A stretch of 47,607 nucleotides of DNA from Candidatus Cloacimonadota bacterium (GTDB lineage Bacteria > Cloacimonadota > Cloacimonadia > JGIOTU-2): the NCBI GenBank assembly GCA_016932035.1, contig JAFGDR010000066.1, forward strand, positions 1-47,607, read 5' to 3'. Of this stretch, positions 1-47,607 are shown piece after piece. The notes beneath the pieces were generated by a model. That model saw only the letters and a list, made by a program, of their open reading frames with translations, was not told the origin of the DNA and ran no database searches. Both the position numbers and the translations under genes were made by a program. The number at the start of each line of letters is the position of its first letter. Position 1 is the first letter of the stretch.

Positions 1-2
1 AT

Positions 3-3000
3 AATAAACTCGAAACGTTTCTGAACAAGTCACACAATTTCAAACGATTGCATACGTTCATGCATTCGCCGGGGGACATACGCATTTCTGGTTTGAACAG
101 CTCTGCGAAAGCGCTGGCTTTGAGTTATATTTTTGATATATCTAAAAAATCAATTGTGCTTGTGACTGAGAATGATTCGATCGCTCAACACCTGTATGAT
201 GACCTCGACGTGCTGATCGGGAAGAAAGATATTTACCATCTTGCAGGATATGAACTGCTACCGTACGAGCCCTTCTCACCAAGAAAAACAGTTCAACTGG
301 AAAGGAGTAATACGCTTTCTGCTGCTGTTAATAATCAAAAAGGAACATACATTGTCTCTCTGCGAGAACTCCTTCGAAAAATAGCTCATCCAGAAATATT
401 CAGAAAGTATCTTCTCACGCTTGAAAAAGATTACGAATACTCGATCGATGCGATCTTATCACATCTTGTTTCTGCTGGATACCAACATACTTCGCAGGTA
501 ACGCAGCCGGGCGAGATAAGCAAGCGCGGTGGGATACTGGACATCTACTCTCCTCAACATGAAAATCCTCACAGGCTGGAATTCTGGGGAGATGAGATCA
601 CCTCCATCCGTGAGTTCGATCTTTCTTCACAGCTTTCTCTCCGTGAAGATATTTCGAAGATCGCTGTTCAGCCGATCAAGGAACTATCTTTAGAGTATTT
701 GAAATCCCCTTTACCGGACAAACTAAGCAGCCGCATTGCAGAACACGGATTTTACGAGGGGATCGAGCAGGACCTTTCCTTGTTGCTTGAGAAAACATCC
801 TCATTCCTGGATTATTTTTTACCTGAAACATGTATGCTCACTCTTGATGAAGAAGAGAAATTTACCAGTGCAGAAATTCATCTTTTTGACGAGGTGAATG
901 AAAATTACGAAAAGAAAATTTCTCATCTAAATCCTGAGAATGTGCCCAAGCCGGATGAGTTGTTCGATTCATATTCAGATTTAAGCTCAAAAGCATTCAA
1001 GAGACTTCATTTCACAAATGCAGAAATCATCGGAGTCACATCGTATGTAGAATTTTCCTGCAAATCGCAGATGAATTACAATAGCAAACTTGAGCTTCTC
1101 ACCGATGATGTTGCAGAGCTTCTCAAAAAGAATTATGCAGTCTTCATTCAGTCCGACAACCTGAGTCAAAGCAACCGAATGCGAACAATGCTGTCTGATT
1201 TCGAAGATAAGGTACAATTTCATGTTGGTGTATTCCAGAACGGTTTTGTCCTCGAGGATGCCAATCTTGCAATTTTTACCGACCATGAAATATTCAACCG
1301 GTACAGGCAGAAAAGACGGTTCGCCCATTTTAAAAAAGCAGAAGCGCTGTCAGATTATGAAGCACTCAAACCGGGTGATTACATCGTTCATATCGATTAT
1401 GGCATTGGTATATTTCAAGGAATAGAGAACATTTCAGTACAAGACAGAAACATGGACTGCCTGCTTCTTCAATATGCGGATAATGATAAAGTTTATGTTC
1501 CGACCGATCAGCTTCAGCAGGTTGCGAAATTCGTAACCCAGGAAGGCATCATTCCCGAGTTACACAAGCTGGACAGCACACGCTGGGAAAGCACTAAGAA
1601 AAAACTCAAGAAAGATGTCGAGCAAATCGCTGCTGATCTTCTTTACCTGTATGCACAACGCAAAATTTCGACCGGTTATGCTTTCACAAAAGATACCGAA
1701 TGGCAGAAGGATGTCGAAGCATCATTTATTTATGAGGATACTGCAGACCAGATCAAAGCAACAGAAGATGTCAAGGCAGACATGGAATCCGCAATCCCAA
1801 TGGAGCGTCTTATCTGTGGTGATGTAGGATTCGGGAAAACTGAAGTCGCAGTCCGGTCTGCCTTTAAAGCAGTTATGGACAGCAAGCAGGTTGCATTTCT
1901 CGTACCTACCACGATCCTTGCCGAGCAGCATTATGTGACTTTTACCGAGCGCTTGAAAGATTATCCTGTTCGCATCGATATGCTGAGTAGATTCGTAACA
2001 CCGAAAGCTCAGAAGCAGATAACCGAGCGAATCAAGTATGGGGAATCCGACATTATAATCGGTACGCACCGACTTCTTTCAAAAGATGTCGAGTTCAAGG
2101 ATCTCGGGCTCATTATAATCGATGAGGAACAACGATTCGGTGTGCGACATAAAGAACGGCTGAAAGCTCTCAAACATAATGTCGATGTGCTCATGCTTTC
2201 AGCAACACCGATCCCGCGAACGCTGAATATGGCACTAACCGGTGTCAAAGATATGACGATCATGAACATCCCACCTGAGAACCGCTTGCCAGTTCGAACA
2301 GCTGTCATCGAATATAATGAGGATGTGATCCTTGCTTCGATTCGCAGAGAGATCGACAGGCAGGGACAGGTTTTCTTTCTTCATAACAGAGTTGAAACGA
2401 TCTATGGCATGGAAGAAAAACTTAGCGCACTCATGAAAGATGTGAGTTTCCGTGTAGCACATGCACAGATGTCTGCGCGCGAATTGGAGCAGGTCATGCT
2501 GGATTTCTACCATCATCAATTTGATGTCCTTATCTGCACCACGATCATCGAATCCGGTATCGATATCCCAAACACGAACACCATCATTATTAATCGCGCC
2601 GACACATTAGGACTTGCACAACTCTACCAGTTAAGGGGGCGAGTTGGTCGATCAGATCACCAGGCTTATGCATACCTCATTATACCTAAAAAAATTACAA
2701 AAACAGCACATGAACGACTGCTTACCATCGAGCAGCACGAAGGGCTCGGTTCAGGATTGAATATTGCTATGCGCGATCTCGAGATACGAGGTGCCGGGAA
2801 TATTCTTGGAAAAAAACAGCACGGCATCATGAATATGATCGGGATGAACTTTTATAATCAACTTCTGAAACGGGCTATTGATAAAATAAAAAAAGGAGAG
2901 GAGAGAGATATCTTCAAAGTAGAACGCTATAAAACAAAAATTCAATGCGAGATTCCATTCTCACTTCCTGAATACTACATAGAGGACGATGCAATTCGGC

Positions 3001-3386
3001 TCGATTTCTATAAACGTCTGAACAATCTTGAAGAAGAGACAGACATACAATCCTTAAAAAATGAGATGCGTGACCGGTTTGGACCATTACCGCCGGTTGC
3101 AGAATATGTCTTCAAATATTACTATGTATCATTCCTTCTTGCCCGAACATCCATCGCGTCGCTTCTAGTCGGTAAACGAAAACTTGTGATCGATATCGAT
3201 GGGCACATCCTGACTAAAAACAGGATCGAAGAAATCGTGAAAAATATTCCTTATGAAGTGCAGTTCAACATGACAAAAGGTGCCAGAATTACCATCTTGC
3301 TCCCCCACAATAAAATTGACAGCTTCACCGTGAATTTTGACGTTTGTATTCAAATACTTAAAATATTAGGTGCTCATAAAACCTGA
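3..3386 (+). CDS. mfd: Transcription-repair coupling factor Mfd (5' end outside window)
   Basis: Mfd is a cytoplasmic DNA translocase that removes stalled RNA polymerase from lesions and recruits UvrA. The frame is open to the window edge; a TTG at 48 and an ATG at 60 are possible starts, but the residues before them read like the usual Mfd N-terminus, so the true start probably lies upstream. Visible domains, in order, are the UvrB-like region (GEISKRGGILDIYSP, near base 510-560), the CarD-like RNA-polymerase interaction domain (about 1365-1545, KPGDYIVHIDYGIG), the RecG-like helicase with Walker A GDVGFGKT at 1818-1841 and the DEEQ box at 2121-2132, and the C-terminal TRCF domain (about 2930-3300). 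Length fits the family (about 1100-1200 residues). The stop is followed 17 bases later by a gene for a periplasmic isomerase. Confidence 0.95.
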   Translation, partial: NKLETFLNKSHNFKRLHTFMHSPGDIRISGLNSSAKALALSYIFDISKKSIVLVTENDSIAQHLYDDLDVLIGKKDIYHLAGYELLPYEPFSPRKTVQLERSNTLSAAVNNQKGTYIVSLRELLRKIAHPEIFRKYLLTLEKDYEYSIDAILSHLVSAGYQHTSQVTQPGEISKRGGILDIYSPQHENPHRLEFWGDEITSIREFDLSSQLSLREDISKIAVQPIKELSLEYLKSPLPDKLSSRIAEHGFYEGIEQDLSLLLEKTSSFLDYFLPETCMLTLDEEEKFTSAEIHLFDEVNENYEKKISHLNPENVPKPDELFDSYSDLSSKAFKRLHFTNAEIIGVTSYVEFSCKSQMNYNSKLELLTDDVAELLKKNYAVFIQSDNLSQSNRMRTMLSDFEDKVQFHVGVFQNGFVLEDANLAIFTDHEIFNRYRQKRRFAHFKKAEALSDYEALKPGDYIVHIDYGIGIFQGIENISVQDRNMDCLLLQYADNDKVYVPTDQLQQVAKFVTQEGIIPELHKLDSTRWESTKKKLKKDVEQIAADLLYLYAQRKISTGYAFTKDTEWQKDVEASFIYEDTADQIKATEDVKADMESAIPMERLICGDVGFGKTEVAVRSAFKAVMDSKQVAFLVPTTILAEQHYVTFTERLKDYPVRIDMLSRFVTPKAQKQITERIKYGESDIIIGTHRLLSKDVEFKDLGLIIIDEEQRFGVRHKERLKALKHNVDVLMLSATPIPRTLNMALTGVKDMTIMNIPPENRLPVRTAVIEYNEDVILASIRREIDRQGQVFFLHNRVETIYGMEEKLSALMKDVSFRVAHAQMSARELEQVMLDFYHHQFDVLICTTIIESGIDIPNTNTIIINRADTLGLAQLYQLRGRVGRSDHQAYAYLIIPKKITKTAHERLLTIEQHEGLGSGLNIAMRDLEIRGAGNILGKKQHGIMNMIGMNFYNQLLKRAIDKIKKGEERDIFKVERYKTKIQCEIPFSLPEYYIEDDAIRLDFYKRLNNLEEETDIQSLKNEMRDRFGPLPPVAEYVFKYYYVSFLLARTSIASLLVGKRKLVIDIDGHILTKNRIEEIVKNIPYEVQFNMTKGARITILLPHNKIDSFTVNFDVCIQILKILGAHKT
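3337..3364 (+). promoter_or_regulatory. Possible sigma70-type promoter for the isomerase genes
   Basis: TTGACG (3337-3342), a 16-base spacer and TAAAAT (3359-3364) lie inside the end of mfd, about 40-60 bases before the next start codon. This fits a promoter that would separate the three isomerase genes from mfd. It is based on sequence resemblance only. Confidence 0.35.
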
Positions 3387-3403
3387 TCAATAAAAGGACG
3401 TAT

Positions 3404-4747
3404 ATGAAAAAATCATCGAAAATAATACTCATTATCATCGTCATCGTTGCTGCTGCACTGATCATTGTTAACAATTTTCTCAGGAAAGATTCCGATATCC
3501 TCCTTGCATCTGTAAACGGAAGTGAGATATATCTGTCGGATGTGGAGGGCACTGCTGCTCAATATGGAATGCAAATAACCGCTGAAGACGCAGGTCTTAT
3601 CCTCGATCAACTTATCAATAATAAAGTTGCAGAGATATATGCACAAAAAACAGGAATGGTCAATGAGCCGGGTTTCAACAAGGATTTTGAATGGCAAAGA
3701 AATGAGATGAGAAAAGAAATCCTCATCAACACGATGCTTGAAGATATCGTAACATCGAATACAACCATTTCCGACGAAGAGCTTGCTGTTTATGTTGAGG
3801 AGAATCCTTTTGTTAAGATCAGAACAATATTCATCCCTGTACAGGAAGACACTGCAAAAGCAGAAGAAAAGATATTTGAAGCATATGGGAAGCTTGAGAA
3901 TGGTGCTGAATTTGAAAGTCTGCAGAAAAAATATACGGATAAAGCATATCGAACTCCCAACAATAAAGCAGAACTGATCAAGCTTGATGTGCTTCAAAAT
4001 ATACTCCCCTATGATAATTCGCTTCCAGAAGTTGGCGGATTTACACAACCTGTCCTCACCAATTATGGCTACTACATCATCAAACGATATGAAGATCCGA
4101 CAATTGAAGAGATAAGAAAAGAAGTTGGCACCACGATCCAGAATGAAAGAGAAAGTTCATATCTGAATGATTATCTCGCAGAATTCAAAGATAAGATCAT
4201 TATTAATGACACAAACCTGGAAAAAGGACTTGGGTCAACTACAAATGTATATGATGGTCTTGTAGTCGCATCTAAAGGAACATCAGCAATCACCTATGGC
4301 ACGCTGAAAAAGTATCTCGATTTCTTCCTCACTCCGGACCAGCGAGATAATCTGGACTATTTAGATTATAAGGATATCACCGCACAGATAGCTTTGCAGG
4401 AATTTCTCTATGAACAAGCTGTGGATGAAAATTATGAATCTTCATCGAATTTCATCTCACAATGGGATGCGCAATCACAGGAATTCGATAAGAACTGGAA
4501 TGCTTATGTTGTCCAGGAAGTCTATAATAGAGTGATCAATCCTGCCATCATGGTGAGTGAGCAGGATATTCAAAATTATTACGATGCCCATAAAGGTGAG
4601 TTCATTTTAAATGGAGTACAGCAGCCGCTGTCTGAAGTTCATTATGATATCAGTCTCGAACTCTCAAACCAAAAATACCGCCAATGGTTCGATAACGCTG
4701 TTAATGAATACGGCATTATTATTGAAAGATATGAAGAAAATTTATAG
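3404..4747 (+). CDS. Membrane-anchored SurA/PpiC-like peptidyl-prolyl isomerase family protein
   Basis: A 447-residue protein with one N-terminal membrane helix (about residues 7-27) and a periplasmic remainder. Residues about 35-120 resemble the SurA N-terminal chaperone domain (ASVNGSEIYLSDVEG then a helical LINNKVAEIYAQK stretch). Residues about 130-230 resemble a divergent parvulin domain ending in PVLTNYGYYIIKR. The parvulin core is degenerate, so it may act as a chaperone more than as an isomerase. The ATG at 3404 follows AAAGGA with good spacing. It is the first of three related genes in a row and overlaps the next by 17 bases, which suggests coupled translation. The likely role, inferred from the family and context, is handling outer-membrane or secreted proteins. 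Confidence 0.8.
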   Translation: MKKSSKIILIIIVIVAAALIIVNNFLRKDSDILLASVNGSEIYLSDVEGTAAQYGMQITAEDAGLILDQLINNKVAEIYAQKTGMVNEPGFNKDFEWQRNEMRKEILINTMLEDIVTSNTTISDEELAVYVEENPFVKIRTIFIPVQEDTAKAEEKIFEAYGKLENGAEFESLQKKYTDKAYRTPNNKAELIKLDVLQNILPYDNSLPEVGGFTQPVLTNYGYYIIKRYEDPTIEEIRKEVGTTIQNERESSYLNDYLAEFKDKIIINDTNLEKGLGSTTNVYDGLVVASKGTSAITYGTLKKYLDFFLTPDQRDNLDYLDYKDITAQIALQEFLYEQAVDENYESSSNFISQWDAQSQEFDKNWNAYVVQEVYNRVINPAIMVSEQDIQNYYDAHKGEFILNGVQQPLSEVHYDISLELSNQKYRQWFDNAVNEYGIIIERYEENL

Positions 4748-5522
4748 TCTCATCCTTTGTCTCATCCTTATTTTTACGGTGCTTCAGTGCAATAAGGACG
4801 AGAGCAAGAAGGGCATCATTGTAGCAGAGGTCAATAACGAGAAGCTCTATGAAAACGAATTTCGTTCACTCTTTACTGAAGAAGAATGGCTGAAAGCTAC
4901 TCCTGAAGAAAAAAACCAGGTGATCAATGAGTGGATCGAGATAACACTTCTCGCACAGGAAGCAGAAAAACTCGGATTCGACAAAAAGCCAGAGGTCAAA
5001 TTCAATATCAAATATGCTGAAAGAACACTCCTTGCAAATGAGATACTTGCTCAAAAGATCAAAGATATTTTCGTATCTCGTGATGAGGTCCTCGATTATT
5101 ACAATTTGCATAGAAATGATTTCCTGATCGATAAAACCTTCTATAAAATCCAGGAATTCATCGTACCTAACTGGACAATAGCAGACTCTGCAATCAAACT
5201 TTTCAATGAAGGAGAAGCTTTCTACACTGTTGCAAAAAATATCGGTTCGAATTATGTTGTACAAACGGTGTCCGATGATGATGTGACTCCTGAGTTCTGG
5301 GATTTCGTTTCTGGCATGAAAAGATGGCATATTAGAATCATCGATGATGAAGGAAAGCTCAAAATTGTGCAATTACTCGACACGATCGAAGAACAATCAC
5401 CTATTCCATTCCAGGATATCAGTGACTCGCTTTTGATCGAACTTCTTGAGATCAAGCGTGAAGAATTTATAACAAATTCATTGGATAGTTTAGAAATAAA
5501 CTATAAAGTAAAAATATATTAG
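4731..5522 (+). CDS. SurA-like periplasmic chaperone, possible lipoprotein
   Basis: I place the start at ATG 4731, where a signal sequence begins (MKKIYSLILCLILIFTVLQC). An upstream in-frame ATG at 4611 would add 40 residues read out of frame from the preceding gene. Cys20 follows a hydrophobic stretch, but Val-Leu-Gln before it is a poor lipobox, so lipidation is uncertain. After it comes a SurA-N-like unit (VAEVNNEKLYENEFRSLF, then a helical bundle to about residue 130) and a weak parvulin-like C-terminal region lacking the usual catalytic signature. It overlaps the previous gene by 17 bases and lies 7 bases before the next, so the three are probably one operon. Family membership is supported by the fold pattern and neighbours; enzymatic activity is doubtful. 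Confidence 0.72.
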   Translation: MKKIYSLILCLILIFTVLQCNKDESKKGIIVAEVNNEKLYENEFRSLFTEEEWLKATPEEKNQVINEWIEITLLAQEAEKLGFDKKPEVKFNIKYAERTLLANEILAQKIKDIFVSRDEVLDYYNLHRNDFLIDKTFYKIQEFIVPNWTIADSAIKLFNEGEAFYTVAKNIGSNYVVQTVSDDDVTPEFWDFVSGMKRWHIRIIDDEGKLKIVQLLDTIEEQSPIPFQDISDSLLIELLEIKREEFITNSLDSLEINYKVKIY

Positions 5523-5529
5523 GTTCAAT

Positions 5530-6807
5530 ATGAAAATTTTTAAAATCATAATCATACTGTTGGTTGGTATTCTTCATTTTGGAAACATGCTTAATGCAGA
5601 TGAAGTTGATGGGATCGCTGCAATCGTCGGCAATCAGATCATCCTTACTTCCGAAGTCGAAGCTAATTATAAAGAGTTTCTTGCTTCTGCAGCCCTTGGA
5701 CAAAATGTTACAAAAGAAGAAGTTCTGCAGCTTCTTGTAGAAGAAAAACTCATCACCGAGAAAGCAGAGCGGGACGACATCACCGCAGCTGATGGTGAAG
5801 TAGAGATGCAGCTTGAAAGAATCATACAAAACATCATCTCACAGTTCCCGACCTATCAGGATTTTTTGCAGGTTCTTCAGAACGAAGGTCTTACAGTCGA
5901 TGCCTTGAAAGACCGCTACCGTGAACAAATCGCAAAACAGGTCGTTCGTGACAAACTTCTCCAGCAGGAAGTATTTTCAAAAATCGACGTCTCAGAATAT
6001 GAGAAAAGGACCTATTACGAAACCCATATAGACAGCCTGCCGGATAGACCGAAAATGGTTAAGATCGCTGAAATTTCTATCAAGCCAGCAATGGGAAGCG
6101 AAAGTCTCGAGCAAGCGCTCAAAAAGATAGAAGATATTCAGGATCAATTGAAAAAAGGTGGAGATTTCGAAACACTAGCTCAAACGTATTCTGACTGCCC
6201 TTCTTCAGCACAGGGTGGTGATCTTGGATATTTCGGCCGAGGTCAAATGGTGCCCGAGTTTGAAGAAGCAGCGTTCGATCTGGAAATTGGTGAAGTGAGT
6301 GAGCCTGTTCTTACTGAGTTCGGTTACCACCTTATTCGTATCGATGACAAAAGAGATGGTGAGATTAAAGCACGTCATATTCTGGTAGAAGCAACTCTGT
6401 CTGAAAGTGATAAGGAAAAAATCTCCCAGCTCGTTGATGACGTGTATCAAAAACTGCAAAATGGTGAGGATTTTATTGAACTGGCAAAGATCTATTCAAC
6501 TCCCTCTGAAGAGACTGAGGAAGAGGTTGTCATCGATGAATATCCTATTGAGCAGCTTAGCGAAATACCTCAGATCGGCATGTACTTGAAGGATCTTAAT
6601 GAAGGTGATTTCACCGAACCTTTGGAAATCGAAGGAGTATATTATATCTTCAAGAATATTGGGTATGCTGAACCTCGACCATATACCTATGACGAAGTTG
6701 CGTTGCAGCTTGAGCAGATCGTTTACCAGGAAAAGCAGCAAAAAGCTATCGAGGATTGGATAGACAAGTTAAAATCTGAAATCTATGTAAAAGTTATTGA
6801 AAAATAG
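5530..6807 (+). CDS. SurA-type peptidyl-prolyl cis-trans isomerase/chaperone
   Basis: A 425-residue periplasmic protein, close to E. coli SurA in length and architecture. It has a signal peptide (about 1-23), a SurA N-terminal chaperone region (about 25-150; DGIAAIVGNQIILTSEVEA is characteristic), a well-preserved parvulin domain (about 175-272, with SSAQGGDLGYFGRGQMVPEF and the FGYHLIRID ending) and a second, degenerate parvulin domain (about 280-377, starting ARHILV). SurA-type proteins escort unfolded beta-barrels to the outer membrane, a fitting job in a genome segment encoding barrels and many exported proteins. It is the last gene of the isomerase operon, 7 bases after the previous stop, and is followed by a strong terminator. 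Confidence 0.9.
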   Translation: MKIFKIIIILLVGILHFGNMLNADEVDGIAAIVGNQIILTSEVEANYKEFLASAALGQNVTKEEVLQLLVEEKLITEKAERDDITAADGEVEMQLERIIQNIISQFPTYQDFLQVLQNEGLTVDALKDRYREQIAKQVVRDKLLQQEVFSKIDVSEYEKRTYYETHIDSLPDRPKMVKIAEISIKPAMGSESLEQALKKIEDIQDQLKKGGDFETLAQTYSDCPSSAQGGDLGYFGRGQMVPEFEEAAFDLEIGEVSEPVLTEFGYHLIRIDDKRDGEIKARHILVEATLSESDKEKISQLVDDVYQKLQNGEDFIELAKIYSTPSEETEEEVVIDEYPIEQLSEIPQIGMYLKDLNEGDFTEPLEIEGVYYIFKNIGYAEPRPYTYDEVALQLEQIVYQEKQQKAIEDWIDKLKSEIYVKVIEK

Positions 6808-6826
6808 TATTTTTTCTCAATATAAC

Positions 6827-6854
6827 AAAGGCTCGATCACACAATCGAGCCTTT
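6827..6854. terminator. Hairpin terminator between converging genes
   Basis: A perfect 11-bp stem (AAAGGCTCGAT / ATCGAGCCTTT) with a 6-base loop, followed by ATTTTT on the plus strand. It ends the isomerase operon. Because the minus-strand lipoprotein gene ends at 6870, it may also serve that gene, although the minus-side T-run is weaker. Confidence 0.85.
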
Positions 6855-6869
6855 ATTTTTAAGATTTTA

Positions 6870-7685
6870 TTATGGTACTATTCGCCTGCCCATTGCATCA
6901 CTTCTGCCAGGTGAATTATCATAAATTTCACATACATAATAAATGACTGCAGGATAGTCACGTGGGAATTGTCCATGAAAATAACTATGCACATCGTTTA
7001 TGTATCGAACCACCAACTCTTCATAATCCGTAAGATCAGGATCGTCCGGATGAAGTAAACGGGCAATCGTTTTCAGCTTATAGGATGGTATATCAAGAAA
7101 TACGATCGTAGAAACCGGATATGTCATCTGATTGAGAAAAGTCTGAGTTTCGAATTCCGGTGTTGCATACAATTCAAGCGAAACCTGCCTATCTAAATCA
7201 AACAATGAATCAACATTCGTATAGAAATAACGAAGCGTTTCGAGTTTTTTAAAGAATGAAGAATCACTTGTTGCTTCCATCAAGGCAATAAGTTCGGGAA
7301 GTTTCTCTGCCTTTGGAAGAAATCCCATACCTTTTACAGCATTGTTCAGCTTGAATTGAAAGTCACCACGTTTAAAACCATATGTCGCAACGATACCATT
7401 ATGAGGACCTGCCAGTTCAGGTGGTTTCATTTGGAGGAATCTATCCAGTGTTTCGATCCTCTTTTGGACATCCCATTCCATGAATTTCTCGGGAAACTCT
7501 ACAAGTTCATACTCATTCCAAACACCATCGATCTTTGCTTTGATGACATCATCACCGGGCTGGGGAGTAACAACACAATCCTGATGAAAATAGTTGCCTT
7601 CCCAGAAATTTTTCTGCGTATTCGTACATGATACTGCACCAATAAATATCAAAATCGCAAGAATCGTATAGAATATTTTCTTCAT
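6870..7685 (-). CDS. Lipoprotein of unknown function
   Basis: A 271-residue protein with a lipoprotein signal (IGAVSC, Cys20). I do not recognise the family. The mature part is mixed charged and hydrophobic, without repeats or sugar-binding signatures, and has a conserved-looking acidic-aromatic C-terminal half (RLLHPDDPDLTDYEELVVRYINDVHSYFHG). The start ATG at 7685 is preceded by AAGGAG with suitable spacing. It is divergent from malQ across a 156-base gap and converges on the isomerase operon. Its closeness to malQ may be incidental, and I infer no role in glucan use. Confidence 0.8.
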   Translation of the reverse strand: MKKIFYTILAILIFIGAVSCTNTQKNFWEGNYFHQDCVVTPQPGDDVIKAKIDGVWNEYELVEFPEKFMEWDVQKRIETLDRFLQMKPPELAGPHNGIVATYGFKRGDFQFKLNNAVKGMGFLPKAEKLPELIALMEATSDSSFFKKLETLRYFYTNVDSLFDLDRQVSLELYATPEFETQTFLNQMTYPVSTIVFLDIPSYKLKTIARLLHPDDPDLTDYEELVVRYINDVHSYFHGQFPRDYPAVIYYVCEIYDNSPGRSDAMGRRIVP

Positions 7686-7742
7686 TGCAATACTCCTTGT
7701 TGATTTTTAACTTTTATTCGAAGGAAAACTATGATGATTGAT

Positions 7743-7789
7743 TGTCAATAATATCATGAAATCAATTGAGCTCATTAAGAAAATTGACA
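7743..7789. promoter_or_regulatory. Divergent TTGACA boxes between lipoprotein gene and malQ
   Basis: TTGACA occurs on the minus strand at 7748-7743 and on the plus strand at 7784-7789, 57 and 52 bases before the respective start codons. They may be two back-to-back -35 boxes or an inverted operator. No convincing TATAAT lies at the expected spacing on either side. Confidence 0.3.
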
Positions 7790-7841
7790 TAATCCCCTAT
7801 CTGCCTGATTTCCTTCTCATCTTCATTATAAAGAGGTTTTG

Positions 7842-9332
7842 ATGAAATTTAAACGCTCATGTGGTGTACTTCTGCATCCAACATCATTACCATCCAAGTA
7901 TGGTATCGGTGACCTGGGACCAAATGCATACAGATTTGTTGATTTTCTTTCTGAATCCAGTCAGAAACTGTGGCAGATACTTCCTTTAAACTATCCTGGT
8001 TATGGAAATTCACCCTACAATCCAATCTCTGCTTTCGCAGGTAATCCGTATCTCATCAGTCCAGAGAAGCTTGTCGAAAAAGGACTTCTAAAAGCAGATG
8101 ATGTGAATGGATCACAAGGATTTGATGATCATAAAGTTGTGTTCTACAAGATTATCGAACACAAGGCTCGTTTACTAGCAAAGGCGTTTGAATATTTCCA
8201 AAACCAGAAACCTCATACAGTACTGACTGAATTCGATCATTTCTGTTATGAGAACGCATTATGGCTGGATGATTTTAGTTTGTTTGCTGCACTTCGAGAA
8301 AAGTTTGAGTACACTTCCTGGAATACATGGGAAGAGGGTATAAGAAAACGAATGGACAAGGAACTGATCTTATGGCGAAATAAACTCGCTGAGCGAATCA
8401 GATACTACAAGTTTGAACAATATCTTTTCGAAATCCAATGGAGAGAACTTCGTGAATATGCCCACAAAAATAATATTCATATTATTGGTGATATTCCGAT
8501 ATTTGTATCGTATGATAGTGCGGATGTCTGGGTCAACCAGGAACTCTTTTATCTTGATGATGAAGGTAATCCGACTGTGATTTCTGGTGTACCACCCGAC
8601 GAATTTTCAAAAGAAGGTCAACTCTGGGGAAATCCGCTGTATAATTGGGACAGGATGAAGCAAAATGACTATCTCTGGTGGCGGGATCGGATCTTTCATT
8701 TACTCACGCTGGTCGACTATATGAGGATCGATCATTTTATTGGATTTATCCGCTATTGGAAAGTAAAGCCCGGCTCTAAAACTGCACAGAAAGGTGAATG
8801 GGGAAAAGGTCCGGATGCCGACTTCTTTGCAACGATCAAGCAATATCTGGGTGATCTTCCAATTATTGCTGAGGATTTGGGAATAATCATTCCTCGTGTC
8901 GATGAACTTCGTCATGAATTTGAGCTGCCTGGCATGAAGATCCTGCAGTATTCTTTTGCACTACGTGACCAAAGACCTCATGAGTTTGAGGAGAATTCAA
9001 TTACGTATCCTGGTACGCATGATAATGATACGATCAAAACCTGGTTTATGAATATGCAGAAATATGAACCACAGATTTTTGAGACTCTTACAGATTATAT
9101 AGATTTTGATGAGAGTGAGTCAATTTGCTGGCAGATGATCGAGTGTGCGTATTCCACGCCTTCTGTGTGGATGATCATACAGCTGCAGGATATTCTCTGC
9201 CTTGGACAAGAAGCGAGGATGAACCGACCGGGAACCATTGAGGATAATTGGGTCTGGCGTTTTACGTGGGGTATGATCGATGATGAGTTAAGCAAGAAGC
9301 TTAAAGTTTTAGTCTACAAATATAAGAGATAG
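7842..9332 (+). CDS. malQ: 4-alpha-glucanotransferase (amylomaltase, GH77)
   Basis: A 496-residue GH77 enzyme of normal length that transfers alpha-1,4-glucan segments between maltodextrins and releases glucose. It is cytoplasmic, with no signal peptide. ATG 7842 is chosen because AAGAGG sits 5 bases before it; a TTG codon just upstream is in frame but poorly placed. Visible signatures: the N-terminal GVLLHPTSLPSKYGIGDLG, the GNSPYNPISAFAGNPYLI substrate loop, nucleophile Asp297 in MRIDHF, acid/base Glu344 in IIAEDLG and Asp394 in GTHDND. It would process maltodextrins imported by the ABC transporter encoded at 41.3-44.5 kb. It stands alone on the plus strand, outside the minus-strand glucan cluster. 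Confidence 0.95.
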   Translation: MKFKRSCGVLLHPTSLPSKYGIGDLGPNAYRFVDFLSESSQKLWQILPLNYPGYGNSPYNPISAFAGNPYLISPEKLVEKGLLKADDVNGSQGFDDHKVVFYKIIEHKARLLAKAFEYFQNQKPHTVLTEFDHFCYENALWLDDFSLFAALREKFEYTSWNTWEEGIRKRMDKELILWRNKLAERIRYYKFEQYLFEIQWRELREYAHKNNIHIIGDIPIFVSYDSADVWVNQELFYLDDEGNPTVISGVPPDEFSKEGQLWGNPLYNWDRMKQNDYLWWRDRIFHLLTLVDYMRIDHFIGFIRYWKVKPGSKTAQKGEWGKGPDADFFATIKQYLGDLPIIAEDLGIIIPRVDELRHEFELPGMKILQYSFALRDQRPHEFEENSITYPGTHDNDTIKTWFMNMQKYEPQIFETLTDYIDFDESESICWQMIECAYSTPSVWMIIQLQDILCLGQEARMNRPGTIEDNWVWRFTWGMIDDELSKKLKVLVYKYKR

Positions 9333-9362
9333 TTTTTTCATTCATTAATCTGAATAAATAGC

Positions 9363-9380
9363 CACGATTTACAAGTCGTG
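9363..9380. repeat. Short palindrome
   Basis: CACGATTT-AC-AAGTCGTG, two 8-base arms with one wobble pair, 30 bases after the malQ stop. It resembles REP-like extragenic palindromes. It may also act as a weak malQ terminator, since an AT-rich tract follows. Confidence 0.45.
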
Positions 9381-9584
9381 TATTTAAAATCAAAACAAAT
9401 AAGAACTTTAGTCCACAATTGACATAAAGGATTAAAACCTCTTTTGTTTTATATACAACATCTAATAACTGAAGCTCATGACAATTAAATCAAACTCCCC
9501 CTTTAATTCCCACTTTTTCTAAGGCAAGACAAAGGTAAGGTAGAAATCCGGCTTCATCTCGTTTGATCGGGACTACGACGCGAT

Positions 9585-9610
9585 AAAAAAGGGGCTGATA
9601 AAACAGCCCC
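9585..9610 (-). terminator. Rho-independent terminator of the first GH57 gene
   Basis: On the minus strand, CGGGGCTG-TTTTAT-CAGCCCC is followed by a run of six T. The 7-bp GC-rich stem lies about 200 bases past the stop codon at 9818. Confidence 0.7.
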
Positions 9611-9626
9611 GAAAGTTTATCTTGCA

Positions 9627-9647
9627 TCCCCAAGCTGGGGCTTGGGA
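9627..9647. repeat. Short palindrome with bulge
   Basis: TCCCCAAGC-TGGG-GCTTGGGA forms an 8-bp stem with one bulged C. No T-run follows on either strand, so it is more like an extragenic palindromic repeat than a terminator. Confidence 0.5.
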
Positions 9648-9765
9648 ATGAGTTATTTTATTTCATATAGATCATCTGCAGTGTTTTCAAAAGATCAGTA
9701 CACGAAAATAACTACTCTATAGAAATATCATTCTCAAACTAAGAAGTTTTTCGTTAAAACAATAA

Positions 9766-10110
9766 AGCTCCAACAAACTTTGAGGTTTCATGTATTTGAG
9801 TTAATGTTTTGTTTATTCTATCGAATACCTTTAATTTGGTAGAAGAATTTTCCGGCTCGGTAATTATCACCAGCTCCAGTGTCCTGGTAGTTTGTTACTC
9901 CACCAGTATTTCCAATCAGAGTAAAACCTGAATAGGGATCAGCACTTCGATATACACCATAATCTGTAGCACCAAAGACCCCATCCCAGGTCAGGTTAAC
10001 ATCACTACCAATAACAGCAATTGTAACACTCTGAGGAACTGGCATCATATCACCAAAATAAACCCATTCCAATGTCTGGGTGGGACTTGAATCATCAATA
10101 GCAAACGAAC
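9766..10110 (-). repeat. Duplicated tail module, copy A
   Basis: This region is similar to 17696-18060. It covers the C-terminal FN3-like domain, the stop codon, about 30 bases of shared 3' flank (AAGTTAATGTTTTGTTTATT versus GAGTTAATGTTTTGTTTATT) and a decayed version of the terminator. By eye about nine in ten bases match in the FN3 part. Confidence 0.8.
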
Positions 10111-13100
10111 GATTATCTACAATGCCTTCATAACTCCAGCTGTTACTATCATCACAACGTGCAAATTTGTATTCTACATCCTTTGTTGAGCCGGAAGGGA
10201 AAAAAATATCAGCGGTATAAATCAAATCTAGGTCAGCATCTGTCATCAAACTACTGCCCACTGTCCAATTCAAAGGTACCACATTTCCCTGAACAGCTAC
10301 ACCGTGATTATACAAAAGAGAGTCCAAAATACCCATATAAACCTGGATTGTAACAGTTACATCCTGACTCGTAACGATCGGAATTAGATGCGTGCAATAT
10401 TCATTAAAATCGATGTTGCCATCTCCATTACCTATGGGAAGTTGGTCTTCAAGAGTTCCACCATCATTAGTACTGTACTCACCGACAGCAACGTAGAAAC
10501 TATCCACTGCACCGAGTTCTGTGTCTATAGAGAAGTAACCCTCAAGCACAGAATTCAATGCTGCGCATGTTGTCCCTTCATTATCGTACCAGGCATTATA
10601 ACCATTCGAGCCTTCCTGTGCAAGGAAAAGATCCCACTGTGCAACCTGCCCTGCTTTTGCCCAAGGTGCCGAAGTCATCTGAGAGATTTCGCTGGCAATC
10701 ATCATAAAGAGGTCGGTCGAACTTCCTGCTGGTGTACATGCCAAATAGCACCAGTCATTATCAACTGCTGCCCAGAGTTCCAGATCAGCAGAAAACGCAA
10801 CCAGCTCTGCCTGTGCATCAACCACACCATCCATAATGAAGGGTACGCTTGCTCCCTGGACCTGCACATGCCAGTCCTGTCCATTGTTATTATCCCAGTT
10901 GCCCTGTCCGTCATGGAAGCAGAAATCAACAACTGTGGTTCCATTTTCAATTGTAAAGGTGTACGTCCATACTGTATCCTGTGCAGAATAGTTCATTGCA
11001 TGGTCATCAACATTCTGCCAGCCGTTTCTTCCAAGATGAATCTGAAGCTGCGTCACATTGAACAGTGAACCATCTTCACCATAGGTGATCGTTAACTGGT
11101 CACCAACTTGGGGTTCTTCCGGTGTCCATTGTACATAGCTCTGTACAGTACCTCCACCTGAACCGACAAAGACATGCTGTATGGGTGACTTCTTCACATT
11201 TCCATGTGCATCTTCAGCTTCAACATAATAGTCTACCAGGCACTCTGTATAGCCCGAGATTTCTGCATAGTATTCATTCGCGATGTAATCTGGCAACACA
11301 AAGAAATCGATTTCTGGATTACCTGTTACATTTCCGGTGGGGAAATCTCTCATAGACATGGTAATCGAGTGCCAGGTTCCCACTTCCGAACCACCTGCAT
11401 AGGTTTCATTATCATGTGAGTTGAGTGAGTTTACTCCATCATTATCGATACGGTATTTCAGTTCCACTGTGTTCAATCCGGAAACATCATATGCAAATGT
11501 CCATACATAGAAATCACTTGAATTTTGATGCGTTTGATACCCATAGATCGGTCCGAAACCTTCTCCTCCAGGATTGTACGGAAATCGCTGAGGAATGAAG
11601 ATCGTAGGTGCGACGTTATCAACTCCAGGATGTGCATCGATCTCGTAATCTGCATATTCCACGGCAATATTACACGCAATCGTCTGCTTGACTTCCATAT
11701 CCAGTGATGTACCGTAATACATATATCCGCTTGTGAGAGATGGCAGGAAGAAATGCCATGCCAACTCCGCATTATTTGCACTGGCATCAGGAATAACGAT
11801 CTTACCGACATTCACCGAAACGACCAGGTTTTCTGCGGTTTCCACTCTGTTCTGTGCTGCAGTGATTACTGCCCAATTGCGCACATCCTCAGTCCAGCCA
11901 AAGGGGTCGAATTGATAACTCCCATTGTACATCGGCCAGAGCCAGTTTATGAACTGCGGATGTCCCCAATCATTAGCAGCATTGACCCAGCTTCCATCTT
12001 CCACATGCACGATATCATTATCGGGTACGGGATTATCATCCAGAAACTGCTGTACGGTTGAGGGAATATATCCCTGCGCTGCAGCCGCATTTGCGAAGTT
12101 CGGCACTGAGTTCATATAGTAATCGAATCCCCCTCCCCAGGCATTATCGCCGTCATGTGCCATGAGCACAATACAGGGCTGGGAAGGATCATTATAGGGA
12201 GCAATGTGTGAATCGATCTCACCGGTTCCCATGGTTCCGTAACCATTCATATAGCTGAGTACATCACCCATTGGTACAACATCGATAGTATAAATTTGCT
12301 CGGTTTCGGGATCAACATATTGTGCTTTATGTGCCTGATAGCAGAAAGGTGCGGCAAAGGTTCCACCTCGGCCATCGATCTGTCCACTCCACCAATTATT
12401 TCCTGTTGGTCCAAGAATATCAGCGGGATTTGGCGGATCAATATTGCATCCTGACGTACCATAGCTGAGTGGGTAATCCTGGCAGGTTCTTGCCAGATGG
12501 CTGTTTGCGATTACTGACCATTCAATGCTCTCTTCTACAAGCGTCTGTATAATTCTGTTCGAGAAAGAGCATTCTGCAGGCCAGAATCCTTTTGAATATA
12601 CCGGATCATTACCGAAGTATTGATTGTAAATATAACGATGTGCTTGAATTTCTTTATGCAGAGCGCTTTCATCAATCAGGGGAGCTAATGCATGATGGAA
12701 CGTGAAGGCTGTGAGATCCGTTCGTGGATTTCCACCTGATGTCTGCCATGATCGTGCGGTCTGGAAACTGCCCTGCCAACCGCTGTTATATCCCCATTGT
12801 CCGGCATCTGCGAGACTCTGCACATTTTCTATCAGGCAACCGGAATAATTTACCTGTGCGCCTGCATCAGCAAGACCGAGCAGGGTTTGCACTGCGTCTT
12901 TTGGACGCCATTGATAGGCAGCAACTCTGTCTGCTTTATTGAAGATATCTTCAAGGTTATTGAGGGGATGTTGCTGCCCATCCGAATACCAGTTGCCGTT
13001 GTTCTGTTTGAGCCATTGTGACTCCCAGCAGGTTTGGTAACGGTTTGTGTTCCAGGTTCCTTTGTCTGGCCAGTAGATCGGTTGCTGCAAGTGCCATAGA

Positions 13101-13177
13101 TAGGTAGTATGCACCGGAGCACTCATTCCGATGAGTGTTATGTTCATGAAGAGCAATAAGAGAAATGTTTTTTTCAT
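9818..13177 (-). CDS. Secreted multidomain GH57 alpha-glucan hydrolase with starch-binding modules
   Basis: A 1119-residue exported protein with a signal peptide (about 1-19). The N-terminal GH57 barrel (about 22-500) shows motif 1 as WHLQQPIYWP, the nucleophile region GFWPAEC (Glu202) and HDGDNAWGGG (Asp342/Asp344) as the likely acid/base region. Then come an Ig-like segment (about 520-675), a CBM25-like starch-binding domain (about 680-775, with DFCFHDGQGNWDNNNG), a DOMON-like region (about 780-930), a CBM20-like domain ending NRSFAIDDSSPT (about 935-1045) and a C-terminal FN3-like domain. Unlike several neighbours it has no FlgD-Ig sorting tail. GH57 enzymes act on alpha-1,4/1,6 glucans; the exact specificity cannot be told. 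It is separated from the upstream gene by tandem terminators, so it is probably transcribed alone. Confidence 0.85.
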   Translation of the reverse strand: MKKTFLLLLFMNITLIGMSAPVHTTYLWHLQQPIYWPDKGTWNTNRYQTCWESQWLKQNNGNWYSDGQQHPLNNLEDIFNKADRVAAYQWRPKDAVQTLLGLADAGAQVNYSGCLIENVQSLADAGQWGYNSGWQGSFQTARSWQTSGGNPRTDLTAFTFHHALAPLIDESALHKEIQAHRYIYNQYFGNDPVYSKGFWPAECSFSNRIIQTLVEESIEWSVIANSHLARTCQDYPLSYGTSGCNIDPPNPADILGPTGNNWWSGQIDGRGGTFAAPFCYQAHKAQYVDPETEQIYTIDVVPMGDVLSYMNGYGTMGTGEIDSHIAPYNDPSQPCIVLMAHDGDNAWGGGFDYYMNSVPNFANAAAAQGYIPSTVQQFLDDNPVPDNDIVHVEDGSWVNAANDWGHPQFINWLWPMYNGSYQFDPFGWTEDVRNWAVITAAQNRVETAENLVVSVNVGKIVIPDASANNAELAWHFFLPSLTSGYMYYGTSLDMEVKQTIACNIAVEYADYEIDAHPGVDNVAPTIFIPQRFPYNPGGEGFGPIYGYQTHQNSSDFYVWTFAYDVSGLNTVELKYRIDNDGVNSLNSHDNETYAGGSEVGTWHSITMSMRDFPTGNVTGNPEIDFFVLPDYIANEYYAEISGYTECLVDYYVEAEDAHGNVKKSPIQHVFVGSGGGTVQSYVQWTPEEPQVGDQLTITYGEDGSLFNVTQLQIHLGRNGWQNVDDHAMNYSAQDTVWTYTFTIENGTTVVDFCFHDGQGNWDNNNGQDWHVQVQGASVPFIMDGVVDAQAELVAFSADLELWAAVDNDWCYLACTPAGSSTDLFMMIASEISQMTSAPWAKAGQVAQWDLFLAQEGSNGYNAWYDNEGTTCAALNSVLEGYFSIDTELGAVDSFYVAVGEYSTNDGGTLEDQLPIGNGDGNIDFNEYCTHLIPIVTSQDVTVTIQVYMGILDSLLYNHGVAVQGNVVPLNWTVGSSLMTDADLDLIYTADIFFPSGSTKDVEYKFARCDDSNSWSYEGIVDNRSFAIDDSSPTQTLEWVYFGDMMPVPQSVTIAVIGSDVNLTWDGVFGATDYGVYRSADPYSGFTLIGNTGGVTNYQDTGAGDNYRAGKFFYQIKGIR

Positions 13178-13230
13178 AGGAAATCCTCTGATTACAATTA
13201 CATATACTGAAAATTATTATAAGCCAACGA

Positions 13231-13257
13231 ATAAAAAAGGGCTGACGAATCAGCCCT
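13231..13257 (-). terminator. Rho-independent terminator (second of two)
   Basis: On the minus strand, AGGGCTGA-TTCG-TCAGCCCT is followed by TTTTTT. It has a perfect 8-bp stem with a stable TTCG loop and lies downstream of the gene ending at 13304. Confidence 0.9.
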
Positions 13258-13267
13258 GACATATATA

Positions 13268-13305
13268 AAAACTATCATGCTTTGCGAACTACGGTATGAT
13301 AGTTT
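13268..13305 (-). terminator. Terminator-like hairpin overlapping the stop codon
   Basis: AAACTATCAT and ATGATAGTTT form a perfect 10-bp stem around a 17-base loop, and on the minus strand it runs into TTTTTATAT. One arm contains the TAA of the gene ending at 13304. With the hairpin at 13231-13257 it forms a double terminator. Confidence 0.6.
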
Positions 13306-14674
13306 ATTTCATTATAATAATTTTCTTAGTAGTATAGTTATTACCATTCACTACCAAAGAGTAGAAATAAATTCCATTAGCAAGAATTTTAGCGCTGTTA
13401 TCCTTACCATCCCAAGGAATCACAATTTCTTGATCAGCAGTTACATGCTTTGTATCAAAGTCTTTTACCATAGCACCTCTTATATCATAGACCTGCACAT
13501 CGACCGAAGCAGATTGATTGAGTATAAATTTAATCTCCGTTGCATCTGCAAATGGATTCGGAGATGCAAATAGATCATACATTACTGGAGTTGTATTACC
13601 ATTCTGTGGATCATTAATATCTGGAATGGTAATAATAGCAACACGATTATAATGATGAACGGTACCGCTATAGTCAATACTCTCTAGCCAGTAATAATAA
13701 ACATCACCAACCTGTGGATTAGTTATTATATCTTCATAAATATAGGATTGTTGCTGTGTAGTCGTTCCATGTCCTTCGATCATGTCGGACAATTGAGTTG
13801 CAGAAGTGAAATCCTCTTTTGAATTACGATACACTAACCAACCCATATTATCTGTTTCTGATTGAGTAGTCCAGTATAGAGTAGGAGTATTATTGATATA
13901 TTGTGCAGTAAAAGTTGAAAGTTCGACGGGGAGAGTCCAAAAAGATCCACCATTGTTAGAATAATTTATAGTCATCAAATCAGGATAGTTGTCAAGATCA
14001 CTACTTCCAGTCGAAGTTACTGTTGTTGTCAAAACATAAAACTGAGTAGAAGTGCTTACAGCTGATCCTGGAATTGTTGCCGAATAAGACGTTCCAGAAC
14101 CTGATGCTAGTGCAAAACCATCATTAGCCCAACTACCAGCATTATCTGTGTATCTTACATAAATTTTTTCCTCAGCGCACTTATTTCCACTTAATGTAAC
14201 GTCTACAGTTGCATCACTACCATTTCCATTGTAGGTGAAATCCACATCATTTATTGATATTGGTGCTGAACTTAGTGTCATAATACCTACTGGAATATTC
14301 ATAGAATGATAGTCTGAAGGTTTTTCAATACATAGATGGACATATGATTTTAACTCTGAAATATTATCTCCATTCCATTCAGCATTATTACCACCTGATG
14401 CAATTGTCCATCTAGTGTCAAAATGACCAACTCCTGGAATCCAATATCCACCACCCCAAGTATAATCCCAACTTCCATCAGCGATTTTGAATTCACCATC
14501 TACACTTGGTTGTATAGTAATTCCATAATAATCTGTAGAACCAAGATTCGACTTAAGATAAGCTTCATTTGAAGAATCTAAATCCCAGTCATTATGAGTA
14601 CCGGGAACATAGATAGCCGAATAAAGATATGTAACAAAGAATAAAGAGAATAAAATCATTAATATTTTCTTCAT
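13304..14674 (-). CDS. Secreted protein with SusE/F-like N-terminal module and type IX-like sorting tail
   Basis: A 456-residue exported protein with a signal peptide (about 1-20). Residues 21-130 (VPGTHNDWDLDSSN, then EFKIADGSWDYTWGGG) resemble the carbohydrate-binding folds of SusE/SusF-type surface proteins, though only by pattern. Residues about 134-245 form an Ig-like domain with KCAEEKIYVRY that recurs in the protein at 17750-19675 (KCSEEYIYVRY). An FN3-like part follows, and the last about 80 residues are a FlgD-Ig/type IX-like tail (FASPNPFADATEIKF, ending GIYFYSLVV and KKIIIMK). It would be exported and surface-attached or released. A strong GGAGG precedes the ATG. The gene is AT-rich compared with the GH57 gene after it. 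Confidence 0.75.
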   Translation of the reverse strand: MKKILMILFSLFFVTYLYSAIYVPGTHNDWDLDSSNEAYLKSNLGSTDYYGITIQPSVDGEFKIADGSWDYTWGGGYWIPGVGHFDTRWTIASGGNNAEWNGDNISELKSYVHLCIEKPSDYHSMNIPVGIMTLSSAPISINDVDFTYNGNGSDATVDVTLSGNKCAEEKIYVRYTDNAGSWANDGFALASGSGTSYSATIPGSAVSTSTQFYVLTTTVTSTGSSDLDNYPDLMTINYSNNGGSFWTLPVELSTFTAQYINNTPTLYWTTQSETDNMGWLVYRNSKEDFTSATQLSDMIEGHGTTTQQQSYIYEDIITNPQVGDVYYYWLESIDYSGTVHHYNRVAIITIPDINDPQNGNTTPVMYDLFASPNPFADATEIKFILNQSASVDVQVYDIRGAMVKDFDTKHVTADQEIVIPWDGKDNSAKILANGIYFYSLVVNGNNYTTKKIIIMK

Positions 14675-14738
14675 CTATACCTCCGTTGAATATTTATTTT
14701 ATTTTTCTTTATGTTTTTAATCTTTTTTTTTATAATTT

Positions 14739-14744
14739 TGTCAA
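14739..14744 (-). promoter_or_regulatory. Possible -35 box
   Basis: TTGACA on the minus strand, 64 bases before the start codon of the gene at 13304-14674. A 17-base spacer leads to ATTAAA, a poor -10. Confidence 0.3.
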
Positions 14745-14805
14745 GAACTTTTTTTTTTGAATGTATTTATATACAATATTTTCAGAATAATTTCTTCAAT
14801 AATAG

Positions 14806-14964
14806 CTGATTTTTTCCTTTCATAGAGCACCGATGATTAATTATTATTACAATTTAGATAATCAAGATTTTTCAAGACTAAATTATACTCCTTATGAACT
14901 CCTTCTTGATAAATATAATAGCATTTTTATTGACACAAATAGCAAATTCTTCCAAATAATTTAA
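14806..14964 (+). pseudogene. Probable remnant of a DDE-integrase transposase C-terminus
   Basis: An open stretch of about 52 codons begins after a stop at 14803; the ATG at 14833 gives 43 residues. It contains NYYYNLDNQDFSRLNYTPYE, which fits the C-terminal pattern of IS3/IS481-like integrases (W-x-x-Y-Y-N, then R-x-H-x-x-L, then x-T-P-x-E). The expected Arg-Pro-His is lost. No catalytic part is nearby, so if real it is a relic. The match is by pattern memory and may be chance in AT-rich DNA. Confidence 0.35.
14930..14960 (+). promoter_or_regulatory. Possible promoter of the orphan plus-strand gene
   Basis: TTGACA (14930-14935), about 18 bases, then AAATAAT, 30-60 bases before the ATG at 14990. 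The -10 match is weak. Confidence 0.3.
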
Positions 14965-14989
14965 TTAATTAAATTCAATGGGAGTTAGA

Positions 14990-17626
14990 ATGAAAAGAGT
15001 CTTTTTATTCGTTATTTCTTTAGTTCTATTTGTACCACATTCTATATTTTCTTTTGAGGTAGAACAGTATAATATCACAAATGGCAAACTTCAATGCGAC
15101 CAGGTTCAAGATGTTTTTTTCTACGATACTTCACAAGATAACATTTCTGATACCTGGAGAACTGATGCTACAAAAAGTTGGTATATAGAGCCATCAAATC
15201 CAAGTGATGATTTTACCAGCACTTTGGATGAAAATCGCTGGGATTCTTTTGGATCTCCATCTATAAATGACACAGTTTACTATTCTTCTTCGGGACTTGG
15301 TTATTTACAGGGATTAACTTCTGATAGTAAATGGGAGTTACAAGGTGACTTCGATATACAGGTCAGTTATTACAATTGCATTTTCGGACAAAATGGTGAA
15401 TTGAGATTTGAAGTTAAAGATGCTGATACAAGTAGCATTTTTTCATATATATCAGTAAAAAATATTAATGATACCTTACGGTATGTTAAAAACGTCAATA
15501 ATGTTGCTACAACCGGATCAGTTGTAGCAGACTCCTCTGGTAAAATAAGATTAACGAGAGAAAATTCTAATATTTCAGCATATTATGCGTATTGGGATGC
15601 CGGTTCTGGTGTTGATCAGGATAGATGGAAATGGAGTGAAATCGGATCAGCAGATGTTTTTAATACTAACGATGTATATGTAAATATCTATACATATTCG
15701 AATACAGATACCTCGGTTTCTGTTACAGTTGATAATTTCATCACTCAGGATTACGATGCTTGTACACTTGGGGATGTAGGGAGTCACACAAGAGGTCTAA
15801 CACAAGCATTTCCAAAACAAGCTATATTAGTAGCAACGAATTATGGCTTGGATATTATAGATGCTGAGGATAATGAGTTATGGATGAGGTTTAAGAATTA
15901 TGATGGACATCGTGATATTCCTCGAGAACAAAATATGGTTGTCGATACCGTCAATTGTGTTACTGCCCTAGATGGTAGAATTTATTTGGGAGCGTATGAA
16001 GGTTGGATGAGTGGTCTTTGTGTAATCGATTTTACGAGTGATTCGACCTGGTTCTATGACAACCATATTGACAATGGAACTGGTTGGAATTGTCTGACCA
16101 CGATCAGTAATCGAAACATGCATTGTGGTTGGACGGATAATAATGCTAGTTATACATTGTTGAAGAATTATACAGTTTACGATATTTCTGCAAAAGAAAT
16201 AAATGATGAAACCTATATAGCAATTGCAAACGGAATCGATCCCGTGGAAGGAAAAGGAGTTGTTGTCGTACTGAATATCGATGCCGATACAACAAGTTAT
16301 GATATCATAACGAGTGATAGAACAGTATTAGGAGTGGATATTGGAAACAATAATAAACTCTACTATTATGAACACTACCGGCTATTTATGAATTATTCTG
16401 ACTACTTAGGTGCAGGTGAATTTGATTTTGACTATGATGAAGCAATTTCTCTTTCAGGAGGAATTGAACCGTCTGATATAGCCGTAACAAATAGCTACCT
16501 GTATATTTCAGATCAAAATGTACTACCAAATGGAACATCAGGATCAACATGTAAATATGATATTGACAACCTGGATTATACAGGAGTTAAATACACAGAT
16601 GGGGGACTCAATCCCACAATTCGATTATGGGGAACTGCTTCATGCTCTGCACTTGAGACAAACGACAACGCTCTATGGCTTGCAACCCATAATTCAGAAA
16701 AAGGAAGAATATATGTTATTGGAGCAGAAAGTCCAAGAGCAGATAGTGTGCGAGGAGACTTTAACATTCCCTACCCACTTGATTCCGGTTATATCAACTC
16801 TCTTTCATTTGGTCAGACTGATGATTATGCTGAAAATCTCATTATAGGATCAGATAGTTCGGGAGTGATGAGATTATATAGTGATGAAAATGAAATAAGT
16901 TTGGAGAATCCTACCCAAGGTATGATACAGCATAATTTCCCTGAAACACCTGGTCTTAGAGGAAAGCCGTTCGATTTCTCTTATGCAAATGTTGATATAA
17001 TTATTGATCCAGATGACTATGCCGGTGCATGGGAATATGGTTCAGTAACGGTTACATTGCATAATGAAGATCCTCAATGCTTACATCCGGAACATGCGCT
17101 CGATATGTGGTTCGAACTTAAATGTGATGATGTATTTAATGCATTTCCAGTTATTGACACGATCAGATTTACCAGTCCTGTTCCTTCCGGTACTGTTGAT
17201 CTCCAACTATGGTGTTATTCTGATGTAGAAATGGAGTGGATCCCGGATTCATTAGATGATGATTTTACTGTAACACATTGGAACTTTGGTTCTTCGCCTT
17301 ATTCTGTAAGTTTTAGCTCAAACCATTTTTCTTCCTGGGCATTGAATAATGGCGGTGGTGGTTCTATCGAGTATCCACCCAAAATGCCTGAAAATTTAAC
17401 AATTACTATCATTGGAAATGATGCTCAACTTTTCTGGAGTCCAGTAACAGAAAATACCTTTGGTGATATTATTACGAATGTAAAGTATAATATTTATAAA
17501 GCCAACACTCCGTTCTTCTCTCCTCAGAGTTTATATTATCTCGATACAGTATCTGATACACTCTATATTCACGAAAATGGCTCTCAACAACGTGAGGTAT
17601 TTTATAAGGTAACAGCTGAAGATTAG
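14990..17626 (+). CDS. Secreted protein of unknown function with propeller-like and FN3-like regions
   Basis: An 878-residue exported protein. ATG 14990 is preferred over the in-frame ATG at 14978 because GGAG lies 5 bases before it and the signal peptide (MKRVFLFVISLVLFVPHSIFSF) follows directly. Residues about 55-250 look like a concanavalin/laminin-G-like beta-sandwich (LRFEVKDADTSSIFSYISVK). Residues about 260-600 have repeated short beta-strand units (ILVATNYGLDIIDAED, GRIYLGAYEGWMSGLCVID) typical of a beta-propeller. The last about 85 residues are FN3-like. No catalytic or starch-binding signature is seen. It is the only plus-strand gene within the glucan region and is AT-rich, so it may be an insertion unrelated to glucan use. 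Confidence 0.7.
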   Translation: MKRVFLFVISLVLFVPHSIFSFEVEQYNITNGKLQCDQVQDVFFYDTSQDNISDTWRTDATKSWYIEPSNPSDDFTSTLDENRWDSFGSPSINDTVYYSSSGLGYLQGLTSDSKWELQGDFDIQVSYYNCIFGQNGELRFEVKDADTSSIFSYISVKNINDTLRYVKNVNNVATTGSVVADSSGKIRLTRENSNISAYYAYWDAGSGVDQDRWKWSEIGSADVFNTNDVYVNIYTYSNTDTSVSVTVDNFITQDYDACTLGDVGSHTRGLTQAFPKQAILVATNYGLDIIDAEDNELWMRFKNYDGHRDIPREQNMVVDTVNCVTALDGRIYLGAYEGWMSGLCVIDFTSDSTWFYDNHIDNGTGWNCLTTISNRNMHCGWTDNNASYTLLKNYTVYDISAKEINDETYIAIANGIDPVEGKGVVVVLNIDADTTSYDIITSDRTVLGVDIGNNNKLYYYEHYRLFMNYSDYLGAGEFDFDYDEAISLSGGIEPSDIAVTNSYLYISDQNVLPNGTSGSTCKYDIDNLDYTGVKYTDGGLNPTIRLWGTASCSALETNDNALWLATHNSEKGRIYVIGAESPRADSVRGDFNIPYPLDSGYINSLSFGQTDDYAENLIIGSDSSGVMRLYSDENEISLENPTQGMIQHNFPETPGLRGKPFDFSYANVDIIIDPDDYAGAWEYGSVTVTLHNEDPQCLHPEHALDMWFELKCDDVFNAFPVIDTIRFTSPVPSGTVDLQLWCYSDVEMEWIPDSLDDDFTVTHWNFGSSPYSVSFSSNHFSSWALNNGGGGSIEYPPKMPENLTITIIGNDAQLFWSPVTENTFGDIITNVKYNIYKANTPFFSPQSLYYLDTVSDTLYIHENGSQQREVFYKVTAED

Positions 17627-17690
17627 TACGCGCTAAAGCTGCTTGTAAAGAAATATCATTGTATAAATATTAGTGACTATAACCATAAGT

Positions 17691-17719
17691 AAAAAAGCCC
17701 CAACAAAATCGTTGGGGCT
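17691..17719. terminator. Strong terminator between converging genes
   Basis: AGCCCCAAC-AAAATC-GTTGGGGCT forms a perfect 9-bp stem. On the minus strand it runs into TTTTTT and terminates the gene ending at 17750. On the plus strand it is followed by ATTTG and may help end the gene stopping at 17626. Confidence 0.88.
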
Positions 17720-18060
17720 ATTTGTATTTAAGTTAATGTTTTGTTTATTCTATCGAACACCTTTAATCTGGTAGAAGAATTTTCCGGCTCGATAATTATC
17801 ACCAGCGCCGGAATCCTGGTAATTTGTTACTCCACCAGTATTACCGATCAGCGTAAAACCTGAATAGGGATCAGTGCTTCGATATACACCATAATCTGTT
17901 GCACCAAAAACACCATCCCAGGTCAGGTTAACATCACTGCCAACAACAGCAATTGTAACGTTCTGAGGAACGGGCATTACATCATCCCAGTAAACCCAAT
18001 CAAGGATTTGCGTAGGACTCGAATCATCAATAGCAAATGAGCGGTTGGCGATATTTTCCC
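17696..18060 (-). repeat. Duplicated tail module, copy B
   Basis: The partner of 9766-10110: intact terminator, shared 3' flank, stop codon, FN3-like domain and part of the CBM20-like domain. GC in sampled rows here is about 45%, against about 32-33% further upstream in the same gene, which fits import of the tail from another gene. Confidence 0.8.
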
Positions 18061-19675
18061 ATGACCAATTATTATCGTTATCCTTACGGGTAAATTTATA
18101 TTCGACATCGTAGGGAGATCCTTGAGGGAAGGTAATATCAACCGTATAGAGTGAGTCATTATCAGGATCGTTCATAAGATTACTTCCTGAATTCCAATTA
18201 AGTGGGGATACATTACCTTGAATAGAAACGCCATTGTTATACCAGAGATGATTGAGGTTACCCATATACACACCAAAGGTTACAGTCACGTCTCTTGAGG
18301 TTTGATTAACCCAGGGCAAAATATACTGCAACGTTTGTACAGAATCACTTTTTACAAAAAATTGGGGATTTGGTCCAACAATAAGCCACTGATTGTTTTG
18401 ATCTTCTGCTCCCCACTCCCAAGTCTTTGTTGAATCTGCAACAAGATATTTTAATCGTGACCAAAAATGATCATTGGGTGTCACATCTCCATGTGTTCCG
18501 TCATCATACATCTGTTCTGTGGCACCACCACCCCAAGTAGCATCATAGATTCCTGTCTCTTTATTCCAGCTCCCTTTAAGATAACAATTCGTCAATCGCA
18601 CATTAGCAGTATCAACGATAACAAACGTAATAGGAGCATATTCATAAGAAGTAAATGATGCTGTGTTGTTATTGGGATCTAAATGTGAGCCATTGCTATC
18701 TGTTACAGTAGTATCAACTGTCACAGTATATAGTGTATTGCTTTCGAAACCTGTCGTTTCTACTCTATAGATTTGGTTTGTTATCATACTCACATCTTCT
18801 ACTGTAACATCTTTTTTACTTGATGTGATCGAGTAATTTGTAGGATCAAGAGTGGTTGTAGTATCCATTGCTTCACTAAAAGTGACATCAAACAAATACT
18901 CATTATATGGATCAGCTGACACAACTTTTGGTTTTCCACCCACTGTATATGTATAATTATTTCCAGCGTTATTATCGTAAGCTAATGTGATAAAATCAAA
19001 ATTCGATGTCGGATTTGCAACTGTTGTTGAAAATACATAGTAACTCACTAGTGTTCCTTCTGTTTGTGCGGGAATTTCAGCAGTACCTTGTGTTCCAGTA
19101 AAAGAAACTTCCTCTAGATTATCTGATGTCCAATTATCAGTAGAATATCTTACGTAGATATACTCTTCTGAACACTTTGCTGTTGAAATATCTACAGTAA
19201 CGGTCACAAGATCTTCATTTGTTACTGAATCAGCAACAGGACTCTGGGTTACAGAAGTAATACTTACAGGTGAAGCACTGGTTTCCAATACAATTCCCTG
19301 AGTATTATTATATCCTACGTCCTTGAATTTAAAGGTATAATAATAATTTTCTGTCACACTAGTTGTGATCCAATTACTTACTCCTGGATCATAATTATAA
19401 AAGGTTAGATCAACAACTTCATTTACATCACCAGAACCACCTACCCAACGGTTACCCCAGCTCCAATTCATAAAAAGATACTGTGAAGAATCTGGATCTG
19501 AACTAGTTGCTTCAATAGTCATATACCAAAAATCCTCAGCAAGATTGTCATCGAATTCCATTTTTGTCGTATTCCACCCATTCAATTCTGGATGAACACG
19601 AAGAGTGTCATTCAATTCTGCAGAAAGAGGATAAACTATACATAACATGAGCAAAAAGACTATACTTTTTTTCAT
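17750..19675 (-). CDS. Secreted multi-module starch-binding protein without catalytic domain
   Basis: A 641-residue exported protein with a signal peptide (1-19). Modules in order: an N-terminal beta domain (20-130); an Ig-like domain with KCSEEYIYVRY (133-245) shared with the protein at 13304-14674; a Big_5/SbsA-like domain (248-345, FDVTFSEAMDTTTTLDP); a module with MYDDGTHGDVTPNDHFWS (350-455), the pattern of starch-enzyme accessory domains; a CBM20-like domain (460-563, ending NRSFAIDDSSPT); and an FN3-like C-terminus nearly identical to that of the GH57 protein at 9818-13177. No glycosidase motifs are seen. It probably binds starch at the cell surface. It is the last gene of the long minus-strand series and is followed by a strong terminator. 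Confidence 0.78.
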   Translation of the reverse strand: MKKSIVFLLMLCIVYPLSAELNDTLRVHPELNGWNTTKMEFDDNLAEDFWYMTIEATSSDPDSSQYLFMNWSWGNRWVGGSGDVNEVVDLTFYNYDPGVSNWITTSVTENYYYTFKFKDVGYNNTQGIVLETSASPVSITSVTQSPVADSVTNEDLVTVTVDISTAKCSEEYIYVRYSTDNWTSDNLEEVSFTGTQGTAEIPAQTEGTLVSYYVFSTTVANPTSNFDFITLAYDNNAGNNYTYTVGGKPKVVSADPYNEYLFDVTFSEAMDTTTTLDPTNYSITSSKKDVTVEDVSMITNQIYRVETTGFESNTLYTVTVDTTVTDSNGSHLDPNNNTASFTSYEYAPITFVIVDTANVRLTNCYLKGSWNKETGIYDATWGGGATEQMYDDGTHGDVTPNDHFWSRLKYLVADSTKTWEWGAEDQNNQWLIVGPNPQFFVKSDSVQTLQYILPWVNQTSRDVTVTFGVYMGNLNHLWYNNGVSIQGNVSPLNWNSGSNLMNDPDNDSLYTVDITFPQGSPYDVEYKFTRKDNDNNWSWENIANRSFAIDDSSPTQILDWVYWDDVMPVPQNVTIAVVGSDVNLTWDGVFGATDYGVYRSTDPYSGFTLIGNTGGVTNYQDSGAGDNYRAGKFFYQIKGVR

Positions 19676-19724
19676 TTTTTCTCCTTTCCTTATCTATACT
19701 ATTCGCTTGATTTTTTTTCTATGT

Positions 19725-19743
19725 TGTACAAATTCCTTGTACA
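19725..19743. promoter_or_regulatory. Perfect dyad, possible operator
   Basis: TGTACAA-ATTCC-TTGTACA is an exact 7-base inverted repeat with a 5-base spacer, 50-68 bases before the start of the gene at 17750-19675. Its size fits a dimeric repressor site. No T-run follows on the minus strand, so it is not a terminator for the upstream gene. Confidence 0.4.
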
Positions 19744-19781
19744 TATTTTTTCTTTGCAATATTTTTTTTCTTATTTTTTTT

Positions 19782-22700
19782 CTAATAATGTTTTCCAATA
19801 ATATATGAAGTAATCCGATAGAATTTTATTGTTTCTAAAGCAGCACCAGTGTCTGTATAAGAAGTATTAGTAGTTGTATCGATCAAAGAAAAGTCATCAT
19901 CTGGAGTATCACTTCTGTAAATTTTATAACCACTTGCTCCACTTACCACATCCCAGTTTAGAACGATATCATCATTTTGAACCTCAATGCTAACCTGAGG
20001 TATTGCAAGCACGAAATCAAGTACTTCGATGGTCCAGCTTAATGTATCTGCATCATTACCTGGAAACATATCAGTAACAGTAACAGAAAGCGTATGAAAT
20101 CCTTGAGAATTATAGTCTGTTACATATGTGTAGGTAGAGTCTGAACTACAATTTGAGCCATCTAATTTCCATGTATATGACAATTCATCATTTTCTGTAT
20201 CAGCAGCAGTTATGGAAAATGTTTGAGAATCATTCTCTTGAATAGTGACATTTAAAGAATCTGGAAAATAATCAATTATGTCAGGAGCGTTATTAGGAAT
20301 GATAAAAACACTGTTGGGTTCCATACCAGAAGCAGGCATATCATCTCCGATGTATGGCGTAAAGAATGCATAAATAAAGCTAAATGTTGGATGGTCACCA
20401 GTAGCATTTAGAAATGGAAATGCTTCAGTAACAATATGATTATCTTCTTGTGTGACATGTACGGATAGAGCAACTGCTTCTGGATTGCCCAGTGCAGACC
20501 AAGGAACTGAGATCTCGGTGAAATCGTTGCCGGACCAACCTTCATAAGAATTGCCAATGGTTCCGTTCCCTGGATAGTTCCATCCTTTTGTGTCTGTCCA
20601 ATTGTTCACTTGCATCGAACTTCCACCTCCTTCAATTGCAACCTGATATTCCGGCAGATAAGGCGAAGAGAAATCCACTCTTCCCCACGAACCAGTTGTT
20701 GCTCCGCTTCCAGCAGTTTGGTCAGTATCAATGTTTACAAAAAAATCTCCTGCAGCAAGATCAAGATTATACAATCCAATATAAAGATTATTATCATCCC
20801 ATGTTATATCAAGTGTGTGGATCTGGCTCGAAATACGTTCCGAATCTTCATCAAAATCATTTGTTCCATCGATATTAATGGTATGTGGTGTGATTCCAGA
20901 TGGAACATTCAGTGAAGCATAACTATTAGCTTGAATTGTATTACCATTAAGGTCATCAACATCACTCACAAATATTTTACCACTATCTCCAACTTGGAAG
21001 GTTCCATTAATGAATAAATTTACCTTTGTCCAATCGTCTTGCCTTTCTGCTGCCAGAAGGGTGTAGGAACCGTTAAAATCTTGCAGTGAATAATTTGAAG
21101 TATTCTCAGAAGAGGTTTCATCAACTGCTTCACTAAAGGTCAATTGTATTTCGTTGTTGTTAACAAGAAATGCATTGCTGTTTAGTTCAGGAGCAAAAAT
21201 ATCTAAGTTATCTGAAGCAAGTAGATCCAGCTCAGTAACTTTATTAGAATAGGGATCGTATGGTGCTGATGTCCAGCCGGAGTATAACTTGACCTTCAAT
21301 TTATTGTACCCTTTGATCTCATCTCCTTTGACCAGTGTGCCCTCAAATTCACCATTATGGCTTGCACCACCATTTCCAAGAACTAACGCAACAGTAGCTC
21401 CGGAAGCTGAATTCCTTTGACCGCAGTAAGAACCATAATCTCCCCACATTCTCTGCAGGTGTGATTTTCCACTCCAGATAATGTCCAGCAGATCAGGAGA
21501 CCAACCCGATTTAACATAGCCCGTCTGGTTATAAAAATCATAAACAATATTCATGAAATTATCTCCTGTTTCCAAACTCAATGTTTTACTTACACCCCAT
21601 TGAGTTAATGTAGCTTGAATGGAATCGCTTTTTGAGTAATCAATCGTAATATCATATACTGCATGTTGTTGATTTGGTGAGACATCTGACAGGGCAGCAA
21701 AATGATTATAAGAACTTTCATTATAATCTCCATCAGTCTCAGACCAATATGATACATCCGATCCCACTACAGAATAGGCATTACCATAGTCATCCTTATA
21801 AAAAATCCAATTAGCTTTACCACCAATTCCTTCAATAACAAAAAAGACTTTATCATTATGCATAATGAGTTCATCCCCACCATCTCTATCGATATCTGAG
21901 AAGTAGGCATTAGTAGTTACAGTATAATCTCCATTAGCCCAGCGGGAAACTTCTGCATACACATTAGCATTTTTTATATGCGAGGAATAACGATGTTCCC
22001 AATCTGCAACTTCACCATCAGTATGCCAGCCGGTTTCATGAAGATTGATCATCATAATATACCATGCTAATTGGGAAAGCGAATTGTTTGGAGAAGAGAT
22101 AATATTATTATATGTATTATCCCAAATATACCCGTAATTCCATTTTGGATCATGAAAATCAGAATGAGATTGTGTTGCTGCCCAGTTCGTATACCAGCTA
22201 TTGTTACTGCCGCCGTAGCCGTCACCTCCACCAAGCAGTCCGTACGTACCAGGAGTAATATCAATACCACTCCCATTGAAATCCGAATTATAAAGAGCTG
22301 CATCTAATTTCCAGACATTGATTGCAGGATAATTATCATGACAATACCAGATCACACTTTCATAATTATCAAGGAAATACGTGTCATGATGCTCATTCAT
22401 CTCTGCAGCTACTTCCCAATCCGTTCCATAAACAAGAATATCATACTGTCCGGTTGAGTTTATTTGATTTTTTGCAGCATCGGCATCATAATGCATATTT
22501 CCCACAAAAGTATTATTAATGGGTATAACTCTGAGATTGATCCCACTTCCGTTATTCATCCAGTGAATTTTAGTATTGGAATATCCAGAACAGTGTGGAG
22601 AGTCATCCAGAATAACTGCTTCAATGCCATGCTGAGTCCAGTTATCACCAAGCCAGTCTATTACACCACCATTGGGATATTGATCCGGTTTGACCCATAC

Positions 22701-23594
22701 TCTTTCAGGTACCCATGCAACTTTCGGAACGTAATTGTAGAGATAATCTACCATGTCGCATTCAATATCAACAGACCAATTATTCATATCATTCTGCACA
22801 AAAGGCATCATATGCTGACCCAGAGCGGAAGAAAGCATAGCCACATATCCTTGTGATACTCCAGTGGAAAGCCAATCATTGAATTCTGGATTATGCCATT
22901 CAGAAGCAGGCATAAGTGTGCCAGACATATGAAAATTACCGGGAGTATTAGTTGCTTCATGCACTTCGAGCACTTCATCAAATCCGCTTGTCTCCTGTGG
23001 GTATTGCCCATAAAAGACTTCAGTGTAGGTAAGACCCTGATTTCCATGATGCACAAAAGCACAATTTCCTCCACGAAACAGGTCACTATCTTGACCGACA
23101 AAAGAATCAACCTTAACACCATCGAGATAAATATCAATGTTATAGTTCAGATTTTTTTCATGAGAAATTTGGGGAATTGTTTTAGATATCTCCACAAGAT
23201 TTGATGCAGGTGTTCTGAGGAATCTCATCTCTGAAGTTTTTGATTTGTAGTTATTTATCGGTACAACAAATTTCTCTTTTGAAGATTTCCCTTTTCCTGT
23301 ATACAGTGTTACCTGAACTTCGATGTCCTTATTCAGAAAATTATCTTTGATGACTTTATTGTGTTCTCGTATCACCATGTCATCAAATGTTACTCTTAAA
23401 AAAAGTGTCTCATTCTCTATTCGTGAAAATACAGCTGTGATGTCACCAAATGATGCTATGCAATCACCAACCGTATCAAAACCAACAAAATCTTCCTTTT
23501 GCCAGCTTGAGATATCACCTTTCATTTCAAACGCAAAAGCATTCGATGTGATCAGTAACATTCCTATAAGTGCAAAAACTAAATTCTTATGCAT
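19782..23594 (-). CDS. Secreted GH57 amylase/pullulanase-type enzyme (paralog 1)
   Basis: A 1270-residue exported protein with a signal peptide (about 1-22). An N-terminal beta domain (23-175, MKGDISSWQKEDFVGFD) precedes the GH57 catalytic part (about 178-600): FVHHGNQGLTYTE (motif 1), FHMSGTLMP (motif 2), WVPERVW with nucleophile Glu297, YGTDWE with acid/base Asp392 and LHETGWH (motif 5). After a beta region to about 790 come a Big_5-like domain (800-895), a DOMON/CBM9-like domain (900-1100), a PKD/Ig-like domain (1103-1193) and an FN3-like end. It is colinear with the next gene upstream up to about residue 895 but has an unrelated C-terminus, and its DNA is AT-richer. It should cut alpha-glucans outside the cell. 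Confidence 0.85.
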   Translation of the reverse strand: MHKNLVFALIGMLLITSNAFAFEMKGDISSWQKEDFVGFDTVGDCIASFGDITAVFSRIENETLFLRVTFDDMVIREHNKVIKDNFLNKDIEVQVTLYTGKGKSSKEKFVVPINNYKSKTSEMRFLRTPASNLVEISKTIPQISHEKNLNYNIDIYLDGVKVDSFVGQDSDLFRGGNCAFVHHGNQGLTYTEVFYGQYPQETSGFDEVLEVHEATNTPGNFHMSGTLMPASEWHNPEFNDWLSTGVSQGYVAMLSSALGQHMMPFVQNDMNNWSVDIECDMVDYLYNYVPKVAWVPERVWVKPDQYPNGGVIDWLGDNWTQHGIEAVILDDSPHCSGYSNTKIHWMNNGSGINLRVIPINNTFVGNMHYDADAAKNQINSTGQYDILVYGTDWEVAAEMNEHHDTYFLDNYESVIWYCHDNYPAINVWKLDAALYNSDFNGSGIDITPGTYGLLGGGDGYGGSNNSWYTNWAATQSHSDFHDPKWNYGYIWDNTYNNIISSPNNSLSQLAWYIMMINLHETGWHTDGEVADWEHRYSSHIKNANVYAEVSRWANGDYTVTTNAYFSDIDRDGGDELIMHNDKVFFVIEGIGGKANWIFYKDDYGNAYSVVGSDVSYWSETDGDYNESSYNHFAALSDVSPNQQHAVYDITIDYSKSDSIQATLTQWGVSKTLSLETGDNFMNIVYDFYNQTGYVKSGWSPDLLDIIWSGKSHLQRMWGDYGSYCGQRNSASGATVALVLGNGGASHNGEFEGTLVKGDEIKGYNKLKVKLYSGWTSAPYDPYSNKVTELDLLASDNLDIFAPELNSNAFLVNNNEIQLTFSEAVDETSSENTSNYSLQDFNGSYTLLAAERQDDWTKVNLFINGTFQVGDSGKIFVSDVDDLNGNTIQANSYASLNVPSGITPHTINIDGTNDFDEDSERISSQIHTLDITWDDNNLYIGLYNLDLAAGDFFVNIDTDQTAGSGATTGSWGRVDFSSPYLPEYQVAIEGGGSSMQVNNWTDTKGWNYPGNGTIGNSYEGWSGNDFTEISVPWSALGNPEAVALSVHVTQEDNHIVTEAFPFLNATGDHPTFSFIYAFFTPYIGDDMPASGMEPNSVFIIPNNAPDIIDYFPDSLNVTIQENDSQTFSITAADTENDELSYTWKLDGSNCSSDSTYTYVTDYNSQGFHTLSVTVTDMFPGNDADTLSWTIEVLDFVLAIPQVSIEVQNDDIVLNWDVVSGASGYKIYRSDTPDDDFSLIDTTTNTSYTDTGAALETIKFYRITSYIIGKHY

Positions 23595-23600
23595 TGCTAA

Positions 23601-23611
23601 CCCCTTTCGGG
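23601..23611 (-). promoter_or_regulatory. Leader hairpin overlapping the ribosome-binding site
   Basis: CCC-GAAA-GGGG on the minus strand, ending 6 bases before the ATG at 23594. The small stem has a GNRA-type loop, and its 3' arm is the purine-rich ribosome-binding site. The same sequence precedes the paralogous gene at 27282-27292. Confidence 0.45.
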
Positions 23612-23680
23612 AAACATTTATTTATAATTATTTATTGCAATAAAATAAAACCAGTAATCTCCAACAAAAGAATCCAAGTT

Positions 23681-26600
23681 CTATTTATGTAAAAAAATCA
23701 CTTTTTGTGTTTGAGATTCTTGTGAACTAGAAAGTTGTATGAGATAAATGCCGGACGGCACTTTGCTTCCAGATGCATTGCATCCATTCCATATGATCGT
23801 GTTATTTCCTGAGACAGGTTCATTATCAGCGAGTGTTATGATTTTCTGACCTTTGATATTAAAAACATCAATAGTTACATGTGACGGTTCGCGTACTGAA
23901 TAATCGATAGTGACATTATCATTGAAGGGAGAGGGATAAAGATTCGAGAGTGAAAGGTTTATCGAAGGTTCATGTCCCTGGGGATCATCGATGGAAACAC
24001 CTGCATTGAAGGTCGAGACCTTATTCTGTGACATATCATAATAGAAATAAACATCACTGTTGTAATCGAGATTGAGAAAGAGGTTATCCCCTGTTGTGTT
24101 CTGGGTCCAGTTATTATTCAAAACAATTTTATATTCATAGCTGCCTAAAGGGATGGAGCCGAACCAGGTATAGATACCATCGTTGGCTACATCATCTCCA
24201 TCGATACCGTCGTCATTCATTTGAGTGAGTGTGGTCTGTTCGTTCCAGTCTGTGCCGCCGATTTCGGAAAGGAAATCTCCAACAACAACCGGAGGATTGG
24301 GACTGTGAAAAACATACTCATCGTAATCCTTTTCTCCGACCTGGATACCGCAGTTCGCATAGATCGTTACAGAGCCTGGTGTGCCAAGTGTGAACACTTG
24401 GTTGTCTCCCGGCCAGTCATTGCCGTCCCATGCATTGCTTTCGATGATCTTATATTGATATTCTCCTGCAGCAAGCGACATCTCAACCTGCCATACACCG
24501 TTGTCCATAAGTATCAGATCATAGGTATGATTCGAGGGCGTCCAGCTGTTCATTGTGCCAACCACATGGGGTATGATGATGTCTGTTACAGTACCGGTAT
24601 TATGAGCAGGATCGATAACATTGCCGTTCAGGTCTTCCACATTGGAAACCACCACATCGCCATAATCACCTGCCTGGAAGGTTTCGTTGATCATAATCGT
24701 GACTTTGCGAATATGCGAGAGAACAATTCCTAAGATGGTATATGAACCTAAAAAATTTTGTAACGAGTAATTCGCTGGATCGACAGCCATCGCTTCATCG
24801 ACCGGTTCATTATACACGAGTTGCAACTTGTTATCACCCACAAGATATGCTTCTCCATTAACGATCTGCGGTGGATAGGTATCCTGAAGTTCATCAGCAA
24901 GATTATCGAGTTCAACAACTTTATTGTTATAAGGATCATAGGGTTCGCTGGTGAATCCTGCATAAAGATATATCACGAAGCTTCCTTCACCTTTGATCTC
25001 ATCACCTTTGACCAGAGTTCCTTCGAATTCCGTATTGAAATCAGCACCTGCATCGCCGATAACGATCGCAGCAGTAGCCCCTGAAGCAGAATTTCTCTGA
25101 CCGCAGTACTCACCACATTCTCCCCACATTCTCTGCAAGTGAGATTTTCCTGACCAGATCAGATCGAGAAGATCGGGTGACCAGCCGGATTTCACATACC
25201 CTGTCTCGTTGCCAAAATTATATTCCACCGTAAGATGTGGATCACCAGTCTTGAGTGAAATCACCTTGCTTACTTCATTCTTGGAAAGTATTGCATTAAC
25301 ACTGTCACCCACACCGGTATTCACTGTCATTGCATATAGATCGTGCTGGTAGTTCGGGGATGCTTCAGAAAGTGCTGCAACGTGATTATTCGAACCTTCA
25401 TTGTAGTCACCATCGGTTTCAGACCAGTAGGCAACATCAGAACCGACGACAGAATAACCATTACCCGATCCATCTTTGACGAAGATCCAATTCGCTTTTC
25501 CACCGATGGTTTCAAACACATACATTGAAACGTCATTATGCATAATGAGTTCATCCACACCATCTTTATCTATGTCTGACATGAAAGATGCTGTAGTTTC
25601 TGTGTAATCACCATTAGCCCATCTGGATGCTTCTGCGTAAACATTGGCATTCTTTATATGTGCCGAATAGCGGTGCTCCCAATCTGCGATCTCTCCGCTT
25701 GTATGCCAGCCAGTTTCGTGGAGATTGATCATGAGGGTGTACCAGGCAAGTTGAGAAAGCCCATTATCGGGGCATGTAATTATATTGTTATAAACATCGT
25801 CCCATATGTAACCATAAGTCCATTTGGGAGAATGGTAATCAGAGTGAGATTCTGCAGCAGCCCATTGCGTGTACCAGCTGTTATTACTGCCGCCGTAACC
25901 ATCTCCCCCGCCAAGAAGTCCATATGTACCGGGTGTGATATCGAAACCGCTTCCGTTAAAATCTGCGTTTGCCAATGCTGAATCGAGTTTCCAAACATTG
26001 ATCGCAGGATAGTTATCATGACAGTACCAGATCACGCCTTCATAGTTGTCTAAAAAGAATGTATTATGATGTTCATTCATCTCAGCAGCTACTTCCCAGT
26101 CGGTTCCGTAAACTGCGATTTCATACTGTCCCTGAGAATTAATGTAGTTTTTCGCACCGTCTGCATCGTAGTGCATTTTCCCAACGAATTCATTATCGAT
26201 TGGTATCACGCGCAGGTTGACGCCGCTTCCGTTGTTCATCAAGTGAATTTTATTCTTGTTCACGGACCAGCAATGAGGGCTGTCATCAAGCACGACAGCA
26301 TCTACGTCGAACTGTTCCCAGTTATCTCCAAGCCAGTCGATAACACCGGCTTCAGGATACTGCCCGGGATTAAGCCAGACACGTTCGGGAATCCATGCAA
26401 CGCGCGGCACGTAATTGTATCGGTAATCAACCATATCGCATTCGATAGACACCGACCAGTTGTTCATATCGTTCTGCACAAACGGCATGATGTGCTGACC
26501 TAGTGCTGAGGTCATCATCGAAACCCAGCCCTCTGATGCTCCTGTTTCCAGCCAGTCATTGAACTCCTGATTATGCCATTCTGCTGCTGGCATCAGGGTT

Positions 26601-27274
26601 CCGGACATATGAAAGTTGCCTGGGATATTCGTGGCTTCATGCACTTCAAGCACTTCATCGAATCCGCTTGTTTCTTGAGGATCCTGTCCGTAGAACACCT
26701 CAGTATAGGTTAATCCCTGGTTACCATGATGAACAAATGCACAATTGCCACCGCGGAATCCACGATCACCTTTACCGATAAAGGTATCAAGCATAACATC
26801 GTCCAGGAATACATCTATTCTGTATGTAAGATCCTCTTTTGTATAAGACTCATTTAGCTTTGCAGAAATCTCGAGCAAATTTGAAGAAGGATTTCGCAAC
26901 ATTTTATGATCACTCATTTTCAATGACTGCGAATCAATTGGAAGAGAAAACTGATCGATTAACTTTTTATTTTTGCCGGCATATAATGAGACTTGAGCAG
27001 ATATATTTTTGTTCTGAAAATTATCTTTCACAACAATATTGTTCTCTCTTTGAACCATATCATCAAAAGTGATACGGACAAACAGCTGGTCATTTTCTAC
27101 CCGTGCAAATACTGAGGATATATCTCCAAAGGATGCATTGCAATCTCCTATCTGGTCAAAACCAATGAAATCATCTTTTTGCCAGGATGAGATATCCCCT
27201 TTTATGTCGAAGGCAAACGAATTGGCTGAGATAAGCAATAATCCCATCAATACGAAAACAACTTTTATATTCAT
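23681..27274 (-). CDS. Secreted GH57 amylase/pullulanase-type enzyme (paralog 2) with sorting tail
   Basis: A 1197-residue exported protein, colinear with the gene at 19782-23594 through the first about 895 residues: signal peptide, N-terminal beta domain, GH57 domain with FVHHGNQGLTYTE, WIPERVW (Glu297), YGTDWE (Asp392) and LHETGWH, then the Big_5-like region. By eye the two agree at well over half of positions. The C-terminus differs: two accessory modules (about 905-1000, GEYQYKIIESNAWDGNDWPG; about 1010-1090, DDGIDGDDVANDGIYTW) and a FlgD-Ig/type IX-like tail (LSNLYPSPFNDNVTIDYS, ending QKVIFLHK). It is probably exported by the type IX-like route. It follows the GH13 gene by 39 bases holding two small hairpins. 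Sampled DNA is near 47% GC, against about 37% in the aligned part of its paralog. Confidence 0.88.
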   Translation of the reverse strand: MNIKVVFVLMGLLLISANSFAFDIKGDISSWQKDDFIGFDQIGDCNASFGDISSVFARVENDQLFVRITFDDMVQRENNIVVKDNFQNKNISAQVSLYAGKNKKLIDQFSLPIDSQSLKMSDHKMLRNPSSNLLEISAKLNESYTKEDLTYRIDVFLDDVMLDTFIGKGDRGFRGGNCAFVHHGNQGLTYTEVFYGQDPQETSGFDEVLEVHEATNIPGNFHMSGTLMPAAEWHNQEFNDWLETGASEGWVSMMTSALGQHIMPFVQNDMNNWSVSIECDMVDYRYNYVPRVAWIPERVWLNPGQYPEAGVIDWLGDNWEQFDVDAVVLDDSPHCWSVNKNKIHLMNNGSGVNLRVIPIDNEFVGKMHYDADGAKNYINSQGQYEIAVYGTDWEVAAEMNEHHNTFFLDNYEGVIWYCHDNYPAINVWKLDSALANADFNGSGFDITPGTYGLLGGGDGYGGSNNSWYTQWAAAESHSDYHSPKWTYGYIWDDVYNNIITCPDNGLSQLAWYTLMINLHETGWHTSGEIADWEHRYSAHIKNANVYAEASRWANGDYTETTASFMSDIDKDGVDELIMHNDVSMYVFETIGGKANWIFVKDGSGNGYSVVGSDVAYWSETDGDYNEGSNNHVAALSEASPNYQHDLYAMTVNTGVGDSVNAILSKNEVSKVISLKTGDPHLTVEYNFGNETGYVKSGWSPDLLDLIWSGKSHLQRMWGECGEYCGQRNSASGATAAIVIGDAGADFNTEFEGTLVKGDEIKGEGSFVIYLYAGFTSEPYDPYNNKVVELDNLADELQDTYPPQIVNGEAYLVGDNKLQLVYNEPVDEAMAVDPANYSLQNFLGSYTILGIVLSHIRKVTIMINETFQAGDYGDVVVSNVEDLNGNVIDPAHNTGTVTDIIIPHVVGTMNSWTPSNHTYDLILMDNGVWQVEMSLAAGEYQYKIIESNAWDGNDWPGDNQVFTLGTPGSVTIYANCGIQVGEKDYDEYVFHSPNPPVVVGDFLSEIGGTDWNEQTTLTQMNDDGIDGDDVANDGIYTWFGSIPLGSYEYKIVLNNNWTQNTTGDNLFLNLDYNSDVYFYYDMSQNKVSTFNAGVSIDDPQGHEPSINLSLSNLYPSPFNDNVTIDYSVREPSHVTIDVFNIKGQKIITLADNEPVSGNNTIIWNGCNASGSKVPSGIYLIQLSSSQESQTQKVIFLHK

Positions 27275-27281
27275 ACGTCAG

Positions 27282-27311
27282 CCCCTTTCGGGAAAATTAC
27301 CCTTTCGGTAA
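27282..27311 (-). promoter_or_regulatory. Two leader hairpins before GH57 paralog 2
   Basis: On the minus strand, TTACC-GAAAG-GGTAA (27311-27297) is followed by CCC-GAAA-GGGG (27292-27282), the latter including the ribosome-binding site 7 bases before the ATG. The proximal hairpin is identical to that of paralog 1. They may tune translation or mRNA ends within the operon. Confidence 0.45.
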
Positions 27312-27313
27312 TA

Positions 27314-30232
27314 TTATTTCAATATTGCTCCACTCATCGCTGGCAGCTCGAGTTCGACAACATCATGTATCACATTATAAGATGCGCCATCGAGAAGATT
27401 TGTCACTGATTTTTGTCCTGTTGTGATCGGGATACTGACCTTCATTAGTTCTTTATTATTATTGATGACTACGGTGATCGAGCAATCATCATTGCTGCGC
27501 TTGTATGCATAGACCATACCTTCGGTCAGTACAGTGTGGAAATCGCCTGTCCTCAGGCACGAATAGTTTTTACGAATTTTGATGAGTTTCTTATACCAGT
27601 CTCTGAGTGCGACTCTTTCGGGATCTTCGGTATATTTCCAGTTCATAGGACGACGGCAGTCAGGATCGTGTGCACCCATCATACCGATCTCATCACCGTA
27701 CCAGATATGTGGAGCACCGACATAGGTCATCGAGAATAGCATGGTAAGTCTGAGTTTACCCAGATCACCATTGATTGTCTCGAGATATCGGAATGTGTCA
27801 TGGCTGTCGATCAGGTTCATCATTGTCTGCACTGCCTGGATGGGATAGGCAAGCAAGCCTTGTTTTATATCGCGGTCAAAGGTCTTAGCGCTGCAGCTTC
27901 TCATTGCAAAGAAACGCATGACCGGATCTTTAAAGAATGCATAGTTCATCACAGCATCGAAGTAATTACTGTTCACCCAGTCCGTTGCATTGCCCCAGAG
28001 TTCGCCAACAAGATAGGCATCCGGTTTAAGTGATTTTACTTTATCGCGGAACAGTTCCCAGAACCAGAACGGCACTTCGTTGGGAACGTCCAGACGGAAA
28101 CCGTCGCAGTCCATATCACCGATCCAGTATTCGGCAACATCAAGAATGTAATTCACGACATCCCAGTTAGGATCAGCATCATTGATGTTCTTGATACCAT
28201 TCTCTGCAGGATTGGGAAGTGTGAGATCATAGTTAAGATCGGGCATTTCTCCGACACCCCACCAACATTCATAATAATCTGCAGGACTATATTTTGCAGG
28301 GATCGGATCTGGCAAAGGCCATTTCTTGAATTCATACCAGTGCCAGTATGGTGAATCAGGTCCATTCTTCAATGCGTCCTGAAAAGCCCAAAATGTCTCA
28401 CCTGTATGATTGAAAGCACAATCTATGATCACATGAATACCATGCTCGTGTGCTTCTTTTACAAATTTTTTAAATTCATCTGCTGTTCCAAAATGGGGAT
28501 CGAGTTTCATGTAATCGACTGCATCATATTTATGATTTGATTTTGCTTCGAAAAGTGGATTGAAATAAATAACGGTTATGCCGAGGTCTTCGAGGTAACC
28601 TAATTTTTGTCGAACACCTTCGATGTCGCCACCATAGAATGACCACCAGTCCGGCTTACCGTCATGACGATAGGGATTGCTCTTTAAGCTGGATATGTCA
28701 TACCAGTCATCAACAAGGTGGAAGTATTGTTTATTTGGAGGAAGCTTTTTGCCGGGTGCAGGAGGTTTATTCACTCCTTCATAGTACCATTCTGTGAAAT
28801 CCTGATCATTGGATTTGTCGCCATTATAAAATCTGTCGCAGAAAATTTGGTAAATGATACCATTTTTGACCCAATCCGGTGTAAAGAACGGTTCGACGAC
28901 ATCTTTGGAATAGTGGAAAACTTTGGATTCATCAAAAGTTTCGGTTAGTGCACCATCGATAAGGTAGAATTCTTTTCCACCATCAACATAGATAAAATAG
29001 TAGTCAAACTCATCATCAGGTGAGTTGAGTTCGATGATCTTCTGATAGTAATCGAAGGTATCATCAGAATCTATGAAATCCATCTCGATCTTTTCACCAT
29101 CTTTCCATAGATAGATCGCTTCAAGGTCATTGCGATGTGCTTTGGCTTTGAATTGAATGGATGTTTCGGAGAGAGGGTTTACTGTTTCGAGCGATTGTTC
29201 GGTTGGGATTCCATAGGTCATGATCTCACCGTCACCAACTTCTATCTGTACTCTTGGGAACCGTTCATCCACATCAAGGATAGAGTTCTGACCACCAAAA
29301 CCGTCATCAGCAAATCGGGATGCACTCATATCAGTAATCCAGTCGGTTCCATTTACCACAAACTTATATTGATACTCACCGCCTTTAAGGAGTAGCGTTG
29401 TTACATACACTCCGTCTTCGGTTTCTTCCATTTGATTGGCTTTCTGGTTCCATCCATTAAATGATCCAGCTAAGTAAACGTCGTTCACGCCTTCTTTATC
29501 AGGATTGTATGAAAATTCAACTTTATAGAGTGCATCGATATCTTCTTTTTTGCCGACAAACACGATCGCATTCTGTCCACCAAAGCCGTCGCCGATAAAT
29601 TCTGCTGCATTTTCGTCGGTGACCCAGTTGCCATCAACAACAAATTTATAGGCATATTTGCCTTTGGGAAGCTGAACAGTGGCAGTATACACACCGCTAT
29701 CTTCCTTCAATTTTATATCACTATCGGACCAGTTATTGAATTCACCGGCAAGATATACATCATGCTTTCCACCGGTTAGAGGTTGATATTCAAAAGTGAC
29801 TGGAAAAACTCCGCTTTTCGGTTTAACTTCTTCTTGGATTGTGGTTGCCATTTGTTTATCTCCAACGGTTATTACTGAATTTTGTCCGCCGTATCCATCG
29901 TCGGCGGTATTTGGATTATTCGGATCAGCTTTCCATTCCGAACCGTTAACAACGAATTTATACTGATAGGAGCCGGGCTCGAGATCCATGGTAATTGTCC
30001 ACAAATCGCCCTTTTTTATCATCGAGTTTGCACCCGGATCCCAGGAATTAAAATCACCAGCGATCGTAACTGATTCAGCATCGGGTGCTTCAAACGTAAA
30101 GGCTGTGCTGCCTTCCTGGGGTGTTGTTTGAGCAGTCGGTTGTGTTTGTCCTTCGAACTCACCGAATCCCAGTGTTGCGCATCCTGCGATGAGCAAAGGA
30201 ATGATGAGGATTAGAAATGCATAACGTTTCAT
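27314..30232 (-). CDS. Lipoprotein alpha-amylase/neopullulanase (GH13) with three CBM48-like domains
   Basis: A 972-residue outer-surface or periplasmic lipoprotein (lipobox LIAGC, Cys18). Three AMPK/CBM48-like glucan-binding domains follow (about 45-124, 142-227, 235-322); each has a FNSW/FNNW/FNGW strand and ends in DG[YF]GGQN. After a linker beta domain (330-445) comes the GH13 barrel (about 450-880): IIDCAFNHTG, FRLDV (nucleophile Asp715), VGELW (acid/base Glu744), LIDSHDT (Asp812) and the neopullulanase-type strand MPDLNYD. A C-terminal beta-sandwich ends the protein. It should cut starch, pullulan or cyclodextrins. A strong AGGAGG precedes the ATG. It lies 20 bases after a lipoprotein gene, in one operon with the CBM48-barrel gene. 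Confidence 0.93.
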   Translation of the reverse strand: MKRYAFLILIIPLLIAGCATLGFGEFEGQTQPTAQTTPQEGSTAFTFEAPDAESVTIAGDFNSWDPGANSMIKKGDLWTITMDLEPGSYQYKFVVNGSEWKADPNNPNTADDGYGGQNSVITVGDKQMATTIQEEVKPKSGVFPVTFEYQPLTGGKHDVYLAGEFNNWSDSDIKLKEDSGVYTATVQLPKGKYAYKFVVDGNWVTDENAAEFIGDGFGGQNAIVFVGKKEDIDALYKVEFSYNPDKEGVNDVYLAGSFNGWNQKANQMEETEDGVYVTTLLLKGGEYQYKFVVNGTDWITDMSASRFADDGFGGQNSILDVDERFPRVQIEVGDGEIMTYGIPTEQSLETVNPLSETSIQFKAKAHRNDLEAIYLWKDGEKIEMDFIDSDDTFDYYQKIIELNSPDDEFDYYFIYVDGGKEFYLIDGALTETFDESKVFHYSKDVVEPFFTPDWVKNGIIYQIFCDRFYNGDKSNDQDFTEWYYEGVNKPPAPGKKLPPNKQYFHLVDDWYDISSLKSNPYRHDGKPDWWSFYGGDIEGVRQKLGYLEDLGITVIYFNPLFEAKSNHKYDAVDYMKLDPHFGTADEFKKFVKEAHEHGIHVIIDCAFNHTGETFWAFQDALKNGPDSPYWHWYEFKKWPLPDPIPAKYSPADYYECWWGVGEMPDLNYDLTLPNPAENGIKNINDADPNWDVVNYILDVAEYWIGDMDCDGFRLDVPNEVPFWFWELFRDKVKSLKPDAYLVGELWGNATDWVNSNYFDAVMNYAFFKDPVMRFFAMRSCSAKTFDRDIKQGLLAYPIQAVQTMMNLIDSHDTFRYLETINGDLGKLRLTMLFSMTYVGAPHIWYGDEIGMMGAHDPDCRRPMNWKYTEDPERVALRDWYKKLIKIRKNYSCLRTGDFHTVLTEGMVYAYKRSNDDCSITVVINNNKELMKVSIPITTGQKSVTNLLDGASYNVIHDVVELELPAMSGAILK

Positions 30233-30252
30233 GTATGTTCCTCCTGAATAAT

Positions 30253-31212
30253 TTAATATTGTCTGCTGAAGACGGTTGTAAAGCTGAATTGATCATCCTG
30301 TTGAGGGATTGTATCATCGCATACGTATGGCGCTCCACCGCCACCAATAAGTGCAACTAAAGCCATTTTAGTACCTATAGGCACTTCACCACTGCTATAA
30401 ATCTCAGTAAAGGGAATAGCCATCTCTATAACTGAAGCGTTCACTGCAATATTTGCATCTAGAATATGTTGATCTACTGCTGATGGATATTCCAAACTTA
30501 CTACAGCAATATCACTTACTAATGCCCACCCTGAATATGCAAGGTCAGCGCCAAAGTTATCAGGTGCAGTTACATTTTTATTTAAATGATCACCATATCC
30601 GCCCCCGGTAATTTCCGAAAAGTCATTAATACCGGTTCCTTTCCCATAATCCTTATCAATGTAAATGTTCACGGTATTATCGGCACTAGAAAATGTTCCA
30701 TCAACTGCAATATACAGACTATCATCACTTCGTGCCAGATAGAGATGTACAAAATTATTACCTGCCCAACCTGATTCATGTGTATTTTCATACACAGGTT
30801 CCCAAGTAGGATCTATTATTCCGTCAATCGTAATGATTTTTACTTCTATCCTTTTTATAACATCTAATTCAACTGTATCAATCGTAGTTGTTGAATATGC
30901 GCTAAGTTGAATATCTGTAACGGTAAAATCATCATAATCAGGTGCAGAGACATTGAGTTGATAGGTGCCTTCTGAGAGATTCTTGATCTCAAAAGCTCCT
31001 GTTGCATCTGTCGTGGTTTCACCTTGCAGTGTGGAAACACCGGATTTGTATGCCTGCACAGTTGCAGTTAACGTATCTGGTGAACCATCTTCAAACTGTA
31101 TGATTCCCTTAAGAATTGCATTGTAGCTGTATGGTGCAAGGAAAGGAGTTTTATCACAACTCATTAAAAACACTGCTGTAATTAAAATTGCTAAAATAAA
31201 TATTTTTTTCAT
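30253..31212 (-). CDS. Lipoprotein with carboxypeptidase-regulatory-like and DOMON-like domains
   Basis: A 319-residue lipoprotein (FLMSC, Cys19). Residues about 35-115 form a CarboxypepD_reg-like beta-sandwich (TTTDATGAFEIKNLSEGTYQLNVSAPDY). Residues about 120-319 resemble the CBM9/DOMON-type domain also seen in the proteins at 19782 and 36015 (IDGIIDPTWEPVYEN, then DDSLYIAVDGTF, then IEMAIPFTEIY). No catalytic residues are recognised. It lies between the GH13 lipoprotein and the small CBM48-like lipoprotein with gaps of 20 and 12 bases, so a surface carbohydrate-binding role alongside them is likely but inferred. Confidence 0.78.
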   Translation of the reverse strand: MKKIFILAILITAVFLMSCDKTPFLAPYSYNAILKGIIQFEDGSPDTLTATVQAYKSGVSTLQGETTTDATGAFEIKNLSEGTYQLNVSAPDYDDFTVTDIQLSAYSTTTIDTVELDVIKRIEVKIITIDGIIDPTWEPVYENTHESGWAGNNFVHLYLARSDDSLYIAVDGTFSSADNTVNIYIDKDYGKGTGINDFSEITGGGYGDHLNKNVTAPDNFGADLAYSGWALVSDIAVVSLEYPSAVDQHILDANIAVNASVIEMAIPFTEIYSSGEVPIGTKMALVALIGGGGAPYVCDDTIPQQDDQFSFTTVFSRQY

Positions 31213-31224
31213 TGAAACCTCTTC

Positions 31225-31650
31225 TTAGTCGACAATAAGGACAGAATTATATCCGCCATAGCCATCATCCGTGACTTCAAAGGCATTGGGATCTTTCACC
31301 CATGTATTTCTGTCGATAACAAATTTATATTCATATCTTCCTGGAGCGAGCTTTTTGATGACCGTCCAGATGCCGTCATCAGCAATTCTGTCTCCGTGCG
31401 TTCCATCATCATACATCAAGTCGATCTGCTCGTTGAAGCTTCCTGATGCTGTGGCAGTTCCGCTCCACATATTATCCGGAAAACTTCCAGATAATGTTAC
31501 AGTCCGTGCAGAAGGAGCATCGAACTGGAAGATATATCCGCCCGGCACTTTATGAGGTGAGGGGAGACGTTTTTTGATAAAATTTAAGGAGCAGCCAGTG
31601 ATGAGAACGAGGATCATCAAAACTATCATAGTTAATTTTATTATCTTCAT
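31225..31650 (-). CDS. Small lipoprotein consisting of one CBM48-like glucan-binding domain
   Basis: A 141-residue lipoprotein (LITGC, Cys20). The mature part is one early-set/CBM48-like domain: FQFDAPSARTVTLSGSFPDNMW, MYDDGTHGDRIADDGIWTV, GRYEYKFVIDRNTW and the ending DDGYGGYNSVLIVD. The last motif is shared with the GH13 enzyme's modules and with the N-terminal domain of the barrel encoded 8 bases upstream. The insert DDGTHGD resembles the module in the protein at 17750-19675. It is probably a surface glucan-binding lipoprotein, loosely like SusE/F in role but not in sequence. Confidence 0.85.
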   Translation of the reverse strand: MKIIKLTMIVLMILVLITGCSLNFIKKRLPSPHKVPGGYIFQFDAPSARTVTLSGSFPDNMWSGTATASGSFNEQIDLMYDDGTHGDRIADDGIWTVIKKLAPGRYEYKFVIDRNTWVKDPNAFEVTDDGYGGYNSVLIVD

Positions 31651-31658
31651 AATGATCC

Positions 31659-33605
31659 TTAAAATGTTATCACAGCTTCGAGTCCGATTCGCTGCTCTTG
31701 AGTGAGAGATTTCTCAGCCATGCGAATACGTTCACCCATAGCAGTATAGCTGTTCTCAAGATACGTTTCGAAATTACCAATATCATTAAGGTATTCAAAT
31801 CTACCAATTGGCATGAATTCATCAGAGATATCGCTCAGCGCAAAGGGATTCACACCCCAATAGAGTGAGAGCTTCACATTTGTGCTGAGATGATAGGTTA
31901 AGCTGGTAAAGTTTGCCCAGAACACATCTTCCCATGTACTGTAATCAGTCTTAAGCCCAAGGAATGGATCATTATAAATGGGAATCCTGCAATCGGTATA
32001 GAGTGACCATTTCGGTGAGATGTTCCAATTCCAGAAGATCGTATTCTCTATGAGTTTGGGTTCATACTTGAAATCCTGCTGCGCGATCTTTCCGTCATAG
32101 CCAACAGCAAAATCTAGTCCGAAGAAATCGAAGGCATACTTTGCGGCAATATCCCAGAAAAGTGCAGTTTCATAACCGACAAGTGTATATTGCGCATAAG
32201 GAACCTCAGAGCAGGTCTGGAACCAGCGCCCATTTGCATCGGTGCGTTCCATATACACATAGTAGTCACGCCAGCTTAGGGCGCTGTCAGGAAATACTGT
32301 TTTCCATGTGCTAAGTGAAATGTGTGCGAAGATGTCGTCGGTATAGAATTTCGTGCCGACGGTAAAAATATTCTTTGTGATGTCCTTCTGTAAAGAGACC
32401 TTGTTTTTCTGATAGGAGGCATACGCACTGAGTGCAGCTGGGAAATCGATTTTTACGCCTGCATAGATACGATCACCGTTTGCGAATTCAGTTTTTACTG
32501 AATCCATATTCATGTTATCTGTATCTTTGAATTGATAGTACTCGCCCATAAGTGAGATATTCAACGGTGCTGTCCAACCAGGTTGATCGAATGCGTAACC
32601 AAGTTGAAGATCGACTTCCGAACTCACATGCTCCTGAGAGGATGTCGATGTTACCGGTACCTGGGCATGATATTCACCATATCCAATTTTTATAGATGCA
32701 GTTTCCGGAATGACATGAAAATCTCCGCTTGCTCTACCTGCTTTCACATCCATATCATTATCGCCGACATTATCTCCAAACACTGCTTCGAAGTTGAAAT
32801 TGAATGGAATATTAGCAAGAGGTAGTATGATCGTCGGCACTTTTGATTTGGCATACACTCCCATGACTTCATATCCGAAATCATAGTTCCTGTATCCAAT
32901 AGCACCAACAATATGAAGGGGATCGTCAAAAGTGAGGAATCCATATTTATCAAAAGCCCGAACAAAGAAATAAGGTGCATCAAGTTTGAGATAGCTACGC
33001 TTGAAGTTGAGATGCGTCTTCCACATATCAACACCTTCAGCGATGTTGTTAATGTTCATGACAGTGTAGCCCTCAACCTGAGAATTGAACTTGATCTTCA
33101 TACCAAGATTCATATCATAAAGCGGTTTATCGAGCATCAGCTTGCCATTGTACTCTTCCTTTTCGAAGATATTTTTGCTGTACACGCGTCCATCGAAAAG
33201 AACTTTGGGGTTAAGAAAGGTTCGGACACCGGTTTGCTTTTGCTCGACAACTTTTTCGGTCACCAGACCACCAGATGAACTTACTTCGACGAGTGAATTC
33301 ACACCACCGTAACCGTCATCCTGTTGTTTGGGATTATCGGGATCGGCATACCAGTTACCATCAACCACGAATTTGTACATGTATGCACCGCTATCAAGCG
33401 GAATGACAATATACCAGACGCCGTCTTCATCCATTTCCATAATGTGTGCACCGGTGTTCCAGTCATTGAATTCACCTGCCACACTGACCTCTCCGGCATT
33501 GGGCGCTTCATAGTAAAATTTAACACCCTTTTTTGTTATTCCAACTCCTGCATACGCAGAAGCGGTTATACAAAGAATTATAACGAAAAGTATTACTTTT
33601 CTCAC
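31659..33605 (-). CDS. Outer-membrane beta-barrel with N-terminal CBM48-like domain
   Basis: A 648-residue exported protein with a signal peptide (1-19). Residues about 23-110 are a CBM48-like glucan-binding domain (KFYYEAPNAGEVSVAGEFNDW, then YMYKFVVDGNWYADP and DDGYGGVNSLVEV). From about 130 to the end the sequence alternates polar and hydrophobic residues in long amphipathic strands rich in aromatics and ends in VITF with a terminal Phe, as outer-membrane barrels do. There is no TonB box or plug domain, so it is not SusC-like. The start is GTG, supported by AAGGAG 5 bases upstream. The next gene upstream encodes another barrel (32-base gap). The likely role is a maltodextrin porin with its own glucan-binding domain, an architecture I do not recall as described. 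Confidence 0.8.
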   Translation of the reverse strand: MRKVILFVIILCITASAYAGVGITKKGVKFYYEAPNAGEVSVAGEFNDWNTGAHIMEMDEDGVWYIVIPLDSGAYMYKFVVDGNWYADPDNPKQQDDGYGGVNSLVEVSSSGGLVTEKVVEQKQTGVRTFLNPKVLFDGRVYSKNIFEKEEYNGKLMLDKPLYDMNLGMKIKFNSQVEGYTVMNINNIAEGVDMWKTHLNFKRSYLKLDAPYFFVRAFDKYGFLTFDDPLHIVGAIGYRNYDFGYEVMGVYAKSKVPTIILPLANIPFNFNFEAVFGDNVGDNDMDVKAGRASGDFHVIPETASIKIGYGEYHAQVPVTSTSSQEHVSSEVDLQLGYAFDQPGWTAPLNISLMGEYYQFKDTDNMNMDSVKTEFANGDRIYAGVKIDFPAALSAYASYQKNKVSLQKDITKNIFTVGTKFYTDDIFAHISLSTWKTVFPDSALSWRDYYVYMERTDANGRWFQTCSEVPYAQYTLVGYETALFWDIAAKYAFDFFGLDFAVGYDGKIAQQDFKYEPKLIENTIFWNWNISPKWSLYTDCRIPIYNDPFLGLKTDYSTWEDVFWANFTSLTYHLSTNVKLSLYWGVNPFALSDISDEFMPIGRFEYLNDIGNFETYLENSYTAMGERIRMAEKSLTQEQRIGLEAVITF

Positions 33606-33637
33606 ACGTACTCCTTATATCATATCTATCATTTTTA

Positions 33638-35149
33638 TTAAAACCATGCTTTATACACAACTTGCAATTGCTTTTGCATCGAACCACCGGACACAAAGCT
33701 GTCATCATTGACCAGACCGTAACCGCCGTACCAGCTTGGACCATACTGAAGATACAGCTCAGAATTGCCGCCAATCCTATATTGGATCTCAGCAAAAAAA
33801 CTCATACGAGATCCAACCCTGTCGTTAACGACCATTCCTCGTGCAAAAGCACGCCATCGTTCCGAGAGATTAACCGCACATTCTATACCTGCGATTTGCT
33901 TTTCCCACGTTTCACCAATATCTTTTATCTTGAATTGAGTGAGAAGTTTTGCCAATTTATTCTCAACAGAAAGTTCTGCAAAAAAATCATTATGTTTATA
34001 TTTTTCTCCGTGCCAAACTTCATCCTTTTTATTGTAATAAACCTTGCCCTTGAAGCCGTTCACAAACTCGATATATGCTTCAGCATAGATGTTCGAAACC
34101 GGATCGAGACTATATCCGATCGAGTATTCCTGGCCTTCAAGCTTCTTATGTTGTGAGTAGTTCAAGGTAAACGTAATTGCTCTTTGCGGAACAAAATAGT
34201 ATGTATTCACCCAGACACCGTATTCATCAGACTTGTTTTCACCCATATAGTTTCGATAGCATTTTCCGTACGTCCATACGCCGGGATTGATGAACCAGTA
34301 ACCATAACTCGGATGACCAACACGGAAACCGCGGAATTCCATTTTAGCAGCGACGTTGGTTTTGAAGAATTCTCCAAGACCTTTAAAATAATCACCATCA
34401 TCAAAATAATCTTTACTTCGTTGCCTGTAATACTTCAGCGTATCTTTTATTTCCTGTTCGGAAGGCACTCTGGAAAATGCGAATTCCATATTGAGCTGAT
34501 AATTACCAAGTTCTGCATGCTCATCAAAAGCCCAGACTTCGTTATAGGAATCCTTTTCGCCGATACCATAGTTTTTTCTCTGGTAGAACATACCGGCTCG
34601 AAGATTGTTTTTAAATACTTGCTGCCGATATCGTACAAGATGGATATCATCGCTGTCACCCTGCGAGAAATCTGAGAACACGTAGGTTGCGCTTCCGCCG
34701 AAGGTTGCCCACAGATCAAAACGAACACCCTGACCATTGCCGTCATTATTAACCGAACCGGTATTGAGCACATTCAGCAAAGAACCGTCTGTCCAATAAT
34801 GATTATTCTCACGGCTGAACAGAACTGCATTGAAGCCACGACCATTAAGTTCCTGCCTGTAAGAAATATGCCCTTCTGCAAAGATCGCTTCAGAATGATC
34901 CATCATCTGACCATTTTCATTCCATTTATCAGCATAGAATTTTACATATGCTTCTGAATTGGCAATAGGATTTGCATAGAGCCGAAGTTCCACTTTGAAG
35001 TCAGGATCCCAGAGATTCCAATGAAAGCTGTCCGTCTCATACTTTGTGCCGAACACACTTTCCAGATAACCTTCCAGGCGAACCTGTGCATTGAGTGAAA
35101 TACTGATCGCAAGCAGAAAAAGTAGTACAAAAATTATTCTTTTTTTCAC
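33638..35149 (-). CDS. Outer-membrane beta-barrel protein, porin-like
   Basis: A 503-residue exported protein with a signal peptide ending near SLNA (about 1-21). The rest is a run of amphipathic strands with frequent aromatic girdles (VRLEGYLESVFGTKYE, FKVELRLYANPIANSEAYVKFYADKW) and a terminal Phe in VVYKAWF. This fits a porin-like barrel of about 16-18 strands. The start codon is GTG. It lies between the PorV-like gene (26-base gap) and the CBM48-barrel gene (32-base gap), so it may be a second sugar channel. The exact substrate cannot be read from the sequence. Confidence 0.75.
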   Translation of the reverse strand: MKKRIIFVLLFLLAISISLNAQVRLEGYLESVFGTKYETDSFHWNLWDPDFKVELRLYANPIANSEAYVKFYADKWNENGQMMDHSEAIFAEGHISYRQELNGRGFNAVLFSRENNHYWTDGSLLNVLNTGSVNNDGNGQGVRFDLWATFGGSATYVFSDFSQGDSDDIHLVRYRQQVFKNNLRAGMFYQRKNYGIGEKDSYNEVWAFDEHAELGNYQLNMEFAFSRVPSEQEIKDTLKYYRQRSKDYFDDGDYFKGLGEFFKTNVAAKMEFRGFRVGHPSYGYWFINPGVWTYGKCYRNYMGENKSDEYGVWVNTYYFVPQRAITFTLNYSQHKKLEGQEYSIGYSLDPVSNIYAEAYIEFVNGFKGKVYYNKKDEVWHGEKYKHNDFFAELSVENKLAKLLTQFKIKDIGETWEKQIAGIECAVNLSERWRAFARGMVVNDRVGSRMSFFAEIQYRIGGNSELYLQYGPSWYGGYGLVNDDSFVSGGSMQKQLQVVYKAWF

Positions 35150-35175
35150 AATAGATTTACCTGTTTATTATACTT

Positions 35176-36018
35176 TTAAAATTGAAGCCCGAAGGAAACG
35201 CGGTATGTGCTTCCCAATTCTTCATGGGAATAGACCGCACCATCGAGATTCCAATGTTTTGCTTTTAAACCGAAACCGACCGTCAAATATTCTCTGTTCA
35301 GACCGATACGAGGTGCAAAGACATCAAAGAACCAGATCTCCCAACCGAAATGCACACTACTCTCGTCTTTATCCCATTGATAATCCAGGAGAAAGTTCAC
35401 CACATCACGCCATCGATAATGAGTGCCAAGCGTAAAGTTACGATTGAGTTTTTCATTCTCAGAAAGCAGTTTGATGCTTGGTTCAAAGATATTTCGTGCC
35501 ACGAATCCAATGGAGAAATTCTTCAGTGGAGTTGTGATCAAACCTGCATCTATATCGAATTTAGATGCATCCTTTGCATCGTCATACCCGGGTACTCGTA
35601 GGCTGTAATTATCCAGACTTAATCCAAATCTGATCGGGATGTTCTTATACCAGATGATACTTGCTGCTGATACTGCGATCACCTGCTCTGCATACTCATT
35701 CAATAGATTGATCTGTGACCAGCCGGCACCAAGATGCACAAATTTCAGAGGTATCGAAACAGCGACCATTTGATTATACAAGTCACCGATCTCATAGAGA
35801 TTTTGATGAGATGCGAGGATTGAATAGGTGTTCACATAGGATAGGCCTGCAGGATTCCAAAATACTGCAGAAGGATCATTGGCAAGTCCCACATACGTTT
35901 CTCCCAGCGCCATGGGTCGCGCTCCCCAATTCATACCGATAAAATTTGCTGAGAGCAGACCTGGAACGAGGATGACTAAAGAGAATATCAATAACTTCTT
36001 GTTCAATACTTTTTTCAT
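35176..36018 (-). CDS. PorV/UPF0164-family outer-membrane barrel
   Basis: A 280-residue exported protein. After the signal peptide (about 1-24) it shows the family hallmark WGARPMALGETYVGLANDPS followed by AVFWNPAGL, then about 14 predicted strands and a terminal Phe (SFGLQF). In Bacteroidota, PorV/PorQ-like proteins of this family shuttle or cap substrates of the type IX secretion system at the outer membrane. Here it sits directly after three genes whose products carry FlgD-Ig/type IX-like tails and overlaps the last of them by 4 bases (ATGA), which suggests coupled translation. I infer that it handles the export of these starch-binding proteins. Confidence 0.82.
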   Translation of the reverse strand: MKKVLNKKLLIFSLVILVPGLLSANFIGMNWGARPMALGETYVGLANDPSAVFWNPAGLSYVNTYSILASHQNLYEIGDLYNQMVAVSIPLKFVHLGAGWSQINLLNEYAEQVIAVSAASIIWYKNIPIRFGLSLDNYSLRVPGYDDAKDASKFDIDAGLITTPLKNFSIGFVARNIFEPSIKLLSENEKLNRNFTLGTHYRWRDVVNFLLDYQWDKDESSVHFGWEIWFFDVFAPRIGLNREYLTVGFGLKAKHWNLDGAVYSHEELGSTYRVSFGLQF

Positions 36019-37151
36019 TTTATTACCGAAATTGCTTCGTTATGACTTACTTCTTTTGAGTCCGACACCACTCTTAGTACATAAATGCCAAAGGGAACGG
36101 TGTTGCCATGTTGATTTTTGCCATCCCATTCCCACTCTTGTGTGGTTTCGTCGATGATCTGAGCTTTTCCAACGTACTCACCGCGAACATCATAAATCTC
36201 AACATTAAATGCTGTGACCCGGTTGGGATCGATCTTGAATGAGAGTGTTTCTCCCTGATCAGGTGCAAAGACTTTCCCGTCCGGAAATTCAACTTTATTA
36301 ACATTCAAGGGAATTTCTTCAAAAGGTGGTGTTTTATAAAAATGGACTCTTTCTTTTGGACTTATTCCGATGTCAGGACTACCATCGCCTGTGGAATCTA
36401 CAACAATTGATACATAGTTATCAAGCACTGCGGTTGAGATCCCGTCGCTGGGCATGCCACCGAGATTATTGGGTATCACATCGGGTCCGCCAAGATTATC
36501 TGAGCCGGTTGTGATGACTGCAAGCATCTTGAGTTCTGGAAAATTCTTCATAGAATGTGTCGAATCATAATAGATCACTTCCCATGGAATTGCTGCTTCC
36601 ATCGCCCTGCCAAGATTTCCTGTATTGTAGGTCGAATAATCTTCGATCGATATCTCGTCAGCTTGTAGCGATGAACCTTCACGCATCTTCCAGAATTGCG
36701 GATTATCATTCGTATCCCAGGTAGCAAGGAAGAAATCGGGATTAGTGCCGTAGAAGGTGAATGCCCTCATCCAGGTGTTCAGATCGAGCATATCATGAAT
36801 GCCATACGAAGGATAGATATCGAGATAGTAGATAACATTATTATCCCAGGAACAAGCATCGATTGCAACGTACAAATTGGTGAGATCCCATGTCAGATCG
36901 ATCTGCTTCACATCGTTGTATTCACCCCACCATGAATCGTCATCCAATTCTTGAGATTCTGCGAGAGGTTCTTTGATAAAGAGTCGTTCATTATCCTCGA
37001 AATCGTTACTGAATCCATCTATGATGATTCGACCACTCAAGTCGTCACCTGTGGTGGCTGAAAGCGAGGTGACAGAAAAAATTATTAATAATAGAAAGAA
37101 GAGACCCCGATTGAACAACCGGGATCCCCTTATTTTGTTATAATTTGTCAT
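36015..37151 (-). CDS. Secreted DOMON/CBM9-like protein with type IX-like sorting tail
   Basis: A 378-residue exported protein. The signal peptide has a long positive N-region (about 1-32). Residues about 40-250 resemble the DOMON/CBM9-type domain (IIIDGFSNDFEDNERLF, TWDLTNLYVAIDA, AMEAAIPWEVIYYDST), a fold often binding carbohydrate or heme. The last about 80 residues are a FlgD-Ig/type IX-like domain (FNVEIYDVRGEYVGKA, WEWDGKNQHGNTVPFGIYVLRV). No SPNPF motif is present, so the tail is a variant. No good Shine-Dalgarno is seen; translation may be coupled to the upstream gene, which ends 9 bases earlier. Confidence 0.75.
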   Translation of the reverse strand: MTNYNKIRGSRLFNRGLFFLLLIIFSVTSLSATTGDDLSGRIIIDGFSNDFEDNERLFIKEPLAESQELDDDSWWGEYNDVKQIDLTWDLTNLYVAIDACSWDNNVIYYLDIYPSYGIHDMLDLNTWMRAFTFYGTNPDFFLATWDTNDNPQFWKMREGSSLQADEISIEDYSTYNTGNLGRAMEAAIPWEVIYYDSTHSMKNFPELKMLAVITTGSDNLGGPDVIPNNLGGMPSDGISTAVLDNYVSIVVDSTGDGSPDIGISPKERVHFYKTPPFEEIPLNVNKVEFPDGKVFAPDQGETLSFKIDPNRVTAFNVEIYDVRGEYVGKAQIIDETTQEWEWDGKNQHGNTVPFGIYVLRVVSDSKEVSHNEAISVIK

Positions 37152-37160
37152 AATATGATT

Positions 37161-38555
37161 TTATCTCATCATTATCATTTTATTGATTTCAGATACATCG
37201 TTCGTCGAGATTTTATAGAAATAGATGCCGCTCTTCAGTTCTTTGCCCTGAAGGTCTTTTCCATCCCAGGTCACATCACCCTGTCCGAAGGCGTCCGTCT
37301 GTGTTTCAAACTTCTGAACAAGCTGTCCTTTCAGATTGAAGATAGAAACAGTTGCTTCCTGATAGGTTTGAGACTTCAGCGCAAATGAAATGTGAGTTTG
37401 TGTGTTGAATGGATTGGGTGAACACTTCATGAATATATTACCTTGATTTTGAGGATCATCTATTGAGGTGACCGGACCCATCGTTCCATACACGCAGCTT
37501 ATGAGCTGGGTTGGGCTTGAATCATCAATATCAAAAGTGTGATTTTCTCCAAAACCGGCCTCAAGATCGAGCCCGTTTCTACCGAGTTTGAACTCAATAT
37601 GCTTCCACGAACCTGCTGGGAATAGAAATTCTCCAGTCCACAATTCATCAGTAATGATCTCTACCAATTCATTATGTATAACACCAAAATCCCAATCGAA
37701 GGGAGCAACATTGCCATAGATACCCAAAGAATCGAAAACGCAACCTGCACCAACTGAGTCAGCAACATCAACACTGACAGTAACCGTCACATCGATATCC
37801 GTAAAATCGTTAGGATCGAGATTATTGAAGTATACAACAGGTAAGATCATTGTCGGGGAGGAGTCATCGATCGTAAGGGTTCTGTTAGCGATCTCATTTT
37901 CCCAGTTGCCGCCATTCACGAACTTATATTCCTGGCTTGGGTTTGTTCCTGCAGTAAAGAGCACATCGCCGGCGTAGATATCATTACCTTGAGCTGTCAG
38001 TTCATTAGCACTGGCATTCCAACCATTGAAACTTCCTGCAACCGTTACCGGCTCGATTGGTCCAACAACACTCAGGTCAACCTGGAATGTGACTGTTACG
38101 TCCTGGCTGATACCGCCAACGATATTATATGATCCGGGATTTCCTGCATCATAAGGACCTCCACCTGCCTGATCTGTTCCGTAGGAATAGGTTGCGTCTG
38201 TCGAATCATATCCTTCGCAGTAAAAATTAATAATATCACCAGAACCGAAATAGGTATCAGGGATTGTGCCCATATATTCATCATTATTACCAACAGCAGT
38301 ATTGTAGGTCATTACATAGGATTGATATGTTGTTTCAGTGGATTTCTTGTAGAAAAGTGTTGCAGAAAGATCGGCTCCGGGACCTGAGCCGCCGGTTACT
38401 CCATCTTTCCAAATTTGATAGTACACTGTTATATCAGAACCATTCGTTTGATTCGATCCTGAATTAGGCCAGATATTTCCACTCCAGCCAATAACTGCGT
38501 GAAGAGTGGAGAAGGAAAATAAAATAAGAACTGAAAAAATTATAATTTTTTTCAT
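37161..38555 (-). CDS. Secreted starch-binding protein with two CBM20-like domains and sorting tail
   Basis: The start is placed at ATG 38555, where GGAGG precedes it and a signal peptide begins (MKKIIIFSVLILFSFSTLHA); an upstream in-frame ATG at 38606 would add 17 charged residues. The product is 464 residues: an N-terminal domain (about 20-145, IGWSGNIWPNSGSNQTNGSD) shared with the next protein upstream, two CBM20-like domains (about 150-245 and 250-360; signatures VAGSFNGWNASANEL, NRTLTIDDSSPT and NHTFDIDDSSPT) and a FlgD-Ig/type IX-like tail (FMKCSPNPFNTQTHISFAL, ending MIMMR). It probably binds starch outside the cell. There is no catalytic motif. Confidence 0.82.
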   Translation of the reverse strand: MKKIIIFSVLILFSFSTLHAVIGWSGNIWPNSGSNQTNGSDITVYYQIWKDGVTGGSGPGADLSATLFYKKSTETTYQSYVMTYNTAVGNNDEYMGTIPDTYFGSGDIINFYCEGYDSTDATYSYGTDQAGGGPYDAGNPGSYNIVGGISQDVTVTFQVDLSVVGPIEPVTVAGSFNGWNASANELTAQGNDIYAGDVLFTAGTNPSQEYKFVNGGNWENEIANRTLTIDDSSPTMILPVVYFNNLDPNDFTDIDVTVTVSVDVADSVGAGCVFDSLGIYGNVAPFDWDFGVIHNELVEIITDELWTGEFLFPAGSWKHIEFKLGRNGLDLEAGFGENHTFDIDDSSPTQLISCVYGTMGPVTSIDDPQNQGNIFMKCSPNPFNTQTHISFALKSQTYQEATVSIFNLKGQLVQKFETQTDAFGQGDVTWDGKDLQGKELKSGIYFYKISTNDVSEINKMIMMR

Positions 38556-38578
38556 GTGTTCCTCCATGTTATTCATTA

Positions 38579-38611
38579 TTTTTTTTTGCATTTTTTTTGA
38601 TTCCATGTCAA
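38579..38611 (-). promoter_or_regulatory. TTGACA box and two A-tracts before the starch-binding protein gene
   Basis: On the minus strand, TTGACA (38611-38606) is followed by A8 (38598-38591) and A9 (38587-38579), whose centres are about 11 bases apart. This could be a curved internal promoter region. The 95-base gap is one of the larger ones in the operon. No clear -10 is seen. Confidence 0.3.
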
Positions 38612-38650
38612 GTTTAAATCATCCACTCAAGTATGAATGAATATTATAAA

Positions 38651-41335
38651 TTATTTCATCAAAATCATTTTTTGAGTTGAAACAAAGTCGCCTGCATTAA
38701 TTCGATAAAAGTAGATACCGGGTGATACGTGATGACCGCTCATATCCACACCATTCCATGCAAGCTCATGATTACCAGCGTCAAAATCCTTATTACAAAG
38801 CGTCAAAACCTTCTCACCTTTGAGATTATAGAGGATTATCTCTACATGTTCATTTCCTTTAATGGAAAATGAAATCTTTGTCGAAGTTTTGAAAGGATTC
38901 GGATAGTTAGCATGAAGGGCATCGACATATACCTGCGGTTCATTTCCAACTCCCACGAGTTCCTGTACTGTTATGAAGACAGTATCAGGATCAGACCACG
39001 AGTTACCATCATAAACGATGAGTTCGATAGGAAATACTTCATTCTGCGTTACGAGGGGTGCTGTAAAAGTAGGATCAACAATCGAGGGATCGTTCAATGA
39101 AATTTCAGGAGGAGCAGTCCAGCTATAGGTAAGTGACAATCCTTCGGGATCGTATGAGCCTGAGCCGTCGAGTTGAACAAAATCCCCCTCATCAACCGTC
39201 TGGTTGGGACCTGCATCCGCGATTGGAGGATTATTTATTATGTTAACGGTTACCTGATTTGATGGTGCAGATTCACCTTCAGGATAAATTGCTGTAACAA
39301 AATATACATATTGACCAAGAGGGCGGTTCATATCATTATATGCAGTTGAGGTTGGATACACGATAACGATAACGACTTCATCCCGATATACCTTATAATA
39401 TTGAATGTCTCTGCCTTCTGCGGTTGGAGCATCCCAATCAAGATGCACATCATCGACATTGACGGTGTAGGTTAGATTTGTAGGAGGATCAAGAGGTTCT
39501 GAGGTTACATGTATGTAATTCCATTTTGTAAGGGAATTTGTACCGAAGTAATTGGTGACTGTGAGCGAAACCGAATAGGTTCCTGCGCCTGTATAAGTAT
39601 GTACTGGATTTTGTTCATGGCTTGTGTTGCCGTCACCAAAATTCCATGTCCAGGTTGTGATATACGAGTAAGATAGATCAGTGAATGTTACTTCAAGCGG
39701 CATACAGCCCGTTATTGGAAATGCTGTAAAATTTGCAGTTGGAGGTTGATCATTCAAAACTGTTATAACAACATCATCAGGATCGGAATAAAGTGCGCCA
39801 TCAAAGACAATAAGTGAGATCGTGTAATCAGTATCTTCATCTACCAGGGGTGCAATAAATGTCGGATTGACAGCTGTCGAGTCTGAAAGCACTATGCCGT
39901 CGGGTGCGATCCAACGATAGGTTAGAGGAAGTCCGTCAGGGTCGTAGGAACCTGAGCCGTCCAGGTATACTGTATCAGCTTCGACAACGATTTGGGGATC
40001 TCCTGCGTCAGCTACAGGAGGAGTATTAGTTCCCACGAAAACATTTTCAATATTTGACGGAAAGGATTGACCTTCTGGATAGGCAGCGGTTACATAATAC
40101 CAGTGATATCCATTCGGAACAGAATAATCAGTATATGATGTCGTAGGTTGATATACCAAAGCAAAGATCGAGTCATCCCGGTAAAGGTTATAATACTCGA
40201 CATCTCGTGCGGTTGGTGCATCCCAAACAAGATTGACATCCATGTTATTGACTGTTGCTATGAGGTTTGTCGGAGGATTGGGATTCAGATCGTCATAATA
40301 GACAACAGGGATGGTTGTGATCGTATCATCGATGGTGAAGGTTCTATTTGGAAGCCCATACAGCTCAAAGTCGCTGTTCAGTCGATACTTGAACTCGATC
40401 TGATCGCCCACCTGACCATAGAATGAATACTCTCCGGTATAGATCTCATCTCCATCATTGTCTGCAAGTTCCCATTTATCCCAATTATTCATTGTACCAC
40501 TCACAGCGGATGTATCTACTCCAGGTATAAACCAGCCATTCCATATCTGCAGAGACATATCGACCTGGAAGGTTATGAAGATCTCGTCGGGTGGAATGTT
40601 ATTGAAATAGACAGGGGGAAGGATCATTGTAGGAGATGAATCATCAATATTCAATATCCTATTAGAGATATTGTCTTCCCAGATCGAGCCGTTCACAAAT
40701 TTATATTCCTGGTATGGATTTGTCCCGGCAGTAAATAACACATCACCGGAGTAGATATGATCTCCATCATCATCACTCAAAGTATCTGCACCTGCAGTCC
40801 AACCATTAAATGAACCAGCAACAGAAACCGTATAAACAGGATCCACGATGGTCATATCGACCTGGAAGGTAACCGTTACGTCTTGATTCAGTCCAGCAAT
40901 GATATAGTATTCGCCGGGATTATTCTCATCGAAAGGACCGGCAGTATTCTGATCTGTTCCATACGAATATGTCGCATCTGTGGAATCATATCCTTCACAG
41001 TAAAAATAGACTGTATCTCCTGAAGTGAATAAAGCATTCGGAATAACACCCAAATATTCGTCATTATTACCGACATCAACATTAAACGTCATTGCGGTAG
41101 AATCGAAAATCGTTTGTGATTGGGTTCTGTAAAAGATGGTCGCAGAAAGACTGTCACCTCTGCCGGGCAAGTTTGTTACACCATCTTTCCATATCTGGTA
41201 ATAGACCGTTATATCAAATCCATTTGTCTGATCAGTATAGGAATTCGGCCAGATACCGCCGCTCCAACCAATTGCTGCATGCAATGAACTCACTGCAGCT
41301 AGTATAATCACGAAAAATATAATAATTTTTTTCAT
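38651..41335 (-). CDS. Large secreted starch-binding protein (CBM20-like, FN3, PKD) with sorting tail
   Basis: An 894-residue exported protein with a signal peptide (1-20). Domains in order: an N-terminal domain shared with the 464-residue neighbour (IGWSGGIWPNSYTDQTNGFD); two CBM20-like domains (about 150-248 and 250-350; NRILNIDDSSPT, NRTFTIDD); FN3 (about 355-440); PKD/Ig-like (443-535, DGSGSYDPDGLPLTYRW); a classic PKD domain (538-620, WNFGDGNTSHEQNPVHTY); FN3 (622-710); PKD-like (710-800); and a FlgD-Ig/type IX-like tail (LHANYPNPFKTSTKISFSI, ending MILMK). It is non-catalytic and probably a starch-capturing surface protein. GGAG precedes the ATG. It lies 17 bases after malG, linking the transporter and surface genes in one transcription unit. 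Confidence 0.85.
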   Translation of the reverse strand: MKKIIIFFVIILAAVSSLHAAIGWSGGIWPNSYTDQTNGFDITVYYQIWKDGVTNLPGRGDSLSATIFYRTQSQTIFDSTAMTFNVDVGNNDEYLGVIPNALFTSGDTVYFYCEGYDSTDATYSYGTDQNTAGPFDENNPGEYYIIAGLNQDVTVTFQVDMTIVDPVYTVSVAGSFNGWTAGADTLSDDDGDHIYSGDVLFTAGTNPYQEYKFVNGSIWEDNISNRILNIDDSSPTMILPPVYFNNIPPDEIFITFQVDMSLQIWNGWFIPGVDTSAVSGTMNNWDKWELADNDGDEIYTGEYSFYGQVGDQIEFKYRLNSDFELYGLPNRTFTIDDTITTIPVVYYDDLNPNPPTNLIATVNNMDVNLVWDAPTARDVEYYNLYRDDSIFALVYQPTTSYTDYSVPNGYHWYYVTAAYPEGQSFPSNIENVFVGTNTPPVADAGDPQIVVEADTVYLDGSGSYDPDGLPLTYRWIAPDGIVLSDSTAVNPTFIAPLVDEDTDYTISLIVFDGALYSDPDDVVITVLNDQPPTANFTAFPITGCMPLEVTFTDLSYSYITTWTWNFGDGNTSHEQNPVHTYTGAGTYSVSLTVTNYFGTNSLTKWNYIHVTSEPLDPPTNLTYTVNVDDVHLDWDAPTAEGRDIQYYKVYRDEVVIVIVYPTSTAYNDMNRPLGQYVYFVTAIYPEGESAPSNQVTVNIINNPPIADAGPNQTVDEGDFVQLDGSGSYDPEGLSLTYSWTAPPEISLNDPSIVDPTFTAPLVTQNEVFPIELIVYDGNSWSDPDTVFITVQELVGVGNEPQVYVDALHANYPNPFKTSTKISFSIKGNEHVEIILYNLKGEKVLTLCNKDFDAGNHELAWNGVDMSGHHVSPGIYFYRINAGDFVSTQKMILMK

Positions 41336-41352
41336 TTATGCTCCTTTGTGAT

Positions 41353-42189
41353 TTATCCTTTAACACTACCCAGCGTAAGCCCTGAAACAAGCCATTTGCT
41401 GAGAATTAAAAATACAATTATAACAGGTATGCTGATAATCAGCGCACCAGCAGCATACATTCCCCATTGTGTTGTCATATTTCCTTGCAAACTCTTCAAC
41501 CCAAGCGGAATTGTGAACATGTCTTCATACCACAAAACCTGTGCTGCAACCACATATTCATTCCATGCTGCCATAAAAGAAAAAAGTGCGGTAATTACGA
41601 GTGCAGGTGATGCAAGCGGAATGATGATCTTCCAAAAGGAATAGAATTTACCTGCTCCATCTACTTTTGCAGATTCCTCCAGACTCGATGGGATCGTATC
41701 ATAATAACCTTTCATAAGCCAGATACAGAAGGGAAGAGCTGATGCACTGTACATAATGATTAGTCCGACAAAACTGTTCACTAAACCAAGCTTCGAGATC
41801 ATAATATACAACGGAAGAAGAAGCATTGTTGCAGGGAACATCTGCGTAACAAGTAAAGCGAGAAGACCTGCTTTTCGTCCGGGAAATTTATACCTTGAAA
41901 AAGCGTATCCCGCAGTCGAAGAAAGTGCCACACCGATGATCGTTACTGCGAGTGTAACCAGCAAACTATTTCTGATCCACAGAAGAAATGGTTTTTGCGT
42001 AAAGAGTTGCACATAATTATCAAACGTTGCATCTTCTGGTATGATGCGCAGGGATGTATTGAGAAGGTTATCTCCGGGACGAAGGGATATTGTGAGGACA
42101 CGCAGTACCGGGAAAATCGAAATTGCAACAAAAATAAGGAGAACTGAGTAAATAATTACATACTGGTACCATCGTTTCATTTTTGTCAT
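41353..42189 (-). CDS. malG: Maltose/maltodextrin ABC transporter permease MalG
   Basis: An inner-membrane permease of 278 residues with six predicted helices, matching MalG in length and pattern. The EAA loop that contacts the ATPase is visible (EESAKVDGAGKFYSFWK, then IIPLASPALV). It pairs with the MalF-like half of the fusion gene just upstream. ATG 42189 is chosen because AGGTGG lies before it; a GTG at 42198 directly after the upstream stop is in frame and would add three residues. Sugar specificity is inferred from the family and from the surrounding starch genes. No MalK-type ATPase is encoded in the window. Confidence 0.93.
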   Translation of the reverse strand: MTKMKRWYQYVIIYSVLLIFVAISIFPVLRVLTISLRPGDNLLNTSLRIIPEDATFDNYVQLFTQKPFLLWIRNSLLVTLAVTIIGVALSSTAGYAFSRYKFPGRKAGLLALLVTQMFPATMLLLPLYIMISKLGLVNSFVGLIIMYSASALPFCIWLMKGYYDTIPSSLEESAKVDGAGKFYSFWKIIIPLASPALVITALFSFMAAWNEYVVAAQVLWYEDMFTIPLGLKSLQGNMTTQWGMYAAGALIISIPVIIVFLILSKWLVSGLTLGSVKG

Positions 42190-42198
42190 GTACGCCAC

Positions 42199-44484
42199 CT
42201 ATGCCTTTTCCGCTACATTGGATCTCTTCATGAATGTCACGCTGAAGATTACCAGAATCAGGAAGATAACCATTGAGAAAGCTGCCGCATATCCATACCG
42301 GTACAGGTTGAACGCTGCCCGATACACGTACGAAACCAGTATATGAGATTTATCTGCTGGTTGCCCGCCATTCGTGACCAACCATATAACTGTCAGTTTA
42401 TTAAATGTCCACACAATACCAAGTGTGATCGCTGGTATCATAACAGGTTTAAGAAGTGGAACAGTCACTTTCCAGAATCGCTTCCATGCAGATGCCCCAT
42501 CTATTTCCGCTGCTTCGTACAATTCTTTAGGAATTGACTGCAAGCCACCAAGCGCAATGATCATCATAAAAGGAACTCCAAGCCAGATGTTCGTGATCAT
42601 GCTTGCAATAAAGGCAGTTGTTGCTTCCGAAAGCCAGTTCACCGCAGGTATACCGAGTTTATGCAAGATCAGGTTTATCGCTCCGGTATCATACATAAAC
42701 ATACCCCGCCACGTGAGCGCTGTAATATATTCCGGAACTGCCCAGGGGAGTATCAGCAGTACACGTATGATCGCTTTGCCGGGCAGATATCTGTTTAAAA
42801 GGACTGCAAGAAATACACCGATCGTAACGTGGAAAAAGACATTTACTACCGTCCAAACGACTGTCTTAAAAAAGACAGAATAAAAAATCTTCTCTGCAAA
42901 GACCTGCAAATATTGCCCGAAACCGATTATTGTCCATGAGTTGACATTCGTCATATTCATATTGGAAAAGGAAAGAACAATATTATAGAAAAATGGATAG
43001 ATGACCACACCAAAAAGAATTACGGAAGCAGGCAGAGCCATAAAAACAGCAAAACGGGCATTTTTTGTCTCAAAGGAATTTGGCTTCCTCATCAGGGCGA
43101 GAATAAATTTAAAAACAAGAACATACGTAAGATATAAACCGAGTGCTATGCCAAGAACAAAAAATATAGTCGAAGCCAGTGTGGTCTCTTCAGCACTTTC
43201 ATCAGAGCCTTCATACATTTCGGCAATTTTCTGAACGCAGAGTTCCTGCTGATATTCTGCTGCTTTTTTCGGTGACATATTGCCTGAGATCACACTTTGA
43301 AGAGCAGGACGCATCGCATCCCATGCAGCACGCATCTCGGGAATGATCGGCATAAGCTGACCAACCTCGATCTGTTCGGCTGATATCTTCATAACAGGAT
43401 CGTTTGCAATTGCCGGTCGTTCCTGGAGAGACTTCAAACTTGGAATCGACTTGAATTTTTCAACAAATTGAAGCTGTACTTCTTCTGAGGTTAGATATTT
43501 AAGCAGAAGCTTGGTTGCTTCCAGCACTTCTCCTTTTGCTGAGCCATTCACTGAATAGCCCGTTGCAGAAACCATCGGTTTGCACCACTCCTGTGTCTCT
43601 TCAACATAGGGTATGCGTGCAAGTCCGAAATCTACATGCGGTGAAGCAATATATTTGTTCCATGACCAGTCACCATTAATAATCATTGCAGCATTGCCCT
43701 GGTTGAACATGTTGTCAGCAATATCATAATCGCATTCCGGAGGCATGATCTTATATTTGTTCCTCATATCGAGGATGAGCTGAAATGCTTTTTCTGCAGC
43801 CGGTGAGTCGAGTTCAGGATTATTATCCTCATCAAATACCTCTCCACCATATCCTCCAAAGAATGGAACGAACCAGAAGGGTTCGGTGTAATTCCATACA
43901 AGTCCCCACTGATCTATCGTGCCGTCATTGTTTGTATCTTTCGTTAATTTTTGACCAAATTGGAGAAACTCTTCGATTGTTTGGGGTGGATCGCTGATCC
44001 CGGCTTCATCAAACAATTTCTTGTTGTAAACAAGTGCAAGATGATTTCCGAGTCTGTCTGCGATTTGATAGATATGACCTTTATATCGGACAAGCCCCTG
44101 ATCAACGAATTTGTGATAGAATTCTTCAGGATAGAGATCCTCCATCGGCATGATGATGCTTATATCACTATTCTTCTGCTTCATCACCTCGAAAGGACCG
44201 ATCTGATCCATAGGACCATACACGAGCTCGGGACCTCCACCGGTAAACGCTGCAGCTGCCTGGTAACCGGTTCTGAGTTCCTCAGTTCCTTTGGCAAGCA
44301 CCACGACTTCAATATCAGGATTGTTTTCCTCAAATTCCTCGATCACCTGCTTGAGCACAGGTCTTTTCTCCGGTTCCATCTGATGCCAGAGATGAACCAC
44401 TGTTTTTTCTTTCTCCTCTCTCTTGCATCCAAACGATGCCAAAACCAGAAGTATGATAAGAAAAATCAGTACATTTTTTTTCAT
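42199..44484 (-). CDS. Fused maltose-binding protein and permease (MalE-MalF)
   Basis: A 761-residue single reading frame. It has a lipoprotein-type signal (ASFGC, Cys20), then a MalE-like solute-binding protein (about 28-425; VVHLWHQMEPEKRPVLKQVI, then AAMIINGDWSWNKY and YLTSEEVQLQFVEKF), a short linker and a MalF-like permease (about 436-755) with the EAA loop EAAEIDGASAWKRFWKVTVP (657-676). I count seven helices after the binding protein: one extra helix (about 436-464) returns the chain to the cytoplasm before the six-helix core. The binding domain is thus tethered to its channel. The stop is followed directly by malG. No clear Shine-Dalgarno precedes the ATG. The ATPase must come from elsewhere. 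Confidence 0.92.
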   Translation of the reverse strand: MKKNVLIFLIILLVLASFGCKREEKEKTVVHLWHQMEPEKRPVLKQVIEEFEENNPDIEVVVLAKGTEELRTGYQAAAAFTGGGPELVYGPMDQIGPFEVMKQKNSDISIIMPMEDLYPEEFYHKFVDQGLVRYKGHIYQIADRLGNHLALVYNKKLFDEAGISDPPQTIEEFLQFGQKLTKDTNNDGTIDQWGLVWNYTEPFWFVPFFGGYGGEVFDEDNNPELDSPAAEKAFQLILDMRNKYKIMPPECDYDIADNMFNQGNAAMIINGDWSWNKYIASPHVDFGLARIPYVEETQEWCKPMVSATGYSVNGSAKGEVLEATKLLLKYLTSEEVQLQFVEKFKSIPSLKSLQERPAIANDPVMKISAEQIEVGQLMPIIPEMRAAWDAMRPALQSVISGNMSPKKAAEYQQELCVQKIAEMYEGSDESAEETTLASTIFFVLGIALGLYLTYVLVFKFILALMRKPNSFETKNARFAVFMALPASVILFGVVIYPFFYNIVLSFSNMNMTNVNSWTIIGFGQYLQVFAEKIFYSVFFKTVVWTVVNVFFHVTIGVFLAVLLNRYLPGKAIIRVLLILPWAVPEYITALTWRGMFMYDTGAINLILHKLGIPAVNWLSEATTAFIASMITNIWLGVPFMMIIALGGLQSIPKELYEAAEIDGASAWKRFWKVTVPLLKPVMIPAITLGIVWTFNKLTVIWLVTNGGQPADKSHILVSYVYRAAFNLYRYGYAAAFSMVIFLILVIFSVTFMKRSNVAEKA

Positions 44485-44544
44485 TATTTTATCTTAGTTC
44501 ATCCAAATTATTAACTTTAATTAACAATTAAATATCCAATCTTT

Positions 44545-44550
44545 TGTCAA
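44545..44550 (-). promoter_or_regulatory. Possible -35 box before the MalE-MalF gene
   Basis: TTGACA on the minus strand, 60 bases before the ATG, in a 102-base gap after glgM. This gap is a natural place for a promoter starting the transporter and surface-protein operon. No good -10 is visible. Confidence 0.3.
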
Positions 44551-44586
44551 CTAAATCAAAATCATTATTATTAGAGAGCTGCAAGG

Positions 44587-45726
44587 CTATTTTTCATCTA
44601 ACAATTTTGCATACATCTCTTTTGTTTGCTTTGCGATGATCCTCCAGTCAAAGTACACTTCGACTCTCTTTCGTCCGTTTTCGCCGAATTTCTTCGCTAA
44701 TGATTTATCATTAAGTAATATATTTATTTTCTCGGCAAGCTCCTTGGGTTTTTGGGGCTCGACAAAAAATCCTGTTTCTCCTTCAACAACTACTTCTTTG
44801 ATACCGCCAACCTTGCTGGCAACCACGGGTGTCTTGCACGCCATTGCTTCAAGATTAATGATGCCGAAGGGTTCATAAATCGAAGGACAGGCAAAGACAG
44901 ATGCATTGCTGTACAACTCAATATACTGTTCTTCTTTTAAGAGTTTATTGATCCAAAGGGTATTTGTGGTCTCATTCATCTTCTCGGTCAGCATCTGCTC
45001 TATTTCAGGAGTGTCCGGTGCGCTCGTGCAAAAGACAACTTTAGCTTTGATGTCTTTGGCAGCTTCGATTAGATAGATCATTCCTTTCTGTATGGTGGTA
45101 CGCCCTACAAAAAGCACATATTCCTCATCGATACCATATTCTTTGAGCGTATGACCTGTAAGCGTTTCTTTCCACTTGCGTGTATCGATCCCGTTATAAA
45201 TAACGGCGATCTTCTTTTCGTCGATGTTGAAATATTTCAGGATGTCTTCCTTCATCATTTTCGAAACTGCCACGACTCTATCTGCGTTCTCAATGCCGAG
45301 TTTTTCCACCCAGCTGCTGAGACGATAGCCAGCTCCGAGCTGCTCTTCCTTCCATGGTCTGAGGGGTTCGAGACTGTGGGAAGTGAGAACGAATTTATTA
45401 TTATAGAGTATCTTTGCCAGGAATCCAGCAAATGCAGCATACCACGTGTGCGTATGCACAATATCTGAATCCATAACATCATTCACGATCGAAAGATCGA
45501 TGCCAAGCGTGTCCAGCGCTTTACTGATACGAGGATCACCATCAAAATCACCGATCGATGAATACCCTTTGACGCGGTATCCATTTTCTGTGATATCCTG
45601 GTCACCGAAAGTACGAACCTCAACATCTATTAATTTTCGTAGTTCTTGCACCAGATAACGAACATGCACACCTGCTCCGCCATAGACGTTCGGCGGATAT
45701 TCTTTTGAAATAAATGTAACTTTCAT
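44587..45726 (-). CDS. glgM: GT4 glycogen synthase / maltose-1-phosphate synthase, GlgM-like
   Basis: A 379-residue cytoplasmic GT-B enzyme, the length of the actinobacterial-type GlgA/GlgM and shorter than classical GlgA. Visible: the N-terminal glycine-rich loop PNVYGGAGVHV, HTHTWYAAFAG, the donor-site residues Arg209 and Lys214 in GRTTIQKG and the E-x7-E pair Glu285/Glu293 in YEPFGIINLEAM. Members use ADP-glucose either to extend glucan or, as shown for mycobacterial GlgM, to make maltose-1-phosphate from glucose-1-phosphate. The gene 12 bases upstream encodes GlgE, which consumes maltose-1-phosphate, so the GlgM function is the better inference. Confidence 0.88.
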   Translation of the reverse strand: MKVTFISKEYPPNVYGGAGVHVRYLVQELRKLIDVEVRTFGDQDITENGYRVKGYSSIGDFDGDPRISKALDTLGIDLSIVNDVMDSDIVHTHTWYAAFAGFLAKILYNNKFVLTSHSLEPLRPWKEEQLGAGYRLSSWVEKLGIENADRVVAVSKMMKEDILKYFNIDEKKIAVIYNGIDTRKWKETLTGHTLKEYGIDEEYVLFVGRTTIQKGMIYLIEAAKDIKAKVVFCTSAPDTPEIEQMLTEKMNETTNTLWINKLLKEEQYIELYSNASVFACPSIYEPFGIINLEAMACKTPVVASKVGGIKEVVVEGETGFFVEPQKPKELAEKINILLNDKSLAKKFGENGRKRVEVYFDWRIIAKQTKEMYAKLLDEK

Positions 45727-45738
45727 ATAAACCTGCTC

Positions 45739-47433
45739 TTATTTTTTATATAGGGTGAAAATCCATGCCGGATCTTCATTGGATAATGTTATTGATATTT
45801 CTCTTCCTTTATGTGTAAAGCTTTTCCCGGATAACAATTCCTCAACCGTATATTCCTCATCGTAAGGTATGCCAAATTTTTCAAGAGGAATCTGTATGAC
45901 ACTTTGATGCTCGTTATAAGCATCCATATTTATAGCAACAAGGACCGTGTTTTCATTATCATAAGATGTCTTTCCATAAAATAGAATGTGTTCATCAGAA
46001 GATTCATAAAAGGAAAGATTCCTGTAATAATGAAGCGCTTTGTTCTCCTTGCGGATCTGGTTGAGTTTTATTATGTATGATTTGATATTTCCCGGTCGAT
46101 CCCAGTCCCAGACTTTGTATTCATATTTTTCAGAATTAAGATATTCTTCGGTTCCAGGAACAGCTTTATTCTCGCACAATTCGTAACCATTATACATTCC
46201 ATATACAGATGATAAGGTTGCAGCAAGAACGATACGCTGGAGAAAAGCGGGGCGTCCTGCTTCCTGCAGAAGCGGCATGAGGATATCAGGGGTATTGGTA
46301 AAGAAGTTACCGCGAAAATAATACTTCATCTCAGTCATAGTCAGTTCGGTAAGATATTCGGTGAAATCCTGTTTATTGTAACGCCAGGTGAAATACGTAT
46401 AGGACTGAGTGAAGCCTACTTTTGCGAGTTGCTTCATCATTGTTGGTTCGGTAAATGCCTCAGCCAAAAGGATTGCACCGGGATCTTTTGCATGTATTTC
46501 TTCGATCACCCACTGCCAGAACTCGACAGGTTTTGTATGAGGATTATCAACCCTGAAGGTTCGAATTCCCTGATCGATCCAGAAGAGGAAGATATCACGT
46601 AGCTCATTCCAGAGCAGCTCTTTATTTTCGCATTCAAAATTCAAGGGATGTACATCTTCGTATTTCTTTGGAGGATTTTCCGCATATTTTATCGAACCAT
46701 CAGGATTGTGATAGAACCATTCAGGATGCTGCTTGATCCATGGATGGTCTGGTGAGCATGTAAACACAATATCAATTACGAGTTCGATACCGAAATTTTC
46801 TGCTTCTTTAATAAAACGATGAAAATCATCCATTGTTCCAAAATCCGGATTTACAGCTTTATGACCGCCATGTTCATTACCAATTGAATACAGACTTCCT
46901 GGATCTTCAGGTCCAGCATTGAGAGAGTTATTTTGTCCCTTTTTATTTGTGTGCCCAACAGGATAAATGGGTGCAAGATAGATCGTATCAAAACCGAGAT
47001 CGTGGACATACGGCAAACGATTGATCATATCACCAAAGGTGGCACTCTTGCCTGGAACTGTTCCCTGTGAGCGAGGCCACATTTCATACCACGCAGCATA
47101 ACGAGCTCGAGGACGGTCAAAACAGACTTCATATATTCGTTCATGTATGATCTCTTCACCTTCGAATAATATGGAGAATGTATATTCATATAATCCAACC
47201 ACATCAGCTTTAATAAAACCTTCGAATTGATGTTCATCTGCAGACTGCATAACTTGATCTTCCCAGAGTTTCTCACCTTTTCTGCGGAATTTGAGTTGTA
47301 TTTTTATCTGTGAAGTATCTCCTTCAACTGTTATCCAAACCTTAAAAGGAAGGTCGGTTTCCCATTTGCAATAATACTGTCCATCATCGACGAGTGGACC
47401 AATATTTTTAAAAGTAATTCTATTCATATTCAT
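45739..47433 (-). CDS. glgE: Alpha-1,4-glucan:maltose-1-phosphate maltosyltransferase GlgE, compact form
   Basis: GlgE adds maltosyl units from maltose-1-phosphate to alpha-glucan in the cytoplasm. Family signatures are strong: AAWYEMWPRSQGTVPGKSAT, GFDTIYLAPIYPVGHTNKKG, DPGSLYSIGNEHGGHKA, CSPDHPWIKQHPEWF, YAENPPKKYEDVHPLNFE, nucleophile Asp296 in FRVDNPHTKP, acid/base Glu325 in LLAEAF and Asp383 in NTPDIL. It is 564 residues, while GlgE is usually about 650-700. The N-terminal beta domain (1-100) runs straight into the catalytic barrel at FDRPRARYAAWYE, so the helical insert (domain S) normally found there appears to be absent. ATG 47433 has AAGAG 5 bases before it; an ATG at 47427 is also possible. 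It is the first gene of the minus-strand cluster. Confidence 0.94.
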   Translation of the reverse strand: MNMNRITFKNIGPLVDDGQYYCKWETDLPFKVWITVEGDTSQIKIQLKFRRKGEKLWEDQVMQSADEHQFEGFIKADVVGLYEYTFSILFEGEEIIHERIYEVCFDRPRARYAAWYEMWPRSQGTVPGKSATFGDMINRLPYVHDLGFDTIYLAPIYPVGHTNKKGQNNSLNAGPEDPGSLYSIGNEHGGHKAVNPDFGTMDDFHRFIKEAENFGIELVIDIVFTCSPDHPWIKQHPEWFYHNPDGSIKYAENPPKKYEDVHPLNFECENKELLWNELRDIFLFWIDQGIRTFRVDNPHTKPVEFWQWVIEEIHAKDPGAILLAEAFTEPTMMKQLAKVGFTQSYTYFTWRYNKQDFTEYLTELTMTEMKYYFRGNFFTNTPDILMPLLQEAGRPAFLQRIVLAATLSSVYGMYNGYELCENKAVPGTEEYLNSEKYEYKVWDWDRPGNIKSYIIKLNQIRKENKALHYYRNLSFYESSDEHILFYGKTSYDNENTVLVAINMDAYNEHQSVIQIPLEKFGIPYDEEYTVEELLSGKSFTHKGREISITLSNEDPAWIFTLYKK

Positions 47434-47462
47434 AGAACTCTTGCTGATTTCAGCGTATGTGA

Positions 47463-47468
47463 TGTCAA
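47463..47468 (-). promoter_or_regulatory. Possible -35 box before glgE
   Basis: TTGACA on the minus strand, 29 bases before the glgE ATG. The spacing is too short for a normal leader and no -10 is present, so this may be chance. Confidence 0.2.
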
Positions 47469-47507
47469 GGTTTTTGGAGTGTGAGTATTTGAATTAAAAA
47501 ATATCTT

Positions 47508-47590
47508 ACCACAGAGAGCATCCAGCTTCATTTCATAACGCCACCACAGGCAGAGGACACAGAGTAAGGAAGGTAATCACGGAAAAAATA
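47508..47590. repeat. Decayed CACAGAG-type intergenic repeat
   Basis: The stretch contains ACCACAGAGAG, CCACCACAGGCAGAGG and ACACAGAG, then a GTAATCACGG-like end. It resembles the degenerate CACAGAG-rich intergenic sequence seen scattered in many environmental bacterial genomes. It lies upstream of glgE at the window edge. Confidence 0.4.
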
Positions 47591-47607
47591 TATTTGTAAT
47601 TATAAGC

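Follow-up and report, generated by a model that had tools for sequence, protein, structure and literature searches.

We propose that the gene at positions 31659..33605 of the window, the whole stretch of 47,607 nucleotides from a Candidatus Cloacimonadota bacterium that was analyzed here, encodes an outer-membrane malto-oligosaccharide channel within an alpha-glucan uptake locus, in which a CBM48 domain is tethered at the periplasmic mouth of the barrel; we give this reading a probability of about 0.55. Within this reading, channel activity, the periplasmic position of the CBM48, its affinity for glucan, the hand-off of chains and the location of the lipoproteins are predictions that will be taken up separately below. 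The union of CBM48 and barrel in one protein is not due to chance, since this architecture recurs in further Cloacimonadota and in genomes of the Marinimicrobia type. Cloacimonadota are a little-studied bacterial phylum, and the source genome (G000), a draft of 95% completeness, comprises 2.44 Mb divided among 66 contigs.

The CBM48 domain

The CBM-barrel protein consists of the following parts, all on the minus strand.

31659..33605, minus: CBM-barrel protein, 648 amino acids, GTG start (open reading frame, Pfam, full-length homologs of the same architecture)
33546..33605, minus: Sec signal peptide (VRKVILFVIILCITASAYA) without lipobox (sequence)
33276..33533, minus: CBM48/AMPK-beta-type glycogen-binding domain (PF16561, PF02922, invariant W48/K77/W84/N102)
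33213..33275, minus: linker from CBM48 to barrel, about 20 residues, variable (low pLDDT, low conservation)
31662..33212, minus: beta-barrel domain, 20-22 predicted strands, C-terminal Phe (AlphaFold2, Foldseek, loop asymmetry)
32169..32297, minus: loop after strand 15, 43 residues, aromatic-rich (invariant residues)
31689..31856, minus: loop preceding the last strand, 56 residues, helix inside (AlphaFold2, homolog comparison)

A preliminary description of this DNA had recognized an N-terminal CBM48 domain followed by a plug-less outer-membrane barrel ending in Phe. The first part was borne out by two Pfam families over their cut-offs, PF16561 (AMPK1_CBM) at residues 35-109 (E 2.5e-14, 53.7 bits, cut-off 26.8) and PF02922 (CBM_48) at residues 24-84 (E 1e-10, 42.2 bits, cut-off 22.4), and the PDB sequences matched by the domain belong to branching enzymes and to the glycogen-binding domains of AMPK-beta. 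Upon alignment to AMPK-beta2, the residues W48, K77, W84 and N102 proved invariant in 14/14 homologs. They correspond to Trp100, Lys126, Trp133 and Asn150 of rat AMPK-beta1, which we take to be glucan contacts on the strength of AMPK-beta with cyclodextrin. Two AMPK-beta contact positions are changed in the homolog alignment, Leu146 to Tyr or Phe and Thr148 to Gly. With the contact residues W/K/W/N retained, the CBM48 of the CBM-barrel protein is predicted to be an alpha-glucan binder. The domain was found in every full-length homolog that was read, and a same-genus relative (L047, 1819-3873) carries two tandem CBM48 domains and a long spacer ahead of the barrel. A hydrophobic N-terminus is likewise common to all homologs.

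The barrel domain

Residues 131-647 (about 517 amino acids) gave no family match in Pfam, NCBIfam or PDB sequences. In the Pfam search the protein matched neither the plug (PF07715) nor LamB (PF02264) nor the SLH domain, and no Pfam barrel family, the autotransporter barrel included. Moreover, the space between the CBM48 and strand 1 is too small for a plug, so that its absence was rightly noted at the outset.

Two AlphaFold2 runs, one including the signal peptide and one omitting it, were based on alignments of 12 sequences with 36-69% identity to the protein of the window. Each of the models contains a CBM sandwich, a linker and the same order of 22 strands, the last of which ends in Phe. 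The scores were moderate (mean pLDDT 68.9 and 72.4, pTM 0.59 and 0.62), with weak regions in strands 4-6 and at the end; because strands 5 and 6 are short and have low scores, we give the strand count as 20-22. Foldseek searches against the PDB returned outer-membrane barrels throughout the best 50 matches, among them TonB receptors, ushers, trimeric porins and AlgE, with E values down to 1e-8 and TM scores of at most 0.43. The protein also has a signal peptide, an even count of amphipathic strands (the alternation being weak in strands 4 and 9), long loops with short turns and a C-terminal aromatic residue, as outer-membrane barrels do. The outer-membrane barrel class of residues 131-647, as the preliminary description had it, is supported by this modeling, and the barrel may well be closed, as the models agree in their strand succession and the Foldseek matches are outer-membrane barrels, albeit at TM scores of at most 0.43 and moderate pLDDT.

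The loop after strand 15 is among the most conserved stretches of the barrel, with invariant P438, D439, W444, Y447, W460, Q462, Y472 and Y477, and the 56-residue loop ahead of the last strand keeps a constant length across 14 homologs. Both belong to the predicted outer side and may line or constrict the pore, and the 43-residue loop after strand 15 is a candidate constriction or substrate loop.

The gene neighborhood

The following genes surround that of the CBM-barrel protein.

36015..37151, minus: secreted FlgD_ig-domain protein, a conserved member of the block
35176..36018, minus: PorV/PorQ-family barrel (NF033709, E 2.7e-17, under the curated cut-off)
33638..35149, minus: BAR503, an orphan protein with signal peptide that ends WF, probable outer-membrane barrel
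31225..31650, minus: LP141, a lipoprotein (LITGC) consisting of a single CBM48 (PF16561, E 2e-6)
30253..31212, minus: LP319, a lipoprotein (LMSC) with a CarboxypepD_reg domain
27314..30232, minus: GH13 neopullulanase/maltodextrin-glucosidase-like lipoprotein (IAGC) with three N-terminal CBM48 (Pfam, NCBIfam)
41353..44484, minus: maltodextrin-type ABC importer (Pfam)
41353-42198, minus: MalG-like permease of this importer
42199-44484, minus: binding protein fused to a MalF-like permease in one 761-amino-acid polypeptide

In relatives with enough flanking DNA the order runs from the FlgD_ig protein over the PorV/PorQ-family barrel, BAR503, the CBM-barrel protein, the small CBM48 protein and a second lipoprotein to the GH13 protein. 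The block of BAR503, CBM-barrel and CBM48 protein, followed by the GH13 protein with CBM48, is kept in Cloacimonadota and Marinimicrobia wherever contigs allow. Most LP141 orthologs possess a lipobox; the GH13 orthologs possess one as well and bear two to four CBM48 copies in relatives, and some relatives carry a different lipoprotein at the place of LP319. The GH13 protein, the CBM48 lipoproteins and the maltodextrin-type importer place the CBM-barrel protein in the alpha-glucan setting that had been supposed for it.

From its sequence BAR503 is probably an outer-membrane barrel, and profile searches gave no Pfam and no PDB match. It is more conserved than the CBM-barrel protein and strictly paired with it. 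A comparison of the two profiles, in which they were considered as paralogs, gave a probability of 0.7% and showed no relation. In two relatives (L038, 5319-5444, and L039, 5922-6053) a remnant of a second BAR503 C-terminus lies between BAR503 and the CBM-barrel gene.

The window further encodes a GH77 protein, two GH57-type proteins, X25 and CBM20 proteins as well as GlgE-like and GT4 genes, and some proteins of the locus bear type IX secretion tails. A GH57 protein and a CBM20 protein (9818-13177 and 17750-19675, minus) have almost the same tail at the C-terminus, NTGGVTNYQD.GAGDNYRAGKFFYQIKG.R, which differs from the type IX tails of their neighbors. At 44587-47433 (minus) the GT4 glycosyltransferase gene adjoins a short GlgE-like gene, which suggests that glucan is built via maltose-1-phosphate by genes next to the uptake locus.

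Distribution and origin

A search for homologs of the same architecture, as had been advised, found the CBM-barrel protein in 12/125 Cloacimonadota genomes and, in the phylum to which the Marinimicrobia-type relative belongs, in 3/245 genomes, so that the arrangement is common to 15 species of two phyla; the named relatives are Candidatus Cloacimonadota and two further ones, TMED161 and Neomarinimicrobiota. No relative was detected on plasmids by tblastn. Six other CBM48 proteins (L014, L015, L017, L028, L029, L030) were rejected as CBM-barrel fusions, as they look like GH13-type enzymes, and a 24,339-residue open frame with CBM48 in genome G079 turned out to be an artifact of masked N in a branching-enzyme-like gene.

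BAR503 occurs in all 12 Cloacimonadota genomes with the CBM-barrel protein, in one fragmentary genome (G119) and as one marginal match (Fisher p 7e-16), and the LP141 ortholog is confined to the same 12 genomes. The gene for the fused binding protein and MalF-like permease is present in 11/12 genomes with the CBM-barrel protein vs 3/113 others (Fisher p 2e-12); the co-occurrence tests for BAR503 and the importer are not independent, as these genes are often linked. The one CBM-barrel genome in which the importer was not detected is G009. Pfam searches detected no LamB and no SusD (PF07980) in the draft of G000, whose 95% completeness leaves room for a missed gene, and 0/3 of the Plug proteins of this genome are encoded in the CBM-barrel locus.

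In a CBM48 tree (65 domains, 87 columns) the CBMs of the barrel proteins cluster together, with support of 94/92 and in 95% of bootstrap trees. Their neighbor in the tree is the first CBM of the adjoining GH13 protein, and the lipoprotein CBMs form a separate group. A single event of CBM48-barrel fusion appears to be the simplest reading of this topology. The Marinimicrobia-type loci (L058, L059, L077) contain the entire block, and their CBMs nest with one Cloacimonadota family. This nesting, together with the presence of the block in just 3/245 genomes, suggests that the CBM-barrel operon has been transferred between the phyla.

Orientation and role of the CBM48 domain

The CBM48 might be a docking or structural module without glucan affinity that assembles a complex of BAR503, LP141, LP319 and the GH13 protein. 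The strict gene pairing of BAR503, the CBM-barrel protein and LP141 would suit such a role, and early-set domains are often structural in GH13 enzymes; however, a docking module would not need the invariant W/K/W/N binding constellation, and we regard this explanation as unlikely. It also speaks against the proposed channel that BAR503 may be the real pore, with the CBM-barrel protein as an accessory.

As to the side, the strands of the models, compared across 14 homologs, are followed by loops with a mean length of 19.6 residues after odd strands and 4.6 residues after even strands. Length variation lies mostly in the loops of the long side, with the turn after strand 8 as the one clear exception. 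In outer-membrane barrels the outer loops are long and variable and the periplasmic turns short. Because the alternation seen in the models matches this asymmetry, both termini, and hence the CBM48, most likely lie on the periplasmic face.

The domain might instead fill the lumen of the wide barrel and act as a plug or gate, opened by glucan binding, in the manner of TonB receptors, whose 22-strand-wide barrel houses a plug. A 22-strand barrel would equal these receptors in width, they are among the top Foldseek matches, and the short linker is compatible with a luminal position. The tandem CBM48 domains with long spacer in L047 could, however, hardly both be luminal and would rather fit a domain that projects from the barrel, and no TonB box was seen on inspection by eye; a luminal plug is therefore doubtful.

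The preliminary description had the CBM48 concentrate maltodextrins at the pore, which we read as outside, at its mouth. Surface exposure, for instance of an N-terminus threaded out in an autotransporter-like way, would suit the capture of polymers, and Sus systems typically display their starch-binding modules at the surface. The loop asymmetry speaks for a periplasmic N-terminus instead, no autotransporter family was matched, and the barrel of about 517 residues is far larger than the usual 12-strand barrel of autotransporters, which renders surface exposure improbable. With a periplasmic CBM48, a catcher or hand-off site is more likely than an external concentrator. A periplasmic CBM48 without glucan affinity had been named beforehand as an outcome that would contradict the preliminary reading; the periplasmic part of it holds in the models, yet the predicted binding residues are invariant. 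Export of alpha-glucan, with the periplasmic CBM feeding chains into the barrel, can be largely dismissed, although PgaA and BcsC share the layout of periplasmic sugar-binding domain and barrel and although the window contains GlgE-like and GT4 genes for glucan building, since importer co-occurrence, secreted hydrolases and a debranching-type GH13 point to uptake and the families searched in the window included neither a glucan synthase of the inner membrane nor an exporter.

For the malto-oligosaccharide channel that we favor, the following mechanism can be envisaged. Secreted GH57, X25 and CBM20 proteins would cut or hold starch and glycogen outside the cell, and malto-oligosaccharides would pass in via the 20-22-strand barrel, helped by conserved aromatic extracellular loops. 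The emerging chain end would be bound by the tethered periplasmic CBM48 as a trans-side catcher, and this domain, LP141 and the CBM48-bearing GH13 lipoprotein would hold the chain within reach of the enzyme and of the MalEFG-type importer. Such capture on the trans side might make uptake effectively one-way without TonB energy. More tentatively, the CBM-barrel proteins of Cloacimonadota and Marinimicrobia might constitute a new family of glucan transporters of the outer membrane that do not depend on TonB, in which a built-in trans-side CBM gives direction and which would act together with BAR503 and CBM48 lipoproteins and without SusC/SusD or LamB.

Comparison with known systems

Starch uptake across the outer membrane is understood mainly through LamB, which is passive and has no binding module, and through SusCD, which is TonB-driven and binds at the surface. 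If our proposal is true, a plug-less barrel equipped with a module for alpha-glucan binding would add a third design of starch uptake, namely passive entry with trans-side capture. This design would explain how organisms without detectable LamB or SusD feed on starch or glycogen, and the role of porins with a periplasmic glycan-binding domain would widen from tethering of the envelope, as in OmpM, to nutrient capture.

The CBM-barrel protein would share with the maltoporin LamB the job of passive maltodextrin passage without TonB; LamB, however, has 18 strands and is not known to carry a CBM, whereas the CBM-barrel has 20-22 strands, a CBM48 and no LamB match. The Sus system of Bacteroides (SusC/D/E/F/G) likewise unites an outer-membrane barrel, CBM lipoproteins and a GH13 lipoprotein for starch in one locus, but SusC is TonB-dependent, with a plug and the SusD lid, whereas neither plug nor SusD was found here and the barrel protein itself includes the CBM. 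In PgaA and BcsC a periplasmic polysaccharide-binding domain is joined to an outer-membrane barrel as well; these proteins differ in their TPR domains, their export function and their 16 strands. Judged by its sequence, the CBM-barrel protein is not a member of the LamB, SusC, OmpM or autotransporter families.

The nearest precedents are OmpM-type porins and Cyc2. OmpM1 of Veillonella combines a periplasmic SLH domain with a barrel and is tether and nutrient-uptake channel in one (PMC10628300), and SlpA of Deinococcus is an SLH-porin (PMC9388160). Like these, the CBM-barrel protein would join an N-terminal periplasmic glycan-binding domain to an outer-membrane barrel; the SLH domain, however, binds peptidoglycan or cell-wall polymer and is attached to another barrel family, whereas the CBM48 would be aimed at alpha-glucan within an uptake locus. 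Cyc2 is a fused cytochrome-porin (PMC8406198), thus again a small N-terminal functional domain joined to an outer-membrane porin, but one whose heme domain serves electron transfer and is not known to have a carbohydrate link. As the preliminary description had supposed, such a porin appears undescribed: no CBM48-porin fusion was found in a search of the open literature, which covers few subscription journals, and the papers found there that name CBM48 together with the outer membrane concern enzymes. Our work identifies two barrel families without database match, the CBM-barrel and BAR503, the latter a barrel by prediction, and although the joining of a glycan-binding domain to an outer-membrane barrel is already known as a kind, the barrel family that bears the CBM48 is an undescribed one.
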